A DNA stretch of 64,000 nt from assembly GCF_001542815.1 (NCBI RefSeq), contig NZ_CP006992.1, positions 3,973,501 to 4,037,500 on the forward strand. The letters are read 5' to 3'. Shown here piece by piece: positions 1-64,000 of the stretch. The notes under the pieces were generated by a model, which was not told where the DNA came from, ran no database searches, and was given only the letters and a program-made list of their open reading frames with translations. A program made the translations under genes and the position numbers. Position 1 is the stretch's first letter; every line of letters starts with the position of its first letter. The DNA comes from Methylobacterium sp. AMS5. GTDB taxonomy: Bacteria > Pseudomonadota > Alphaproteobacteria > Rhizobiales > Beijerinckiaceae.

Positions 1-174
1 ATCGGGCGAGTGCTGATCGTAGCCGCCGGACTGAGGGCCGGGTTTTTCGCCCTCGGCCGAGGCCGGGCCCGTGGGTCCGAGATCCGGCTCCGCTTCGGGC
101 TTGCTGCGCTCACCGGGCGGGCGACCGGGCGGCTGTGTCCCGATCGCCTCCCGCTCCGTCTTCGCGTCTGCCAT
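1..174 (-). CDS. hypothetical protein, N-terminal part, cut by window edge
   Basis: An open frame on the minus strand starts with ATG at 174 and runs off the left edge after 58 codons. A full-strength ribosome binding site (AAGGAGG, 181-187) sits six bases before the ATG, which is the main reason to call it. The visible part is rich in Pro, Gly, Glu and Lys and has no hydrophobic stretch, so it looks like a short, disordered, soluble protein. I recognise no family. It lies downstream of the guanidine operon on the same strand, separated by about 100 bases and a strong hairpin, so it is probably a separate transcription unit. Confidence 0.55.
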   Translation of the reverse strand, partial: MADAKTEREAIGTQPPGRPPGERSKPEAEPDLGPTGPASAEGEKPGPQSGGYDQHSPD

Positions 175-239
175 CGTGAACCTCCTTGGCTTCCGTCAAG
201 GAAAGGGCTCATCCCCCCGAGAGGTTTCTCCAAGAGGCT

Positions 240-262
240 CCGGCCCGATGCGATCGGGCCGG
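240..262 (-). terminator. strong hairpin after the guanidine operon
   Basis: A perfect 10-bp stem (CCGGCCCGAT / ATCGGGCCGG) with a 3-base loop lies 8 bases past the stop codon of allophanate hydrolase, the last operon gene. No T-run follows on the minus strand, so it is either a weak intrinsic terminator or a 3' stabilising hairpin. Confidence 0.4.
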
Positions 263-270
263 GCACGGCT

Positions 271-2088
271 CTACGTCGCGGCCCCGGAGGCGAGATAGGC
301 GCGCCAGCCGCCATGCCCGCTGATGTCGCGCGCGCCCGCGAGCCCGGCCGCTTCCGCCAAAAATCCCTTCGGCACCGTGCCGTCGGCCAGCGACAGCGTG
401 CCGATCGCGAGCGGCGAGGGAATCCCCGCCACGAAACGGCCGAAGGCGTCCGGCGCCAGCGCCCAGACCTCGGTCGCGATCGCATGGCCCGTACCGGGCG
501 CGACGCGGATCAGGCCGGGCCGGGCCGGCGGTCCGCCGGGCAGCGCGTGCAGGCGGTAATCCGGTGTCGTGGGGACGGCGCGCAGGAAGCGGGCGCCGCG
601 GGCGGTCAGCTCGCCGTTGAGCGGCAGGCCGGACAGATGCGCGCCGACCACCGCGATCTCGATCTCATCCCCTTGCGCGCGATCCCCGCGCGATGCGGCC
701 TCCGCCGGAATCGGCACGCCGCTCGCCCCGAGGGTGCCGCCGGCCGCCGCGTGGAGGCGGGCGCCGAGTTCGGCAATGAGGCCGTCGGCCCCGCGCGGCG
801 CGATCAGCGTGACGCCGGAGGGGAAGCCGTCGGTGCGGAAGCGGCCCGGCACCGCGAGGGCGCAGAGATCGAGCAGGTTGACGAAGTTGGTGTAGGTGCC
901 GAGTTCGCTGTTGGGCCCGACCGGGTCGGCTTCGAGCTCGGCGACGCGGCGCGGACGCGGGTAGGTCGGCACCACGAGCACGTCGATTCCGCGCCAGACG
1001 GCCTCCGTCGCCCGGCGCAGTTCGGCCAGGCGGTAGAGGCCGGCGAAGGCATCCGCCGCCGAGTGGCCGGTGGCCGCACCGATGATCGCCCGCGTGGTCG
1101 GGTGCAGGGCCTCGGGGCGCTCCTCGATGAAGCCGCGGATCGCCTGATAGCGCTCGGCCACCCAGGGGCCGGCATAGAGGAGCCCCGCCACCGCGAAGAA
1201 CGGCGCGAGATCGACCGCCGACACCGCGCCGCCGATCACCGTCCGGAGATCGGCCAGCGACGCATCGAAGGCCGCCTCCGAGGCCGCGTCGCCGCCGAAG
1301 ATCCGGCCCGCGGCATCCGGCACGCCGACGCGCAGGCCGGGAGGCAGGGCACCGGGGCGGGGCGGGGCGGGCAGGGCGCGCGAATACGGATCCTGCGGAT
1401 CGTATCCGGCGATGATCCGGTAGACCGCATCGGCCTCCGTCACGGTGCCGGCGAAGACGGAGAGGGTGTCGAGCGTGCGGCAGGCCGGGACCACGCCGCG
1501 GCCCGAGACGCTGCCGAGGGAGGGCTTGAGCCCCACCACGTTGTTGAGGGCGGCGGGCACCCGGCCCGAGCCCGCCGTGTCGGTGCCGAGGGCGAAGCCG
1601 ACGAGGCCGCGCGCCACCGCCACCGCCGAGCCGGACGAGGAGCCGCCCGGCACGACCGCCGGATCGATGGCGTTCTTCGGCACCGGATAGGGCGTGCGCA
1701 CGCCGACCAAGCCGGTGGCGAACTGGTCGAGATTGGTCTTGCCGACGAGGACCGCACCGGCCGCGAGCAGGCGTTCCACCGCCGGGGCTGTCTCTTGCGG
1801 CGTGTAGGCGAAGTCCGGACAGGCGGCGGTGGTGGGCAGGCCCGCCACGTCGATGTTGTCCTTCACGGCGAAGGGCACGCCCCAGAGCGGTTTGTTCACG
1901 GGGTCGAAGGGGCCCAGCGCGCGGGCGGCGGCCTGCATGTCCGCCTCCGGCACCCGCGCGAGGAAGATGCCCGGATCGTCGGCAGCAGCGATCCGGCGGT
2001 CGATCTCCGCCACCACCGCCTCGGGCGAGAGCCCGTCGGCATAGGCGGCGTGGAGTGCGCTGAGGCTCGGGAAGGCGGGAACCGGCAT
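271..2088 (-). CDS. atzF: allophanate hydrolase (AtzF family)
   Basis: The 605-residue protein hydrolyses allophanate to ammonia and CO2, the last step after guanidine (or urea) carboxylation. The amidase-signature domain fills roughly residues 20-440, with the catalytic Ser-cisSer-Lys triad readable as K75, S149 and S173; the 74- and 24-residue spacings match those of AtzF. A C-terminal domain (about 460-605) typical of allophanate hydrolases follows. The ATG at 2088 is chosen because homology begins there; the open frame extends upstream without support. It is the last gene of the operon, 312 bases behind the carboxylase. In urea amidolyases this enzyme is fused to the carboxylase; here it is separate. 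Confidence 0.93.
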   Translation of the reverse strand: MPVPAFPSLSALHAAYADGLSPEAVVAEIDRRIAAADDPGIFLARVPEADMQAAARALGPFDPVNKPLWGVPFAVKDNIDVAGLPTTAACPDFAYTPQETAPAVERLLAAGAVLVGKTNLDQFATGLVGVRTPYPVPKNAIDPAVVPGGSSSGSAVAVARGLVGFALGTDTAGSGRVPAALNNVVGLKPSLGSVSGRGVVPACRTLDTLSVFAGTVTEADAVYRIIAGYDPQDPYSRALPAPPRPGALPPGLRVGVPDAAGRIFGGDAASEAAFDASLADLRTVIGGAVSAVDLAPFFAVAGLLYAGPWVAERYQAIRGFIEERPEALHPTTRAIIGAATGHSAADAFAGLYRLAELRRATEAVWRGIDVLVVPTYPRPRRVAELEADPVGPNSELGTYTNFVNLLDLCALAVPGRFRTDGFPSGVTLIAPRGADGLIAELGARLHAAAGGTLGASGVPIPAEAASRGDRAQGDEIEIAVVGAHLSGLPLNGELTARGARFLRAVPTTPDYRLHALPGGPPARPGLIRVAPGTGHAIATEVWALAPDAFGRFVAGIPSPLAIGTLSLADGTVPKGFLAEAAGLAGARDISGHGGWRAYLASGAAT

Positions 2089-2195
2089 CGATCTCTCACG
2101 TCCGTGGAAGGGCGTCGTGCGGGCGGCACGCGGCCCGAAATTCAAACAGAAATGCCTGCGGCGACCCGAGCCTGATGGCCCGGCTGCCGGAATGC

Positions 2196-2315
2196 CTATC
2201 GCGGTGTCTCCCGGTCCCGGTCGCCCTGCGGCAGCCGCCCGGCAGCCTTGGCCTGGAGGCCGAGCACGACCAGACCGAGGATCGCGGCGAGGGCGCGGTG
2301 GATCTGCTGCATCAT
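2196..2315 (-). CDS. possible 39-residue small protein between carboxylase and allophanate hydrolase
   Basis: Within the 312-base gap a small frame begins with two consecutive ATGs (2315 and 2312), preceded by GGAGA, and ends in TAG at 2196. The product has a hydrophobic stretch near its N-terminus (AAILGLVVLGL) followed by a charged tail, so it could be a tiny membrane or exported peptide. I know no family for it. It may equally be a chance frame in spacer DNA; only the ribosome binding site, the operon position and the hydrophobic segment support it. Confidence 0.3.
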   Translation of the reverse strand: MMQQIHRALAAILGLVVLGLQAKAAGRLPQGDRDRETPR

Positions 2316-2400
2316 CGGCCGTCTCCGTGCCTGTGCGGGGAGCGTGCCGGGCGGCCTCCGCCATCCGGCCGGGCGGGCCTTGCAAGATCCGTCCCGGCCT

Positions 2401-5400
2401 TCAGATCTCGAGGATGGCGACGAGGTCGCCGCCGCGCAGGGTGCGGCCGGGCCCGGCCCGGATCTCGCGGACCCGGCCGCCGACAGGGGCGGTGACCGCC
2501 ACCTCCATCTTCATCGATTCGAGGATCGCCACCGTCTGCCCCGCGGCCACGGTCTCGCCCTCGCCGACCAAGACCTTCCAGACATTGCCCGGCACCGTGG
2601 TCGGCACGCCCTCGCAGCCCGGCGGGATCGCGGCGGCCTCCGCGGCGACCGCCTCGTCGGCGACGAAGCTGTCGAGCCCTTCCGCCTTCCAGCGCTCGCG
2701 CTCGGCGGCGAAGGCCGCCCTCTGGCGCGCGCCCGCCTGCGCGATCTCGGCGGCGTTGCCCGCCAGCATCGCCCGGTGCTCGGCGTAGGAGAAGCGGCCC
2801 TCCTCGATCCGGATCGGATAGGCCCCGTGCGGAAAGGCGGCGCGGGCCTCGGTGAGTTCGTCGTGGGAGACGGGATGGAAGCGGATCCGGTCGAAGGGCC
2901 GCAGCAGCCAGGGATGGCCCGGCACGAATTCGCGGGTGGTCCGCCACGTGTTCCAGATCTGGAGCGTGCGCCCGAACAGCTGGTACCCGCCCGGCCCCTC
3001 CATGCCGTAGATGCACATGTAGGCGCCGCCGATGCCGACCGCGTTCTCCGGCGTCCAGGTGCGGGCCGGGTTGTACTTCGTCGTGACGAGGCGGTGGCGC
3101 GGATCGACCGGGGTCGCCACCGGCGCGCCGAGATAGACGTCGCCCAGCCCCATCACGAGGTAGCTCGCGTCGAAGATGATGCGGCGCACCGCCGCCTCGT
3201 CGGGCAGGCCGTTGATGCGGCGGATGAACTCGATGTTCGAGGGGCACCAGGGCGCGTTGGGGCGCACCAGCTCCTGATACTTGCGCATGGCGAGCGCCGC
3301 CTGCGGGTCGTTCCACGAAAGCGGCAGGTGGACGATCCGGCTCGGGACGCTGACATCCTCGGCGGCCGGCAGGTCGGCTTCGATCTCGCGCAACAGCCCG
3401 AGGAGGCGGGGGCGCCGCAGCGCCGTGCCGTCGTAATGGATCTGCAGCGAGCGGATGCCCGGCGTCAGGTCGGCGAGGCCGGGGAGCCGGGCGGCGCGCA
3501 CCGCCTCGGCCAGGAGATGGACCCGCAGCCGCAACCCGATGTCGAGGGCCATCGGGCCGTACTCGACGAGGAGATTGTCGTCGCCCTGGCGGCGGTAGGC
3601 GACGGGGACCGGGTCGGTCTCGTCGCGGGCGAGGACGGGCGAGCCGGGAACGGAGCCCGCGCCCCGGATCACGGCGGGTGCCGCCATCTCGTCCTCCGGC
3701 CGGGCCAGGGGCCGGAAGCGCACGGTGTCGCCGGGCCGGAGCTGGCCCATCTTCCAGAGTTCGTCGCGGGCGATGACGCCGGGGCAGACGAAACCGCCCA
3801 GACTCGGGCCGTCGGGGCCGAGCAGGATCGGCATGTCGCCGGTGAAGTCGATGGCGCCGACGGCGTAGGCGTTGTCGTGCAGGTTCGAGGGATGCAGGCC
3901 CGCCTCGCCGCCGTCGCTGCGGGCCCAGCGCGGCGTCGGGCCGATCAGGCGCACGCCGGTGCGGGCCGAGTTGAAGTGGACCTCGTAGGACGCCGCGAAC
4001 AGGTCGGCGATGTCGGCCTCCTGGAAGAAGTCCGGCGCCCCGTGCGGGCCGTAGACGACGCCGATCTCCCAGTCCTGCGCCAGCGGCGCGGGCTCCGGCG
4101 CGGAGGCCGCGACCTCCGGCGCGTCGCCGAGATGGAGCACATCGCCGGCCTTCAGCACGCCGGTGGCGTGACCGCCGAAGGCACCGAGCGCGAAGGTCGC
4201 GCGCGAGCCGAGCACCACGGGCGCCGCGAGGCCGCCGCGCAGCGCCAGATAGGCGCGCTGGCCCGGCCCCTCGATCGCGCCGACGGCGAGCGTCTGCCCC
4301 GCCGTTATCGAAAAGGCCTCGCCGTGCGGACGCGACTCACCATCGAGGGTGAGCCGCATCGCGGCGCCCGCGAGCGCCACCCGGGCATCCGTATGGAAGC
4401 GCAGGGTCGGGCCCGACACGGTGAGTTCGAGGGCGCAGGTGTCTTGCCCGTTGCCGACGAGGGCGTTGGCGTGGGCGAAGGAGCGGGCGTCCATCGGCCC
4501 GCTCGGCGGCACGCCGACCTCCCAAAGGCCGAGCCGGCCGGGCAACTCCTGAAGGCTCGATTGGGGCCCCGGCAGCAGCACCTCAATGCTTTTGGGAGCA
4601 TAGGCGAGGTCGCGCAGGGCCGTGGTCGCGACGCGCCCGCTCGCGAAGAGGTCGGAGGCGGCGATGGTACGAAGATAGTCGAGGTTGGTCTCGATGCCGG
4701 AGATGGCGGTGTCGGCCAGCGCCTGCCGGAGCGCCGCCAGAGCCGCCGGCCGGTCGGGCCCGGTGACGATGATCTTGGCCAGCATCGGGTCGTAGAACGG
4801 GGTCACCTCGGTGCCCGTGGCGATCCAGCCGTCGATGCGAGCGGTGTCGGGGAACCGCACCTCGGTCAGCAGGCCGGCGCTCGGCGAGAAGTTCGCGTGC
4901 GGGATCTCGGCGTAGAGCCGCGCCTCGATCGCCGCGCCTTTCGCCACGAGCGGGCCGGCCTCGGTGATCGGGTCCTCGCCCGCGGCCTGGCGCACCATCC
5001 ATTCCACGAGATCGATGCCGAACACCGCCTCCGTCACCGGATGTTCCACTTGGAGCCGCGTGTTCACTTCGAGGAACGAGAAGTCCTCCCGATCCGGATC
5101 GTAGATGAACTCGACGGTGCCGGCCGAGGCGTAGGCGACGCTCTCCCCCAGCGCCACCGCCGCGGCGTGGAGCCGGGCGCGCACGGCGTCGGAAAGGCTG
5201 GGGGCCGGGGTCTCCTCGATCACCTTCTGGTTCCGGCGCTGGAGCGAGCAGTCGCGTTCGCCGAGCGCCACGACGCGGCCGCGCCCGTCGCCGAAGATCT
5301 GCACCTCGACATGGCGGGCCTGCGCCACGAAGCGCTCGAGATAGACGCGGGCATCGCCGAAGCTGGCCCGGGCCGTGCGCTCCACCGCGGCGAAGCGCTC

Positions 5401-5931
5401 GGCCAACTCTTGCGCCGAATGGCAGAGCTGCATCCCGATGCCGCCGCCGCCCGCCGTGCTCTTGAGCATCACGGGGTAGCCGATCGTCTCGGCCGCACTC
5501 AGCGCCGTCTCGACATCGGGCAGCAGGTCGGTGCCGGGCAGGAGCGGGACGCCGCTGGCTTTGGCGAGATCGCGGGCCGTGTGCTTGAGGCCGAAGGCGC
5601 GCAGGTGCTCCGGGCGCGGGCCGATGAAGCGGATGCCCTCCGCCGCCAGCCGCTCGGCGAAGCCGACGTTCTCCGACAGGAAGCCGTAGCCGGGATGGAC
5701 GGCCTCTGCGCCTGTTTCCTTACAGGCGGCGATGACGGCCTCGACGTCGAGATAGCTCTGCGCGGCCGGCGCGGGGCCGAGGCGCACGGCCTCGTCGGCG
5801 GCGAGCACGCCCGGGGTGAAGCGGTCGGCGTCCGAGTAGACGGCGACCGAGGCGATGCCCATGCGCCGCAATGTGCGCACGACGCGGGCGGCGATCTCGC
5901 CGCGATTGGCGACCAGAACCTTGGCGAACAT
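2401..5931 (-). CDS. guanidine carboxylase (urea carboxylase family, biotin-dependent)
   Basis: The protein has 1176 residues. Order: biotin carboxylase domain with ATP-grasp (about 1-450), carboxyltransferase part made of KipA/KipI-like (AHS2/AHS1) domains (about 465-1060), and a C-terminal biotinyl domain with ESMKM, biotinylated lysine K1141. It carboxylates guanidine (or urea) with ATP and bicarbonate. Family members accompanied by two DUF1989 proteins and a guanidine riboswitch have been shown to prefer guanidine. Both companions are present here, so I infer guanidine carboxylase; the sequence alone does not exclude urea. Its ATG lies 2 bases after the stop of the preceding gene, consistent with translational coupling. 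Confidence 0.93.
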   Translation of the reverse strand: MFAKVLVANRGEIAARVVRTLRRMGIASVAVYSDADRFTPGVLAADEAVRLGPAPAAQSYLDVEAVIAACKETGAEAVHPGYGFLSENVGFAERLAAEGIRFIGPRPEHLRAFGLKHTARDLAKASGVPLLPGTDLLPDVETALSAAETIGYPVMLKSTAGGGGIGMQLCHSAQELAERFAAVERTARASFGDARVYLERFVAQARHVEVQIFGDGRGRVVALGERDCSLQRRNQKVIEETPAPSLSDAVRARLHAAAVALGESVAYASAGTVEFIYDPDREDFSFLEVNTRLQVEHPVTEAVFGIDLVEWMVRQAAGEDPITEAGPLVAKGAAIEARLYAEIPHANFSPSAGLLTEVRFPDTARIDGWIATGTEVTPFYDPMLAKIIVTGPDRPAALAALRQALADTAISGIETNLDYLRTIAASDLFASGRVATTALRDLAYAPKSIEVLLPGPQSSLQELPGRLGLWEVGVPPSGPMDARSFAHANALVGNGQDTCALELTVSGPTLRFHTDARVALAGAAMRLTLDGESRPHGEAFSITAGQTLAVGAIEGPGQRAYLALRGGLAAPVVLGSRATFALGAFGGHATGVLKAGDVLHLGDAPEVAASAPEPAPLAQDWEIGVVYGPHGAPDFFQEADIADLFAASYEVHFNSARTGVRLIGPTPRWARSDGGEAGLHPSNLHDNAYAVGAIDFTGDMPILLGPDGPSLGGFVCPGVIARDELWKMGQLRPGDTVRFRPLARPEDEMAAPAVIRGAGSVPGSPVLARDETDPVPVAYRRQGDDNLLVEYGPMALDIGLRLRVHLLAEAVRAARLPGLADLTPGIRSLQIHYDGTALRRPRLLGLLREIEADLPAAEDVSVPSRIVHLPLSWNDPQAALAMRKYQELVRPNAPWCPSNIEFIRRINGLPDEAAVRRIIFDASYLVMGLGDVYLGAPVATPVDPRHRLVTTKYNPARTWTPENAVGIGGAYMCIYGMEGPGGYQLFGRTLQIWNTWRTTREFVPGHPWLLRPFDRIRFHPVSHDELTEARAAFPHGAYPIRIEEGRFSYAEHRAMLAGNAAEIAQAGARQRAAFAAERERWKAEGLDSFVADEAVAAEAAAIPPGCEGVPTTVPGNVWKVLVGEGETVAAGQTVAILESMKMEVAVTAPVGGRVREIRAGPGRTLRGGDLVAILEI

Positions 5932-5933
5932 CG

Positions 5934-6584
5934 TCAGCCCTCGCCGCGGACGGTCACGCGGATCGGCGTGGGGTTGAAGCCGTTGCAGGGGTTGTTGATC
6001 TGCGGGCAGTTGGAGATCACGCAGATCACGTCCATCTCGGCCCGGAGCTCGACATAGTCGCCGGGCGAGGAGACGCCGTCGACGATGGCGAGCCCCCCGT
6101 CCTGCTCGATCGGCACGTTCATGAAGAAGTTGATGTTCGGCACGATGTCGCGCTTCGACAGGCCGTACTTCGCCACCTCCAGCGCGAAGTTCTCGCGGCA
6201 GGCGTGGAGATACTTGGTAGCGTGGCCGAAGCGGACGGTGTTGCTCTCGCAGGAGCAGGCCCCGGCCGAGGTGTCGTGGCGCCCGCAGGAATCGGCGGTG
6301 ACGGTGAGCATCACCCGGCCCTCGTTCGACATCACCCGCGTGCCGGTGGTGACGTAGGCCGCGCCCTGCGCCCGCACCGTATCCTGGGAGGAGTAGCGCT
6401 CGCCCAGGTCGTCGGCGCGGTAGAACAGGGTATCGACGGCTTGGCAGCCCTCGATGTCCTCGATGCGGAGGGTCTGGCCGGCGCGCACCAGGGTCGAGAA
6501 CGGCGCCTGTGCGGGCACGACTTGATCCAGAACGACTTCATCCAGAGCGACTTGGTCGAAGAGCGTGGTCACGGTGTCGGTCAT
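5934..6584 (-). CDS. cgdA: DUF1989 protein, carboxyguanidine deiminase subunit (CgdA type)
   Basis: 216 residues, DUF1989 family (formerly urea carboxylase-associated protein). With its partner it is expected to deiminate carboxyguanidine to allophanate and ammonia, linking carboxylase and allophanate hydrolase. Family features include a conserved core with SCGRHDTSAG and SNCPQINNPCNG and several Cys/His residues likely to bind metal. The start is the ATG at 6584; the open frame upstream encodes nothing like the family. Which of the two paralogues is CgdA and which CgdB is assigned by order and size, not by direct evidence. Confidence 0.85.
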   Translation of the reverse strand: MTDTVTTLFDQVALDEVVLDQVVPAQAPFSTLVRAGQTLRIEDIEGCQAVDTLFYRADDLGERYSSQDTVRAQGAAYVTTGTRVMSNEGRVMLTVTADSCGRHDTSAGACSCESNTVRFGHATKYLHACRENFALEVAKYGLSKRDIVPNINFFMNVPIEQDGGLAIVDGVSSPGDYVELRAEMDVICVISNCPQINNPCNGFNPTPIRVTVRGEG

Positions 6585-6598
6585 GGCTGTCGCTCCCC

Positions 6599-7411
6599 TC
6601 AGAAGCCGGCGGCGGCGTTGTTCTCGAAGCCGCGCACGGCCTCGATCGTGGCGGTGCGGCAGAGGTCGTCCATTGCCGGGGGTGGGGCGCGGAAGCGGGT
6701 GACTGCGACCGGGTTCGGCGCGTAGTCGGGCGCCGGATCGAGGGGATGGGGGCAGTTCGAGAGCGCGACGGTCAGGTCCATCTCGGCGCGCAGATCGACG
6801 AAATCGCCCGCCGCGCGGCCGGCGGCGTTCCAGGCGAAGCGGCCCTCCGGCCCGACCACGACGGGGGCGAAGAATGCGACGCAAGGAGGGATGTCGCGCC
6901 GCTCCAATCCGCTCTTGAGGGCGGCCAGCACGAGGTTGTCGCGGGTGTTGCGGTGCGGACCACCCGCATAGCGCGCCGCGTTCGAGGCGGCGTCGGAGCC
7001 GCCGACGAGGGCGTCGTGCGCGCCGCACGAATCCTCGATCATCGAAAACATCACGCGGCCCATGTCGGAGAACAGGACCCGGCCCTTTCGCAGGGCAGCC
7101 GTCCACTGCACCTTCACGGTGTCGGCGGTGTTCAGCCGCTCGCTCGGATCGGCGGCCGACCACGCCACCAGTGCGACGCTCGACGGGCCGTGGTCGAGGC
7201 TGAGCCGGAGCGCCTCGCCGGCCCGCAGCGCCGTGGTCCAGTACCAGCCGCCGGGGATGGTCTCGCGGTGAAGCACCGCGGCCTCGTCGAGCGGCACGCC
7301 GCCGCGCGGGCTCGGGCCGGGCAGGGCGCGCGGGGCGTGGCCCTGGCCCGCCCGTTTCAGTTCCTCGTAGCGGCGGCGGTTCTCGGCGATGATGCCCGCT
7401 TCGTCCGACAT
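6599..7411 (-). CDS. cgdB: DUF1989 protein, carboxyguanidine deiminase subunit (CgdB type)
   Basis: 270 residues, paralogous to the next gene, with an extra N-terminal segment of about 50 residues. Shared motifs are DSCGAHDALVGG and LSNCPHPLDPAPDY, matching the SCGRHD and SNCPQINNP blocks of its partner. The pair is expected to form a heteromeric deiminase acting on carboxyguanidine. This copy lacks some cysteines seen in the partner (SNCPHPLDP for SNCPQINNPC), so the two subunits may not be catalytically equal. It lies 14 bases upstream of cgdA. Confidence 0.83.
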   Translation of the reverse strand: MSDEAGIIAENRRRYEELKRAGQGHAPRALPGPSPRGGVPLDEAAVLHRETIPGGWYWTTALRAGEALRLSLDHGPSSVALVAWSAADPSERLNTADTVKVQWTAALRKGRVLFSDMGRVMFSMIEDSCGAHDALVGGSDAASNAARYAGGPHRNTRDNLVLAALKSGLERRDIPPCVAFFAPVVVGPEGRFAWNAAGRAAGDFVDLRAEMDLTVALSNCPHPLDPAPDYAPNPVAVTRFRAPPPAMDDLCRTATIEAVRGFENNAAAGF

Positions 7412-7499
7412 TGCGCATGTCTCCGATCAGGGCCGGGTCGTCCCGGTCCAAGAGCCCTGTCGCGGCCGGGCCGTCCCGGCAGGCCAATTTGGGGTTGGA

Positions 7500-7847
7500 C
7501 TACTCGTAGAAGGCGAAAAGCTTGCGGGCCGGCTCGACGATCTCCCAGGTGCCGGTGAAGCCGGCAGGCGAGACGAAGGCGTCGCCGGCGCGGAAGGTCG
7601 TCCGCGTGCCGGCCTCGTCGGTGACGACGATCACCCCTTCGAGCAGGTGGCAGAACTCGCTCTCGGTGAAGACGACCCGCCACGTGCCCCGCTCCGCCGC
7701 CCAGGTGCCGGCGGAGAAGCGCCCGTCGGCACTGGTGAAGTGGAGGGTCGCGGTCTGGACCGGGTCTCCGGCCAGGATGCGCTCGGGCGCCGGCCGGTAG
7801 GTCGAGGGTTCGGCGGAAGAGTTCGCGAAGCTGATGACGGTCTTCAT
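7500..7847 (-). CDS. small cupin-domain protein (DUF861/cupin_3 type)
   Basis: 115 residues forming a single beta-barrel cupin. Motifs such as SEFCHLLEGVIVVTDEAG and GDAFVSPAGFTGTWE are typical of the cupin_3/DUF861 group. The ATG at 7847 has AGGAGA seven bases upstream, better than the longer frame that overlaps glutamine synthetase. It lies 11 bases after glnT and 88 before cgdB, so it belongs to the operon. Cupins of this group are found with ureide and amine catabolism; its role here (isomerase, sensor or accessory factor) is unknown. Confidence 0.8.
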   Translation of the reverse strand: MKTVISFANSSAEPSTYRPAPERILAGDPVQTATLHFTSADGRFSAGTWAAERGTWRVVFTESEFCHLLEGVIVVTDEAGTRTTFRAGDAFVSPAGFTGTWEIVEPARKLFAFYE

Positions 7848-7858
7848 CGCAAACTCTC

Positions 7859-9232
7859 CTAGAACAGATGGCTGTAGCGCTCGATCTCCCACGGGCTCAC
7901 CGTGAGATGGTAGGCGTTCCACTCCTCGCGCTTGGTGCGGATGAACTCATCGCGCAGCCCCGTGCCCAGCGTCGACTCGACCAGGGGATCGGCGGCGAAG
8001 GCATCGACCGCCTCCTGCAAGGTCTGGGGCAGGAACGCGATCCCGCGCGCCCGGCGCTCGCCGTCGCTCAGTTCGTAGAGGTTGTCCTCGTTGGGCTGGC
8101 CGGGGTCGATCCGCTCGCGCACGCCCTCCAGCCCGGCCGCCAGCACCAGGGCGGCGGCGAGGTAGGGGTTGACCGCCCCGTCGGCGTTGCGGCTCTCGCA
8201 GCGCCCGCCGCCGGCCGGCACGCGCACGGAGTTGGTGCGGTTGTTCGAGCCGTAGGAGTTGAACACCGGCGCCCAGGAGAAGCCGGCCATCGCGCCCTGG
8301 CGCACGAGGCGCTTGTAGCTGTTGACCGTCGGCGCGAAGGCCGCGCACAGCGCCCGGCCGTGGCGCAGCACGCCGCCGATGAAGTGGTAGCCGGTCTCGG
8401 TGAGGCCCAGCCCGCGGGGATCCTCACTGGCAGCGCAGGCGAACAGGTTGCGGCCGGTCTCGCGGTCGGAGAGCGACATGTTGAAATGCGCACCGTTGCC
8501 GGTGCGGTCGGCGAAGGGCTTGGGCATCATCGTGGCGATGAGCCCCTCCTCCTTCGCGTAATGCTTCGTCATCATGCGGAAGAAGGTCAGCCGGTCGCAC
8601 ATGGTCAGCGCGTCGGCGTACTGGAAGTCGAACTCGAACTGTCCGTTCGCATCCTCGTGGTCGAACGAATACAGGTCCCAGCCGAGATCGTTGATCGTGG
8701 TTGCGACCTTGTCGAGCCAGGAGAAGTTGTCGATGAAGCCGCGCACGTCGTAGCAGGGCTTCACCAGCTTATCGTCCGCCACCGGCGTGTGCAGCGAGCC
8801 GTCGGCGGCCTGGCGCAGCAGGAAGATCTCGCACTCGATGCCGAGGTTGAAGCCGAAGCCCATCGCCTCGGCCTGGGCCAGCACGTTCTTGAGGGCGACG
8901 CGGGTCGAGAGCGGGTAGGGCTTGCCCTGGAAGGTGAGGTCGGCCGGCGCCCAGGCGAGCTTGCTCTCCCAGGGCAGCTGGATGACCTGCGAGAAATCCG
9001 GGACCGAGGCGAGTTCGTCCTCGTTCGGGGCCTGTCCCAGGCCGTCGAGGGCGTAGCCGGTGTAGCGCTCGGAGCCCGCCGCCATCTGCGGCAGGTGGTC
9101 GATCGGCACCACCTTGGCCTTCTGCGCGCCGTGGATGTCGACGTAGGCGCCGATGACGTATTTCACGCCCTTGGCCCGCAGATCCTCCTGCACGGCGCGG
9201 ATCTGCGGATCGACCTCGTTCGCATGGGCCAT
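7859..9232 (-). CDS. glnT: type III glutamine synthetase-like enzyme (GlnT)
   Basis: 457 residues with the complete glutamine synthetase fold. Substrate and metal motifs are present: [22 protein letters not shown] and the [16 protein letters not shown] block. Length and N-terminus fit GlnT rather than the 470-residue GlnA. Expected reaction: ATP-dependent ligation of ammonia (or an amine) to glutamate. In a guanidine operon, which yields up to three ammonia per substrate, direct nitrogen assimilation is the simple reading. Relatives include gamma-glutamyl-methylamide and gamma-glutamylpolyamine synthetases, so an amine substrate cannot be excluded. It is 5 bases downstream of the creatininase-family gene. 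Confidence 0.88.
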
Positions 9233-9237
9233 GGGTG

Positions 9238-10038
9238 TCAGGCTCCTTCGGTGACGACGGCCGGGCCGTCGTAGGAATGGGGGAGGGGCGGGGTCTCGGC
9301 GAGCCCGCGCCGGACGAGGGCGGTCAGGTCCTCGACCATCCAGGCGAACAGTTCGGCGCCCTCCGCCGGGCTCGCTTCCGAGGGCCGGCCGGTGACGCCG
9401 TTGCGGCTGGTGCGGTTGACCGGATGGGCGAAGACGAGCCCCTCGGTGCGGTCCGGGTCGTCGGCATCGACGATGCGGTCTTCCCGCACGAGGGCGGGAG
9501 CGAGCGCCTGCATCAGGCCGGTCTCGGCGCGGTTGGCGTGCCAGTCCTCGGCATCCCTGAAATGGGCCGCGCGCACCCGCGCGCTGACGGTCGCGGTGTT
9601 GACGAGCGCCAGCATCAGGTCGTCGTGGGCCGCCCGCAGCAATTCGAGCGCGCAGCGCAGGGGCGCGGCGTTGGTGACGTGCCCGTTGACGAGGAACAGG
9701 CGGCGCACGCCCGAATGGTAGGCCTGGGCGCCGATCTGCCGGACGAGGTCGGTCATCAGCAGCGGATCGAGGGCGATGGTGCCGGGCCAGCGCCGCGAAT
9801 GGCCGAGCGAGCAGCCGTAGGGGAGGGTTGGCAGCATCGGCACGCGGGTGCGGGCCGAGACCGCGCGGCAGAGGGCGTCGGCCAGCACGAAATCCATGCC
9901 GCAGCCGAGATGCGGCCCGTGCTGCTCGGTGGCGCCGACGGGCAGGAGCGCGGCCCCCGCGACCGCTTGGAGATCACCGGGGATCTCCTCCCAGCTGCGC
10001 TCGGACCAGAGCAAGGGAAGGCTCGGGAGGGCGCTCAT
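9238..10038 (-). CDS. creatininase-family amidohydrolase
   Basis: 266 residues, creatininase fold. Metal ligands occupy the canonical places: E38 and H40 in [11 protein letters not shown]49, H120 in LVNGH and E172 in NRAETGLM. The family contains creatinine amidohydrolase, formamide hydrolases and others; the substrate cannot be read from sequence. Position between a guanidine-type transporter and glutamine synthetase suggests hydrolysis of a cyclic or amide-bearing guanidino compound, which is inference. The start ATG at 10038 overlaps the stop of the ATPase gene (ATGA), indicating translational coupling. Confidence 0.87.
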
Positions 10039-10970
10039 TCGACCTCGTCCCCCACGCTCGCCATCCGGGTGACCAAATCGAGGCCACCGAGATCGGCCGG
10101 ACCGTCGGCCTCCGCCTCGCCGGGGTGGATCAGCGCGTCGAGCCGGGCGCGAGTGGCGCGGAATTCCGGCGTCAGGCTCTGGCCGGGATGGCGCGGCCGG
10201 GGCACCGGCACCTCGATCAGCTCCTCGACCTCGCCGGGATGGGCCTTCAGGACGAGGATGCGGTCGGCCAGATGCACGGCCTCGTCGAGGTCGTGGGTGA
10301 TGAAGACGATGGTGATGTCGATCTTGCGCCAGATCTCGATCAGGTAGGCCTGCATCCGCGCCCGCGACTGGGTGTCGAGCGCCGAGAACGGCTCGTCCAT
10401 CAGCAGGATGCGCGGGCGCATCGCCAGCGCACGGGCGATCGCCACGCGCTGCTTCATGCCCCCCGAGAGCTGATGCGGGTAGGCGTCGGCGAAGCGCTCC
10501 AGCCCGATCAGGGCGAGCCATTGCGCCGCCTCGCGCTCGGCCACGTGGCGCGATTCGCCGTTCTCTTCGAGCCCGAACGCGACGTTGCGCTTGACGGTGA
10601 GCCAGGGGAACAGGGTGTAGCCCTGGAACACCATGCCCCGGTCGGCGCCGGGGCCGGAGACCGCGCGGCCCTCGACGCTGACGCAGCCGGAACTCTTGGT
10701 CTCGAGGCCCGCGAGGATGCGCACGAAGGTGGACTTGCCGCAGCCCGACGGCCCGACGACGCAGAGGAACTCGCGGCGGTGGGTAACGAGATCGATGCCG
10801 CGCAAGGCGACGGTCTCCGCGCCGTCGGCGTTGCGGAACACCTTGCCGAGCCCCTCCACCCGCAGGGCGACGTCGCGGGCCTTCAGCCGGTCGAAGCGGG
10901 CGCGGACGGGCTCGCACTGGGTGCGGTAGTCGCAGGGCTCCGCGGTCAGCGGGATCGGAGCGCCGCTCAT
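10035..10970 (-). CDS. ABC transporter ATP-binding protein, NitT/TauT type (guanidine uptake)
   Basis: 311 residues. Walker [10 protein letters not shown], signature LSGGMKQR, Walker B ILLMDEP and the H-loop ITHDLDEA are all intact. An N-terminal extension of about 40 residues precedes the ATPase domain. It energises the permease and binding protein encoded just upstream; the set belongs to the nitrate/sulfonate/taurine branch, which includes riboswitch-controlled guanidine importers. The ATG at 10970 overlaps the permease stop by four bases. Confidence 0.9.
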
Positions 10971-12022
10971 GTCCCGGCCCTCGCGTAGGGGAACAGGCGG
11001 CGGCCGATCAGCGCCAGGGCGATGTCGGTGGCGACACCGATAAGGCCGATCACGAGGATCGCCGCGTAGACGTTGTCGAAATGCTGGTAGCGCGCCTGCT
11101 GGGTGATGAAGAAGGTGATGCCGGACGAGGTGCCGATCAGCTCGGCGACGATCAGGTAGGTCCAGGCCCAGCCGAGCAGGATGCGCTGGTCGCGGTAGAT
11201 CTGCGGCAGCACCGCCGGCACGATCACCCGGCGGATCAGGCGCAGGTTGCGCGAGCCCATGGTGAGTGCGGCCTCGACCAGCAGCGGATCGACCCGGCGC
11301 GTGGTGTTGGCGATGACGAGCACCTGCTGGAAGAACGTGCCGATGACGATGATGGCGATCTTCGGCCCATCGTAGATCCCGAGGATGGCGACCATCAGCG
11401 CGCCGAAGGCGGGGGCGGGGAGGTAGCGCACGAACTCGATCACGGGCTCGGTCAGCCGGGCGATCGTCGGTTGCGCCCCGCACAGGATGCCCAGCGGCAC
11501 GCCGACGAGGGAGGAGATCGTGAAGCCCCAGAAGATGATCTGGATCGAGTGCCACAGGCTCGCCGGAAGCCAGATCGCGTCGCGCTGGGGCGGCGGCGCG
11601 GTGAGCGCGGTCCAGAAGGCGGCCGCCACGGCGTGCGGCGCGGGCAGGTAGACCGGGTTGGCGGAGCGCCCCTCGGGCAGGGCGGTGCCGGCGTCGCGGG
11701 CGGTCGCGACCTCCTCGGCGAAGGCCGCCCGCGGCACCCGCATGCCGGGCTCCATCCAGGCCACATCACCGGGGTTCGTCACCTCGACCAGCGGATGCCA
11801 GAGGAAGGGCAGGTAGGAGAATGCCGCCCACAGGCCGAGCGGCAGCAAGAAGGAGAGCAGCGTCAGCGTCAGGTGGCGCCGCCGCGTGAGGGGCCGCGCC
11901 ACGCCGATCCACGACCGTCGCGCCCGGCCGGCGACAGGGGCCGCCCCCGCCACCGGCGGGAGCGGGGCGAGCGCCGGAGCGGCGTCCCCGTCGGACCGGG
12001 GCGGAAGCGGTTGGGCGCGCAT
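10967..12022 (-). CDS. ABC transporter permease, NitT/TauT type
   Basis: 351 residues. A proline- and alanine-rich cytoplasmic N-terminus of about 45 residues is followed by one membrane span, an extended periplasmic loop of about 85 residues, and the usual five-helix BPD_transp_1 core with the EAA-like loop ([24 protein letters not shown]). The enlarged periplasmic loop between the first and second spans is typical of a sub-branch of these permeases. It sits 11 bases after the binding-protein gene and overlaps the ATPase start. Confidence 0.9.
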
Positions 12023-12033
12023 CGGGGCGCGCC

Positions 12034-13059
12034 TCACTTGCCGTCGGTGAGGGCGGGATCGATGGCGGCCTTCACGTCCTGCGGGGTCTTGTAGACCTCG
12101 AACTTGACGTTGAAGGCATCCGCGTGCCGGCTCGAGCCGTAGAGCGAGCCGAACCCGTCGGCATCCTTCATCACCGCGCGGCCCTCGGCCAGCGTCAGCA
12201 GCTTGGTGCCCTTGAGGAAGCGGGTGAAGACGGCGGGCTCGACCCCGACCTTGGCCGCCATGATGGCGACCGCGTCGCCTTGCGTCTTCGGGTCCGTGAT
12301 GTAGCCGACGACGCGGTCCCACAGGCCGACGAGCTTGATCCAGTCGGGCCGCCGCGCGGCGAGGCTCGCGGGCGTCACGGTCACCACATCGTAGATCAGG
12401 CCCGGCCGGTCGGCGGAGCTGTAGAGCGGGCGGGCACCCGCCGCGCCGCGCATCGCCTGGCCGGCGATGGGCTGCCACGCGCCGATGGCGGCGACGTCGC
12501 CGGAGGCGAGGATCTGCGGCGTCTCGTTGGTCTTGGCGTTGATCAGCGTCACGTCGCCCTCCTTGATCCCGGCCTTCTGCAGGCCGTCGATGAGGAGGAG
12601 ATGCTCGACGAGGCCGACTTCGAGCCCGACCTTCTTGCCCTTGAGATCGGCCAGCGACTTCACCCCCGGCTTGCCGACGATGATGTCGTTGCCGTTGGAG
12701 AAGTCGGTGAGCAGGATCATGACGTTGCGCGCGCCGTTGCCGCTCATGACGAGGGCGTCGCCGTTGGTGCAGGTCACCGCGTCGAGCTTGCCCGCCGAGA
12801 ACGCGTCCATCGAGGCGGAGTAGTCGAACCACTCGAACTTGGCGTCGATGCCGGCCTCCTTGAGCCAGCCCTTCTCGATGGCGACCTGCCACGCCACCCA
12901 GCCCGGCCAGTCGCTGTAGCCGATGCGCAGCGGCTCGGCGGCCTGTGCCACCGGCGCGGCGAGGAGGCCGAGCGCGAGGGTCATTGCAGACAGGCCGCGC
13001 CGGATGCCCGTGAGACCATCGGTGATCAGACGGGGATTGATCAGACTCGGGATGCGCAT
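12034..13059 (-). CDS. periplasmic substrate-binding protein, NitT/TauT type (guanidine-linked)
   Basis: 341 residues with a cleavable signal peptide ending near AAPVAQA (about residue 40), then an NMT1/SsuA-like two-lobed binding fold opening with LRIGYSDWPGW. The start at 13059 has AGGAG eight bases upstream; ATG 26 codons later would also leave a signal peptide. It is the first gene after the guanidine-I riboswitch leader, so the riboswitch supports guanidine as ligand. Binding-site residues have not been compared, so a larger guanidino compound is possible. Confidence 0.88.
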   Translation of the reverse strand: MRIPSLINPRLITDGLTGIRRGLSAMTLALGLLAAPVAQAAEPLRIGYSDWPGWVAWQVAIEKGWLKEAGIDAKFEWFDYSASMDAFSAGKLDAVTCTNGDALVMSGNGARNVMILLTDFSNGNDIIVGKPGVKSLADLKGKKVGLEVGLVEHLLLIDGLQKAGIKEGDVTLINAKTNETPQILASGDVAAIGAWQPIAGQAMRGAAGARPLYSSADRPGLIYDVVTVTPASLAARRPDWIKLVGLWDRVVGYITDPKTQGDAVAIMAAKVGVEPAVFTRFLKGTKLLTLAEGRAVMKDADGFGSLYGSSRHADAFNVKFEVYKTPQDVKAAIDPALTDGK

Positions 13060-13455
13060 GTCTCGTCTCCTGGGGTGGCCGAATGGCCGGACACAGCGTG
13101 CGACGTTCGGTTCGGCTGTCGGGCGCTCGCGGATTTCGAGCGCGCGGAAAGGCGGCGGCAGGCGGGAAAGCCCATCGTCGGGGACCCGGAGCACGAGCGC
13201 CGGGCTAGGGGATCAGGAAGGGAACCGGGAAGAGGGCGCGGATCGGGAAGACCGCAGGCGCGAGACGCTCGCAGCGCCCGCGCACCGGCGCGGCCTATGG
13301 GACGATGCTGGGGAAGCCTTTGCCGAGCGCGGCCGAGGCAAGCCGAAGGCCGGTCGGCGGCGCGGGTCGGACGGCACGCAGGCGTGCATCCGCCGAAAAT
13401 GTCGAAAAGTCTGTCTTGGAGGCTCTGCCGGGCATACGTCCCTTCCCGTATAGAA
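13060..13455 (-). other. long untranslated leader of the guanidine operon
   Basis: About 400 bases separate the end of the riboswitch hairpins from the first start codon. A 46-codon frame (13435 to 13295) lies in it but its composition and lack of homology make it unconvincing. No second promoter or terminator is clear. Confidence 0.5.
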
Positions 13456-13489
13456 AGAGATTGTACAAGACCTTCCCTTGCCAATCTCT
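13456..13489 (-). terminator. candidate riboswitch expression platform (terminator hairpin)
   Basis: Directly after the riboswitch P1 stem, the RNA can form a perfect 8-bp stem AGAGATTG / CAATCTCT with an 18-base loop, followed by UUUCUAU. This has the layout of an intrinsic terminator. The 5' arm begins three bases after the 3' strand of P1, so ligand-stabilised P1 could compete with an extended antiterminator. The U-run is short, so termination strength is uncertain. Confidence 0.5.
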
Positions 13490-13490
13490 G

Positions 13491-13600
13491 GCTAGTGAGG
13501 TCTCCCGGGCTTTTATCCCGCCGTGCATCCGCGCGGATGTCTCCCGCCGCGGCAACCGCTCTCGGACCGAACACATCAAAGAGATGCCGGAACCCTAGCG
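13491..13600 (-). promoter_or_regulatory. guanidine-I riboswitch (ykkC class)
   Basis: Read on the minus strand, the leader contains the hallmark blocks of the ykkC/guanidine-I aptamer in the right order: CTAGGGTTCCG (from about 13600), TCGGTCCGAGAG (about 13570-13558), and ACGGCGGGATAAAAGCCCGG (about 13525-13506) followed by GAGA. GCTAG at the 5' end pairs with CTAGC at 13491-13495 to close P1. The class binds guanidinium and turns on guanidine exporters, carboxylases and transporters; this one precedes the guanidine carboxylase operon. Confidence 0.94.
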
Positions 13601-13615
13601 ATCAACTCGATGATG

Positions 13616-13644
13616 GTTTTAGGCCCGGCGTTTTTCTTGGTCAA
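13616..13644 (-). promoter_or_regulatory. promoter of the guanidine operon
   Basis: On the minus strand TTGACC (13644-13639) and TAAAAC (13621-13616) are separated by exactly 17 bases. Transcription would start near 13609, just before the riboswitch P1 strand, which is where an aptamer-bearing transcript should begin. Confidence 0.6.
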
Positions 13645-13661
13645 GCCAAGACCATTCTTGG
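13635..13661 (+). promoter_or_regulatory. triple half-site, candidate operator over the guanidine promoter
   Basis: Three copies of a 6-base half-site alternate in orientation: TCTTGG (13635-13640), CCAAGA (13646-13651), TCTTGG (13656-13661), with centres about one helical turn apart. They overlap the -35 box. This would allow a protein regulator in addition to the riboswitch. No regulator gene lies next to the operon, so the binding protein is unknown. Confidence 0.4.
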
Positions 13662-14059
13662 GCTGCGTAAGTTTTTATCTTTCATGCCCACGTTTTAAGC
13701 GCGCTGCAGCCTGAATTCGCATTCGGTGCAAGTGGGCAGAGCGGTGTTCGGCGCCGGATCGGCGGCCGCGAACCGCACGCGGGCTCGGCGAAGCGCCGGA
13801 TGACGGCATCGACCAGAGTACAGCGCGGCCCCGGCAGGGACTCGTATCGACTGGCCGGGAACCACGGGCCTTCTGCACAAGGCCCGCACATATCTTGCAA
13901 CTTTATTGAACACATCTGCCCGGAAACGCGGCAAGGACCAACATAGATCGGTCGCCGAGGCGTTAAAATTCCGGAACGTCGGTCGCTGCCAATAAAGCGT
14001 CGCAATACGACAAGCCCCCTCGAAGGGCCGGAAATACTCTTACATCGTCGAAGATAAGC
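13662..14059. other. intergenic region between divergent guanidine and betaine-transport operons
   Basis: About 400 bases with lower GC toward the right end. Short frames on the minus strand (for example 13695-13934) have no family resemblance or ribosome binding site. I see no gene, RNA or repeat here. Confidence 0.5.
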
Positions 14060-14088
14060 TTGTCAGAAAATTCTGCCGTGAACAATAT
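14060..14088 (+). promoter_or_regulatory. putative promoter of the proVWX-type operon
   Basis: TTGTCA (14060-14065) and CAATAT (14083-14088) are 17 bases apart and lie 26 bases before the ATG of the ATPase gene. The match to a sigma-70-type promoter is moderate; no experimental or comparative support is available. Confidence 0.45.
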
Positions 14089-14114
14089 CGGTTTATATCG
14101 AAAGGTATCACCCC

Positions 14115-15443
14115 ATGGGCCGGATCAATCTTGAAGGTATCAGCAAGATATTCGGCTCGAACTCCCTCAAGGCGCTCGATCTGATCGCCCAGGGGAAGCG
14201 CAAGAGCGACATCGCCGCCGCCTGCGGTGCGGTCGTCGGATTGCGCGATATCTCGTTCGACATCGAAGAGGGCGAGATCCTCGTCCTGATGGGCCTGTCC
14301 GGCTCCGGCAAGTCGACGCTCCTGCGCTGCATGAACCGTCTCGTGGAGCCGTCCTGCGGCCGGATCGTCGTGGACGGAGTGGACGTGACCCGGCTCGGCC
14401 GCAAGGACTTGCTCGCCTTCCGCCAGAAGACCTTCGGCATGGTCTTCCAGCACTTTGCGCTGCTGCCCAACCGGACCATCCTCGGCAATGTCGGGTTCGG
14501 CCTCGAGATCAAGCAGCTCCCGGCCAAGGAGCGGACCGAGCGGTCGATGCAGGCCATCGAACTCGTCGGCCTGAAGGGCTGGGAGACGAAGTATCCCCAT
14601 GAATTGTCGGGCGGCATGCAGCAGCGGGCGGGCCTCGCGCGGGCGTTGGCCGCCGATGCCGACATCCTGCTCATGGACGAGGCCTTCAGCGCCCTCGACC
14701 CCCTGATCCGCCGCGACATGCAAGCGGAGCTGCGCGACCTCCAGCGCAAGCTCAAGAAGACCATCGTCTTCGTCTCCCACGACCTCGACGAGGCCATCGC
14801 GCTCGGCGGCCGCATCGTCCTGATGAAGGATGGCGAGGTGGTGCAGATCGGGCAGCCCGAGGACATCGTGGCCCGCCCCGCGACCGACTATGTCGAGCGC
14901 TTCGTCGAGCATATCGATCTGGCCGCCGTGCTGCGGGCGGAGCAGGTCGCGGATCGCTCCGCCCCCGTGCTCGCCCCCACGCAGACGGTGGCCGAGGCGC
15001 GGGCCGCGCTCGGCGGGGCAGGTGGCCGCACAAGCAACCGGGTTTGGCTCGTCGCCGACGGGGACGGACGGCTGGTCGGCCGCATCTTCGCCGAAAGGCT
15101 CGCCTCCGCCCGGCCGACCGAGCCCCTCTCCAGCCTGCTCGATCTCGGACAGTCCGTCGTCGAGGCGGACAGCCGGCTGGACAGCCTCCTCGCGACGGTC
15201 GCCGCCGAGGAATCCGTCGCGGTCGTGGGCCGGAACGGACGCCTGATCGGCGCCATCACGAGCCGTGACGTCGTGCAGGCGCTCGCCGCGCGGCCCGGCA
15301 CGCACGGTCAGCCGCATGCCGGTGCCCCGATCCCCTCAAAGCCGTCAGGAGCCCCGACATGGAGTGGAACGTCCCCAAATTCCCCCTCGACACGCTCAGC
15401 GACAACGGCCTCGACTGGCTCACCGAGCATGGCAGTTGGCTGA
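14115..15443 (+). CDS. proV: glycine betaine/choline ABC transporter ATP-binding protein (ProV type)
   Basis: 442 residues. The N-terminal 60 residues carry the ProV/OpuA-type segment before Walker A (GLSGSGKST); signature ELSGGMQQR and Walker B ILLMDEAF follow. The C-terminal third (about 290-400) is a CBS-domain region as in osmoprotectant ATPases. It powers uptake of betaine-like compounds with the next two genes. The last 28 codons are low-complexity Ser/Thr/Pro and overlap the start of the permease gene by 85 bases in another frame; this unusual overlap is either real or the mark of a small frameshift near the 3' end. Confidence 0.9.
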   Translation: MGRINLEGISKIFGSNSLKALDLIAQGKRKSDIAAACGAVVGLRDISFDIEEGEILVLMGLSGSGKSTLLRCMNRLVEPSCGRIVVDGVDVTRLGRKDLLAFRQKTFGMVFQHFALLPNRTILGNVGFGLEIKQLPAKERTERSMQAIELVGLKGWETKYPHELSGGMQQRAGLARALAADADILLMDEAFSALDPLIRRDMQAELRDLQRKLKKTIVFVSHDLDEAIALGGRIVLMKDGEVVQIGQPEDIVARPATDYVERFVEHIDLAAVLRAEQVADRSAPVLAPTQTVAEARAALGGAGGRTSNRVWLVADGDGRLVGRIFAERLASARPTEPLSSLLDLGQSVVEADSRLDSLLATVAAEESVAVVGRNGRLIGAITSRDVVQALAARPGTHGQPHAGAPIPSKPSGAPTWSGTSPNSPSTRSATTASTGSPSMAVG

Positions 15444-16210
15444 CCCGAGCCGTCAGCCGCACCGTCTCCGACTGGATCGAAACGCTGACCACCGCCCTCG
15501 TCGCGATCCCGCCATGGCTCTGCATCGCGGTCGCGGCCTTCGCGGCTTACCGGGCCGGCGGTCGCAAGATCGGGCTCCTGACCCTCGTCGGCCTGCTGTT
15601 CCTGTGGAACCTGCGGCTCTGGCAGGCGACGGTCGAGACCCTGGTCCTCGTCACCATCGCCACCGCCGCGGCGCTCGTGATCGGCGTTCCCGTCGGGATC
15701 TGGTTCGCGCTCAGCCGACGGGCGTGGCGGACCTTCTCGCCGATCCTCGACATGATGCAGACGCTGCCGAGCTTCGTCTACCTGATCCCGGCGCTCCCCT
15801 TCTTCGGGCTCGGCGCGGTCTCGGCCTGCTTTGCCACCATCGTCTTCTCGGTCCCTCCGGTCATCCGGCTGACGGCGCTCGGCATCCGCAACGTGCCGGG
15901 CGAACTCGTCGAGGCCTCCGACGCCTTCGGCAGCTCGGCGACCCAGAAGTTGTTCAAGGTGCAGTTGCCGCTCGCGCTGCCGACCATCATGGCCGGCGTC
16001 AACCAGACCATGATGCTCGCCCTCTCCATGGTCGTCATCGCGGCGATGATCGGCGCCGGCGGATTGGGCCGCGCGGTCTGGCAGTCGATCCAGCGGCTCG
16101 AGGCGGGCGCCGGCTTCGAGGCGGGCATCGGCATCGTGATCGTGGCGGTGATCCTCGACCGCGTGACGCAGGCCCTCGCCGCCCGGGCTCGTCCGCACGG
16201 TGTGGCCTGA
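15359..16210 (+). CDS. proW: glycine betaine/choline ABC transporter permease (ProW type)
   Basis: 283 residues with about six membrane spans and the conserved EAA-like loop (VEASDAFGSSATQKLFKVQLPLALP). The N-terminal 60 residues form the amphipathic region common to ProW. The start at 15359 has AGGAG seven bases upstream, although it lies inside the preceding reading frame. It is expected to form the inner-membrane channel for glycine betaine or choline. Confidence 0.9.
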   Translation: MEWNVPKFPLDTLSDNGLDWLTEHGSWLTRAVSRTVSDWIETLTTALVAIPPWLCIAVAAFAAYRAGGRKIGLLTLVGLLFLWNLRLWQATVETLVLVTIATAAALVIGVPVGIWFALSRRAWRTFSPILDMMQTLPSFVYLIPALPFFGLGAVSACFATIVFSVPPVIRLTALGIRNVPGELVEASDAFGSSATQKLFKVQLPLALPTIMAGVNQTMMLALSMVVIAAMIGAGGLGRAVWQSIQRLEAGAGFEAGIGIVIVAVILDRVTQALAARARPHGVA

Positions 16211-16394
16211 GCCCTCGATCTCCGGTCGGCAAACCGAATCCGCTTGCGTTCGCCTTCCATTAGAATAACATATGACATATTGTGACTTGAACACTGACCG
16301 GCCGGATCTCTCAAAGATCAAGACTTCCCGGACCAAGCTCGGTCTCGGTCCAGGACCGGACTTCACCTCTCGAAAAGCCCGAAAGGTTCACTTC

Positions 16395-17231
16395 ATGCGC
16401 GCTCCGATACTTGGGGTGATGGCCTGCCTTGCGCTGATCGCACCGCCGGCCGAGGCGGCGGACAAGCAGGTCCGGCTCGCCTACGTGGAATGGGCCGACG
16501 CGGTGGTCGCCACCAACATCCTCAAGCTCGCCCTTGAGGAAAAAGGCTACCAAGTGAAGACGATTCCGCTCGCCGCGGCCGCCATGTGGCAATCCGTGGC
16601 GACCGGCGACGCGGATGCGAGCGTCGCGGCCTGGCTCCCCGTCACGCAGGGCGCCTATTACGAAAAACTGAAGAACCGCATCGACCTGATCGGCCCGAAC
16701 GTCACGGGGGCCCGGATCGGCTGGGCCGTGCCCGCCACGTCGTCCCTCAACTCGATCGAGGATCTGGCGACAAAGGCCTCCGAGGTCGACGGCAAGGTGA
16801 TCGGCATCGATCCCGGCGCCGGCGTGATGAAGAGTTCCGAGGCGGCGATCAAGGCGTACGGCCTCAAGGTCAAGCTGCTCGACGGCAGCGACGCCACGAT
16901 GACCAGCGCGCTGAAGGACGCGGTGCGGCAGAAGAAGGACGTGGTCGTCACGGCCTGGACGCCGCACTGGATGTTCGCGCGCTACGACCTGAAATACCTC
17001 GCCGACCCGAAGAAGAGCTTCGGCGAGGCCGAGAGCGTGAACACGCTGGCCCGCAAGGGGCTGAAAGAGGACATGCCCGAGGTCTACGCGATCCTCCAGA
17101 AGTTCAAGCTCACCATCGAGGACGAAGAAGCCGTGATGGCGGAGAACGAGGAAAAGGGCGCCAAGCCCGAGGCGACCGCCGCGAAGTGGATCGCGCAGAA
17201 TCGCGCGACGGTCGATGGCTGGCTGAAGTGA
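16395..17231 (+). CDS. proX: glycine betaine/choline-binding periplasmic protein (ProX/OpuAC type)
   Basis: 278 residues from the ATG at 16395, giving a signal peptide that ends at PPAEAA. The OpuAC fold opens with KQVRLAYVEWADA. Aromatic residues likely to cage a quaternary ammonium group are visible in AAWLPVTQGAYY and VTAWTPHWMFARYDLKY. It is 184 bases downstream of the permease gene, so it may also have its own promoter. An upstream frame extends to 16272, but only the 16395 start puts the signal peptide at the N-terminus. Confidence 0.88.
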   Translation: MRAPILGVMACLALIAPPAEAADKQVRLAYVEWADAVVATNILKLALEEKGYQVKTIPLAAAAMWQSVATGDADASVAAWLPVTQGAYYEKLKNRIDLIGPNVTGARIGWAVPATSSLNSIEDLATKASEVDGKVIGIDPGAGVMKSSEAAIKAYGLKVKLLDGSDATMTSALKDAVRQKKDVVVTAWTPHWMFARYDLKYLADPKKSFGEAESVNTLARKGLKEDMPEVYAILQKFKLTIEDEEAVMAENEEKGAKPEATAAKWIAQNRATVDGWLK

Positions 17232-17313
17232 CGGCCCGGTCCGAGACATAAGAAAAACGACGGGAAACAGCTCGGAAGGCGACCTGGGTCTTCATTCAAG
17301 GGGGTTGGGGGAT

Positions 17314-18663
17314 ATGACGGCGAACGGTTTGGCGGCTGCCCTCGTGGCATGTGCCGCAGGGGTCATGCTGTGCCCATCCACAGCCGCGGCGCAGGCGCAG
17401 GGCCCGGTCGAGGTCAATGCCGAGCCCAGTCAGGCCAACAGCGAGCAGCCGGTTGCCGTCGCCGATCCGCGCTACACGCCCGAATCCCGCAGCAATTTCG
17501 ATCTGGGGCCGCCGAAGGGCAAGACCGACTCGGGGACCTTCACCTTCGGCGGTGCCATCCGCGCCCGCTACGACTGGCGCTTCGACGATGCCAGCCGCGG
17601 CGGCGTGCGCAAGGCGCGGGAGAATTTCGACTTCGATACCCTCGCGCTCAAGGCCACCTACGATTCCGATACGATCTTCGGCTCGGCCCAGTACCGGTTC
17701 TACGGCGGCAGCTCGATCTACGGCCCTCGCAGCGGCTATCGCGGCAATCCGGGCGAGGTGAGCTACCCGATGTGGGCCTATGTCGGCTATAAGTTCACGC
17801 CGGAAGACAGCATCACCGCCGGCATCAACCAAGCTCCCTTCGGCTTGACCCCGTATTTCGGGACGAGCTTCCTCGAAACGCTCGGCTTCACCATGGGCCT
17901 GGAGGAAGTGTACAATCTCGGCGTCAAGTTCTCGCATGTCGAGCCGGACCTCAACTATCAGGTTGGGTTCTATCCGGGCTCCGCCCCCAACGCCTTCGGC
18001 CTGAGCCCGGACAGCGCGCGCTACGCCACCGCGATCGTCCGGGCCGACCCCTACGTCACGTTCGGAACCAACAACGCCGAACAGAACATGTTCATCGGCC
18101 GGGCGGAGTACTTCGTCCTCAAGAACGACACCGCCTCGCTCGCCTTCGGCGCCTCGATCTGGCACTCGGACATCTACAATTTCGATACGCGCCAGACCGG
18201 CACCAAGCAGCTCGAAGGTCTGCACGCGCTCGGCACCTACGGCCCGTGGGGCTTCAAGGCGATCTATGTCCGCCAGGACATCGACCCGAAAAACCCCTTC
18301 CGCAACGATCTCGTCACGGTCGGCGGCTTCGACTTCTCGTACAACCTCGCGGCGCGCGGTAACTTCGTCTCGGCGGAGGTGACCTACAAGGTCCCAGATC
18401 CGATCGGCCCGTTCACCGTAGTGCCCTTCGCCGGCTTCAGCGCCTTCTACAAGGACAAGGCGAATTTCCGGGCCAGCGAGCGCTTCACGCTGGGCGGCGC
18501 CTGGACCCTGACCGCCGATCCGAACCTGATCATCTACACCGAGGCCGCCATCGGCCGGAACGACCCCTATGTCGGCGTCGGCGAATTCAACGACGGCCTC
18601 GCCCAGGGCGGCGAGAACCGCTGGAAGTCGCGGTTCATCATGAATATCGGCTACTATTTCTAG
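17314..18663 (+). CDS. outer-membrane porin-like protein
   Basis: 449 residues with a signal peptide ending near STAAAQA and a C-terminal sequence ending in Tyr-Tyr-Phe, the terminal aromatic typical of outer-membrane beta-barrels. Alternating hydrophobic segments and many aromatic residues run through the body. It lies 82 bases after the betaine-binding protein and before the regulator, so it probably serves entry of betaine or related solutes through the outer membrane. The precise porin family is not certain. ATG at 17314 is preferred to a TTG nine bases earlier. Confidence 0.72.
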   Translation: MTANGLAAALVACAAGVMLCPSTAAAQAQGPVEVNAEPSQANSEQPVAVADPRYTPESRSNFDLGPPKGKTDSGTFTFGGAIRARYDWRFDDASRGGVRKARENFDFDTLALKATYDSDTIFGSAQYRFYGGSSIYGPRSGYRGNPGEVSYPMWAYVGYKFTPEDSITAGINQAPFGLTPYFGTSFLETLGFTMGLEEVYNLGVKFSHVEPDLNYQVGFYPGSAPNAFGLSPDSARYATAIVRADPYVTFGTNNAEQNMFIGRAEYFVLKNDTASLAFGASIWHSDIYNFDTRQTGTKQLEGLHALGTYGPWGFKAIYVRQDIDPKNPFRNDLVTVGGFDFSYNLAARGNFVSAEVTYKVPDPIGPFTVVPFAGFSAFYKDKANFRASERFTLGGAWTLTADPNLIIYTEAAIGRNDPYVGVGEFNDGLAQGGENRWKSRFIMNIGYYF

Positions 18664-18761
18664 AGTATCATCCCGAAAGGTGGCCTCCGACTTTCGGGAC
18701 GATGCGAAAACAAGAGGCTAGAGCATCGTCCTGGATTTGATTTCCAGCACGATGCTCTAGG
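18663..18761 (+). repeat. bipartite palindromic repeat, copy 1
   Basis: Hairpin A (CCCGAAAG ... CTTTCGGG, 18672-18698) is followed by hairpin B with 12-bp arms CTAGAGCATCGT / ACGATGCTCTAG (18718-18760). Copy 2 at 27750 is the reverse complement of this unit and identical across hairpin B. It begins at the stop codon of the porin gene. Confidence 0.85.
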
Positions 18762-18783
18762 ATCGCTGTTCTCGTGAGCGGCG

Positions 18784-18812
18784 CGCCGGCTTCCCCTGGG
18801 AGCCGGCGTTTT
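18784..18812 (+). terminator. intrinsic terminator after the porin gene
   Basis: Stem CGCCGGCT (18784-18791) / AGCCGGCG (18801-18808), 9-base loop, then TTTT. Orientation fits the plus-strand betaine transport operon. Confidence 0.7.
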
Positions 18813-18977
18813 CGCTTTCCAAGCCCGCCCCCGGGGTCCGATCCCGTTGTGGGTCCGCCTCGGCACACGGCCACCCACGCTCAACGGGGTGCCGCATCAT
18901 CCAGCGCCGCGTTGAGCGGATCGGTTCCTCACCCGTCATCGCGAGGCGTCGTCCGAACGAATCGAGCGGAAACCGTC

Positions 18978-20015
18978 TCAGACGCGGGCGGCGGCGTGTC
19001 CCTGCATCGCCTTCCGCTCCGCGCTCGGCGGCTGGCCGAAGCAGTCGAGATAGGCCTTCGAGAAGTGCGAGGCCGAGGTGAAGCCGCACTCGAACGCCAC
19101 CGAGAGCAGCGGCATCGCCGTCTGGCGGATCAGGGTGCGGGCGTGTTCCAGGCGGATGCGCAGATAGTGCTTGGCCGGTGAGCGGCCGAGATATTTCAGG
19201 AACAGCCGCTCGAGCTGGCGGGTCGAGAGCTGTACCGCGTCGGCGAGTTCCTGGCTGCCGAGCGGCTCGGCGAGCGAGGTTTCCATCAGCCCCACCACCC
19301 GCAGCAGCTTCGGGTGCGAGACCCCGAGGCGCATGCGCAGGTCCATCCGCTGACGCTCACCGGATTCCCGGATGCGGTGGTGAATGAGCTGGTCGGCAAC
19401 CTCCGAGGCCACGCTCGGCCCGTGGTCGCGCATGATCAGCGACAGCATCATGTCGGCCGCCGCGGTGCCGCCGGCGCAGGTGAAGCGGTTGCGGTCGATC
19501 TCGAACAGGTCCGAGCCGATCTCCAGCCCGTCATGCTCCGAGACGAGGCCCGGCAGGTTCTCCCAGTGGATCGTCGCCCGGTATCCGTCGAGGAGGCCGG
19601 CCTTGGCCAGCACGTAGGTGCCCGTGCACACCGCGCCGATCGCCGCCCCGCGGGCGCTGCACCGGCGCAGGGCCGAATGGAGGGCGCGGTGATCGGGGTG
19701 CTGGATGTCGATGCCGCCGCACACGACCAGCATGTCGAAGTCCTGCGCATCGCAGAAGCGGCCCGCGACCTTGACCTCGATCCCGTTCGAGGCGGTGCAT
19801 TTGGTGCCGTCCTCCGACCACAGCGAGAAGCGATAGAGATCGCGGCCGACCGCGCGGTTGGCGAGCCGCAGGGGCTCGATCGCCGAGGAGAAGGCGATCA
19901 TCGAGAAGCGATCGACCAGCATGAAACCGACGGAGATGGCTCTCCCGGTCACGGCCTCGCTCGCCGCAGCAACACCTGCCGGGCATGTGGCCCCGGCCGC
20001 GATCGTCATTTCCAT
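18978..20015 (-). CDS. GlxA-family AraC regulator (GbdR/SouR-like)
   Basis: 345 residues. A DJ-1/PfpI (glutaminase-like) sensor domain occupies about 25-200, containing GAVCTGTYVLAKAGLLDG; a two-helix-turn-helix AraC domain covers about 235-335, ending in AFECGFTSASHFSKAYLDCFG. Relatives such as GbdR control betaine, dimethylglycine and carnitine catabolism in response to the substrates. It is divergent from the sarcosine oxidase operon and next to betaine transport, so it is the obvious activator of the region. The start is the ATG at 20015; a second ATG two codons later is equally possible. Confidence 0.88.
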   Translation of the reverse strand: MEMTIAAGATCPAGVAAASEAVTGRAISVGFMLVDRFSMIAFSSAIEPLRLANRAVGRDLYRFSLWSEDGTKCTASNGIEVKVAGRFCDAQDFDMLVVCGGIDIQHPDHRALHSALRRCSARGAAIGAVCTGTYVLAKAGLLDGYRATIHWENLPGLVSEHDGLEIGSDLFEIDRNRFTCAGGTAAADMMLSLIMRDHGPSVASEVADQLIHHRIRESGERQRMDLRMRLGVSHPKLLRVVGLMETSLAEPLGSQELADAVQLSTRQLERLFLKYLGRSPAKHYLRIRLEHARTLIRQTAMPLLSVAFECGFTSASHFSKAYLDCFGQPPSAERKAMQGHAAARV

Positions 20016-20445
20016 CCCGACCACCGTTTGTCGGCCTGTGCCGCGGCTTGGTGGGCAAGTCGCGTGCCGGTCCGATCCTGCGCCGGCGGGGAAGCGATTC
20101 GGGGTCGCTCCGGCTGTGCCCGGCACGGTCGATCGGACGCGGCACCTCCGCAAAGGCGACGCCCACACCGGAACTTAATCTCCGATCGGCCGTCGAAGGC
20201 AATAGAATAATTCTTGTTTGCCCCTCGGATCACCGCCGCGTGATCGGGCACGTCATCCGGTTTGTCGGTCGACCGGCTGCGCGAAGCATTCAACCGAACA
20301 GGGCCGGTTGACGCCGCGCCGCGGCCTTTCGGTGGGACAGGCCGGGAAATCGATCGAAGTCGGGAATCCCAAACTCGCGGTCGCCGTCGATCAAGCCCCG
20401 CCGCGGGGCGCGGACCATGATCCGTCAACACCGCGAGGTCGACCG
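20016..20445. other. divergent intergenic region between regulator and soxB
   Basis: 430 bases that must hold the promoters for the regulator (minus) and the sox operon (plus). A short palindrome AGAATAATTCT is visible at 20204-20214. I cannot assign an operator for the AraC-type regulator with confidence. Confidence 0.45.
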
Positions 20446-21699
20446 ATGCGCCGCTTCTCCCTCACGTCGCTACTCTCCGAATCCCTGCGGGGCCATACGG
20501 GCTGGGGCCGCCAGTGGCGCGCCCCCGAGCCCAAGCCCCGCTACGACGTCGTCATCGTCGGCGGCGGCGGGCACGGGCTGGCGACCGCCTATTATCTCGC
20601 CACCGTGCACGGCATCACCAACGTGGCGGTGCTGGAGAAGGGCTGGATCGGCGGCGGCAATACCGGCCGCAACACCACGATCATCCGCTCCAACTACCTC
20701 TACGACGAGAGCGCGGCGATGTACGAGCACGCGCTCAAGCTCTGGGAGGGTCTCAGCCAGGAGCTGAACTACAACGTCATGTTCTCCCAGCGCGGCGTGT
20801 TGATGCTCGCGCACAACATCCACGACGTCCAGAGCTTCAAGCGCCACGTCTACGCCAACCGCCTCAACGGCATCGACAACGAGTGGCTCTCGAAGGAAGA
20901 GTGCAAGGCATTCTGCCCGCCGCTCGATATCTCGGGCTCCTTGCGCTACCCGGTCCTCGGCGGCGCGCTCCAGCGCCGGGCCGGCACCGCCCGCCACGAC
21001 GCGGTGGCCTGGGGCTATGCCCGCGGCGCCGACGCCCGCGGCATCGACATCATCCAGAACTGCGAGGTCACCGGCATCCGCCGCGACGCCTCCGGTGCGG
21101 CGGTGGGCGTCGAGACGACCCGCGGCTTCATCGGCGCCGGCCGGATCGGCGTGGTCGCCGCCGGCCACACCTCGACCCTGATGGCGATGGCCGGCGTGTC
21201 GATGCCGCTGGAGAGCTACCCGCTCCAGGCGCTGGTCTCCGAGCCGGTCAAGCCGTGCTTCCCCTGCGTGGTGATGTCGAACGCGGTCCACGCCTACCTG
21301 TCGCAATCCGACAAGGGCGAACTGGTGATCGGCGCGGGCACCGACCAGTACACCTCCTACAGCCAGCAGGGCGGCCTCCACATCACCACCCACACGCTGG
21401 ACGCGATCTGCGAGCTGTTCCCGCAATTCACCCGGATGCGGATGCTGCGCTCCTGGGGCGGCATCGTCGACGTGACCCCGGACCGTTCGCCGATCATCGG
21501 CAAGACCCCGGTTGAGAACCTGTTCGTCAATTGCGGCTGGGGCACCGGCGGCTTCAAGGCGACCCCGGGCTCGGGCCACGTCTTCGCCCACACCCTCGCG
21601 ACCGGCACGCCGCACGCGATCAACGCCCCCTTCACCCTCGACCGGTTCCGCACCGGCCGCCTCATCGACGAGGCCGCCGCCGCGGCCGTCGCGCACTGA
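20446..21699 (+). CDS. soxB: sarcosine oxidase subunit beta
   Basis: 417 residues, the usual SoxB length. The N-terminal Rossmann motif [18 protein letters not shown] binds [18 protein letters not shown] and the C-terminal [13 protein letters not shown] are typical of heterotetrameric sarcosine oxidase beta. It carries the covalent FMN site and the substrate site that demethylates sarcosine. ATG at 20446 has GAGGT six bases before it. First gene of soxBDAG-sdaA. Confidence 0.95.
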
Positions 21700-21724
21700 T
21701 CCGCATCCGTCGGGAGCTCGAACC

Positions 21725-22021
21725 ATGCTGCTGATCGCCTGTCCCCATTGCGGCAAACGGCCCGAGACCGAGTTCCGGTGCGGCGGCCAAGCCCACATCG
21801 CCCGCCCCGCCGACCCGATGAGTGTCGATGACGGCGGCTGGAGCGAGCACCTGTTCGTGCGCGCCAACCCCAAGGGCGTGCATGCCGAGCGCTGGTGCCA
21901 CGTCCACGGCTGCGGCCGCTGGTTCAACGCCCGGCGCGACACGGTGAGCGACCACTTCCTCGAGACCTATCCGATGGGCGCAAGGCCCGGCTCCGAAACC
22001 AAGAGCGAGACGAGGACGTGA
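21725..22021 (+). CDS. soxD: sarcosine oxidase subunit delta
   Basis: 98 residues. Cys6 and Cys9 (CPHCGKRP) together with CHVHGC form the zinc site of SoxD. It is a structural subunit of heterotetrameric sarcosine oxidase. It lies 25 bases after soxB, and one base separates its stop from the soxA start. Confidence 0.94.
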   Translation: MLLIACPHCGKRPETEFRCGGQAHIARPADPMSVDDGGWSEHLFVRANPKGVHAERWCHVHGCGRWFNARRDTVSDHFLETYPMGARPGSETKSETRT

Positions 22022-22022
22022 G

Positions 22023-25010
22023 ATGGCACAGCCGTTCAGATTGTCCCGCGGCGGACGCATCGACCGCACCCGCCCCATCGTCTTCGAATTCAACGGAAAG
22101 CCGGTCCACGGATTCGCCGGCGACACCGTCGCCTCGGCGCTGCTGGCCAACGGCATCCACCTCGTCGGGCGCTCGTTCAAGTACCACCGCCCCCGCGGCA
22201 TCCTGAGCCACGGCCCCGACGAGCCGAGCGCGCTGCTCTCCGTCGATCGCGGCCCCGGCCGGGTCGACCCGAACAACCGCGCCTCCGTGGTCGAGGCGCG
22301 CTCGGGGCTGCGCACGACCTCGCAGAACCACTGGCCGTCGCTCGAATTCGATGTCGGCGCGGTCAACGATTGGCTCTCGCCGGTCTTCGTGGCGGGCTTC
22401 TACTACAAGACCTTCATGTGGCCCCGGACGTTCTGGGATCGGGTCTACGAGCCCTTCATCCGCGCCGCCGCCGGTCTCGGCAAGGCGCCGACCGAGGCCG
22501 ATCCCGACCGCTACGCCAACCGCCACGCCCATTGCGACGTGCTGATCGTCGGCGCCGGCCCGGCGGGCCTGTCCGCCGCGCTCGCAGCAGCGCGCACCGG
22601 CAAGCGCGTCATCCTCGCCGACGAGGGCGCGGAGCCCGGCGGCGCGCTCCTGCACGACACCACCTCGCAGATCGACGGGCGCTCCACGGCGGACTGGCTC
22701 GCCGAGACGCTGGCCGAACTCGATGCCTGCGAGAACGTCATCCTGCTGCCCCGCGCCACCGCCTTCGGCTACTATAACCACAACCACGTGGCGATGACCG
22801 AGCGCGTCACCGACCACCTGTCGTCCGCCGCGGGTCAGGCGCCCCGCGAGCGCCTGTGGCAGGTGCGGGCGGGCGAGGTCGTGCTCGCCGGCGGCGCCCA
22901 AGAGCGCCCGCTGGTCTTCGCCGACAACGACCGGCCGGGCATCCTGCTCGCCGAGAGCGTGCGGGTCTTCCTCAACCGCTACGGCGTGGCGCCGGGCCGC
23001 AAGCTCGTTTTCGCCACGAGCGGCGCCTCCGCCTACCAGGCCGCGCTCGACGCGCGGGCCGCCGGCCTCGACGTCACCCTCGTCGATCTGCGCCTGGAAG
23101 CGGATTGCGGGCCGGAACTGGCGCGCCTGCGCGCCGCCGGGGCCGAAGTGCTGACCGGCCAAACCGTGGTCGGATCGAAGGGCCGGAAGCGCGTCACGGG
23201 TCTCGTCGTGGCGCCTGTCGGGAGCGACGGCCGGTGCGGCGGCCGTCGCATTCTCCCCTGCGACTGCGTCGGCATGTCCGGCGGCTGGACGCCCGCCGTC
23301 CACCTGTTCTCGCAGTCCCGCGGCAAGCTCGCCTACGACGATGCCATCGATGCCTTCGTGCCGAGCGTCTCGGCCCAGGCCGAGCGTTCGGCCGGCGCGG
23401 CGCGGGGCCGCTACGACCTCGCCGCCTGCCTCGCGGACGGCTTCGCCGCCGGTGCCGCCGCCGCGGGCTCGGACGCGCGGCAAGCTTTCGAGGCGACGCA
23501 GACGCTGACCGGCTTCCAGCCGGTGCGGATCATGCCGACGGATGCGAACCCGGCCAAGGTCCGCGCCTTCGTCGATTACCAGAACGACGTCACCGCCAAG
23601 GACATCAAGCTCGCGGTGCGCGAGGGCTTCCAGTCGATCGAGCACGTCAAGCGCTACACCACGACCGGCATGGCGACCGACCAGGGCAAGACCTCGAACA
23701 TGAACGCGCTCGGCATCGTCGCCGGGCAGCTCGACAAGGCGCTGCCGGCGGTCGGCACCACCACCTTCCGGCCGCCCTACACGCCGGTGACCTTCGGCGC
23801 GCTGGTGGGCCCCGCCCGCCACGCCCTGTTCGATCCGATCCGCACCACGCCGATCCACGAATGGGCGGAGGCCCACGGCGCCCTGTTCGAGAACGTCGCC
23901 CTGTGGCGGCGCGCCTGGTACTTCCCGAAGAACGGCGAGGATCTGCACGCCGCGGTCGCCCGCGAGTGCAAGGCGGTGCGCGAGGGGGTCGGCATCTTCG
24001 ACGCCTCGACGCTGGGCAAGATCGAGATCGTCGGCCGCGACGCCGCCGAGTTCATGAACCGCCTCTACATCAACCCCTGGACCAAGCTCGCCCCGGGCCG
24101 CTGCCGCTACGGGCTGATGCTGAAGGAGGACGGCTATATCCTCGACGACGGTGTCGTCGCCCGCGTCTCGGACGCCTGCTTCCACGTCACCACGACGACG
24201 GGCGGTGCCGCCCGCGTCCTGGCCCACATGGAGGACTACCTCCAGACCGAGTGGCCCGACCTCGAGGTGTTCCTGACCTCGACCACCGAACAATGGGCGG
24301 TGATCGCGCTTCAGGGCCCGAAGGCCCGCGACGTGATCGCGCCGCTGGTCGACGACATCGACCTGTCGCCGGAGGCCTTCCCGCACATGGCGATGCGGAC
24401 GGGCACGATCTGCGGCGTGCCGACCCGGCTGTTCCGCGTCTCGTTCACCGGTGAACTCGGCTTCGAGATCAACGTGCCCTCCGACCACGCCCGCGCGGTC
24501 TGGGAGGCGGTGTTCGAGGCGGGCCAAGCCCACGGCATCACGCCCTATGGCACCGAGACGATGCACGTGCTGCGCGCCGAGAAGGGCTACATCATCGTCG
24601 GCCAGGAGACCGACGGCACGGTGACCCCGGACGATGTCGGCATGGCCGGCATGATCCCGAAGGCCAAGGGTGACTTCGTCGGCAAGCGCTCGCTGGCGCG
24701 CCCCGACGTGGTGGCCTCCGACCGCAAGCAGCTCGTCGGGCTCATGACCGACGATCCGACGTTCGTCCTCGACGAGGGCGCGCAGATCGTCGCCGATACG
24801 GGCCAGCCGATCCCGATGCGCATGCTCGGCCACGTCACGTCGAGCTACTGGAGCGCCAATTGCGGACGCTCCATCGCGCTGGCCCTGGTCGAGGGCGGCC
24901 GGGAGCGCATGAACGGCCATCTCCACGTCACCACGCCGGACGGGTTCACCCGCGTCACCGTCTGCGAACCGGTCTTCTTCGACGTCCAGGGGGAGCGCAT
25001 CCATGCTTGA
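22023..25010 (+). CDS. soxA: sarcosine oxidase subunit alpha
   Basis: 995 residues. An N-terminal ferredoxin-like domain without cluster cysteines (about 10-95), an NAD/FAD-type Rossmann region starting VLIVGAGPAGLSAAL (about 173), and a C-terminal aminomethyltransferase domain (about 600-990) that binds tetrahydrofolate and captures the methyl group as methylene-THF. Without folate, formaldehyde is released; a methylotroph can process either. It overlaps soxG by eight bases. Confidence 0.95.
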   Translation: MAQPFRLSRGGRIDRTRPIVFEFNGKPVHGFAGDTVASALLANGIHLVGRSFKYHRPRGILSHGPDEPSALLSVDRGPGRVDPNNRASVVEARSGLRTTSQNHWPSLEFDVGAVNDWLSPVFVAGFYYKTFMWPRTFWDRVYEPFIRAAAGLGKAPTEADPDRYANRHAHCDVLIVGAGPAGLSAALAAARTGKRVILADEGAEPGGALLHDTTSQIDGRSTADWLAETLAELDACENVILLPRATAFGYYNHNHVAMTERVTDHLSSAAGQAPRERLWQVRAGEVVLAGGAQERPLVFADNDRPGILLAESVRVFLNRYGVAPGRKLVFATSGASAYQAALDARAAGLDVTLVDLRLEADCGPELARLRAAGAEVLTGQTVVGSKGRKRVTGLVVAPVGSDGRCGGRRILPCDCVGMSGGWTPAVHLFSQSRGKLAYDDAIDAFVPSVSAQAERSAGAARGRYDLAACLADGFAAGAAAAGSDARQAFEATQTLTGFQPVRIMPTDANPAKVRAFVDYQNDVTAKDIKLAVREGFQSIEHVKRYTTTGMATDQGKTSNMNALGIVAGQLDKALPAVGTTTFRPPYTPVTFGALVGPARHALFDPIRTTPIHEWAEAHGALFENVALWRRAWYFPKNGEDLHAAVARECKAVREGVGIFDASTLGKIEIVGRDAAEFMNRLYINPWTKLAPGRCRYGLMLKEDGYILDDGVVARVSDACFHVTTTTGGAARVLAHMEDYLQTEWPDLEVFLTSTTEQWAVIALQGPKARDVIAPLVDDIDLSPEAFPHMAMRTGTICGVPTRLFRVSFTGELGFEINVPSDHARAVWEAVFEAGQAHGITPYGTETMHVLRAEKGYIIVGQETDGTVTPDDVGMAGMIPKAKGDFVGKRSLARPDVVASDRKQLVGLMTDDPTFVLDEGAQIVADTGQPIPMRMLGHVTSSYWSANCGRSIALALVEGGRERMNGHLHVTTPDGFTRVTVCEPVFFDVQGERIHA

Positions 25011-25593
25011 GACCCGCTACCGCGCCGCCCGCGCCCTGCCGCTCGGCGCACAGTCCCGCCCTGCCGCCACCGGTTCGGGCGTATCGGTCCGGCCCGCGGG
25101 CGCCGAGGCGCGCTTCTCCCTGCGGGTGCGGCTCGCCGACGGCGCCGCGCCGAAACTCGCCGGGCTCGCGCTCGAGACGCCGATCAACACGCTCGGCACC
25201 GACGGCGAGACCTGGCTCGCCCGCCTCGGGCCCGACGAGTGGCTCGTCGGCGGCCCGGAGGCCGATGCCGACCTCCTCCAGGGACGGATCCATGAGGCGC
25301 TCGCCGGGTTGTCCCATTCTCTGGTCGACGTCTCGCACCGCAATGTCGGCATCGACGTCTCGGGCCGGCAGGCGGCGGCGGTCCTCAATGCCGGCTGCCC
25401 GCTCGACCTGTCCGAGACCGGCTTCCCGCCGGGCAGCGCCACCCGCACCCTGCTCGGCAAGGCCGAGATCGTGCTGCTGCGCCCGACGAACGCACCGCTC
25501 TACCGCGTCGAGTGCTGGCGCTCGTTCTCGATCTACGTCCACGGCTTCCTCAATGAGGCCGTCTTCGGTGTCGAAGGACCCGCCGCGCACTGA
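25003..25593 (+). CDS. soxG: sarcosine oxidase subunit gamma
   Basis: 196 residues, aminomethyltransferase-like fold, with the typical segments WLARLGPDEWLV and DVSHRNVGIDVSGRQAAAVL. It completes the alpha-beta-gamma-delta oxidase. The start codon lies inside the 3' end of soxA, indicating coupled translation. Confidence 0.93.
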   Translation: MLETRYRAARALPLGAQSRPAATGSGVSVRPAGAEARFSLRVRLADGAAPKLAGLALETPINTLGTDGETWLARLGPDEWLVGGPEADADLLQGRIHEALAGLSHSLVDVSHRNVGIDVSGRQAAAVLNAGCPLDLSETGFPPGSATRTLLGKAEIVLLRPTNAPLYRVECWRSFSIYVHGFLNEAVFGVEGPAAH

Positions 25594-25670
25594 CATCCTG
25601 TCGTGACGCGCCTCCCCCCGAACTTGCATAGACCCTGGGGAGAGGCACTCGAGAGAAAGCAACGGACCCG

Positions 25671-27032
25671 ATGATCAGCACCTTCGATCTGTTCAAGATC
25701 GGGATCGGTCCGTCGAGCTCCCACACCGTCGGGCCGATGGTCGCCGCGCGCCGGTTCCGCGAGACCGTGCTCGCCCGCGGCGGCGTGGCCCGGGTAAGCG
25801 CCGAGATCTACGGCTCGCTCGCCTGGACCGGCCGCGGCCACGGCACCGACGTGGCGATCCTGCTCGGGCTCATGGGCCACGCGCCCGCCACCATCGATCC
25901 CGACCGGACCGCGCCGCTCGCCGACGAACTGCGCCGCACCGGCGATCTCGGCATTCCGGGCGTCCATTTCGAGCCCGAGCGCGACCTCGTCTTCAACTTC
26001 AAGGACATCCTGCCGCTGCACACCAACGGCATGCGCTTTCGCGCCTACGATGCCGGGGATGCGCTCCTTGAAGACCAGATCTTCTACTCGGTCGGCGGCG
26101 GCTTCGTCGTCACCGCGGCGGAGGCCGAGGCGGCGTCCACCGGGGATGCCGGGCAGGAGCCGCCCCCGCTCGCCTTCGGCAGCGGCCGCGAACTCCTCGA
26201 CCTGACGCTGCGCACCGGGCTGACGATCCCGCAGATCCAGCTCGCCAACGAGCTGACCCTGCGCACGCACGAGGAGATCGATGCCGGCCTCGACGCCATC
26301 CGGGATGCGATGTTCGCCTGCATCGAGCGCGGCCTGCGCATGGACGGCGAGTTGCCCGGCGGCCTGCGGGTGCGGCGGCGCGCCAAGCGGCTCTACGAGT
26401 CGCTGGAGGCGACGAAGCTTTCCAACAGCCGCCCGGCCCACGAGATCATGGACTGGATCAGCCTCTACGCGCTGGCCGTGAACGAGGAGAACGCCTCGGG
26501 CGGCCGGGTGGTGACGGCGCCGACCAACGGCGCGGCCGGCATCGTGCCGGCGGTGCTGCGCTACACCCGCGACTTCTGCCCCGATTGGAGCGACGAGCGC
26601 GGGCGCGAGTTCCTGCTCACCGCCGCCGCCATCGGCGGGTTGATCAAGGCCCGCGCCTCGATCTCGGGGGCGGAGGTCGGTTGCCAGGGCGAGGTCGGCT
26701 CGGCCGCGGCGATGGCGGCGGCGGGGCTCGCCGCCGCGCTCGGCGGCTCGGCCCTCCAGATCGAGAACGCCGCCGAGATCGCCATGGAGCACCATCTCGG
26801 CATGACCTGCGACCCGATCGCCGGCCTCGTCCAGGTGCCCTGTATCGAGCGCAACGCCTTCGGCGCCAACAAGGCGGTGGTGGCGGCCTCGCTGTCGCTG
26901 CGCGGCGACGGCCAGCACCGGGTGAGCCTGGACGAGGTGATCGAGACCATGCGCCAGACCGGCCACGACATGCAGGCCAAGTACAAGGAAACCTCGCTCG
27001 GGGGGCTCGCCGTCAACGTCGCCGCCTGCTGA
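25671..27032 (+). CDS. sdaA: L-serine dehydratase (iron-sulfur, single-chain)
   Basis: 453 residues, the one-chain bacterial L-serine ammonia-lyase. The N-terminal beta domain has [13 protein letters not shown]; three cysteines near residues 340, 381 and 391 ([22 protein letters not shown]) ligate the catalytic 4Fe-4S cluster. It converts serine to pyruvate and ammonia. Placed 77 bases after soxG, it finishes betaine catabolism: sarcosine to glycine, glycine plus a C1 unit to serine, serine to pyruvate. Confidence 0.95.
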
Positions 27033-27155
27033 GGCCCCGCGCCCGCCGTCGCGGGTGGGAACGACCGGCTCGCGCGGATCGCCCTCCGCGGCACGAAGCG
27101 CCGATCGGACCCGTGTCGGCCCTTTCCCGATCACACCGGCACCGACCGATCCCGC

Positions 27156-27188
27156 AACCCCTCTTCCGGCCCCGGACGAGGGGTTTTT
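27156..27188 (+). terminator. intrinsic terminator after sdaA
   Basis: Stem AACCCCTC (27156-27163) / GAGGGGTT (27178-27185), 14-base loop, followed by a run of five T residues (27184-27188). It closes the soxBDAG-sdaA unit; the 397 bases between sdaA and the next gene hold nothing else I recognise. Confidence 0.85.
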
Positions 27189-27429
27189 CGCATGGATTCC
27201 GCTCTCCGACAGGGCAGCTTGCCGCCAGCAACGCCCGCCCGGACGGGCGCCCTCATGCAAAATAGGTGAGCAATTCGCTAATTTTCGGGCTTTCTTGCTC
27301 AATGCATGCGCATGGAGCAAGTCTGCTCCCAAGCTTCCACGCTCCTCCGAGGACAGAGGAAGGATCATACGAGTTCCAACGCGGGCCGTCCTCGTCTTGA
27401 TCAACGACGGCGCGATCGAGGCTCATCTC

Positions 27430-27651
27430 ATGTTCGGCAACATTTTCGAAAGTGTTCGCGCCCAGCTCCGCGCTCGGGCGAATGAAGAGGATCTGATGGA
27501 CCTCAGCGATGCGGCGCTGGCCGATATCGGCCTGAGCCGGGCCGCGCTGCCGGGTCCGCGCTTCCGCATCGAGCCGGCTCCGGTCGAGGCGAAGGCCAGC
27601 GAGACGCTGTTCATGTCCTTCGCCTTCCCGATGGCCATCCAGCGCGCCTGA
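27430..27651 (+). CDS. DUF1127 small protein
   Basis: 73 residues. An N-terminal amphipathic segment (FGNIFESVRAQLRARA) precedes the DUF1127 signature (EEDLMDLSDAALADIGLSR). DUF1127 proteins are abundant in Alphaproteobacteria; some bind RNA and influence phosphate or carbon metabolism. The ATG at 27430 is taken because it begins the family match. An upstream in-frame extension lacks support. It stands alone between sdaA and the convergent dgc operon, with no evident link to betaine. Confidence 0.8.
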   Translation: MFGNIFESVRAQLRARANEEDLMDLSDAALADIGLSRAALPGPRFRIEPAPVEAKASETLFMSFAFPMAIQRA

Positions 27652-27679
27652 GGGCCTGCCTGAGGGCATTTATGAGTGA

Positions 27680-27746
27680 CTCACAAAGCTCCCGGTCTCT
27701 GAACGCTCTCGTTCTGGCGATGACAGCGCGGCGGGAGTTTTGTGAG
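27680..27746. repeat. long inverted repeat after the DUF1127 gene
   Basis: Arms CTCACAAAGCTCCC (27680-27693) and GGGAGTTTTGTGAG (27733-27746) match at 13 of 14 positions around a 39-base loop. It lies between convergent genes and probably acts as a bidirectional 3' structure. Confidence 0.55.
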
Positions 27747-27749
27747 AGA

Positions 27750-27857
27750 TGCTAGAGCATCGTGCTGGAAATCAAATCCAGGACGATGCTCTAGACTCTA
27801 TTTTTCGCATCATCTCTTTTCCGAAAGCCGGCAACCACCTTTCGGGACGATGCTCTA
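27750..27857 (-). repeat. bipartite palindromic repeat, copy 2
   Basis: Same element as copy 1 in opposite orientation: hairpin B arms at 27752-27763 and 27783-27794, then hairpin A (CCGAAAG 27821-27827 / CTTTCGG 27839-27845). The right end overlaps the last codons of the YbaK-type gene. Confidence 0.85.
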
Positions 27858-28364
27858 AGCCGCCGCGCTCTCCGGCAGGGCGACGGCCGTGGGCTCGTGA
27901 CCCTCGGCGCGCAGAACCGCCACGAGATCGGCCGGGACGAGCGAGAGCGTGCGGGTGCTGACAAGCGGGTGGATGTTGACCCGCGTCTCCTCCAGCAGGC
28001 TGTCCTGGAGGAACACCCGCACGGCGCCCGGCGCGGCGTTGAGCGCCGCGAGCGGCGACACGGCCCCGCTCTCGACCCCGAGCTGCTCGCGCAAGGCGTC
28101 GGGGCTGGCAAACGACAGGCCGCCACGCGCACCGAGCACCGACCGGAACGCCTTCAGGTCGACCTGAGCGTCGTGCTGGAGCGTGAGGAGGAAGTAGGTC
28201 TTCTTTCCGTCGCGCAGGAACAGGTTCTTGGTGTGGGCCCCGGCGATGTCGCCGCAGATCGCCATCATCGCCTCGACGGTGAGGACGGCTTCGTGCTCGT
28301 AGAGCTTGTAGGCAATGCCGCGCTCGCGCAGCCGCGTCAGCAGATCGTCCGGGCTCAGGGGCAT
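27855..28364 (-). CDS. YbaK/ProX-type aminoacyl-tRNA deacylase
   Basis: 169 residues, one YbaK/EbsC-type editing domain. The conserved HTKNLFLRDGKK and the GGLSFA segment fit the trans-editing Pro-tRNA deacylases that clear mischarged Ala-, Cys- or similar tRNAs. The start at 28364 is 13 bases after the stop of etfB, so it is the last gene of the betaine catabolic operon. A functional link to betaine is not obvious. Confidence 0.87.
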   Translation of the reverse strand: MPLSPDDLLTRLRERGIAYKLYEHEAVLTVEAMMAICGDIAGAHTKNLFLRDGKKTYFLLTLQHDAQVDLKAFRSVLGARGGLSFASPDALREQLGVESGAVSPLAALNAAPGAVRVFLQDSLLEETRVNIHPLVSTRTLSLVPADLVAVLRAEGHEPTAVALPESAAA

Positions 28365-28377
28365 CGTTTCGCTTTCC

Positions 28378-29172
28378 TCATGTTTTCGGTTCCGCCGGCG
28401 GGGCGAGTACGCCGATCTGACGGAGATAGGCCAGGATCTCGCGGGCGGCGTCCTCGGGATCGGGCTCGACCAAAAGCCGGCCGCCCGCGGCCGAGCCGCC
28501 CTCGCCGGTGGCCGCCTTCAGCCGTTCCGCCGCCGAGCCGCCCGCGGGCGCGCCCTTCACGATCCTGGGCCGGCGGCGATAGGGCCGCTCCTCCACCGCC
28601 AAGGCGAGAGCCGGGAATACGGCCGGGGCGACGGCAAGCGCCTCGATGCGCCCGCGGCGGGCCTGGCCATAGGCGTAGGCGAGGGGGGCAGGGGCGTCCG
28701 GGTGGCAGGTGACGACGACCGGTCCCCGCACCACCACCCGGCGCAGGGCGCCCCGCCCGAGGCTCTGATCGAGACGCAGGGCCCCGTCCGCGTCGAGCGC
28801 CGCCGCGACCACGTCTGGCACCAGGGGTATCGAGAGGGCGCGAGCCAGCGCGTAGGGCACGAGGCCGCTCTCGTCGCCGCCCTGGCTGCGCCGCCCGGCC
28901 AGGATCAGCTCGGGGGCGATCTCGGCGAGCCGCGCGGCGAGCACCGGCACCGGGTCGTCGCCGGCCGCGACCGCGAGTTGCTCGATGCGGGGCAAGCCCT
29001 GGCCCAAAGCCTCGGCGACCGCGGCGGCGTCGGGCCCGGCATGCAGGCCGAAGGTCTCGGAGGAGGCACCGAGCCCGGCGGCTAGGCGGATCGCCTGCGC
29101 CTCGAGCCGCGGCAGCACCGGCGCACCGGAGACCGGATGGAGCCCGGCGGAGAGAAGGACCGCGATTCTCAC
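28378..29172 (-). CDS. etfB: electron transfer flavoprotein subunit beta, dimethylglycine-linked
   Basis: 264 residues with the ETF-beta fold; motifs AGRRSQGGDESGLVPYALA and KGAPAGGSAAERL are degenerate compared with housekeeping EtfB. The GTG start at 29172 overlaps the etfA stop (GTGA). With EtfA it should take electrons from dimethylglycine dehydrogenase. The order dgcA-dgcB-etfA-etfB resembles the betaine cluster of Pseudomonas, where this ETF pair is dedicated to dimethylglycine. Confidence 0.85.
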   Translation of the reverse strand: MRIAVLLSAGLHPVSGAPVLPRLEAQAIRLAAGLGASSETFGLHAGPDAAAVAEALGQGLPRIEQLAVAAGDDPVPVLAARLAEIAPELILAGRRSQGGDESGLVPYALARALSIPLVPDVVAAALDADGALRLDQSLGRGALRRVVVRGPVVVTCHPDAPAPLAYAYGQARRGRIEALAVAPAVFPALALAVEERPYRRRPRIVKGAPAGGSAAERLKAATGEGGSAAGGRLLVEPDPEDAAREILAYLRQIGVLAPPAEPKT

Positions 29173-30392
29173 GACGCCTTCCCCTCTCCGGCGGCCTCTT
29201 CGGCGAGCAGCCGCAGCAGGGCCGGCATCACGGCCTGGGCGTCCTGCACGATGGCGAGGCCCGCCCGCTCGATCATCGCCGCGTGGAGATCGGTGTTGAC
29301 CGCCACCACGTGCTCGCAGCCGGCCACCCCCTGGAGATGCTGGGGCGCGCCGGAGATGCCGAGCGCGAAGTAGCAGGTCGCCGCGAGCACCGTGCCCGAG
29401 GCGCCGACTTGGGCGTGACGCGGCATCAGCCCGGCATCGCACAGCACGCGGCTGGCGCCCGGCGTCGCGTTGAGCCGCGCCGCCACTTGGCGGAAGGTGT
29501 CGAGATCGGAAAGGCCGTTGCCGGCGGAGACGACGAACTCGGCGAGCGCGAGCGGCACGGTCGCGGGGTCGGCCGGGATGCGCGTCGCCGAGACGATGCT
29601 TGGGGGAGCGTCCGGCGGGACCGAGCCCTCGAAGGGGAGGGCGCGGGCCTCCCGCGGCGGGCCGGCATAGTCGGCGACCGCGCCCGGCGCCACGGTGGCG
29701 AGGCGGGGCGGGGCGAGGCTCTGCTCGACCCGGCGGCCCCGGGCCGGGCGGACGAACCCCTTGGCGGCCACCACCTCGGCATTGGTGAACAGGGCCTCGT
29801 CCAGGCCCACCGCGATCCGGCGGGCGAGGTCGCCGCCGTCGAGGGATTCCGGGAACAGGGCGTGGCGCGCCCCCAGGCCCGCGAGCGCGGCCTCGATGCG
29901 GGCGGCGCGGCCCGCCGGGTCGTAACCCTCCGCGCCGTCGAGCCGGAGCACCCGGTCGGCGCCCGCCGCGCCAAGCCCCTCGCAATCGCCTTGCGTGAGG
30001 ACGACCACACCGCCCTCGCGGCCGGCGAGCGCCCGCGCGGCGCCGATCACCTGCCGGTCGTGGCCCGAGAGACGGCCGCCAGGGGCGTCCGGTACCACCG
30101 CGACGAGAAAGGCGGGCGACTCGACGATGATCGTCTTCGGCGCCTCGGCCACCAGCACGGACCGGGGCGCGGCGGCGACCGCATCGCCCATCGGGCGGCC
30201 GATCTGGCTGAGATCGTAGCGCGCCCGCGCAAGACCCCCGATACGCTGCGCCTCGCGCTCGGCCCGCGGGTCGCGGCGGGGCCGCCCGGAGCCGGTCGCA
30301 CGGCGGGTGCGGTCGTAGCGGGGGCGGGGGGCCTCGGCGGCGATGAGGAAGGCCGCCCACTCGGCCCGCGGATCGCGGCGGGGGCGGCTCAT
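29169..30392 (-). CDS. etfA: electron transfer flavoprotein subunit alpha, dimethylglycine-linked
   Basis: 407 residues, about 90 longer than standard EtfA. The C-terminal FAD-binding part is recognisable (FVVSAGNGLSDLDTF and QVGASGTVLAATCYFALGISGAPQHLQGV). The N-terminal ~70 residues are highly basic and contain RPRRDPRAE twice (near residues 3 and 38). That extension is not part of ordinary EtfA. The ATG at 30392 overlaps the stop of the Fe-S protein gene by four bases. Confidence 0.87.
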   Translation of the reverse strand: MSRPRRDPRAEWAAFLIAAEAPRPRYDRTRRATGSGRPRRDPRAEREAQRIGGLARARYDLSQIGRPMGDAVAAAPRSVLVAEAPKTIIVESPAFLVAVVPDAPGGRLSGHDRQVIGAARALAGREGGVVVLTQGDCEGLGAAGADRVLRLDGAEGYDPAGRAARIEAALAGLGARHALFPESLDGGDLARRIAVGLDEALFTNAEVVAAKGFVRPARGRRVEQSLAPPRLATVAPGAVADYAGPPREARALPFEGSVPPDAPPSIVSATRIPADPATVPLALAEFVVSAGNGLSDLDTFRQVAARLNATPGASRVLCDAGLMPRHAQVGASGTVLAATCYFALGISGAPQHLQGVAGCEHVVAVNTDLHAAMIERAGLAIVQDAQAVMPALLRLLAEEAAGEGKAS

Positions 30393-32272
30393 CGGCCCGC
30401 CTCCACCGCCTGGAGCAGCAATTCGGCCACGTCGCGGATCTCCGCCTTGCGGTCGGTCACGCCCTCCAGCATCGCCGTGCAGGAGGGGCAGGCGACGGCC
30501 ACGATTCCCGCGCCGGTCTCGGCGGCCTGGGCCATGCGGATGTCGGGGATACGGCGCTCGCCCGGCACGTCGCTCACCGGCGCGCCGCCGCCGCCGCCGC
30601 AGCACATCGCCCGGCGGCCCGAGCGGGTCATCTCGCTGCGGGTGACGCCGATCGCGTCGAGCACGGCGCGGGGGGCCTCGGTCTCCCCGTTGTAGCGGGC
30701 GAGGTAGCAGGGGTCGTGATAGGTCACCGAGAGGTCCGGCAGGCGGCCGGGATTGAGCTTGCCCGCCCGGATCAGCTCCAGCAGGAAGGCGGTGTGGTGC
30801 ACGACCGTGTAGCGCCCGCCGAAGGCCGGGTACTCGTTGCGGAGCGCATGCAGCGCGTGCGGGTCGGCGGTCACGATCCGCTTGAAGCGGTACTTCGCCA
30901 GCGTCGCGATGTTCTCCCGCGCCAGCGCCTGGAAGGTCGCCTCGTCGCCGAGCCGCCGGGCGAGGTCGCCGGTGTCGCGCTCCTCCGCGCCGAGCACCGC
31001 GAAATCGACTCCGGCCTCGCGCAGCAGCCGCACCAGCGCGCGCAGCGAGCGGCCGTAGCGCAGGTCGTAGGCGCCCTCGCCGAGCCAGAGCAGGACATCG
31101 ACCCCCTCGCGGTCCGCGATCCGCGGCAGGTCGAGCCCGGCGGCGAAATCGGTGCGCGCGGCGAGCGGGCGCCCGCCGGGATCGCCGGACTGGCGCAGCT
31201 CCGTCACCGGAACGACGGCCTTCTCGGGCAGCGCCCCGCGCTCCAGCGCCTCGTGCCGGCGTAAGGAAACCACCGCATCGACATGCTCGATCATCATCGG
31301 GCATTCCTCGACGCAGGCGCGGCAGGTGGTGCAGGACCACAAAGTGTCGGGGTGGATGCGCGCATCCGGCCCGATCAGCCGGGCCAAAGCCCCGCGCTCA
31401 CCCTCCGCCACCCGGCCGCCGGGATAGGGGTTGCCGGCATAGGCGGGCTCGGCGGGCGAGAGACCAGCGACGAGATCCTGAATGAGTTTTTTGGGGTTCA
31501 GCGGCTGGCCGGCGGCGAAGGCCGGGCAGGCGGTCTCGCAGCGTCCGCAGCTCACGCAGGCATCGTAGGACAGGAGCCGGTTCCAGGTGAAGTCGGCCGG
31601 CATTTCCGAGCCGAGGCGGGGCGCGTCGAGGTCGAGGGGCTGGAGCGCGGTGTCGGGCCGGCCCTCGAACCGGCCGGGCCGGGGATGGGCCACGAGGTGG
31701 AGCGCGCCGGCCGCCGCATGGCGCATCGGGCCGTGGCGCACCTCGAAGGCGAGGCCGAGCCCGCCAGCCGCCGCGAGCGCCAGGGCGACGGAGCCGAACA
31801 GGCCACCGCCGCCGCCGAGCGCGAGGATGAGGGCGGTGAGCGTGCCGCCGATGGCGTAGGCGACGAGCAGGAACGGCAGGATTTGGAAACGGCCGGCGGA
31901 GAGCCGCTTTGGCTTCTGCGGATAGCGCCGGGCGCCCACCAGCAGCGCGCCGATCGCGGTCACGCCGAAGGCCAGCGCCACGAGGAACCAGTAGGGCCGG
32001 AAGTCCGCCAGCGGCGGCAGGATCGCCAGCGCGGTCAGGATCGAGGCCGCGAGCAGGCCGCCGGCCACGACCGCGTGCATGCGCGAGGCGTAAGGATCGC
32101 GCGCCACGACGTGGTGGACATCGACGAGGTAGCGGCGGGGCAACTTGGCGAGCCCGTCGAGCCACGCCACGGGCGCGGCGGCGCCGACGCGCCAGAGGGC
32201 GGCGCGGCGCAAGCCCTGGACGAGGGCGAGCGCCGCCATCAGCCAGACCAACCCTGTGAATGCGTAGCTCAT
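30389..32272 (-). CDS. dgcB: membrane Fe-S oxidoreductase, DgcB-like
   Basis: 627 residues. Four to five membrane spans in the first ~190 residues, then two 4Fe-4S clusters (CVSCGRCETACP near 242 and CTTCRACVEECP near 324), then two CCG-type domains (CYLARYNGE and MCCGGGGG, with ACPSC near the end). Related proteins act with ETF and the flavin dehydrogenase DgcA in dimethylglycine demethylation, probably passing electrons toward quinone. Transcribed after dgcA and coupled to etfA. Confidence 0.88.
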   Translation of the reverse strand: MSYAFTGLVWLMAALALVQGLRRAALWRVGAAAPVAWLDGLAKLPRRYLVDVHHVVARDPYASRMHAVVAGGLLAASILTALAILPPLADFRPYWFLVALAFGVTAIGALLVGARRYPQKPKRLSAGRFQILPFLLVAYAIGGTLTALILALGGGGGLFGSVALALAAAGGLGLAFEVRHGPMRHAAAGALHLVAHPRPGRFEGRPDTALQPLDLDAPRLGSEMPADFTWNRLLSYDACVSCGRCETACPAFAAGQPLNPKKLIQDLVAGLSPAEPAYAGNPYPGGRVAEGERGALARLIGPDARIHPDTLWSCTTCRACVEECPMMIEHVDAVVSLRRHEALERGALPEKAVVPVTELRQSGDPGGRPLAARTDFAAGLDLPRIADREGVDVLLWLGEGAYDLRYGRSLRALVRLLREAGVDFAVLGAEERDTGDLARRLGDEATFQALARENIATLAKYRFKRIVTADPHALHALRNEYPAFGGRYTVVHHTAFLLELIRAGKLNPGRLPDLSVTYHDPCYLARYNGETEAPRAVLDAIGVTRSEMTRSGRRAMCCGGGGGAPVSDVPGERRIPDIRMAQAAETGAGIVAVACPSCTAMLEGVTDRKAEIRDVAELLLQAVEAGR

Positions 32273-32430
32273 GATGGCGCCGCTCGTGCCTGCATCACGG
32301 AAGGAGTCTCATCCGGCACGCGTCGCGCGCTGGATTGCTTCGGCTTCGCCGCGCGACGGCGAAGCGATCCGGCGGCGCGCCGCCGCCCAGTCCCACTCCG
32401 CGTCTTCCCCGGCGGTCGGTTCCCCGAGCC

Positions 32431-34473
32431 TCAAAGGTCCTTGCACAGCCGCAGGGCGTCGTAGATCGCCGCGTGGATGTTGCGGCCCGAGACCGCGTCG
32501 CCGATGCGGTAGAGCGCGTAGCCCTTCGACAGGTCGTAGGGCTGCGGCTCGCCGCGCAGGAGCGCGTCCGGGTCGGTCTGGCCGTGGTTGACGGACGACG
32601 TCTTCAGCGAGCGATAAAGCGCATCGACGGGCAGCGTGCCGTGATCGACGACGATGCGGTCGACGAGGCGCTCCTCCTCGGCGTCGGTCATGGTGTTGCG
32701 CAAAGCCGCGACGAAGCGGTTGCCCTCCGGATAGATCTCGATGAGCTCCATGTTCGGGCTCATGATCACGCCGAGCTTGTACAACTCGCGCAGGTGGATC
32801 GGCTGGTTGGTGGTGCCGACCTCCTCCGCGACCATGCGGTCGTGGGTGGCGATCTCGACAAGGCAGCCGCGCTTGGCCAGTTGCTCGGCGACCGAGGCTG
32901 CGTTGTGCTGGCCCATCTCGTCGTAGAGCAGGACCGAGCCGGTCGGCTCGACCGCGCCGGTCAGCACCTCGGTGGTCGTGACCGCGTGCTGCTCGGCGCC
33001 CTTGGCGTGGCCGCGGAACGGCGTGCCGCCGGTCGCCACGATGACGACGTCGGGCTTCTCGGCGAGGATCGCCGCCTCGGTCGCCTCGGTGTTGAGGCGC
33101 AGATCGACGCCGAGCTTCGTCACCTGGGCCACCAGCCAGCGGGTGATGCCCGACATCGCCTCGCGCCAACCGGCCTTGGCCGCGATGCCGATCTGGCCGC
33201 CGGCCTGGCCGCTCTTTTCGAACAGCACGACCGCATGGCCGCGCTCGGCGCAGACGCGGGCGGCCTCCAGCCCGCCGGGGCCGGCGCCGATCACCACGAC
33301 CCGGCGGCGCACATCCGCCTTGCGGATCTCGTGCGGCATGGTCGCCTCGCGGCCGGTGGCGGCGTTCTGGATGCAGAGCGCGTCGCCGCCGACATAGATC
33401 CGGTCGATGCAGTAGCCCGCGCCGACGCATTGGCGGATGTCGTCGGCCCGGCCCTCGGACAGCTTCTTCACGAGATGCGGATCGGCGATGTGGGCGCGCG
33501 TCATCGCCACCATGTCGACATGGCCTTCGGCGACCGCGCGGGCGGCGGTGGCGAGATCGGTGACGCGCTGGGCGTGGAACACCGGCACGTCGACCTCGCG
33601 CTTGATCGCGCTCGGCAGGAACAGGAAGGGGGCCACGGGGAAGGACATGTTCGGCAGCGAGATCGCGTGGGCGATGTGGTCGCGCGCCTGGCCGCCGAGG
33701 ATGTTGAGGAAGTCCACGAGCCCGCGCCGGGCGTACTCGGCGGCGATCGCCACGCAATCGTCCTGGCTGAGGCCGTCGGCGATCATCTCGTCGCCGGACA
33801 TGCGGATGCCAATGACGTAGTCGTCGCCGGCTTCCGCGCGCATCGCCTCCAGCACCTCGATGCCGAAGCGCATCCGGTTCTCCAGGCTGCCGCCGTATCG
33901 GTCGGTGCGCTGGTTGACCGAGGGCGACCAGAACTGGTCGATCAGGTGGCCGTGGGCGGCCGAGACCTCGCAGCCGTCGAGCCCGCCCTCGCGGCAGCGG
34001 CGCGCGGCCTGGGCGAAGCTCTTGACGATGCGGGCGATGTCCTCCGCCTCCATCTCCTTCGGGATGGTGCGGGAGGCGGGCTCGCGCCGGGGGGAGGGCG
34101 AGACGGTGGGGAGCCAGTGCTCGGTGTCCCACTTGGTGCGCCGGCCCATATGCGTGAGCTGAATCATCAGCTTGCCGCCGTGCGCGTGCACCCGGTCGGA
34201 GAATTGCTGGAAGAACGGGATCACCGAGTCGTCGGCGACCGAGATCTGGTTCCAGGGCGCGGCCGGGCTGTCGACGGCGACCGAGGAGGAGCCGCCGAAC
34301 ATGGTGAGACCGATGCCGCCCTTGGCCTTCTCGGCGTGGTAGAGCTGGTAGCGCTCCTGCGGCTTGCCGTCCCGCCCGTAGCCGGGGGCATGGCTCGTGG
34401 ACATCACCCGGTTGCGGATGGTGAGGCCCTTGATGGTCAGCGGCTTCAGCAGCGCGTCGGCATTGGCGATCAC
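32431..34473 (-). CDS. dgcA: dimethylglycine demethylating oxidoreductase, DgcA-like
   Basis: 680 residues. An FMN-binding old-yellow-enzyme barrel (about 1-360), a cysteine-containing 4Fe-4S region (QCVGAGYC ... ALC, about 345-365), and a C-terminal NAD/FAD Rossmann domain starting VVVIGAGPGGLEAARV. This is the trimethylamine/dimethylglycine dehydrogenase architecture. The GTG at 34473 is chosen because GGGAG precedes it by seven bases and the protein start fits the family. It converts dimethylglycine to sarcosine plus a formaldehyde-level C1 unit. Confidence 0.9.
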   Translation of the reverse strand: MIANADALLKPLTIKGLTIRNRVMSTSHAPGYGRDGKPQERYQLYHAEKAKGGIGLTMFGGSSSVAVDSPAAPWNQISVADDSVIPFFQQFSDRVHAHGGKLMIQLTHMGRRTKWDTEHWLPTVSPSPRREPASRTIPKEMEAEDIARIVKSFAQAARRCREGGLDGCEVSAAHGHLIDQFWSPSVNQRTDRYGGSLENRMRFGIEVLEAMRAEAGDDYVIGIRMSGDEMIADGLSQDDCVAIAAEYARRGLVDFLNILGGQARDHIAHAISLPNMSFPVAPFLFLPSAIKREVDVPVFHAQRVTDLATAARAVAEGHVDMVAMTRAHIADPHLVKKLSEGRADDIRQCVGAGYCIDRIYVGGDALCIQNAATGREATMPHEIRKADVRRRVVVIGAGPGGLEAARVCAERGHAVVLFEKSGQAGGQIGIAAKAGWREAMSGITRWLVAQVTKLGVDLRLNTEATEAAILAEKPDVVIVATGGTPFRGHAKGAEQHAVTTTEVLTGAVEPTGSVLLYDEMGQHNAASVAEQLAKRGCLVEIATHDRMVAEEVGTTNQPIHLRELYKLGVIMSPNMELIEIYPEGNRFVAALRNTMTDAEEERLVDRIVVDHGTLPVDALYRSLKTSSVNHGQTDPDALLRGEPQPYDLSKGYALYRIGDAVSGRNIHAAIYDALRLCKDL

Positions 34474-34535
34474 GGGACGACTCCCGAAGGCGATGGGGAA
34501 AGCTTGGGGTCGCGGGCGGGGCCGAGCCCGCCCGT

Positions 34536-35663
34536 TCAGCGCTCGACGACGAGGTCGCTGGTTGGTTTGGAGCAGCAGAGCAGCGCCATGCCGGCGTCGA
34601 TCTCGCGCTGACGGATGCCGCCGGCATGGGTCATGGCGACGGTGCCGGCGGTGAGCTTCGACTTGCAGGTGCCGCACAGGCCCTTGGCGCAGGACGAGGG
34701 CAGGCGGATGCCGGCCTTGCGGGCGGCGTCGAGCACCGTCTCGTTCTCCGGGCATTCGAGCACCCGGCGGGTCTTGGCGAACTCCACCCGGAAGGTGCGT
34801 ACGCCGCCGCCGGGCGCGGCCTCGGCGTCGAGGGTCTTCTCGGCTTCCGCCGCTGCTTCCTGCTCGGCCTCCGGCAACGCGCCGAAATCGAAGCTCTCCT
34901 CGTGGTGCCGGGCCATGTCGAAGCCGGCTTGGCTCAGCATGGCCCGCACCGCGTCCATGTAGGGCTTGGGGCCGCAGACGAAGATTTCCCGGTCGAGGAA
35001 GTCGGGCACGGCTTCGCGCAAGGTTTCGAGCGAGAGCCGGCCCTTCGGACCCGCCCAGATTTCATTCGGTGAATCGGTCTCGCAGACCGCGTGGAAGCGG
35101 AAGGCGGGATCGAGCCGGGCCATCGTCTCCAGCTCGCCCCGGAACACGATGTCGGCAGGCGAGCGGGCGGAATGGACGAAGGCCACATCGCGGGCCTCGC
35201 CGAGATCGTGGAAGGTGCGCGCCATCGACATCATCGGCGTGACGCCGCTGCCGCCGGACAGGAGCAGGTACTTGCCCGCCGGATGGGTGAAGCAGGAGAA
35301 CTCGCCCATCGGCCCCAGCGCCCGCACCGTGTCGCCGGGCTTCAGGCTGTCGTGCAGCCAGTTCGAGACCGGGCCGCCGGGCACGCGCTTGACCGTGAAT
35401 GCGACCGCATTCGGCCGGGTCGGCGCCGAGGAGACCGTGTAGCAGCGGTGGAGGGTCTCGCCGCCGATCTCGAACGAGAAGGTCAGGAACTGGCCCGGCG
35501 CGTAGGCGAAAAGCCGGGGCTCCTTGGGCGCCAGCACGAAGGTCTTCACATCGTGCGTCTCGTCGCGCACCGCGAGGCAGACCAGCCTGTCGTCGGCCTC
35601 CGCATCCCAGGGCGCGGAGGCCGCGAGCCGCGCGGCGGCCGGTTCGGAGGAGGCCGACGTCAT
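34536..35663 (-). CDS. gbcB: glycine betaine monooxygenase reductase, GbcB-like
   Basis: 375 residues. FAD-binding ferredoxin-reductase domain with RCYTVSSAP, NAD-binding domain with LLSGGSGVTPMMSM, and a C-terminal plant-type 2Fe-2S domain (C325, C330, C333, C363). It passes electrons from NADH to the Rieske oxygenase encoded 3 bases upstream. Gene order gbcA-gbcB followed by dgcA supports the assignment. Confidence 0.92.
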   Translation of the reverse strand: MTSASSEPAAARLAASAPWDAEADDRLVCLAVRDETHDVKTFVLAPKEPRLFAYAPGQFLTFSFEIGGETLHRCYTVSSAPTRPNAVAFTVKRVPGGPVSNWLHDSLKPGDTVRALGPMGEFSCFTHPAGKYLLLSGGSGVTPMMSMARTFHDLGEARDVAFVHSARSPADIVFRGELETMARLDPAFRFHAVCETDSPNEIWAGPKGRLSLETLREAVPDFLDREIFVCGPKPYMDAVRAMLSQAGFDMARHHEESFDFGALPEAEQEAAAEAEKTLDAEAAPGGGVRTFRVEFAKTRRVLECPENETVLDAARKAGIRLPSSCAKGLCGTCKSKLTAGTVAMTHAGGIRQREIDAGMALLCCSKPTSDLVVER

Positions 35664-35666
35664 GGC

Positions 35667-36926
35667 TCAGCGCCCCAGATGCGCGGCCATGCGGCCGACA
35701 TACCAGTTGCAGAACTTCTCCACGAGCATCTCGGTATGCGGCGAGTAGGGGCCGGGCTCGTAGGCCGGGCTCGCGACACCCTGCTGGCAGATGCCGACGA
35801 GCTCGCTGTCCTGATCGTTGGTGGCCTCCCAGACGCCGGTGAGGTTGGCCAGATCGTAATCGACGCCCTCGACCGCGTCCTTGTGGACGAGCCACTTGGT
35901 GCGCAGCAGCGAGCGCTCGGCATCGAGCGGCAGCACCGAGAAGGTGACGATGTGGTCGCCGAGGAAATGGTGCCAGGAATTCGGCTGCGTCCAGACCGAG
36001 AGCCCGCCGAGCTTGGCGCTGGTGAGGTTGCCGAGCAGCCGCTTGCAGGCGGCCTTGGTGTCGAGGGTGTGGGACTCGCCCTCGCCGTCGAGCGGCAGCC
36101 GCTCGGTGCGGAAGCCCGTGATCATGGTGTCGAGCTCGTCGATCTCCTTCGACGGCAGGCCCTCCGCCTCCCACTCGCCGTGGCGGGTCTTGAGCAGGCA
36201 GCCGTAGCGCTCGGCCTGGGCGCGGTCGTGCGCGTCCATCTCTTCGGGCGCGAAGCCGAAGCCGTAGGCGAAGAGCGGCACGGTCAGCTCGGGATGGTTG
36301 GCCCCGCAATGGTAGCACTCGCGGTTGTTTTCCATCGTGAGCTTCCAGTTGCCGGGCTCGATGATGTCCTTCTGGAAGGCGACCTTGGTGTCGCGCACGT
36401 TGTGCGGCTCGATATAGGGCCCGAGCTTTGCGGCCATCTCGTCGAAATCGGCCGGGGGCTCGTCGGCGAGGCAGATGAACAGCAGGCCCGCGAGCGAACG
36501 GACGTGCACGGGCTTCAGGCCGTGGCAGCCGCGCTTGAAGTCCGGGCCCATATGCTCGGCATGGATCAGGTTGCCGGTGAGGTCGTAGGTCCAGGAATGG
36601 TAGCGGCAGACGAGGTTGCCGACCGTGGACTTCTCCTCGTGGACCAGCCGGGCGCCGCGGTGGCGGCAGACGTTGTGGAAGGCACGGATCTCGTTGTCGT
36701 CGTCGCGCACGATCGCGACGGAGGTCTTGCCGATCTCGACGACCATGACGTCGCCGGCCTCGGGCACGTCGGGCTCGACGCCGACATAGATCCAGTGCCG
36801 CCCGAAGATGACGGCCATGTCGGCCTCGAACACCTCGGGGCTGAGGTAGAACGGCGCAGCGAGGGTGTAGCCGGGGCGGCGCTCGCGCAGCAGGCGCTGA
36901 AGCGGGGTCGGCGTCACATCGAGCAT
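35667..36926 (-). CDS. gbcA: glycine betaine monooxygenase Rieske subunit, GbcA-like
   Basis: 419 residues. The Rieske 2Fe-2S ligands are C87, H89, C107 and H110 (C-x-H-x17-C-x2-H). The mononuclear iron site is visible in MENNRECYHCGANHPEL. It N-demethylates glycine betaine to dimethylglycine with O2, releasing formaldehyde. The ATG at 36926 has GGGAGGT four bases upstream, a very strong site. First gene of gbcAB-dgcAB-etfAB. Confidence 0.93.
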   Translation of the reverse strand: MLDVTPTPLQRLLRERRPGYTLAAPFYLSPEVFEADMAVIFGRHWIYVGVEPDVPEAGDVMVVEIGKTSVAIVRDDDNEIRAFHNVCRHRGARLVHEEKSTVGNLVCRYHSWTYDLTGNLIHAEHMGPDFKRGCHGLKPVHVRSLAGLLFICLADEPPADFDEMAAKLGPYIEPHNVRDTKVAFQKDIIEPGNWKLTMENNRECYHCGANHPELTVPLFAYGFGFAPEEMDAHDRAQAERYGCLLKTRHGEWEAEGLPSKEIDELDTMITGFRTERLPLDGEGESHTLDTKAACKRLLGNLTSAKLGGLSVWTQPNSWHHFLGDHIVTFSVLPLDAERSLLRTKWLVHKDAVEGVDYDLANLTGVWEATNDQDSELVGICQQGVASPAYEPGPYSPHTEMLVEKFCNWYVGRMAAHLGR

Positions 36927-37048
36927 GGGGACCTCCCGAGCCGTATCTGGCTTGCGGGAACTATCGTTCGTCGGGGTCCCCGTCGCTTCCATATCAGCGA
37001 CATCCCCTTGGCAAACCGCGACGCGGCGGCGGCCATCGGCTCGCGGGC

Positions 37049-37855
37049 CTATCCCCGCAGGATCGCCAGCGCCTCGGCGTGCAATTCAGGCGTCGCCGCC
37101 GCGAGCACCCGCCCGTCGGAGTGGAGGGAAAGGTCCTCGCCGCTCCAGTCGGTGATGACCCCGCCCGCCGCCCGGATCACCGGCACCAGGGCCATGGTGT
37201 CGTAGGGTTGCAGGCCGGTCTCGGCGATCAGGTCGCAATGGCCGCTCGCCAGCAGGCCGTAGGCGTAGCAATCGCCGCCGAAGCGGCGCAGGGCCGTTTT
37301 CGCGATCAGGCGTCGATAAGAGGCCTCGTCCGCCCCGGTGAAACCCTCGGGCGAAGTGGTGAAGAAGCGCGCCTTGGACAGGCTCCGGCAGGTGCTGGTC
37401 CGCGCTGGCTCGGCCCCGAACCGGGCCTCCCCCGGTACGCCGGTCCAGCGCTCGCCGAGTGCGGGCATGTCGATCAGCCCGACGAGCGGCACCCCTCCGT
37501 CGAGGAAGGCGACCAGGGTGCCGAACAGCGGCAGGCCGGTGACGAAGCTCTTGGTGCCGTCGATCGGGTCGATCACCCAGACCGGGCCGTCGCCGGGCGT
37601 TGCTCCGGGCTTCACCCCCATCTCCTCGCCGAAGATGCCGTGATCGGGAAACCGCGCCTCGATCAGGCCGCGCAGGCGCGCCTCGATGGCGCGGTCGGCC
37701 AACGTCACCGGGCTCTCGTCGGCCTTCGTCACGATGTCGAGCGGGGTGCGGAAATAGGCGAGCGCGATCGGGCGCGCGGCCTCGGCCAGTTCAGCGGCAA
37801 AGGCGAGGATGGTTTCCGGGGCGAGAGGGTCGGTCGCGGGCAAAGCCAGATCCAT
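37049..37855 (-). CDS. inositol monophosphatase-family phosphatase
   Basis: 268 residues. Metal-binding motifs are complete: GEEMG (E77, E78), the DPIDGTKSF block (D96, D99) and a late PYDTMALVPVIRAAGG segment. The family includes inositol-1-phosphatase, HisN-type histidinol-phosphatase and PAP phosphatase; length and the PYDTMA form resemble HisN-like proteins. It is the last gene of an eight-gene unit with two small-molecule kinases, suggesting that it removes a phosphate they add or is a coupled step. Substrate unknown. Confidence 0.88.
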   Translation of the reverse strand: MDLALPATDPLAPETILAFAAELAEAARPIALAYFRTPLDIVTKADESPVTLADRAIEARLRGLIEARFPDHGIFGEEMGVKPGATPGDGPVWVIDPIDGTKSFVTGLPLFGTLVAFLDGGVPLVGLIDMPALGERWTGVPGEARFGAEPARTSTCRSLSKARFFTTSPEGFTGADEASYRRLIAKTALRRFGGDCYAYGLLASGHCDLIAETGLQPYDTMALVPVIRAAGGVITDWSGEDLSLHSDGRVLAAATPELHAEALAILRG

Positions 37856-37858
37856 CGC

Positions 37859-38794
37859 TCAGAGCGCCTTCAGGAAGAGCGGCCAGCGCGGGTCGTTCAT
37901 GATCGAGCGGGCGCGCATGTGCTTCCAGATCCCGTATTTGTAGAAATCGAAGTCGAGGGTGGAGATCCGGTTCTGCACCATCGCCCAGGTCGACCATTTC
38001 ACGTCGGCGAGCGCCTTGTGCACCATCAGGCGCGCGAACAACGCTTCGTCGTAGCGGCCGAAATAGAGTTCGATCAGTTCGCGATCGACGCTCTCGGGGA
38101 AGAACATCTCCCCGCTCCAGATCGCGATGTCGTAGAGCCGGTCGTTGTTGGAGGCGTACTCGAAGTCGATCAGGAGGATCGAGCCGTCCTCGCCGAGGAG
38201 GAAGTTGCCCGGCATCGGATCGTTGAAGCAGGGCACGAGATCGAGACCCGAGGCTTCGAGCGCCGCCCGCGCCAGCCGGGTCTGGCGCGTCAGCCACGCC
38301 TGATCGGGGGGCAGGAGGGCGCCGAGTTCGGCCGCTTGGCCGTCATGTTCGTCGATCATGTCGAACACGGTCTTGGTCAGCGGCAGGAGCGGGGCCGCGT
38401 GGAAGCGGCGGTAGACGCGCATCGCCTCCGCCCGCAGGGCCGGGTCGGCGAAGTCGCGGTTGGTCGAGGGGCGGCGCCCGTCCACGAACTCGGCGATCTC
38501 GATGCCGTGCGCGTCGAGATCGTCGAAGGTGCGGGGCCCCAGCCCGATCACCTCCGCCTGCCGGCTGGCGGCGCGGGCGGCGGCGCGGTCGATGAACATC
38601 TCGGTGCCGCGGCCGGGCATCTTGACGAAGTAGGGATGCGGCTCGCCCTCGATCTCGACGCGCCAGTTGACGTTGCTGATCCCGCCGAGCACCGGGCGGT
38701 AGCGCGTCGGGCGCCCCTGCCAGCGCGGGACGGTGCGCAGGGCCGCCTCGAAGGCGTGCTCGGCCTCGGTGGCGGCCTGGCCCAGAGCGATCAT
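37859..38794 (-). CDS. choline kinase-like phosphotransferase A
   Basis: 311 residues with an APH/choline-ethanolamine kinase fold (LicA-like): GGISNVNW nucleotide loop, Brenner-type loop FNDPMPGN (190-197) and metal motif LIDFEYA (D210). The histidine that normally begins the Brenner motif is phenylalanine here (F190), encoded by TTC; the catalytic Asp (D192) and Asn (N197) remain. AGGAGA precedes the ATG by six bases. Gene order places it between a second kinase and a phosphatase. Substrate unknown; choline, ethanolamine or a related amino alcohol are candidates by family. Confidence 0.85.
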   Translation of the reverse strand: MIALGQAATEAEHAFEAALRTVPRWQGRPTRYRPVLGGISNVNWRVEIEGEPHPYFVKMPGRGTEMFIDRAAARAASRQAEVIGLGPRTFDDLDAHGIEIAEFVDGRRPSTNRDFADPALRAEAMRVYRRFHAAPLLPLTKTVFDMIDEHDGQAAELGALLPPDQAWLTRQTRLARAALEASGLDLVPCFNDPMPGNFLLGEDGSILLIDFEYASNNDRLYDIAIWSGEMFFPESVDRELIELYFGRYDEALFARLMVHKALADVKWSTWAMVQNRISTLDFDFYKYGIWKHMRARSIMNDPRWPLFLKAL

Positions 38795-38804
38795 GGTCGT
38801 CTCC

Positions 38805-39785
38805 TCACAATGCCCTCAGGGTTTCCTCGAAGCCCGGCCGGCCGACGCGCATCCGGCAGCGCAGGAAGCGCCACGCGGCGTACTTGCGAAATTCGAGCCC
38901 GCGGCGGGGCGAGAGCCGGTCCATGGCGAGCGCCCGCAAGGCCCAGTGCAGGTCGTCGGCGGCGGCGTAGGCGCGGGCGCGGTTGAACACGTCGGGCCGG
39001 AACCGCCCCTCCGCCATCTCGATGCCGGCCCTCATCGGCGTCTCGAAGGCGCAGGCCTCGTTGAGGAAGGCGCCGAGCTGGTAATGGGGGTCGGTGTCGC
39101 AGGCCATGTCGAAATCGACGAGCTGCAGGGCGCCGCGAGAGCCGAACAGCAGGTTGGAGGCGTGCGGGTCGGCATGGGCCGGACGGACATCGGTGCCGGC
39201 GGCCGTCAGCGCCGCCTCGATCGCCTCGGCCCAGTCGAACAGGAACCACGCATCGGGCGGCAGGGCGTCGGCGTCCGGCCCGAGCAGGGCGCGAAGGGTG
39301 CGGATCGCGTCGAACACGCTCCAGGGTCGCCCAAAGGCTTCGCCCGCGCCGATCCGGCGGAAGGCCTCGATCACCGTGGCCATGCTGTCCGGCTGCTGAA
39401 GCCTGTCGAGGGTGGCCGGGCGCCAATCCGGGCCGAGACACCGGAACAGGATCGCGCCCTGATCCGCCGCGAAATGCAGCGGCTCCGGTGCGAGGCCGAG
39501 AGCGGCGATAGCCTGCGCCGCGCGGAAGGCGGCGGCGGGATCGAGCAGCGCGGCGGCGCAGGGCTCCGAGATTTTGAGGAACAGGCTCGGTTCGGCGCCC
39601 TCGGTCTCGGCGACGTGGAACGTCGTGGATTCGACACCGTGATAGGAGGGCGAGGCGAGGCCGGGCACCGCTACCGCATAATGCGGCACCTTCCCCCGAA
39701 GCTCGGGTAGCGCGGAAAAAGCCTGCGCCAGGGCGGCCTCGGCCAGCCGCTCGGGCGCGTCCTCGGGGGTGCCCAGCGCCTTCAT
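38805..39785 (-). CDS. choline kinase/APH-like phosphotransferase B
   Basis: 326 residues. Brenner motif AHADPHASN and LVDFDMACDTD are intact, so this copy should be catalytically competent. The N-terminal lobe is divergent from copy A. Its start overlaps the M20 hydrolase stop (ATGA). Two adjacent, unlike kinases may form a heteromer or act on two intermediates. Confidence 0.82.
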   Translation of the reverse strand: MKALGTPEDAPERLAEAALAQAFSALPELRGKVPHYAVAVPGLASPSYHGVESTTFHVAETEGAEPSLFLKISEPCAAALLDPAAAFRAAQAIAALGLAPEPLHFAADQGAILFRCLGPDWRPATLDRLQQPDSMATVIEAFRRIGAGEAFGRPWSVFDAIRTLRALLGPDADALPPDAWFLFDWAEAIEAALTAAGTDVRPAHADPHASNLLFGSRGALQLVDFDMACDTDPHYQLGAFLNEACAFETPMRAGIEMAEGRFRPDVFNRARAYAAADDLHWALRALAMDRLSPRRGLEFRKYAAWRFLRCRMRVGRPGFEETLRAL

Positions 39786-41107
39786 CGCCCCTCTCCCGCA
39801 GTCTCGATGGCGGCCATGCCCTCGGTGGCGAGGATCATCAGCATGTCGGCCAGCACCTGCGTGCCGAAGGCCTGATCCTCCGGGCTCGTGAACTCGGTCG
39901 GGTGGTGCATCACGCCGCCGCGGCAGGGCACGGCCAGCACCACCGAGGGGCAGACGGCGGAGAGGCTGACGGCGTCGTGGCCGCCGATCGTGTCGAGGTG
40001 GCGGGTCGTCGTGCCGTTGGCGGCGCCTGCGCGCTCGGCAAGCCGCACGAGGCCCGGCGCCATCGGGCCGGCGGCGCGGCGGTCGATGGCGCGCACCTCG
40101 TGACCCACCTCCGCGCGCGCGGCGGCCAGATCGATGGCCGCCTTCAGCCGGAGTTCGGCCTCCTCCAAGATTGCGGGCGAGCCGGAGCGCAGCTCGATGA
40201 ACAGCACCGCCTCGCTCGGCACGGTGTTGGGCGAGTTCGGCCGCACTTCGAGCCGGCCGACGGAGGTGTGCAGGTCGAGGCCGTAATCGGCCGTCATCGC
40301 CTTGAGGTCGGCGATCAGGTAGGCGGCGCCGAGAAGCGCGTCGCGCCGCTCGGCCATCGGCGTCGGGCCGGTATGGGCTTGGCGCCCGAGGAAGGCGAGG
40401 CGGTACTTGGTGGCGCCCCAGTAGCGGGTGAAGGCGCCAAAGTGCAGGCCCTCGCGCTCCAGGATCGGCCCGCCCTCGATATGCAGCTCGATGAAGGCGT
40501 CCGGCACCGGCACGGCGTCGCTCCCGGCGTAGCCGATCCGCGACAGGGCCTCGCCGACGGTGACGCCGTCGCCGTCGCTGCGGGCCAGCGCCCAGTCGAG
40601 CCCGGCCGCACCGGTGAAGACGCTGCTGCCGAGCAGGCTCGGCTGGAAGCGGGCGCCCTCCTCGTTGGTCCAGTTGGCGACCGTGAAGTTGCAGGCTGAA
40701 GTCCTGCCCGCCGCTTCGAGGGCCGCGCGCACGGCGAGGATGGCTTCGCAGGCCGCGAGCACGCCGAGCGTCCCGTCGAAGCGCCCGCCATTGGGCTGGC
40801 TGTCGAGATGCGAGCCGACCATCACCGTCGGGGCGCCGGGTCCGGCCAGTTCCAGACCGCCGAACTGGTTGCCGACTGCATCGACCCGCGGGGTGAAGCC
40901 GTGAGCGGCAAACCACGCGGCGAGCCAGTCGCGCGCCCGCCCGTCCTCGGGCGACAGGGTCAGGCGGGTCAGGGCGCCGTCCGGCCCGCCGCCGAAGGCA
41001 GAGACCGCCTCCATCATCGCCTGGAGGCGGGCGGGGTCGATCCGCACGGGGGCTCGGGCCGTCATGTCGGGCATGGATCTCATCGATGTCTCGGGAAGGG
41101 GCGGCAT
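39782..41107 (-). CDS. M20 amidohydrolase (N-carbamoyl amino acid hydrolase/allantoate amidohydrolase type)
   Basis: About 441 residues. Dinuclear zinc ligands are visible in GSHLDSQPNGGRFDG, ANWTNEEGARF, IELHIEGG and the late HHPTEF. The family hydrolyses N-carbamoyl amino acids, ureidoglycolate, allantoate or similar amides; substrate is open. The start at 41107 overlaps the ATPase stop (ATGA); ATG at 41083 is an alternative. An importer plus this enzyme suggests that an imported amide or ureido compound is cleaved in the cytoplasm. Confidence 0.88.
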   Translation of the reverse strand: MPPLPETSMRSMPDMTARAPVRIDPARLQAMMEAVSAFGGGPDGALTRLTLSPEDGRARDWLAAWFAAHGFTPRVDAVGNQFGGLELAGPGAPTVMVGSHLDSQPNGGRFDGTLGVLAACEAILAVRAALEAAGRTSACNFTVANWTNEEGARFQPSLLGSSVFTGAAGLDWALARSDGDGVTVGEALSRIGYAGSDAVPVPDAFIELHIEGGPILEREGLHFGAFTRYWGATKYRLAFLGRQAHTGPTPMAERRDALLGAAYLIADLKAMTADYGLDLHTSVGRLEVRPNSPNTVPSEAVLFIELRSGSPAILEEAELRLKAAIDLAAARAEVGHEVRAIDRRAAGPMAPGLVRLAERAGAANGTTTRHLDTIGGHDAVSLSAVCPSVVLAVPCRGGVMHHPTEFTSPEDQAFGTQVLADMLMILATEGMAAIETAGEGR

Positions 41108-42945
41108 CAGGCAGCGCCCGCCAGCAGGGCGGCGCCGGCGCCCGGCACGCGGTGGCAGGCGGCGAAGTCGTGCGCGCCGCGCACGGTGAGGAAGGGGGGA
41201 TGCGTGGCGCAGGCGTCGAAGGCCTGCGGGCAGCGCGAGCGGAAGGCGCAGCCCTGCGGCAGGTCGATCGGGCTCGGCGGCTCGCCCTCCATCAGGCAAT
41301 CCTCCGGCCGGTAGCGCCGTGCCTCCAGGGCCGGCATCGCCGAGAGCAGGGCGCGGGTGTAGGGGTGGCCGGGATCGAAGAACAGGCGCTCGTTATCGGC
41401 GAGTTCGACGACCTCGCCGAGATACATCACCGCGATGCGGTTGCAGGCTTTGCGCACCATCGCGAGGTCGTGGCTGATGTAGATATAGGTCAGCCCGTGC
41501 GCGCGCTGCAATTTCTCGAACAACGCCAGCAGCTTGAACTGCTCGGTCTGGTCGAGGGCCGAGAGCGTCTCGTCCATGAGCAGGATCTGAGGCTCAAGCA
41601 CCATGGCGCGGGCGACGTTGATGCGCTGGCGCTGCCCGGCCGAGAGCCCGAGCGGCAGGTCGTCGTAGAGCGCGGGCGCCAGCCCCACATCGTCCATCAC
41701 CGCGCGCACCCGCTCGCGGATCTTTCGCGGGTCGCGCCAGCCATGGATGCGCAACGGCGCTTCCAGCATGGCGCCGATACCGGTGCGCGGCGGCAGCGAG
41801 TTGAACGGGTCCTGCAGCACCAGTTGCAGCTTGCGGCGGAAGCCGAGGAGTTCGGCCCCCGACAAACCGGCGATGTCGCGGCCCTCGCACAGCACGCTGC
41901 CGCCGCTCGGGCGCTCCAGACGACTCAGGAGCCGCATCAGGGTGGACTTGCCGCAGCCGGATTCGCCGACGACGGCGAAGCTGTCGCCCTGGGCGATGTC
42001 GAAGGTGACGTTGCGGACCGCCCGCAGCGCGCTCGTGCCGGCAAAGCTCCCGCGCCGCTTCACCCGGTAGGTCTGCGACACGTCCCGCAGGCTGATGATC
42101 GCCTGGGGCGGCCGCGCGCCGGGGGCCTTCGGCATCGCGGGCAGGCTCGGGCGCTCGCCCCAGATCACCGGGATCTGCGCGACGAGATCGCGGGTATAGG
42201 CGTGGCGCGGGGCGGCGATCAGCGCCTCGGTCGGCTGTTCCTCGACCAGCCTTCCCGCATCGATCACCAGGGTGCGGCTCGCCGCCTCGCGGGCCACGGG
42301 GAGCGAGGAGGAAACGAACAGGATCGCGGTCTCGAACCGCTCGGTGAGCTCGCGCATCAGGCGGATCACCCCGGCGGCCACCGTCACGTCGAGGGGCTGG
42401 GTCACGTTGTCGGCGACGAGCAGGGCCGGGTTCGAGACCATGGCATCGACGATGAGCGCGCGCTGCATCATGCCGCCGGAGAATTGCGAGGGGTAATCGT
42501 GGAAGCGCGCGGGCGCCGAGGGAATGCGCACGGCATCGAGCAGGGCGATCACGCGCGCCTGCGCCTCTTTCCGGCTGACCTCCGGCAGCACCGCGCGCAG
42601 CTTCTCGACGATCTGGCGCCCGACCGGCAGGGTCGGGTCGAGGGCGCCCATCGGGTCGGCGCCGACATAGGCGATGTCGCGGCGCAAGAGCCGCATCGCC
42701 CGCGGCGGCAGCCCGAGGAGATCCCGGCCGCGGAAGGACACAGTGCCGGAGCGGATGGCGAGCGGAGCGGTGATCCAGTTGACCACGGCGCGCGACAGCA
42801 CCGTCTTGCCCGCCCCCGAAGCGCCGACGACGCCGACGATCTCCCGCGGGGCGACGTCGAAGCTGATGTGATCGAGAAGGGTTCGCTCACGCCCGGGGAG
42901 GGTGAGGGCGACGGAGAGGTCGCGGACGCAGAGCACCGGGTCCAT
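41107..42945 (-). CDS. fused dipeptide-type ABC ATPase with one degenerate half
   Basis: 612 residues with two DppD/DppF-like ATPase domains. N-half: Walker A GASGAGKT (41-48) and signature FSGGM are intact, but the Q-loop Gln is Ala (A96 in GADPMGALDP), the catalytic Glu after Walker B is Asn (N180 in LLVADN) and the H-loop His is Ser (SSSLPV for THDLGV). C-half: Walker A GESGCGKST, DETLSALD and YISHDLAM are intact; the signature reads LSAGQ. A C-terminal oligopeptide-transporter zinc-finger-like tail follows (CAFRSRCPQAFDAC). Confidence 0.92.
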   Translation of the reverse strand: MDPVLCVRDLSVALTLPGRERTLLDHISFDVAPREIVGVVGASGAGKTVLSRAVVNWITAPLAIRSGTVSFRGRDLLGLPPRAMRLLRRDIAYVGADPMGALDPTLPVGRQIVEKLRAVLPEVSRKEAQARVIALLDAVRIPSAPARFHDYPSQFSGGMMQRALIVDAMVSNPALLVADNVTQPLDVTVAAGVIRLMRELTERFETAILFVSSSLPVAREAASRTLVIDAGRLVEEQPTEALIAAPRHAYTRDLVAQIPVIWGERPSLPAMPKAPGARPPQAIISLRDVSQTYRVKRRGSFAGTSALRAVRNVTFDIAQGDSFAVVGESGCGKSTLMRLLSRLERPSGGSVLCEGRDIAGLSGAELLGFRRKLQLVLQDPFNSLPPRTGIGAMLEAPLRIHGWRDPRKIRERVRAVMDDVGLAPALYDDLPLGLSAGQRQRINVARAMVLEPQILLMDETLSALDQTEQFKLLALFEKLQRAHGLTYIYISHDLAMVRKACNRIAVMYLGEVVELADNERLFFDPGHPYTRALLSAMPALEARRYRPEDCLMEGEPPSPIDLPQGCAFRSRCPQAFDACATHPPFLTVRGAHDFAACHRVPGAGAALLAGAA

Positions 42946-43868
42946 CAGGCGCCCCCGTGGATCGCGTTGCGGGCGCGTTCAAAAGCAGCGCCGATCAGGT
43001 TGATGCCGGTGAGCGTGAGGCACAGGAACACGCCGGGCATGGTGGCGATCCACCACGCATTGAGCAGGTATTTGCGCCCGTCCGCGATGATGCTGCCGAA
43101 GGTCGGCGTCGGTGGCTGCACGCCCAGCCCGAGGAAGCCGAGCGTCGATTCGAAGATCATCATCCGCGCGACATCAAGCACCGAGGTGAAGAGCAGCGGC
43201 GGCACCAGCAGCGGCACGAGGAGGGTGAGGATGATGCGCGGATGCGTGGCGCCCGAGACCTGTGCGGCCCGGACGTATTCGCGCCCGCGCTCGGCCATCA
43301 CCACCGAGCGCATGACGCGGGCATAGACCGGCCAGTTCGACAGGCCGAGCACGAGGATGATCGCCGGGATCGTCGGGCGGTCGGCCCCGAGCACGGCGAT
43401 GGCCAGGATGATCATCGGGATCGAGAGCTGCGCGTCGGTGATCCGCATGATCACCGTGTCGGTGCGTCCGCCGAAATAGCCCGCGACCGTGCCGAGCGCG
43501 CAGCCGATGACCACGGTGACGGCGACGGACGCCACGCCGATCAGCAGCGAGTAGCGCAAACCCACGAGGCAGCGCACCAGCATGTCGCGGCCGATCTGGT
43601 CGGTGCCGAGCGGGTGGGCCCAGTTCCACTTGTCGCCGAGGAACAGCGGCGGCAGCAGCCGCGCCCGGATGTCCCGCATCGCCGGGTCGATGCCGCTGAG
43701 TTCCGGGTAGAGCGCGGCGGCGAGCACGAGGAGGGCGAGCACGACGAAGCCGACGCGAAAGCCCCCGGAGCGGGCGGCGCGCCCGAGGATGCGCCGGCCG
43801 ATGGAGCGCGAGGCCGCGACATCGACGCGGGGCGGGGCGAGCGCCAGGGGGGAATCCACGGCATCCAT
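42945..43868 (-). CDS. dipeptide-type ABC transporter permease (DppC type)
   Basis: 307 residues with six membrane spans, a soluble periplasmic loop after the first span (HPLGTDQIGRDMLVR), and the EAA-like loop (YVRAAQVSGATHPRIILTLL). It pairs with the next gene. One-base overlaps at both ends (TGATG) indicate translational coupling through the operon. Confidence 0.92.
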   Translation of the reverse strand: MDAVDSPLALAPPRVDVAASRSIGRRILGRAARSGGFRVGFVVLALLVLAAALYPELSGIDPAMRDIRARLLPPLFLGDKWNWAHPLGTDQIGRDMLVRCLVGLRYSLLIGVASVAVTVVIGCALGTVAGYFGGRTDTVIMRITDAQLSIPMIILAIAVLGADRPTIPAIILVLGLSNWPVYARVMRSVVMAERGREYVRAAQVSGATHPRIILTLLVPLLVPPLLFTSVLDVARMMIFESTLGFLGLGVQPPTPTFGSIIADGRKYLLNAWWIATMPGVFLCLTLTGINLIGAAFERARNAIHGGA

Positions 43869-44851
43869 CAGTATTCGAGCCTCGGATCGATGGTGGTCGC
43901 CGCGAGATCGACGAGGATGTTGATGAGGACGAAGATCGCGCTGGTGACGATCGCGATGCCCTGGATCAGCGGAAAGTCGCGCTGGAGCACGGCGTTGATG
44001 GTGAGCAGCCCGAGTCCGGGATAGTCGAAGATGTACTCGACGATGATCACGCCCCCGAGCAGCGAGGAGAACTGCACGCCGAGCAGGTTGAGGAGCGGCA
44101 CCGAGGCGTTGCGCAGGGCATGCGCGGCGACGATGCGCGGGCGCGACAGGCCGCGGACATGGCCGACGGCGACGTAAGATTCGCCCATCTGCGCCGCCAC
44201 CGCGCTCGACAGGGTCCGGATCAGCACCGGCGACAGCTCGACGGCGAGCACCAGGGCCGGCAGCACCGTATACGAGAAGCCGCCATAGCCGATCGCCGGC
44301 AGCCAGCCGAGCTTCACCGACAAGAGTAGGGCGAGCACGATGCCGAGCCAGAAATTCGGGATCGAGATGAAGACGGAGGAGACCGCAAAGGCGAGCCGGT
44401 CGAAGAACCCGCCGGGGCGCAGGCCCGCCGCGATCCCGAGCAGGGCCGAGAAGGCGAGCGCGATGGCGAGCGCCAGGGCGGCGAGCTGCAGGGTCATCGG
44501 CAGGGCGTCGAGGATGAGGCCGCCGACCCCGGCCCGCTCGCCGCGGGTCAGGTCGTCGAAATTCGCCCCCCCCGTCGCCGCGCCGTTGGCCGGCCGCATG
44601 AAGCTGCGGCCGAGATCGCCCTGGACCACCCCTGCCGCATAGCGGCCGAACTGCACGATGATCGGATCGCGCAGGCCCATCGTGGTGGCGATCTGCTCCA
44701 CCAGGGAATCGGGCGCCATCCCGCCCACCATCTGGCGCACGGGGTTGCCCGACATCACCCGCAGCAGGGTGAAGATCAGCAGCGAGACGAGGAAGATGAT
44801 GACCGCACCCTGCGCGAGGCGCCGGGCGAGGAAACTGAGAACGAACATCAA
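43868..44851 (-). CDS. dipeptide-type ABC transporter permease (DppB type)
   Basis: 327 residues. An N-terminal membrane span, a GNPVRQMVGG-type loop typical of DppB, and five further spans with the EAA-like loop (YVAVGHVRGLSRPRIVAAH). It forms the transmembrane channel with DppC. 123 bases separate it from the binding-protein gene upstream. Confidence 0.92.
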   Translation of the reverse strand: MMFVLSFLARRLAQGAVIIFLVSLLIFTLLRVMSGNPVRQMVGGMAPDSLVEQIATTMGLRDPIIVQFGRYAAGVVQGDLGRSFMRPANGAATGGANFDDLTRGERAGVGGLILDALPMTLQLAALALAIALAFSALLGIAAGLRPGGFFDRLAFAVSSVFISIPNFWLGIVLALLLSVKLGWLPAIGYGGFSYTVLPALVLAVELSPVLIRTLSSAVAAQMGESYVAVGHVRGLSRPRIVAAHALRNASVPLLNLLGVQFSSLLGGVIIVEYIFDYPGLGLLTINAVLQRDFPLIQGIAIVTSAIFVLINILVDLAATTIDPRLEY

Positions 44852-44936
44852 AATGTTTCCGGTCCGGCGACGGGATCGGCGGGGCGGGATCCGGCCGCCC
44901 GCGAGGGGGCCGGGCTCCGCGCCCGGCGCGGGCAGT

Positions 44937-44987
44937 CCGGTCAGGCAGACTTGCCGGTCAGGCAGACTTGCCGGTCAGGCCGTCTTG
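44937..44987. repeat. 17-bp tandem repeat at the end of the binding-protein gene
   Basis: Two exact copies of CCGGTCAGGCAGACTTG (44937-44953, 44954-44970) are followed by a diverged third (44971-44987) that contains the stop codon of the gene. Each unit re-creates a stop in a different frame because 17 is not a multiple of three. Confidence 0.85.
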
Positions 44988-46546
44988 GACGCGTCGATCG
45001 AGCCGTCCGGGTAGATGTAGAGGCCCTTCAGCTCCTGCTGCATCGCGTGGATCATCACCGAGGTGAACAGCGACAGCGCCGGCATCTTGGTGGCCAGCAG
45101 CGGCATCGTCTCGTTCTGCAGGATGGCCTTGCGCTCCTCCAGCGTCGGCGCCGCGCGCTCACGATCCAAGCTCGCATCGATCTGCGCATCCTCGATGCCG
45201 GTGATGCGGTGCGAGGAGGAGTGGAAGTGGGTGCGCAGCACCAGATCCGGCTCGGGCGAGGCGGTGGACCAGCCGCAATCGACCATGTGGCCGGGCCCGC
45301 CGCCGGGGCGGTGATAGAGCCGCTCGTTCCAGGCCGCCGGCTCCAGCACCGTGAGGCTCACCGGAAAGCCCTGCTCGTTGAGCATCGCGGTGATGACCTC
45401 GCCGTATTCCTTCGTCTTCGGGTAGAACCCGACCGAGGTGATGTATTCCAGCGGCGGCAGCCCCTTGCCCTTGGGAAAGCCCGCCTCGGCCAGCAGCGCC
45501 TGCGCCTTGGCCGGGTCGTAGGCCGGGTAGTTCTTGAGGTCGACGTAGCCGAACTTCACCGGGGAGATGAAGTTGGCGCAGGCGTGGCCCGCCGCGCCCA
45601 GGATCTCCAGCAGCATCGCCCGGTCGATCGAGTGGCAGGCGGCCATGCGCACCCGCACGTCGTTGAAGGGCGGCTTGGAGCAGCGGAACCAGAGATACTT
45701 GTTCTCGACCGAGACGACCTCGTTGATCGCGATCTTCGGGTTGTTCTTGACCGTCTCGACCTGCTCGGGTTCGAGCCGCTCGACGATCGAGGCCTGACCG
45801 TTCATCAGCGACAGCATCCGCGTGGTCGAGTCACCGGTGAAGGTGAAGTTGATGCCGGGAATGCCGGGCTTGCCGCGGAAATAGCCGTCATGGGCCTTGA
45901 GCACGGTGTCGTTGCCGCGCTGCTCGACGAAGCGGAACGGGCCGGTGCCGTTCAGGCGCCGGGTGAGGGCGCCGCCCGGGCCCTCGGCCACGTCCTTGGC
46001 CGAGAGGATCGGCAGGAACGAGGCCAGGAAGATGAAGAGGTGGGCGGGGTAGCCGCCCTTCGAGGTGTCGACGATCACGGTCTCGTCGTCGGGCGTGGTG
46101 ATCGTCAGCGTCTCGGTCGGGCCGGGATACCACTGCGCCGGCCGGTCCTTGCCCGAGCCGTACTCGAAGGTCGCCTTCACGTCCTCGGGCCCGAACGGCT
46201 TGCCGTCGTGGAAGTGCAGGCCCTTGCGCAGCTTGATCTGCAGGCGGTGCGGATCGAGGAGCTTGATGTCGGTGGCGAGCTCGTAGACCACCTTGCCGGG
46301 GTCATCGAGGGTCATCGGCGTGCGGGTCAGGAAGCCCATCACGAAGCCCTCGATGTTCTTCTGCGAGAGCGTGGTGTGGGCGGTCGGGTCCCAGTTGCCG
46401 GTGATGTTCTCGGCCGAGAGGAAGACCAGCGGCTTGCCGGACTGCGCGAAGGCGGAGGAGATCAGGAAGTCGGGATCGATCTGGGCAAAACCCACAGCGG
46501 CGGCGCTCGCCTGAAGAAACCGCCTGCGGTCCATCGTACCGGCCAT
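44975..46546 (-). CDS. dipeptide-type ABC substrate-binding protein (SBP_bac_5), Tat-exported
   Basis: 523 residues. The N-terminus is a twin-arginine signal (DRRRFLQASAAAVGFA), unusual among binding proteins and implying folding before export. The rest is a DppA/OppA-like two-lobe fold. The ATG at 46546 has GGGAG nine bases upstream; an ATG nine codons earlier is less likely. First gene of the operon that contains the M20 hydrolase and kinases. The ligand could be a peptide-like, nickel-chelate or small amide compound. Confidence 0.9.
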   Translation of the reverse strand: MAGTMDRRRFLQASAAAVGFAQIDPDFLISSAFAQSGKPLVFLSAENITGNWDPTAHTTLSQKNIEGFVMGFLTRTPMTLDDPGKVVYELATDIKLLDPHRLQIKLRKGLHFHDGKPFGPEDVKATFEYGSGKDRPAQWYPGPTETLTITTPDDETVIVDTSKGGYPAHLFIFLASFLPILSAKDVAEGPGGALTRRLNGTGPFRFVEQRGNDTVLKAHDGYFRGKPGIPGINFTFTGDSTTRMLSLMNGQASIVERLEPEQVETVKNNPKIAINEVVSVENKYLWFRCSKPPFNDVRVRMAACHSIDRAMLLEILGAAGHACANFISPVKFGYVDLKNYPAYDPAKAQALLAEAGFPKGKGLPPLEYITSVGFYPKTKEYGEVITAMLNEQGFPVSLTVLEPAAWNERLYHRPGGGPGHMVDCGWSTASPEPDLVLRTHFHSSSHRITGIEDAQIDASLDRERAAPTLEERKAILQNETMPLLATKMPALSLFTSVMIHAMQQELKGLYIYPDGSIDASKTA

Positions 46547-46880
46547 ACTTGAGGCTCCCGAGTTCCCACGCACCCATCAAAGTGGTCAAAAACCACATTG
46601 CAGGACCCGTGCCAGAAGCCACAAATCACACAGACCGGTCAGCTTGGCGGTGATCGCCGCCGGAAGGCAGGAGCGCTGAGGGGGCGAGCGGCCGTTCACC
46701 GCAGGGGCCTGCTCGTTTCAGCGGCAGATCGCGGGCGGATCGAGCGCGCAAATGCGAAAAGCCCGCCGAGCGCCCTGCGGGTGGGGCGATCGACGGGCCA
46801 GGCGTGCGCGACCGAGCGGCCCGCCCTTACCCCTTCGCGATGTCGGGGCAGGGCGGAGCTGGAAGCGACGCGTCGCTCTC
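46547..46880. other. intergenic region between receptor gene and ABC operon
   Basis: 334 bases. The left part must hold the promoter of the ABC operon; the right part holds the terminator of the receptor gene. Nothing else is seen. Confidence 0.5.
46757..46783 (-). terminator. intrinsic terminator after the TonB receptor gene
   Basis: On the minus strand CCCGC (46782-46778) pairs with GCGGG (46767-46763) around a 10-base GC-rich loop and is followed by CTTTTCG. It lies about 100 bases past the receptor stop. Confidence 0.6.
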
Positions 46881-49436
46881 TCAGAAATCGACGGAGGCGG
46901 AGACGATGAAGGTGCGCGGCGCGCCGACGGCGAGGAAGCCGCGGGCGGCGGAGGCCCAGTACGAGTCGTCGAGCAGGTTCTGGACGAGGGCGCGGAACAC
47001 GACGGGCTTTCCGTTCAAGCCCTCTGTCGTGTAGCGCAGGCCGGCATCGAAGCGCGTCCAGTCCGGAACCGACTGGGTGTTGGCCTGATCGTAGAACATG
47101 CTGCTGGTGTAGATCGCCCGTCCCGTCAGGGTCAGGCCCGGCGCCAGCCACGGCGGCAGGTCGTACTCGGCGTAGAGGTTGAACGCGGTATCCGGCACGC
47201 CGGGCGCGGCCCGCCCGTTGAACTGTCCTCCCGGCGTGTTGACCAGTTCCGCGTCGATGAAGGTGACGCCGCCGAGCAGCCGCAGGCCCGGGACGACCTC
47301 GCCGAACACGTTCAGCTCGACGCCGCGGTTCCGCTGACGGCCGCTGACCGAGTAGATGCGGGTCCCGGGATCGGTGAAAGCGTTCGGCAGCTCGATCTCG
47401 AACAGCGCGGCCGTGGCGGCAATGGTGCCGAAATCGTACTTGACGCCGATTTCCTTCTGCCGCCCCACGGCAGGCGGGAAGAGGACATTGGCGTTGATCG
47501 CCGTGAGGGGCGCCGCGGCCACCGGATCGAGCGACTCGATGTAGTTGCCGTAGAAGGACAGGTTCTCGAACGGGCTCAGCACGAAGGTGATGGCGGGGCT
47601 GAAGCGGCCCTCCCGATAGTTCGAGGTCACCTGCCCCTGCGTCGGCCCCGGACGGGTGGCGAAGCCCTGCTGGTCGATCTCCTGATAGCGCCCGCCGAGC
47701 GTCAGCAGGAAGCGGTCGTCGCCGAAGAACGACAGGGTGTCGGCCACCGCCACGCTGCGCGCGGAGAGCTGGGCGAAGAGCGGCTGCGCGGCGGAGCGGG
47801 GAAGCCCGATCGTCGGAATCGATCCGGTCGGCAGATAGACCGGATTGTAGATGTTGATCGTGTAGGGGGTGAAGACGGGCGGGACGAAGCCGCTGCGGAA
47901 GTTCTTGTTGTTCGCCTCGACGGCCGCGATGTTCACCTGATGGTTGAGAAAGCCGGTGCTGAAGCGGGTGCGCAGGCCCACCTCGCCGGTGAGCCCCTGG
48001 ATCTCCTGGGGCTGGATGGCGAGCTGGTTGGTCGCCTGCCCGGTCACGCTCGTCACGCGGTAGTTTGAGGTGAGGAAGTCCTCGTTGTAGCGGCTGGCGC
48101 CACCGGCGATGTAGACCGTCGTGTCGGGCAGGACGTCGTACTCGGCCCGCCCCGCGATCATGCCGTAACGGCTGTCGTTGTACTCGAACGGATTCGCGGT
48201 GTTGGTCCGGTTGTTCGGGGCACGGGGAATCTGAATACCGGGCGCGACCGCGTTGAACAGCGAGGTCGGCGCCGTGACGTTCTGCGTCGAGTGGGTCATG
48301 TCGAGCGAGGCACGGAACCGGTCGCCGCGATAGTCGAGGCCCAGCGCCGCCACGCCCACCTCGATCGCATTGTTGTCGAGCGGCGTGGCGCCGGTGCGGT
48401 AGGCGCCGTTGAAGCGCACGCCCCATTCCTTGAACTCGCCGAAGCGACGGCCGAGGTCGGCATGGGTCCAGATCTGCGCGTCGCTGATGTAGGTCGTGGT
48501 GAGCCGGGCGAACGGCTCGTCGTAGGCGCGCTTCGGGATGAGGTTGATCGTGCCGCCGACGCGGCCGGTGCCGCCGCTCAGGAGCGCGGAGGGCCCCAGC
48601 AGCACCTCGACACGCTCGAGCCCTTCGGTGAAGGCGCGGCGCGGGTTGGCGAGATAGAACAGGCCGTCGAAGGCCGTGTCGAGGTTGGTCACCGAGAAGC
48701 CGCGGATGAAGTAGGAATCGCGCTCGCTGTAGGGCGGCGCGTCGTTGCGCACCGACGAATTGTTCAGCACGACATCGGCGAGCGACACCGCCTGCTGGTC
48801 CTCGATCAGCTTCTCCGTGTAGCCCGTGATGCTGAAGGGCGTCTTCAGGACGGAGCGGTTGCCCAGGAAGCCGACACGGGTTCCCGAGCCGACCTGGCCG
48901 CCGGCATAGGGCACGGGCGGCTGCCCAACCGTTCCGGTGGGCGGCGGCAGGCCGGCGGCCGTGGCACGGCCCTGCCCTTGAGCCTGTCCCTGGACGTGCA
49001 GTTCGTCGAGCGTCACCGTCCCGGCCGGCTCGGCGCCGAGCTGGACGTAACGCGGGTTGACCAGGGTGATGGTCGAGGCGCCGGCCGGGCGATAGGTGAG
49101 GCCGGTGCCGTCCAAGAGCCTGGTCAGGGCGTCGAGCGGGGCGAACGCGCCCGCGAGCCCCGGTGTCTCCAGCCGCGCCGTCAGCTCGGTCGGGTAGACC
49201 AGCTTGACCCCGGCCTGCTCGGTGAAGGCGACGAGGCCGGCCTCCAGCGATCCCTTAGGGATGGCGAGCCGGACGGGAGCGCCCCCCAGCGGGGCTTCTG
49301 CCAGGATCGTGGGGCCGCTGGGCCGCTTCGCCTCGCCGGCTTGCACGGCCGCCGGAGCCATCACCGCGACGGACACGCCGGCCAGCGCGATCCCCGCCAT
49401 CCGGCCCTGTGAAAACCTGCGCGCGCGCGACGCCAT
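46881..49436 (-). CDS. mluA: TonB-dependent outer-membrane receptor, FecA/transducer type
   Basis: 851 residues. Signal peptide to about residue 35, a secretin/TonB short N-terminal (STN) signalling domain (about 45-125, including LEAGLVAFTEQAGVKLVYP), plug domain (about 200-310) and a beta-barrel ending in SASVDF. The STN domain marks a receptor that signals to an anti-sigma factor, matching the FecR and sigma genes next door. It should import the metal complex of the compound made by the divergent mll genes. The symbol follows my recollection of the AM1 locus. Confidence 0.9.
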   Translation of the reverse strand: MASRARRFSQGRMAGIALAGVSVAVMAPAAVQAGEAKRPSGPTILAEAPLGGAPVRLAIPKGSLEAGLVAFTEQAGVKLVYPTELTARLETPGLAGAFAPLDALTRLLDGTGLTYRPAGASTITLVNPRYVQLGAEPAGTVTLDELHVQGQAQGQGRATAAGLPPPTGTVGQPPVPYAGGQVGSGTRVGFLGNRSVLKTPFSITGYTEKLIEDQQAVSLADVVLNNSSVRNDAPPYSERDSYFIRGFSVTNLDTAFDGLFYLANPRRAFTEGLERVEVLLGPSALLSGGTGRVGGTINLIPKRAYDEPFARLTTTYISDAQIWTHADLGRRFGEFKEWGVRFNGAYRTGATPLDNNAIEVGVAALGLDYRGDRFRASLDMTHSTQNVTAPTSLFNAVAPGIQIPRAPNNRTNTANPFEYNDSRYGMIAGRAEYDVLPDTTVYIAGGASRYNEDFLTSNYRVTSVTGQATNQLAIQPQEIQGLTGEVGLRTRFSTGFLNHQVNIAAVEANNKNFRSGFVPPVFTPYTINIYNPVYLPTGSIPTIGLPRSAAQPLFAQLSARSVAVADTLSFFGDDRFLLTLGGRYQEIDQQGFATRPGPTQGQVTSNYREGRFSPAITFVLSPFENLSFYGNYIESLDPVAAAPLTAINANVLFPPAVGRQKEIGVKYDFGTIAATAALFEIELPNAFTDPGTRIYSVSGRQRNRGVELNVFGEVVPGLRLLGGVTFIDAELVNTPGGQFNGRAAPGVPDTAFNLYAEYDLPPWLAPGLTLTGRAIYTSSMFYDQANTQSVPDWTRFDAGLRYTTEGLNGKPVVFRALVQNLLDDSYWASAARGFLAVGAPRTFIVSASVDF

Positions 49437-49569
49437 ACCAAAGCCCCATCGATCCGTCGGGAGGGGCGGCACGCCGTGCGCCGCCGCGCCCTCGATGGTT
49501 AAGATCAACGGGGGCGCCACCTCCTGACGTGGGAAGAGCGATTTTTTTCGCCTCTCCTCGTCGCCCTGC

Positions 49570-50544
49570 TCACAGGGGCGATCCGACCAGCACCAGCAGG
49601 GGCGAGAGCCGCCGGATGCGCGTGCCCATGGTCGCGGCGATCACGTCGAGGGCGTCGTCCGTGTTGCGGGCATCGAACGCGCCGGTCACGCGCCGCTCGC
49701 CGAGCCCACGGTCGAGCAGCACGATGCGCCCGCGGCGGTAGCGGTTCAGTTCCGCCAGGACCGCCGCCAGCGGCTTTCCGGAAAAGATCAGCCGGCCGTC
49801 GCGCCACGCCGTGGCCCGCTCCACATCCGCCGCCGCCACGTGCAGGGCGTCGCCGCCGATCCGGACTTCCTCCCCGGCCGAGACGACGACGCGCCCGCTC
49901 TCGGCCGAGACATCGACACGCCCCTCCGCGACGCCCACCGGACTGTCCGCCCCGTCCGCGCGCAGGAAGAACCGGGTTCCGACCGCGCGCACGCTCAGGC
50001 CGCCGCCCCGCACCACGAAGGGCCGGCTCGGATCGGGCACGACATCGAAGCTGGCCTCGCCGCGCAGAACCGCGATCCCGCGCTCCCCCGCGGTGAACCG
50101 CACCGCGATCGCCGTGTCCGTGTTGAGGTCGACGCGGCTGCCGTCGGGCAGCGTCGCGTGCTCGATGGTGCCGACGCCACTCCACAGATCCGCGCGGAGC
50201 CGGTCGAGGAGACCGGTCTCGTAGGCCAGGGCGGCGGCGATCAGGGCGACGGCGGCCAGGCCGGCGAGCGACTTCGGTGTCTTGTTCGATGTTTTGTCCG
50301 ACGTCTTGCGCGGGCGGGGATCGGGCAGATGCCCGAGCCGGCGCCACAGCGCATCCATCTCGGCATAGGCCGCCGCGTGGACGGGATCGGCCTTGCGCCA
50401 GGCCTCGAAGGCCCTGTGATCGGCTTGCGTGGCGTCGGAGGAGGAGAGCCGCGCGACCCAGGCCGCGGCCTCGCGCTCGACCGGATCCTCATCGCCGTCG
50501 GCCTCGTCAGTCTCTTCGGCCTCCGTCCCGTCGCTGCCGGCCAC
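49570..50544 (-). CDS. mluR: FecR-type anti-sigma/sigma regulator
   Basis: About 324 residues. N-terminal cytoplasmic DUF4880-like segment (WVARLSSSDATQADHRAFEAW), a single membrane span near residue 85-100 (LAGLAAVALIAAALAYE), then a periplasmic FecR domain. It relays receptor occupancy to the sigma factor. No ATG fits; GTG at 50544 has a GGGGGG run six bases upstream, GTG at 50565 is an alternative. Symbol by recollection of the AM1 locus. Confidence 0.87.
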   Translation of the reverse strand: MAGSDGTEAEETDEADGDEDPVEREAAAWVARLSSSDATQADHRAFEAWRKADPVHAAAYAEMDALWRRLGHLPDPRPRKTSDKTSNKTPKSLAGLAAVALIAAALAYETGLLDRLRADLWSGVGTIEHATLPDGSRVDLNTDTAIAVRFTAGERGIAVLRGEASFDVVPDPSRPFVVRGGGLSVRAVGTRFFLRADGADSPVGVAEGRVDVSAESGRVVVSAGEEVRIGGDALHVAAADVERATAWRDGRLIFSGKPLAAVLAELNRYRRGRIVLLDRGLGERRVTGAFDARNTDDALDVIAATMGTRIRRLSPLLVLVGSPL

Positions 50545-50641
50545 GCCAATCCCCCCGGGGCCCACCGCGGCCCGAAATGGCGCAGCGCGGGTGTCCTATC
50601 CCCTTAGATCAACGAGGTCGCCGCCTCCTGATGCGACTCGT

Positions 50642-51163
50642 TCAAAAAAGATCGAGGCGGCTGCGCCGGCAATGCAGCAGGGCCTTGATGATGTGCTTCT
50701 CGACCATGTTGCGCGAAATGCCGAGGCGCTGCGCGATCTCGCCGTTCGCGAGGCCGTCGAGGCGGCTGAGCAGGAACACCTCGCGGCAGCGGGGCGGCAA
50801 CGCGTCGATCGCCGCAGCCAGGCGCTTCAGCTCCTGGCGGGCGATCGTCTGCCGCTCGGGGAGGGCGTAGCCGTCGGCGATCTCGGCGAGTTCCGCCTCG
50901 CATTTCGCCGCGAACAGAATCCGCTCCAGCCGGCCGCGGTTGCGCATCCGAAGGGCGACGTTGGTGGCGATGCGGAACAACAGGGCCGAGGGGTGCTCGA
51001 TGCTCGTGCGCGAGAGCGCGGCGACCATGCGCAGGTAGGTTTCCTGGCTCGCATCCGCGGCGTCGGCCGGGTTGTCGAGCAGGCGCTGGAGGAAGCGCCG
51101 GAGCTTCAGCCCTTCGTGACGGTAGAGGGCATCGATCGACACCCCCGCCGCCCCTCCCGCCAT
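50642..51163 (-). CDS. mluI: ECF sigma factor, FecI-like
   Basis: 173 residues from ATG 51163, with sigma-70 region 2 (about 10-75, DASQETYLRM) and region 4 (about 110-160, LPPRCREVFLLSRLDGLANGE). FecI-type sigma factors are activated by a FecR protein when the outer-membrane receptor is loaded. An in-frame GTG extends it by 11 residues but lacks a ribosome binding site. Symbol by recollection. Confidence 0.88.
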   Translation of the reverse strand: MAGGAAGVSIDALYRHEGLKLRRFLQRLLDNPADAADASQETYLRMVAALSRTSIEHPSALLFRIATNVALRMRNRGRLERILFAAKCEAELAEIADGYALPERQTIARQELKRLAAAIDALPPRCREVFLLSRLDGLANGEIAQRLGISRNMVEKHIIKALLHCRRSRLDLF

Positions 51164-52046
51164 GAGGTCGGTCCCGTCGCCCACAGATGATCCCACGCTG
51201 ATCGATGACTGAGGACCGACCAGAAGGAGACGCGTGGATTATGCAAGCCCCACAATAGCTTGTATCATTTCCAGTCTAGAGGACGATACTGTCGCAAAAC
51301 GTTGCACAGACAGTCGAAATACCCGCCCCAGAAACAAGACGAGAATTATAACAGCTAAAGACTACAAGTCATTTCATGGCCTCGTTGCGAATAAGCAACG
51401 GATTTTCCATCGCGGCGCAACGCGCGCTTCACGCGTCGCGATCATCCGACGGGGCCGGGAGCGAAGCCCGGTTCGGAGACGGACGGCGATGCGATGTGGC
51501 GGTCCGGCGCGGCAGGATCGCGGGCACAATCAGAGATGGCTCGCTGAACGTGCTCACGCCGTGACCGGCGGAGGCATGAAACAGGCCCGCACTCGATAAA
51601 ACGGCGGACAAATAAAGAATATTTTCGATGGCAACCAACTGCCACGACAATGCAACCGGGCCACCACCCTATATCAAGAACAATTCCAATAAATTCATCT
51701 TCTCTTGACGCATGCTTTGAGTTTGCGCAACACGCCTTCAGCCTCAAGCGATTCGAGGGAGTCCTCAGTCCGATGAGCAATTACAACGAAGAGCAACTTT
51801 TTTCCCTACGCTTCCATCGACGACCTTTTCTTTCTCTCGAAACCGCACGCTCCCCCACGCCTGCCGCAACGCTGAGTTCGCCGCGCGCTCAGGCCTGATG
51901 ACGACGATGACGCACAGGCTGCCCGGCGGCCGGACTGCCGCATCGATCCGACGGCGCGGCGCCGGGCCGGCAGATCGGAAATTCGGGCGCACGCCCCCGC
52001 CGCGATCCGGCCGGGCCCTCAAGGCTCACACGAGGTTTCGAAGATC
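51164..52046. other. AT-richer divergent regulatory region of the metallophore locus
   Basis: 883 bases between the sigma factor and mllA, clearly lower in GC than the genes around it, especially 51230-51420 and 51600-51800. It must contain promoters for both divergent units. A 41-codon frame at 51773-51898 lacks a good ribosome binding site. I see no RNA gene or transposon. Confidence 0.5.
51383..51400. promoter_or_regulatory. 18-bp palindrome, candidate operator
   Basis: CGTTGC and GCAACG form perfect 6-bp arms around GAATAA, in the AT-rich part between the sigma factor and mllA. Palindromes of this size fit a dimeric metalloregulator. No named consensus (Fur, Irr, RirA) matches convincingly. 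Confidence 0.35.
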
Positions 52047-53831
52047 ATGCCACCATCGTCTCAAGCCGTTGCCGAGGCGGCCGCCTTCCGCAGCTTCGCC
52101 AACGGATATCTGCGCGAGATCGACTCCGGCATCCGCATCCGGCACGCGCTGACGGACGGGCCGCCCGCGCCGTGCGTCGAGTGGAACCTGCGCAGCCGCC
52201 GCCTTGCGATCCGCGCCGAGATCCTGTCGCCCTCGCTGTGCGGCGCGCACGCGTTCGGCCGCCTCTGGACCCGCCACCTGCACGAGCCGCGCTGGCGGCC
52301 GGTGGCGCCGATGCGCGCGCTTCAGGAGCTTCTCGGCGAGGCCTATTCGCGCACGGATGAGGGGCGGGGCGAGACCGCCCGCGAGCGCGAATTGGAACTG
52401 CTCGGGCGCGTGCTCGACAGCTACCGCGAGACCGCGCGCCTGCTCGACCTCGCCGAGCGGACGGCGGAGGCGGAAACCGGCTTCATCGCCGCCGAGCGCG
52501 CCCTCGTCTTCGGCCACTGGCTGCATCCGACGCCCAAGAGCCGGCAGGGCCTCACGACCTGGCAGGCCCGGGCCTACGCGCCGGAGGAGGGGGGCACGTT
52601 CCAGCTCGCGGTGTTCGGCGCCGAGGCGAGCCTCGTCCGTCACGACTCGGCGGTGGCCCGCGCCGCGCCCGACCTCGCCCTCGACCTGCTCGGCCCCGAC
52701 GCCGCCCGGCTGGGCTTGCGCGCCGACGAGATCGCCCTGCCGATGCATCCGCTCCAGGCCGAGGCGCTGATGCTGGAGCCGCACGTCGCCGCATGGGTCG
52801 AGGCGGGCCGCCTGCGGCGGCTCGGCGCCTTCGGCCCCCGCTTCACCGCGACCTCCTCGCTGCGCACCGTCTACGCGGCCGAGAGCCCGTGGATGGCGAA
52901 GTTCTCGCTGCCCGTCACCCTCACCAACTCGCTGCGGGTGAACCGGCTCGCCGAACTCAAGGCCGGCGTCGCCATGGCCCGGCTGCTGGCGAAAAGCCCG
53001 TTCGCCGCGCGCCATCCCAACTTCCGGCTCCTCGCCGACCCCGCCTACCTCACCCTGCACAACCCCGACCGCGAGGAGAGCGGCTTCGAGACGGTCCTGC
53101 GCGAGAACCCGTTCCGCGACGGGGTGGAGCGGGGTGTCGCCACACTGGCTGCGCTCACCGCCGAGCCGCTGCCCGGCCGGCTCTCGCGGCTGGAGGCCCT
53201 TCTGCGGCAGGTCTGCCCGGAGGGTTCGGCGGCGCGCGCCCAGGCCGCCCGCAGGTGGTTCGCCCGCTATCTCGATTGCATGCTGGAGCCCGTCGTCGCC
53301 CTCTACGACGCGCATGGCATCGCGTTGGAGGCTCACCAACAGAACGCGCTGCTCGATGTCGCCTCCGGCTGGCCCGAGCGCGGCTTCTACCGCGACAACC
53401 AGGGCTTCTACCTCTCGGAATCCGCTCGCCCCCGGCTGCTGCGCGACGCGCCCGAGACCGCTTCAATCGCCTCGCTCTATTTCCCGGACGGCGAGATCCG
53501 CCGACGGCTTGCCTACTATCTCGTGGTCAACCAGATCTTCTCCGTCGTCGCCCGGATCGGCCATGACGGGCTGGCGCGCGAGGAAACGCTCCTCGACGAC
53601 CTCGCCCGCCGCCTGGAGGCGATGGCACGCCGCATGACCGGCGCCGGTCGCGCCTTCGCCCGCTCGGTGCTCGACGGTCCGAGCCTCTGCACCAAGGCCA
53701 ACCTGCGGGTGCGCCTGTCCGACCGCGACGAACTCGCCTCGGGCGACGGCACCGGCAACTACATCGACATGCCGAACCCGCTCATGCTTCGGGCGGCTCG
53801 GGGCGAGGCCGGCCATGCCCTCGCGTCCTGA
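52047..53831 (+). CDS. mllA: NIS siderophore synthetase A (IucA/IucC family, AsbA-like)
   Basis: 594 residues. NRPS-independent siderophore synthetase motifs: HWLHPTPKSRQG, LTNSLRVN, EAHQQNALLD and YRDNQGFYLSES, the last two being the FhuF/IucA-C region. In petrobactin synthesis AsbA adenylates citrate and joins it to spermidine. It heads the asbABCDEF-like order. The next gene starts 17 bases inside it. Symbol follows the methylolanthanin locus of M. extorquens AM1. Confidence 0.93.
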   Translation: MPPSSQAVAEAAAFRSFANGYLREIDSGIRIRHALTDGPPAPCVEWNLRSRRLAIRAEILSPSLCGAHAFGRLWTRHLHEPRWRPVAPMRALQELLGEAYSRTDEGRGETARERELELLGRVLDSYRETARLLDLAERTAEAETGFIAAERALVFGHWLHPTPKSRQGLTTWQARAYAPEEGGTFQLAVFGAEASLVRHDSAVARAAPDLALDLLGPDAARLGLRADEIALPMHPLQAEALMLEPHVAAWVEAGRLRRLGAFGPRFTATSSLRTVYAAESPWMAKFSLPVTLTNSLRVNRLAELKAGVAMARLLAKSPFAARHPNFRLLADPAYLTLHNPDREESGFETVLRENPFRDGVERGVATLAALTAEPLPGRLSRLEALLRQVCPEGSAARAQAARRWFARYLDCMLEPVVALYDAHGIALEAHQQNALLDVASGWPERGFYRDNQGFYLSESARPRLLRDAPETASIASLYFPDGEIRRRLAYYLVVNQIFSVVARIGHDGLAREETLLDDLARRLEAMARRMTGAGRAFARSVLDGPSLCTKANLRVRLSDRDELASGDGTGNYIDMPNPLMLRAARGEAGHALAS

Positions 53832-56796
53832 GACGATGGAGCAGCCCGAAGCGCGTGTCCTGCGCCAGTTGGCGGAAGCCGTCCTGTTCGAGGGGCTGGC
53901 CGAGCGCGAGCCGGCCCGCGACGTCGCCGGTCGGATCGCGTGGCGTCTCGGCCCGCACCGCTTCCGCGCGACCGGCACCCTCGGCCCGTTCGACCGCCCT
54001 CGCCTCGATCCCGGTTCGGTCGAGATGGCGGGCGAAGAGGGCGGCTGGGTGCCGGCCGACCTCTCCATCCTCGTGGAAGCCCTTCCCGCCGCACCGGAGC
54101 ACCGGACGCGGCTGCTGGCCGAGCTTCGGCAGACGGTCGAACTCTGCCGCTGGAACGCCCGAAACCTAGCGTTGCCGGAGCGCCGCCTTCTGCCCTTCGC
54201 CGCGCTCGATGCGGCTTTGTGGGAGGGCCATCCCTACCATCCGAGCTTCAAGGCGCGCACCGGCTTCACCCTGGAGGATCACCGCCGCTACGGCCCCGAG
54301 GCCGCCGCGCCGTTCCGCCTCGGATGGCTGGCTGTGCGCCGAGACACGATCGCCCTTGCGCTGCCGGGCCCGGAGGACAGGTTCTGGCGGGCCGAACTCG
54401 GCGATGCCCGGGACGTGCTGACCCGCCGCCTCGACGAGGCCGGGCATTCCCTCGACACGCACGCGCTGATGCCGGTCCATCCCTGGCAGATGCGCCGGCT
54501 CGAAGAGGAGGCTTTGCGCCCGTGGCTGGCGGAGGGCCGCGCCGTCGCGCTCGGCACCGCCGGCCCGCGCTACCTCGCGAGCCAGTCTCTGCGCACGCTG
54601 CACAATTGCGACGACCCGTCCGCCGCGAGCGTGAAACTGGCCTTGAGTGTCGTCTCGACCTCGAGCCTGCGCATCCTCGATCCGCATTTCGTGCTGACCG
54701 GCCCGGCCCTGTCCGACTGGCTCGCCGACCTCGTCGCCGCCGATCCCGCGCTGCACGGCCGCGTGACGGTGCTGCGCGAATACGCCGCCGCGCTCGCCGA
54801 CCGGGACGGGCCGCTCGCCGGGCAGCTCGCCGCGATCTGGCGGGAGAGCCCGCGTCTCGCACCCGGCGAGGCGGCCTTGCCCTTCAACGCGCTGGCCGTG
54901 TGCGAGGCGGATGGCAGCCCCTTCGTCGCGCCCTGGCTCGATCGCTACGGCCGCGATGCCTGGCTCGACCGCCTCGTCGCGGTCGCGGTGCTGCCGGTCT
55001 GGCACCTGCTCGCGGCCCACGGCGTCGCCCTGGAGGCGCACGGCCAGAACATGATTCTGGTCCACCGCGACGGCTGGCCGGACCGGGTGATCCTGCGCGA
55101 CTTCCACGAGAGCGCGGAATACGTCCCCGACTTCGTGACGAGTCCGGAGCGCGTGCCGGATTTCGGGGCGATCGACCCGGCCCATGCCGGGCCGGCGGAT
55201 GACCGCTTCCACGCCATGCGCTCGGCCGCGACGCTGGCCGAACTCGTCACCGACAGCCTGTTCGTCTTCAACCTCAGCGAGATCACCGCTCTCCTCGGGC
55301 GCCGGCACGGTCTCGACGAGCCAGGGTTCTGGCGCCGCATCGGCCGGCAGTTGCGGCGCCACGCGGCGGAGCATGGGCTGGAGGCGCGGCTCGCCCGGCT
55401 CGCGGTCGAAGCGCCCCGGCTGCGGGTCGAGGCGCTGCTGTCGCGCAAGCTCGGGCTCGGCGAGGCGCGCGGCAGCCTCCATGCGCCCAACTCGCTGTTC
55501 CCTTCCCCCGACGCCACTTCCGGAGCCTGCATGATCGAGATCGACGGCCGCACCATCCCGGCGGACGCGATGGAGGCCGCCATCCGGCGCGTCGAGGCTG
55601 CGGCGGCCTTGCGCGGCGGCAGCGGCGAGCGCGTCGCCGCGCGCTTCCGCGACACCGCCCAGGGGCTCGCCTTCATCCTCGCCGCCCGCCGCAGCGGGGC
55701 GAGCCTGCTGCCGATCCATCCGGCGCTGCCGGACGAGGGCGCGCGCCGGCTCGCCGCGCGCGCCGGCTGCCACCGCCTGTTCCTCGACGGCCTGGAGAGC
55801 GAGACCCTGGACGGCGCCGCCCCGCCGGTTCCGGGGGAGGGCGAGCTGCTCCAGATGAGTTCGGGCACCACCGGCGAGCCCAAATGCATCGCCCGCCGCT
55901 GGAGCGCGGTGGAGCGCGAGGTCGAGAGCTATGTCGGCGCCTTCACCGAGCCGGCCGGGATGACCCCGGTCATCGCCTGCCCGATCACCCATTCCTACGG
56001 GCTGATCTGCGGATTGTTCGTGGGCCTGCGCCGCGGTCGCATGCCGGTGATCGTGGACACCACCAACCCGAAATACCTCCTGCGCCGCCTGCGCGAGATC
56101 GAGCGGCCGGTGCTCTACACCGCGCCGGCCATGCTGCACACGCTGGCCCGGCTGATGCCCGAGGGCGAGACCCTCCACGCGGCGATGGTCTCGGGCACGC
56201 TTCTGCCCGCACCCTGGTTTTCCGCCATCCGCGGGCGCGTCACCCACCTGTTCCAGCAATACGGCTGCTCGGAAGCCGGCTGCATCGCGATCAATCCGGA
56301 TCTGCGCCGCGCCGACGCCATCGGCCGCCCGCTGCCGCATCACCGCGTCCGGGCGGGGACCGGCCCCGAGGCCCCGGCGGAACTCGTGGTCGAGGGGGAG
56401 GGCGGGGCGATCCACACCGCCGATCTCGGCTATCGCGAGCCCGACGGCATGCTGGTCTTCGTCGCGCGCAAGGACGACACGATCAACGTCTCGGGCCTCA
56501 ACGTCTATCCCGGCGAGGTCGAGGACGTGGTGATGGCCATGCCCGGCATCACCGACGCCGTAGCCTTCGCCCGGCCCGACCCGTTCGCGGGCGAGCGGGT
56601 GACGCTGCTGTTCAGCGCTGAAAGCCCCGTGCCGCCCCGCGCGCTGCAGGACTGGTGCCGCCGCTGGCTCGCCGGCCACCAAGTGCCGGTCGAGGCGGTG
56701 CAGGTCGGCGCGATCCCGCGCGAGGCCAACGGCAAGATTTCTCGACGCGCGGTCGCCGCGCAATACCGGGGCGGCGGCCTGGAGGCGGTGGCGTGA
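53815..56796 (+). CDS. mllBC: fused NIS synthetase and aryl-acid AMP-ligase (AsbB+AsbC-like)
   Basis: 993 residues. The first ~570 residues are a second IucA/IucC synthetase (HPYHPSFKARTGF, SQSLRTLHN, EAHGQNMILVHRDG). The rest (about 575-993) is an acyl-AMP ligase with SSGTTGEPK near 682, YGCSEAG and NGKISRR near the end, expected to load a hydroxybenzoate onto the carrier protein of the next gene. In Bacillus AsbB and AsbC are separate. ATG at 53836 is an alternative start. The stop overlaps the next GTG. Confidence 0.93.
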   Translation: MPSRPETMEQPEARVLRQLAEAVLFEGLAEREPARDVAGRIAWRLGPHRFRATGTLGPFDRPRLDPGSVEMAGEEGGWVPADLSILVEALPAAPEHRTRLLAELRQTVELCRWNARNLALPERRLLPFAALDAALWEGHPYHPSFKARTGFTLEDHRRYGPEAAAPFRLGWLAVRRDTIALALPGPEDRFWRAELGDARDVLTRRLDEAGHSLDTHALMPVHPWQMRRLEEEALRPWLAEGRAVALGTAGPRYLASQSLRTLHNCDDPSAASVKLALSVVSTSSLRILDPHFVLTGPALSDWLADLVAADPALHGRVTVLREYAAALADRDGPLAGQLAAIWRESPRLAPGEAALPFNALAVCEADGSPFVAPWLDRYGRDAWLDRLVAVAVLPVWHLLAAHGVALEAHGQNMILVHRDGWPDRVILRDFHESAEYVPDFVTSPERVPDFGAIDPAHAGPADDRFHAMRSAATLAELVTDSLFVFNLSEITALLGRRHGLDEPGFWRRIGRQLRRHAAEHGLEARLARLAVEAPRLRVEALLSRKLGLGEARGSLHAPNSLFPSPDATSGACMIEIDGRTIPADAMEAAIRRVEAAAALRGGSGERVAARFRDTAQGLAFILAARRSGASLLPIHPALPDEGARRLAARAGCHRLFLDGLESETLDGAAPPVPGEGELLQMSSGTTGEPKCIARRWSAVEREVESYVGAFTEPAGMTPVIACPITHSYGLICGLFVGLRRGRMPVIVDTTNPKYLLRRLREIERPVLYTAPAMLHTLARLMPEGETLHAAMVSGTLLPAPWFSAIRGRVTHLFQQYGCSEAGCIAINPDLRRADAIGRPLPHHRVRAGTGPEAPAELVVEGEGGAIHTADLGYREPDGMLVFVARKDDTINVSGLNVYPGEVEDVVMAMPGITDAVAFARPDPFAGERVTLLFSAESPVPPRALQDWCRRWLAGHQVPVEAVQVGAIPREANGKISRRAVAAQYRGGGLEAVA

Positions 56797-58097
56797 GCAA
56801 CGAGACGCTGATCGCGGCCATCGGCACGGTGCTGCGCGAGGAGATGCGCCATCCCCATCTCGATGGGTTCGGGCCGGACGCACGGCTGAACGAGGATCTC
56901 TACCTCGATTCCGTCCAGTTGCTTCAGCTCATCCTGGCGCTGGAGCTGACGCACGGGGTGTCGGTGCCCGAAGCGGCGATCAACCGGCAGGACGTCTCCA
57001 CCGTCGCCGACCTCGCCCGGCTGCTGACGCCGGGCGCTGAGCCGGTCGCCGCCGAGCCCGAGACGCCCTCCGAGGGCGTCCACGGCGCGATGCCCTACGA
57101 CCTGAAGATCCACTGCTTCGTCAGTTGCGTCTGCGACGGGCTGAAGGCGCGGGGCATCGACCATCGCCCGTTCTACGCCCTGATCTGGGACGCCGAGTTC
57201 GCCATCACCGACGGCACGCGGCTCGCCTACCACTCGGACGCGATGGATCACGAGTCGTTCCGCTACTGGTTCGAGCGGCTCTACGGCGTGCCGCTCGTCT
57301 CCTGGTACGACCATTCCCGTTCGAAGGACGAGAACGTCGCCACCCTGCTCGGCCTCATGGAGCGGCGCGAGCCGGACACGCGCATCATGGTGATGCTCGA
57401 CATGTTCCACCTCCCCGAGCGGGAGAACAAGTTCAACCAGAACCCCTTCCCGCATTACCTGCTGGTCGAAGGCAGCGACGACCCGGCCCTCTGGCAAGTG
57501 CGCGACCCCGACTTCCGCTGGGCGGGCGTGATCGAGCGCGAGCGGATGCTGAACGCCATCCGCCAGCCGAGCGTCGCCGGCGGCTACCGCTTCGACCCAT
57601 CGCGGGCCCATCCGCCGGCGGACACGGATCTGGCGGCCTTTTTCGAGGCCTGCTTCCGGTTCGACACCAACCCGCTGATCGATGCCGCGCGCGCCATCGT
57701 GCTTGCCCATGCCGAGGGACGCGGCGGGCTGAAGCTGACGGAGGTCGGCGAGGCCCTGCGCGAACTGCCGGTCATCACCATCCGCAAATGGGCCTACGAG
57801 CACGGCTTCGCTTTCTTCTGGCGGGCCCTGCGCTGGCCGGACCCGGAATTCCAGCGGATCTGCGACGAGATCGAGTCCCTGGTGAACGGCCTCACCGCCC
57901 TGCACTACGCCGTGCTGAAGCTCGCCCGGACCGGGGAGATGGGGGAGGTCGCCCCCGTCCTCGCGCGTCTCGACGCGCTCGACGCGCAGGAATTCGCGAT
58001 CAAGCGGCAGCTCGCTTCGGCCTACGCGGCGTGGCGGGAGAAGAGCCCGGATCTCGGACAGACCGCCGTATCCTTCCGCGAAAGGCTCTCCGCATGA
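56793..58097 (+). CDS. mllDE: fused aryl carrier protein and aryl-spermidine condensing enzyme (AsbD+AsbE-like)
   Basis: 434 residues. Residues 1-80 form an acyl carrier domain with the phosphopantetheine serine at S40 (EDLYLDSVQLL). Residues ~100-434 match AsbE, which transfers the carrier-bound aryl group to a spermidine arm. The start is GTG at 56793 (GTGA overlap with mllBC) with GGAGG seven bases upstream. The stop overlaps mllF (ATGA). Fusion of carrier and transferase should channel the aryl thioester. Confidence 0.92.
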   Translation: MSNETLIAAIGTVLREEMRHPHLDGFGPDARLNEDLYLDSVQLLQLILALELTHGVSVPEAAINRQDVSTVADLARLLTPGAEPVAAEPETPSEGVHGAMPYDLKIHCFVSCVCDGLKARGIDHRPFYALIWDAEFAITDGTRLAYHSDAMDHESFRYWFERLYGVPLVSWYDHSRSKDENVATLLGLMERREPDTRIMVMLDMFHLPERENKFNQNPFPHYLLVEGSDDPALWQVRDPDFRWAGVIERERMLNAIRQPSVAGGYRFDPSRAHPPADTDLAAFFEACFRFDTNPLIDAARAIVLAHAEGRGGLKLTEVGEALRELPVITIRKWAYEHGFAFFWRALRWPDPEFQRICDEIESLVNGLTALHYAVLKLARTGEMGEVAPVLARLDALDAQEFAIKRQLASAYAAWREKSPDLGQTAVSFRERLSA

Positions 58098-58930
58098 GAA
58101 TCGCGCTCTGCACCATCAGCTTTCGCCACCATCTGGTGTCGGTCGGCGAGCTCGCCCGCTTCGCCCGCGGCCACGGCTTCGACGGGATCGAGTTGTGGGG
58201 CGTTCACGCCCGCAATCTCGGCCCCGGCGACCACGCCGAATGGCTCGCCGCCTACGGGCTGCGGGTGCCGATGCTGAGCGACTACCTGCCGCTCGACGCA
58301 GCCACCAGCACCCTGACCGAGCGGACCGCCGAACTTGCCGGCCTCGCGCGGAGCTGGGGGGCGCCGCGGCTGCGCACCTTCGCCGGGACCAAGGCCAGCG
58401 CCACCACCGCGCCGGAGGAGCGCGCCCACGTCGCCCAGCGCCTGCGGATGGCGGCGGGCCAGCTCGCCGACCAGGGCCTGCGCCTCGTGGTGGAGACGCA
58501 TCCCGGCACGCTCGCCGACACCACCGATTCGCTCCTCGACCTGCTGGACGCGGTCGATCACCCGAACCTCCGGGTCAATTTCGACACGCTCCACGTCTGG
58601 GAGGGCGGCGACGACCCGCTCGCGGCCCACGCCCGGCTTGGCCCGCATATCGACTACTATCACCTCAAGAACGTGCGCAGCCGCGCCGACCTGTCGGTGT
58701 TCGAGCCGGCCAACGTCTACGCCGCGGCCGGACGGCGCGAGGGCATGACCGCCCTGTTCGACGGCGCGCTGGATTACGGCACCTTCCTCAAGACGCTGCC
58801 GCCGCAGGCGGAAGGCTCGCTCGAATGGTTCGGCGAGGCCAGCTTCTCGGTCCTGCCCACAGACCTTTTTCGCGTGCGGGCGGCCACCGCCGGTCGCCGC
58901 ACCGAGAGCCCCCGCCACGCCGCACGCTGA
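58094..58930 (+). CDS. mllF: 3-dehydroshikimate dehydratase-like enzyme (AsbF-like)
   Basis: 278 residues, TIM-barrel of the xylose-isomerase-like family, the same length as AsbF. Metal-site segments are VVETHPGTLAD, NFDTLHVWEG, YYHLKNV and EWFGEASF. AsbF dehydrates 3-dehydroshikimate to 3,4-dihydroxybenzoate, the aryl unit of petrobactin. I recall that methylolanthanin carries 4-hydroxybenzoate, so either this enzyme has a different outcome or the ligase chooses another acid. Confidence 0.9.
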   Translation: MRIALCTISFRHHLVSVGELARFARGHGFDGIELWGVHARNLGPGDHAEWLAAYGLRVPMLSDYLPLDAATSTLTERTAELAGLARSWGAPRLRTFAGTKASATTAPEERAHVAQRLRMAAGQLADQGLRLVVETHPGTLADTTDSLLDLLDAVDHPNLRVNFDTLHVWEGGDDPLAAHARLGPHIDYYHLKNVRSRADLSVFEPANVYAAAGRREGMTALFDGALDYGTFLKTLPPQAEGSLEWFGEASFSVLPTDLFRVRAATAGRRTESPRHAAR

Positions 58931-58958
58931 GCGAGCACGGCACAGCCAGGAAACCGAC

Positions 58959-59237
58959 ATGCCCGAGAGCCACGCCGTCGTCAGCACCCCCCATGCCAGC
59001 CGCTACATCCAGCAGCTTTGCAAGCACTGGGCCCACCGGTTCGAGACCGAGTTCAGCCCGACCGATGCCCGGATCGCGCTGCCGCTCGGCGAGACGCGGC
59101 TGAGTGCCGACCCCGAGACCCTGACAATCGACCTGACGGCACAGGATGCCGCCAGCCTGCCCGACCTGCGCGAGGTGGTCGTGCGCCACATCGAGCGCTT
59201 CGCCTTCCGCGAAACGCTGCGCTTCGAATGGACGTGA
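58959..59237 (+). CDS. DUF2218 protein
   Basis: 92 residues, DUF2218 family (TPHASRYIQQLCKHWAHRF near the N-terminus, HIERFAFRE near the end). Such proteins recur next to siderophore uptake and reductase genes, so a cytoplasmic role with metal-siderophore handling is plausible; the molecular function is unknown. It is 28 bases downstream of mllF and likely cotranscribed. Confidence 0.85.
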   Translation: MPESHAVVSTPHASRYIQQLCKHWAHRFETEFSPTDARIALPLGETRLSADPETLTIDLTAQDAASLPDLREVVVRHIERFAFRETLRFEWT

Positions 59238-59278
59238 GCAACGCCGGCCAAGGCAGCATGGCGGCGTTGCCTCGGCAA

Positions 59279-59326
59279 GCACACCGCCCCTCTTGCACAC
59301 CGCCCCTCATGCACACCGCCCCTCAG
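59279..59326 (+). repeat. 16-bp tandem repeat, three copies
   Basis: GCACACCGCCCCTC plus two variable bases (TT, AT, AG) is repeated three times without interruption, 41 bases after the DUF2218 stop. Confidence 0.88.
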
Positions 59327-59334
59327 GCTGAGGT

Positions 59335-59352
59335 GCCGAGCGAAAGCTCGGC
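59335..59352 (+). repeat. REP-like hairpin with GAAA loop
   Basis: GCCGAGC and GCTCGGC form a perfect 7-bp stem closed by a GAAA tetraloop, flanked by CTGAGGT and CTCGAAGCA. This composition (CTGAGGT, hairpin, CCTCGAAG) is familiar from dispersed rhizobial/methylobacterial repeats. The remaining ~190 bases to the next gene hold nothing recognised. Confidence 0.6.
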
Positions 59353-59543
59353 CTCGAAGCACTCCGGAACGATCGATCCGAAACGTTCGATCCGACGGCA
59401 TCGGCGACCGGGATCAACGTCGCGGCGTGCTTCGCGGCTGCTGCCGCAGCACCTCCGCGTGAGGATCGTCATCGTTGCCGGAAGGGACCGGTCGAACCGG
59501 CTCTCGGCGAAATCATGCCCCTTCACACGGAGCGAGGACCAGT

Positions 59544-60044
59544 ATGGATGTGACGATACGGGCCATGCGCGCGGAGGACGCTCAGGATCTGTTCGAGATC
59601 TACAACCAGCCCGCCTTCCGCTTCGGAACGCTGGCGCTCCCCTATGAATCGTTCGAGGCGGTGAAGAAGTGGGCCGAGCCCCGCTCGCCGCGGGATCTGC
59701 ATCTTGCCGCGGAGCGGGACGCCCGCGTCGTCGGGGCGGCGGCTCTGCGCCCCTTCTACGGCCGGCGCGCGCACGCGGCGGAGTTCTGGATCGCCGTCCA
59801 TGAGGATTTCGCCGGATACGGCATCGGCTCGCGGCTTCTCGCCGCTGTGATCGACACGGCCGACAACTGGATCAATATTTCGCGAATCGAGATGACGGTC
59901 TTCACCGACAACGCCCGCGCCATCGCCCTCTACGAAAAGTTCGGCTTCACCATCGAGGGGACCCACAAGGCGGCCTCGTTCCGCAACGGCATCTTCGCCG
60001 ACGTGCATTGCATGGCCCGTTTGCGTCCCTCGATCGGCCCCTGA
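59544..60044 (+). CDS. GNAT-family N-acetyltransferase
   Basis: 166 residues; the acetyl-CoA loop is in EDFAGYGIGSRLL and the C-terminal NARAIALYEKFGF is classic GNAT. ATG at 59544 has GAGG seven bases upstream. It follows the mll genes after 306 bases on the same strand. Petrobactin relatives from Rhodopseudomonas are N-acetylated, so acetylation of a spermidine arm is a reasonable guess; a generic acetyltransferase is equally possible. Confidence 0.85.
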   Translation: MDVTIRAMRAEDAQDLFEIYNQPAFRFGTLALPYESFEAVKKWAEPRSPRDLHLAAERDARVVGAAALRPFYGRRAHAAEFWIAVHEDFAGYGIGSRLLAAVIDTADNWINISRIEMTVFTDNARAIALYEKFGFTIEGTHKAASFRNGIFADVHCMARLRPSIGP

Positions 60045-60210
60045 ATCCCGGCAGCAAACCCGGCCCGGATCGCCCAAGCGTCTTCGTTCGGTACGCCCCT
60101 GCTACAGCAGGGCCATTGCTGATTTCGCGAAGGTTTCGACCGTCAGACTCCGGCACCGCCCAAGAACATCGGCGCCCGGCTGTCGTTTCCAGACCGGGAG
60201 ATCCGAGACC

Positions 60211-60557
60211 ATGCAGCGGCGCGATTTTCTGACGACCCTACTGACGGCGACAGCGGCCCTGGCCGTCGCCCACACCGCCCTGGCGCAACCGGCGCCGGCA
60301 GGGGCCATGCCGGCACCCATCGACCTCGCCATGGCGACGAATCTCCGGGATGCCGCCCGGTCCCGAATACGACGCGATGTTCGTCAACGCCTCGCTCCAG
60401 GGCCATCAGGAAGCCGACCCGATCCACGGCTCCTACGCGCAAGCCGGCGACGACCCGGCCCTGCGCTGCATCGCGGCCGGCGCGCTCCCGCTGCCAGCGG
60501 CACATCGCTGAGCTCACGCCGATGCAGGCGACGATGGGCGGCGAACGGGAGGGCTGA
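60211..60557 (+). pseudogene. exported DUF4142-like protein broken by two frameshifts
   Basis: The start encodes a clear signal peptide (MQRRDFLTTLLTATAALAVA, then a cut after AHTALA). Near 60350 the coherent protein moves to the next frame (EYDAMFVNASLQGHQEAD), and near 60495 to a third frame (QRHIAELTPMQATMGG), ending at TGA 60555-60557. Joined, the pieces resemble a DUF4142-type periplasmic protein. Two shifts and the short length indicate a decayed gene. A bipartite repeat starts at its stop codon. Confidence 0.65.
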
Positions 60558-60760
60558 GCATCGTCCCGAAAGCCGGCAACCGGCTTTCGGAACGACGCAA
60601 GAACAAGAGGCCCGAGCAGGCCGCGCTCGCTGAAGACCGAGGGGGTCAACGCGAGGACGCGTCGGTCCCTGGCCCCCGGTGTCCACGGACCTGACTGAGG
60701 CCGAAGCAGGCCCGAGAACGCGGCGCATCGCTCGGATTTCGATTTCCGGAGCGATGCGCC
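60557..60760 (+). repeat. bipartite palindromic repeat, copy 3 (diverged and split)
   Basis: Hairpin A is CCGAAAGCCGG (60566-60576) / CCGGCTTTCGG (60580-60590), preceded by AGCATCGTC and followed by AAGAACAAGAGG as in copy 1. A diverged hairpin B (GGCGCATCGCT 60722-60732 / AGCGATGCGCC 60750-60760, with GATTTCGATTT inside) lies about 130 bases on. The intervening sequence appears inserted or unrelated. Confidence 0.65.
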
Positions 60761-60875
60761 TCGCAGCGGTCCGGCGACGATGTTGCCACTGGCACGCGGG
60801 ATGCTTCTCCAGACGAAGGGAACGAAAGCTTTAGCGTGTCGTTCCTCAAAACAAGACACGGGAAAGGCGCATTCC

Positions 60876-60989
60876 ATGAACGCCGAGGCGATCAAGAGCC
60901 GTGACGAAGCCCTGGCTCTGCTTGATGCCGAGCTGATCACGATCCACGACTTCATGACGCTCTGCGACCTGAAGGGGTGGGACCGGTAA
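60876..60989 (+). CDS. possible 37-residue small protein
   Basis: ATG at 60876, AAAGG nine bases upstream, TAA at 60987. The product is acidic and helical in appearance (RDEALALLDAELITIHDFMT), ending CDLKGWDR. Composition is protein-like and it stands alone between repeats. I know no family. Confidence 0.4.
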   Translation: MNAEAIKSRDEALALLDAELITIHDFMTLCDLKGWDR

Positions 60990-61550
60990 AGACCGCGAGG
61001 CCGGAATATCATCTCCGGCCGTTTGCGACCTCTCTTGCACCGGAGGCTCAGCGCCCCCGTGCTTGCGTAAAGCCGGCTGAGCCTGTTGCAGAGTGCAGCA
61101 CCGTCAGCGACGAAAGATCGTCATGGCCAGAACGGCTGCCGAGCGCGCGATTGAGCCGGATACGGAGCAGACGGGTCTTTGCCCTCGGCCGCCAGAGGCG
61201 CGGACCGTTTCCCAATACCCTTTCAGCCAGCGGCGGGCTTCGAGCACACCGACGACAGCTCCTACTGTCGAAGCTGTTACAACGGATATGACGACCTTCG
61301 AAGAATCCCAACCCAGCAAATATTCATCAGGACCAAGTCCTGGTTGATTACCATGCCGGTACCTATGGCAATCCCTAGAGCATCATCGTCCCGAAAGGTG
61401 GTTGCCGACTTTCGGGACGATGCTCTAAGCCGGCCGTCTCGGCAAGGGTTGCACACACCGACTTGTGCGTCGGTGCGCCGGATCATCGTTCAGCGATCGG
61501 ACCGGCAAACGCGCTCCGACCCCGAACCCTCCCCCTCGGAAGCTCTGCGC
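60990..61550. other. gene-poor region
   Basis: About 560 bases with only short, unconvincing frames (for example 61104-61319 minus, 61093-61347 plus) and one copy of the bipartite repeat. No RNA gene was recognised. Confidence 0.5.
61376..61427 (+). repeat. bipartite palindromic repeat, copy 4 (hairpin A only)
   Basis: TAGAGCATC, ATC, GTCCCGAAAG, then GTGGTTGCCGA, then CTTTCGGGACGATGCTCTA. The outer TAGAGCATC pairs with GATGCTCTA, so here hairpin A alone is enclosed by the outer arms. Sequence is close to copies 1 and 2. Confidence 0.8.
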
Positions 61551-62336
61551 TCAGATCGCCGCAGCCGGGTCGCGATCCTCGCCATCCCCCGCGGGCGGTT
61601 CCGTCCGGTCGCGGCGAGGGCGACGCTCCAGAACGGCACGGCCAAGGGCGCGCAGGGGCGCGGTGAGGCGGCGGGCGTCGTCGGCGCGTTCCATGATGGT
61701 CTCGCCGCGGCGGATCTCGCGGTCGAGCTTGGCCATGGTGCGGGCGAGCGCCGGGTCGTCGTCATCGAGCCAGACCTCGACGGTGCGGGCGAAGGCGATC
61801 ACGGTGCCTTGAAGCTTGAGCCGGCCGAGCGGCCCCTCCGTGTCGATACCGGCAGCGGCCAGCATGTAGCGATGGGAGTTCAGGGCGACCCCGTTGAGCG
61901 CCAGCATGGACAGGACGTCGCCACGCAGCGCGAAGGCGATGCGGCGCAGGGCCGGCTTGTAGGGCGTCATCGCATCGAGCCGGCGCATCAGCACGTCGAA
62001 CAGGCGCTCGCGAGCCGGCTCGTCGGCGAGGTCGGCGGTGTCGACCTCCAGCACCTTGCGGTCGATGATCCGCGACAGGCCGCCGAGCACGGCCCCCTTC
62101 GAGGGGAACAGGTCGCGCAATTCGGCCAGACTCAGGTTCGCCTCGCGGGCGATGTCGCCGACTTCGATGTCGTTCCAGGGCTGCTCGGCCGCGAGCCGCA
62201 TCAGCGCCTCGACCGCCGCCTCGCGCGGGTTGGGCTTGTGCGAGGCCGTGGCCTGCGCCGTGTCGGAGTTCGACGAAGCGGATGGCCCGCCGGTCTCGGG
62301 CTTGCCGCCGGTGTTGGGCTCGGGGGCTGTTTCCAT
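61551..62336 (-). CDS. TetR-family transcriptional regulator
   Basis: 261 residues. A disordered N-terminal 35 residues precede a TetR helix-turn-helix (AAEQPWNDIEVGDIAREANLS, then LRDLFPSKGAVL). The C-terminal half is a ligand-binding helical bundle of unknown ligand, with a charged tail (RRPRRDRTEPP). It is 70 bases downstream of proC on the same strand. Nothing in the window shows what it controls. Confidence 0.85.
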   Translation of the reverse strand: METAPEPNTGGKPETGGPSASSNSDTAQATASHKPNPREAAVEALMRLAAEQPWNDIEVGDIAREANLSLAELRDLFPSKGAVLGGLSRIIDRKVLEVDTADLADEPARERLFDVLMRRLDAMTPYKPALRRIAFALRGDVLSMLALNGVALNSHRYMLAAAGIDTEGPLGRLKLQGTVIAFARTVEVWLDDDDPALARTMAKLDREIRRGETIMERADDARRLTAPLRALGRAVLERRPRRDRTEPPAGDGEDRDPAAAI

Positions 62337-62406
62337 GATCCGTGCTCCGCATTCGGTTCACGTCTCATGTAGGGCCGGAGCCGCCCGCTTGAAACCGCTG
62401 GGCCTC

Positions 62407-63231
62407 TCAGCCGGACAATTCGCCCGCCCGCCGCCGCGCCGCATCGACCGCCTCCCGCATCAGATCGGGCAGCGCGCCCTCGCGCATCAGCACGGCGAGC
62501 GCCGCCGCGGTGGTGCCGCCGGGCGAGGTCACGTCGCGGCGCAATTGCCCGGCCTCGCGGGCATCGGCGTCGAGCAGGGCACCGGCGCCCGCGACGGTGG
62601 CGCGGGCGAGCTGCGCCGACAGGTCGGGCGGAAGCCCCGCCGCCATGCCGGCTTCCGCGAGCGCTTCCGCCAGCAGGAAGACGTAGGCCGGACCGGAACC
62701 CGAGACCGCGGTCACCGCATCGATCAGCCCCTCGTCGTCGAGCCACGCGACAAGGCCGGAACGGGCGAGCAACGCCTCCGCACCCGCCCTTGCCTGCGGC
62801 CCGACCTCCGGGCTGCCGACGGCGCCGGTCGCGCCCCGGCCGATGCTGGCGGGCAGATTGGGCATGGCGCGCACCACCGGGCGGGCCGTCGGCAGGCGGC
62901 GCTTCAGGTCGGCGATGGTCTTGCCGGCCAGGATCGAGACGACGAGGGTGTCCGGGCCGATCCATCCGGCCAGCGCCGGTGCCGCCGCGTCGAGAACCTG
63001 CGGCTTGATGCCGAGCACCAGGGCTCCGGCCGGGGCGGCGGCCTCGGGGTTGAGGCGCAAGGCCCGCTCGGCACAGAGCGTGGCGATCTCCGCGGAGGGC
63101 TGCGGATCGACGACGGTTACGGCGGCAGGGTCGAGGCCGCCCGCCAGCCAGCCCCGCAGCAGCGCTGCCCCCATCTTGCCGGCGCCGGCCAGAACCAGGG
63201 GCGTGGGGAAGGGGGCTCGGTCTTGCGTCAT
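62407..63231 (-). CDS. proC: pyrroline-5-carboxylate reductase
   Basis: 274 residues, the normal ProC length. N-terminal NADPH-binding motif LAGAGKMGAALLRGWL, central VSGSGPAYVFLLAEAL and the C-terminal signature RRDVTSPGGTTAAAL. It makes proline from pyrroline-5-carboxylate. The ATG at 63231 has GAGGAA close upstream. It lies 32 bases downstream of the YbjN gene. Confidence 0.94.
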   Translation of the reverse strand: MTQDRAPFPTPLVLAGAGKMGAALLRGWLAGGLDPAAVTVVDPQPSAEIATLCAERALRLNPEAAAPAGALVLGIKPQVLDAAAPALAGWIGPDTLVVSILAGKTIADLKRRLPTARPVVRAMPNLPASIGRGATGAVGSPEVGPQARAGAEALLARSGLVAWLDDEGLIDAVTAVSGSGPAYVFLLAEALAEAGMAAGLPPDLSAQLARATVAGAGALLDADAREAGQLRRDVTSPGGTTAAALAVLMREGALPDLMREAVDAARRRAGELSG

Positions 63232-63263
63232 GCTTCCTCGGTGTCCTCGAGCCGCCCCGCGGG

Positions 63264-63770
63264 TCAGGCCTCGCCCTCGGTCTCGAACAGCACGGCGTCG
63301 AGAGCCTCGCGGGCGCTCTTGCCGGCCCAGAGGACGAACTGGAAGGCCTGATAGTAGCGCTCGCAGGCGTCGGCGGCCGTCTTCATCATCATCGCGCATT
63401 GCCCCTGCGTCGGCGCGATGCCGTCGGTGAGCAGCAGGGAGTGGCGGAACATCACCACGCTGTCGGATGACCACAGGTCGAAATGGCCGATCCAGAGCTG
63501 CTCGTTCACCAGCGCGACGAGGCGCAGCATCTCGGCCCGGCGCCGCTCCGGCACCTTGAGGTCGAAGGCGGCGGCCACGTGCAGCGACTCGACTTCCTCG
63601 ATCCAGGTGAAGGCGACGTGGTACTCGGCCCAGCGGCCCGAGACGGAGACCGACATCTCGTCGGTCTCGATGCGATCGAAGATCCAGTCGCGCAGCGAGG
63701 CGAGGCGCTCGACGACATCGAGCGGGTGCTCCGGCCGGTCGCTGTCTTCGATGAGGCTAAGCTGGGTCAT
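63264..63770 (-). CDS. YbjN domain-containing protein
   Basis: 168 residues. The YbjN (DUF1790) fold is recognisable from VERLASLRDWIFDR, RWAEYHVAFTWIEE and the ALVNEQLWIGHFDLW segment. Proteins of this family resemble type III secretion chaperones in fold and are conserved next to proC in Alphaproteobacteria; molecular role unknown. Start at 63770 is the best ATG. Confidence 0.88.
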   Translation of the reverse strand: MTQLSLIEDSDRPEHPLDVVERLASLRDWIFDRIETDEMSVSVSGRWAEYHVAFTWIEEVESLHVAAAFDLKVPERRRAEMLRLVALVNEQLWIGHFDLWSSDSVVMFRHSLLLTDGIAPTQGQCAMMMKTAADACERYYQAFQFVLWAGKSAREALDAVLFETEGEA

Positions 63771-64000
63771 GGCGATCCAAGTTGTCGGCCCGGTCGAGAG
63801 GCTCGATCGGGTCGGCGGGCAAAGCAGGGCCGTGACGGAAATCGAGGCAACGCCCGTCGATCTCCGTCCTGCGGAGGGGTTCAATCCAGATTTCGCCGCC
63901 CCGGGGTTTGGTTCCACCTTTCCGCCGGGGCGAATCAACTTCGGATCGTTTATAGCCCGCGCGCCCCGCGGGCTTCAAAGCGTCGCCCCGGCATCAGCGG
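63771..64000. other. right edge, upstream region of the YbjN gene
   Basis: 230 bases with no convincing gene on either strand. A GC-rich inverted repeat (GCCCGC ... GCGGGC) lies near 63956-63974. It presumably holds the promoter of ybjN-proC. Confidence 0.4.

What the first reader, a model, noticed from the sequence alone, without database searches (positions are those of the whole stretch)
46881..60044. Methylolanthanin-type metallophore locus with self-signalling uptake
The order IucA/C, IucA/C+ligase, carrier+AsbE, AsbF matches petrobactin synthesis, and a divergent TonB receptor with STN domain, FecR and FecI sigma give ligand-controlled uptake. I recall this arrangement as the mll/mlu locus of M. 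extorquens AM1, whose product binds lanthanides needed by XoxF methanol dehydrogenase. The system is therefore probably known, but it is the most striking locus here.
Basis: partly seen in the sequence, partly recalled or inferred. Interest (0 to 1): 0.75.

Follow-up and report, generated by a model that had tools for sequence, protein, structure and literature searches.

The report
Known mll/rhodopetrobactin metallophore locus
This is a copy, in a relative of Methylorubrum extorquens, of a published gene cluster that makes a citrate-based metal scavenger and its uptake receptor; whether its main product serves lanthanides or simply iron is disputed in the literature, and the genes here fit an iron siderophore at least as well.

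Summary
At 46881-60044 lie an ECF sigma factor, a FecR-type anti-sigma factor and a TonB receptor with an STN domain, divergent from mllA, fused mllBC, mllDE, mllF, mllG (DUF2218) and mllH (GNAT). The order matches mll/mlu of M. extorquens AM1, except that mllJ is broken: about 340 bp are missing that nine of nine Methylorubrum-type genomes checked retain. The same kind of cluster in M. extorquens PA1 was later reported to make rhodopetrobactin B, a 3,4-dihydroxybenzoate iron siderophore, and no methylolanthanin. The window's MllF keeps 11 of 11 published AsbF active-centre residues. XoxF says little: it is in 109 of 111 genus genomes, the cluster in 24 (all with XoxF), and the four nearest non-genus relatives have no XoxF hit. 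Most likely product: a rhodopetrobactin-type siderophore, with methylolanthanin possible beside or instead of it. New here, as far as my searches show: 23 cluster-bearing genomes have no mllF (about six losses); all 23 encode PobA, which makes 3,4-dihydroxybenzoate from 4-hydroxybenzoate, against 16 of 37 genomes that keep mllF. This bears on the open AM1/PA1 discrepancy.

The parts
46881..49520 (-). mluA: TonB-dependent receptor with STN signalling domain (start uncertain; ORF from GTG at 49520)
   Evidence: best PDB sequence relatives FemA and BauA
49570..50565 (-). mluR: FecR-type anti-sigma factor
50642..51196 (-). mluI: FecI-type ECF sigma factor
   Evidence: 98% identical in L003
51267..51272 (-). 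GGAAAT reading towards mluI; GGAA core conserved in 6 of 6 aligned Methylorubrum-type sequences; looks like a FecI -35 element (consensus recalled)
   Evidence: alignment; inference only
51674..51690 (+). TCAAGAACAATTCCAAT, conserved in 6 of 6 aligned sequences, 356 bp upstream of mllA; resembles an Irr (ICE) box at 11 of 15 positions of a consensus written from memory
   Evidence: 2 of 200 shuffles as good; weak
52047..53831 (+). mllA: AsbA-like NIS synthetase (IucA/IucC)
53815..56796 (+). mllBC: AsbB-like NIS synthetase fused to AsbC-like aryl-AMP ligase
   Evidence: PDB 3TO3 AsbB, E 4.6e-85
56793..58097 (+). mllDE: aryl carrier protein (AsbD-like) fused to AsbE-like DUF6005; likely GTG start at 56793
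58094..58930 (+). mllF: AsbF-like 3-dehydroshikimate dehydratase, 11 of 11 listed active-centre residues kept
58959..59237 (+). mllG: DUF2218
   Evidence: 115 bits
59544..60044 (+). mllH: GNAT acetyltransferase, presumed N-acetylation of the homospermidine arm
   Evidence: function by homology to PMC11317620 section 6
60211..60553 (+). mllJ remnant: 329-344 bp of the relatives' gene missing at about 60341/60342, reading frame broken; intact relatives match DUF4142, the remnant does not
   Evidence: one open frame of 225-230 aa in 9 of 9 distinct Methylorubrum-type genomes checked; DUF4142 scanned in L003 and L004 only (49 bits each)

Best explanation
The locus is the Methylorubrum ortholog of mll/mlu, a rhodopetrobactin-type NIS pathway. 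MllF turns 3-dehydroshikimate into 3,4-dihydroxybenzoate (3,4-DHB); MllC loads the aryl acid on the MllD carrier and MllE transfers it to homospermidine; MllH acetylates the arm; MllA and MllB attach two arms to citrate. The secreted chelator, loaded with metal, is bound by MluA, whose STN domain signals through MluR to the sigma factor MluI, which then raises expression of the locus. The main physiological product in this strain is most likely the 3,4-DHB form (rhodopetrobactin B), an iron siderophore; the 4-hydroxybenzoate form (methylolanthanin) is possible when 4-hydroxybenzoate competes, and either form may bind lanthanides secondarily. Shown here: genes, order, MllF active-centre residues, mllJ loss. 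Inferred: every biochemical step, the signalling, and the product.
For: Same gene order as mll/mlu. MllF keeps 11 of 11 residues that PMC9324987 lists for the AsbF active centre (passages; alignment); 10 of the 11 do not vary in the 66-row alignment (one gap at Tyr70; Tyr217 is His in 8 rows; a few rows are the same genome twice). The PA1 cluster makes rhodopetrobactin B, more under iron limitation, methylolanthanin not detected (passages of PMC13251462). [quoted passage not shown] The cluster is in 24 of 111 genus genomes while XoxF is in 109, and its four nearest non-genus relatives have no XoxF hit at E 1e-80. asbF loss was seen only in PobA-bearing genomes, as expected if the pathway needs 3,4-DHB. 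No UbiC-type chorismate lyase in this genome (1 of 111 in the genus), so no obvious dedicated 4-hydroxybenzoate source.
Against: AM1, whose cluster includes mllF, was reported to make methylolanthanin and no 3,4-DHB analogue, and its locus rose on average 32-fold with Nd2O3 against NdCl3. An intact MllF therefore does not settle the product: a representative labelled M. extorquens (P0003) also keeps all 11 residues, and AM1 and PA1 themselves could not be compared. All 24 cluster-bearing genomes of the genus have XoxF (G005 and G073 in pieces). The Irr-like box is weak. Adenylation-domain specificity was not tested.
Confidence: 0.6

Rival explanations
1. Methylolanthanin lanthanophore: the product carries 4-hydroxybenzoate and its purpose is lanthanide supply to XoxF.
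For: AM1 data: structure by NMR, Ln binding by MS, 30% less Ln in the mutant, induction by Nd2O3 (PMC11317620). The window's genome has XoxF twice with the WDFD motif. All 24 cluster-bearing genus genomes have XoxF, two of them in pieces.
Against: PA1 cluster gives rhodopetrobactin B, no methylolanthanin detected. Methylolanthanin precipitates Ln and stays nanomolar. MllF active centre kept. Cluster absent from 87 of 111 genus genomes although 109 have XoxF, and present in relatives without a XoxF hit.
Confidence: 0.2
2. Dual system: one pathway with relaxed aryl-acid choice makes both forms, set by the ratio of 3,4-DHB (MllF, PobA) to 4-hydroxybenzoate; the AM1/PA1 difference is growth condition or precursor pool, not genes. 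(Overlaps the best explanation, differing in which product dominates.)
For: R. palustris makes minor HB-containing analogues (PMC11317620 discussion). AM1 and PA1 clusters are described as highly similar. The window genome has both MllF and PobA.
Against: Neither study reported both products in one strain: AM1 showed no 3,4-DHB analogue, PA1 no methylolanthanin.
Confidence: 0.35
3. Petrobactin proper or another siderophore made by this NIS cluster.
For: AsbA-F homology.
Against: A GNAT gene and DUF2218 accompany the cluster as in the rhodopetrobactin locus; petrobactin is not acetylated (recalled).
Confidence: 0.05

Closest known systems
mll/mlu locus, Methylobacterium (Methylorubrum) extorquens AM1, META1p4129-4138 (PMC11317620)
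   Same: Gene order, divergent mluIRA, mllBC and mllDE fusions, mllF, mllG, mllH
   Different: mllJ is a remnant in the window; probably a different species (MllF 91% to a representative labelled M. extorquens). AM1's own sequence was not compared
NIS cluster of M. extorquens PA1, product rhodopetrobactin B (PMC13251462)
   Same: Same cluster type, asbF present; authors call it highly similar to AM1's (passages)
Rhodopetrobactin-type clusters of Rhodopseudomonas and Nitrobacter
   Same: In L058 (R. palustris XCP), L060, L072 and L053 (Nitrobacter): asbA-F set, D-E in one frame, GNAT at 70-73%
   Different: B and C split in the six such loci placed; genes spread wider; L046 (R. infernalis) and L057 (R. 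pentothenatexigens) have no mllF, and none in their genomes
Petrobactin asbABCDEF of Bacillus
   Same: Enzyme set; MllF aligns with AsbF 3DX5 over residues 1-257
   Different: Separate genes (fusions named as the difference in PMC11317620); no acetyltransferase and no FecI/FecR/TonB module (recalled)

Membership tests
mll/mlu cluster | Order mluA-mluR-mluI divergent from mllA-mllBC-mllDE-mllF-mllG-mllH | tested here: met
   (orientation read in the window; the paper's gene table gives the order)
mll/mlu cluster | mllBC gene fusion | tested here: met
   993-aa frame with IucA/C, FhuF-like, AMP-binding and AMP-binding_C domains
mll/mlu cluster | mllJ (DUF4142) at the end | tested here: not met
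   about 340 bp missing, frame broken, no DUF4142 match left; not known to be needed for the core pathway
Lanthanophore (methylolanthanin producer) | 4-hydroxybenzoate in the product; Ln-responsive expression; Ln uptake defect on deletion | not testable with these tools
   needs chemistry and mutants; literature divided
Rhodopetrobactin-type catecholate siderophore cluster | 3-dehydroshikimate dehydratase (AsbF) with its active-centre residues | tested here: met
   Y70, R102, E142, H144, D172, H175, H198, K200, F211, Y217, E253 all kept; activity itself not tested
Rhodopetrobactin-type catecholate siderophore cluster | Product contains 3,4-DHB and answers to iron | not testable with these tools
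   inferred from PA1
FecI/FecR/FecA cell-surface signalling | ECF sigma, FecR anti-sigma and a TonB receptor with N-terminal signalling domain, adjacent | tested here: met
   (STN 0.1 bit under its Pfam cut-off, supported by PDB matches)
FecI/FecR/FecA cell-surface signalling | Ligand-dependent activation of MluI | not tested
   needs reporter assays
XoxF-linked lanthanide gene set | Cluster occurrence follows XoxF across genomes | tested here: inconclusive
   Genus: 24 of 24 cluster-bearing genomes have XoxF (G005, G073 in pieces), but so have 109 of 111 genomes, so this says little. Outside: XoxF-level hits (69% identity or more) in 7 of 39 genomes with the cluster, no hit at E 1e-80 in the four nearest relatives G111, G113, G114, G115. 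More distant Ln-type alcohol dehydrogenases were not classified

The most novel reading that the evidence does not exclude
The aryl-acid supply of the mll/rhodopetrobactin family is replaceable. mllF (asbF) has been lost about six times, each time, as far as tested, in genomes that carry PobA, so those clusters probably live on catabolic 3,4-DHB made from 4-hydroxybenzoate (much of it perhaps plant-derived), or default to 4-hydroxybenzoate and make methylolanthanin-type products. The product of one gene cluster would then be set by the aromatic metabolism of the host rather than by the cluster, which would explain why closely similar clusters gave methylolanthanin in one strain and rhodopetrobactin in another.
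Probability: 0.4. Interest if true: 0.55.

Novelty: already known. Interest (0 to 1): 0.35.

Why it matters
The claim that bacteria have a dedicated lanthanide metallophore leans heavily on this cluster, and two groups have reported different products for it. The window shows a further member with the 3,4-DHB enzyme's active centre kept, and the family-wide pattern (asbF kept, or asbF lost with PobA present) points to strains in which the origin of the aryl group can be tested directly.

Tried and rejected
A TGA-N9-TCA scan of the window (RirA-type, recalled) gave 15 sites, more than any of 100 shuffles, but none in the mluI-mllA intergenic region, so no RirA box is claimed. Irr-type box: 10 of 80 scored upstream regions (the window and 79 loci) had at most 10 of 200 shuffles as good; L005 scored badly because its copy lies beyond the 450 bp scanned (it is in the alignment); most other loci score no better than shuffles (simple base shuffles, consensus from memory; the passages of PMC3413700 seen gave no letters for it). 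sigma-70 and terminator scans of the intergenic region gave 1 site each, not convincing. TIGR02360 scores below the cut-off were not counted as PobA. G005, which looked XoxF-less at first, has a XoxF of 80-89% identity split over two frames and was dropped as an XoxF-less case; G022 and G033 have no XoxF-level hit but no cluster either.

Association of mllF loss with PobA: the tip count (23/0 against 15/21, Fisher 1.1e-6) is inflated by relatedness; six losses placed at random by branch length (branches above 25 tips left out) gave P about 0.009, moderate only. Of the 90 tips of the tree, 59 were used: 3 duplicates and 28 tips not tested for PobA (Paracoccus, Roseobacter-type, gammaproteobacterial, and three mllF-less loci L059, L065, L071) were dropped, and L056 was too short for the tree. 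Tree support values were not examined. MllF absence means no hit at E 1e-8; other dehydroshikimate dehydratase types (QsuB, QuiC) were not searched for and could also supply 3,4-DHB. The MllC substrate pocket was considered and not attempted: no AsbC structure was among the 60 of 152 hits shown. No structure prediction was run. The SI of PMC11317620 could not be read, so the missing asbF in M. aquaticum-type clusters may already be drawn there. Searches 'petrobactin + pobA' (4 papers) and 'asbF + Methylobacterium' (4 papers) listed none whose title or abstract start proposes it; beyond the passages of PMC9324987, PMC11317620 and PMC13251462 named in this report I did not open these papers.
Full report
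What is there. The window is G000:C1:3973501-4037500 of a 5.6-Mb, four-contig genome. The open frames and family matches give, on the minus strand from 51196 down, an ECF sigma factor, a FecR-type anti-sigma factor and a TonB receptor with an N-terminal signalling domain; and, on the plus strand from 52047 up, IucA/C, IucA/C fused to an AMP-ligase, a carrier domain fused to DUF6005, an AsbF-like TIM barrel, DUF2218 and a GNAT acetyltransferase. The receptor's nearest solved relatives by sequence are FemA and BauA. AsbB (3TO3) and AsbF (3DX5) are the best solved relatives of mllBC and mllF.

Identity. I read the outline and sections 6, 7, 9 and 10 of PMC11317620. Its Table 1 lists mluA, mluR, mluI, mllA, mllBC, mllDE, mllF, mllG, mllH, mllJ in this order, and it states that the BC fusion had not been seen in characterised homologs. 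The window has the same order and the same two fusions. The nearest loci in the named genomes are Methylobacterium sp. Leaf123 and Methylorubrum species, MllBC 88-92% identical (which may leave out genomes very near the window's). MllF is 91% identical to a representative labelled M. extorquens, so the window probably comes from a related species. The locus itself is known; PMC11317620 already reports homologs in the majority of Methylorubrum species.

One real difference. mllJ is a remnant. Blastn of 60181-60700 finds both halves in nine of nine distinct Methylorubrum-type genomes held, 329-344 bp further apart than in the window (341 in six of the nine); there the gene is one open frame of 225-230 aa, and the two scanned (L003, L004) match DUF4142, which the window's remnant does not. 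mllJ has thus been lost in this strain alone among those seen.

What the product is likely to be. Methylolanthanin carries 4-hydroxybenzoate; rhodopetrobactin B carries 3,4-dihydroxybenzoate (3,4-DHB). The passages of PMC13251462 that I saw say that the cluster in M. extorquens PA1 makes rhodopetrobactin B, markedly more under iron limitation, that methylolanthanin was not detected (data not shown), and that the discrepancy with AM1 is the subject of ongoing work; the medium recipe given for PA1 contains 30 uM LaCl3. PMC12780827 (first of five parts, and passages) reports that methylolanthanin precipitates lanthanides at biological pH, binds Fe(III) weakly and is present at nanomolar level, and that Fe limitation raises Nd accumulation and methylolanthanin secretion. 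In the window, MllF keeps all 11 residues that PMC9324987 (passages) lists for the AsbF active centre. So does a representative labelled M. extorquens, and AM1 has mllF yet was reported with 4-hydroxybenzoate only, so an intact MllF is an argument and not a proof. The genome lacks a UbiC-type chorismate lyase. I expect 3,4-DHB to be made by this locus and rhodopetrobactin B to be the main product, at about three in five, with the methylolanthanin form possible. (I lowered this from 0.65 while checking, because of the P0003 result and the XoxF recount below.)

Link to lanthanide enzymes. The genome has two XoxF-type genes (WDFD motif), MxaF (WDYA) and one more PQQ dehydrogenase above the family cut-off. 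Across the genus, the DUF6005 marker of the cluster is in 24 of 111 genomes. A XoxF query hits 111 of 111 at E 1e-100, but that threshold also admits MxaF: 107 genomes have a hit better than E 1e-250, G005 and G066 have XoxF-level pieces, and G022 and G033 reach only about 50% identity, so I count 109 of 111. All 24 cluster-bearing genomes are among the 109. Outside the genus I gave the genomes of 39 of the 64 non-genus loci, plus 7 genus ones: 23 of 46 match at E 1e-80, and among the 39, seven reach 69% identity or more while nine match at 36-51%. The four closest outsiders by MllBC (63-75%: L010, L022, L025, L026; one of them a MAG) have no match. The cluster thus does not need XoxF in its host, as expected of an iron siderophore; this does not exclude a second role in Ln uptake, and more distant Ln-type dehydrogenases were not classified.

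The mllF pattern. In the clade of M. tarhaniae, M. frigidaeris and M. nonmethylotrophicum, mllB and mllC are separate and mllF is absent; mllDE is followed by mllG within 48-102 bp between matched ends in the eight loci measured. In the two loci viewed further, a periplasmic binding protein (L017, L019) and two FecCD permeases (scanned in L019) follow mllH. Whole-genome searches find MllF in 15 of 111 genus genomes, all of them among the 24 with the cluster; nine cluster-bearing genomes have no hit at E 1e-8. PobA (TIGR02360 above cut-off) is in 26 of 111: in nine of nine without mllF, two of 15 with mllF (the window's genome and G014), and 15 of 87 without the cluster. Outside the genus I tested the genomes of 36 of the 64 loci: 14 lack MllF and all 14 have PobA; 22 have MllF and 14 of them have PobA. 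Three further mllF-less loci (L059, L065, L071) were not tested. Together PobA is in 23 of 23 without and 16 of 37 with mllF. On a tree of MllA, MllC and MllE the tested mllF-less tips fall into six groups; six losses placed at random by branch length land only in PobA-bearing tips with P about 0.009 (59 of 90 tips). PobA makes 3,4-DHB from 4-hydroxybenzoate (established enzymology), so the natural reading is that catabolic 3,4-DHB replaces AsbF. The rival readings, that these clusters use 4-hydroxybenzoate itself or that another dehydroshikimate dehydratase steps in, are not excluded.

Regulation. The 850-bp divergent region has conserved blocks in six of six aligned sequences: a GGAA core upstream of mluI that could be its own -35 element, and ATCAAGAACAATTCCAAT upstream of mllA, which resembles an Irr box but only weakly. 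PMC11317620 reports that the AM1 promoter answers to both Nd and Fe limitation. I saw no inner-membrane importer gene in the locus; the genome has two FecCD permeases elsewhere.

Verdict. Real, correctly identified as mll/mlu, and known. The lanthanide purpose is one of two published readings and, in my judgement, the less likely one for this strain. The added value is the MllF residues, the broken mllJ, and the mllF/PobA pattern, which makes the open AM1/PA1 question testable.

Noticed in passing
window 7433-7482 (-) and 13500-13609 (-): Two different guanidine riboswitch classes (Guanidine-II and Guanidine-I, above gathering scores) in one window, near genes matching urea carboxylase (2401-5931, above cut-off), UAAP1 (6599-7411, above cut-off) and, below cut-off, a urea-type ABC substrate-binding protein (12034-13194): probably a guanidine-degradation locus.
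   Followed up: partly
window 60560-60590 and 61391-61421: Inverted-repeat element (ATCGTCCCGAAAGCCGGCAACCGGCTTTCGG), second copy with 3 mismatches on the other strand, looser matches at 18663-18725 and 27819-27855; REP-like.
   Followed up: no
window 59260-59470: Spacer between mllG and mllH with three copies of GCACACCGCCCCTC and a palindrome; the two genes lie closer together in some relatives.
   Followed up: no
L027-L033 and L035 (Paracoccus): A second, separate occurrence of an mllB-mllC fusion, in a distant clade of the cluster, 8 loci.
   Followed up: partly
G005:C1:5642276-5644089: XoxF of 80-89% identity split over two reading frames in a genome that carries the metallophore cluster.
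   Followed up: no
G000:C1:4125237-4126403 (outside the window): pobA in the window's genome, found in only 2 of 15 mllF-bearing members of the genus; in G014, the other one, it lies on contig C2 while the cluster is on C1.
   Followed up: no
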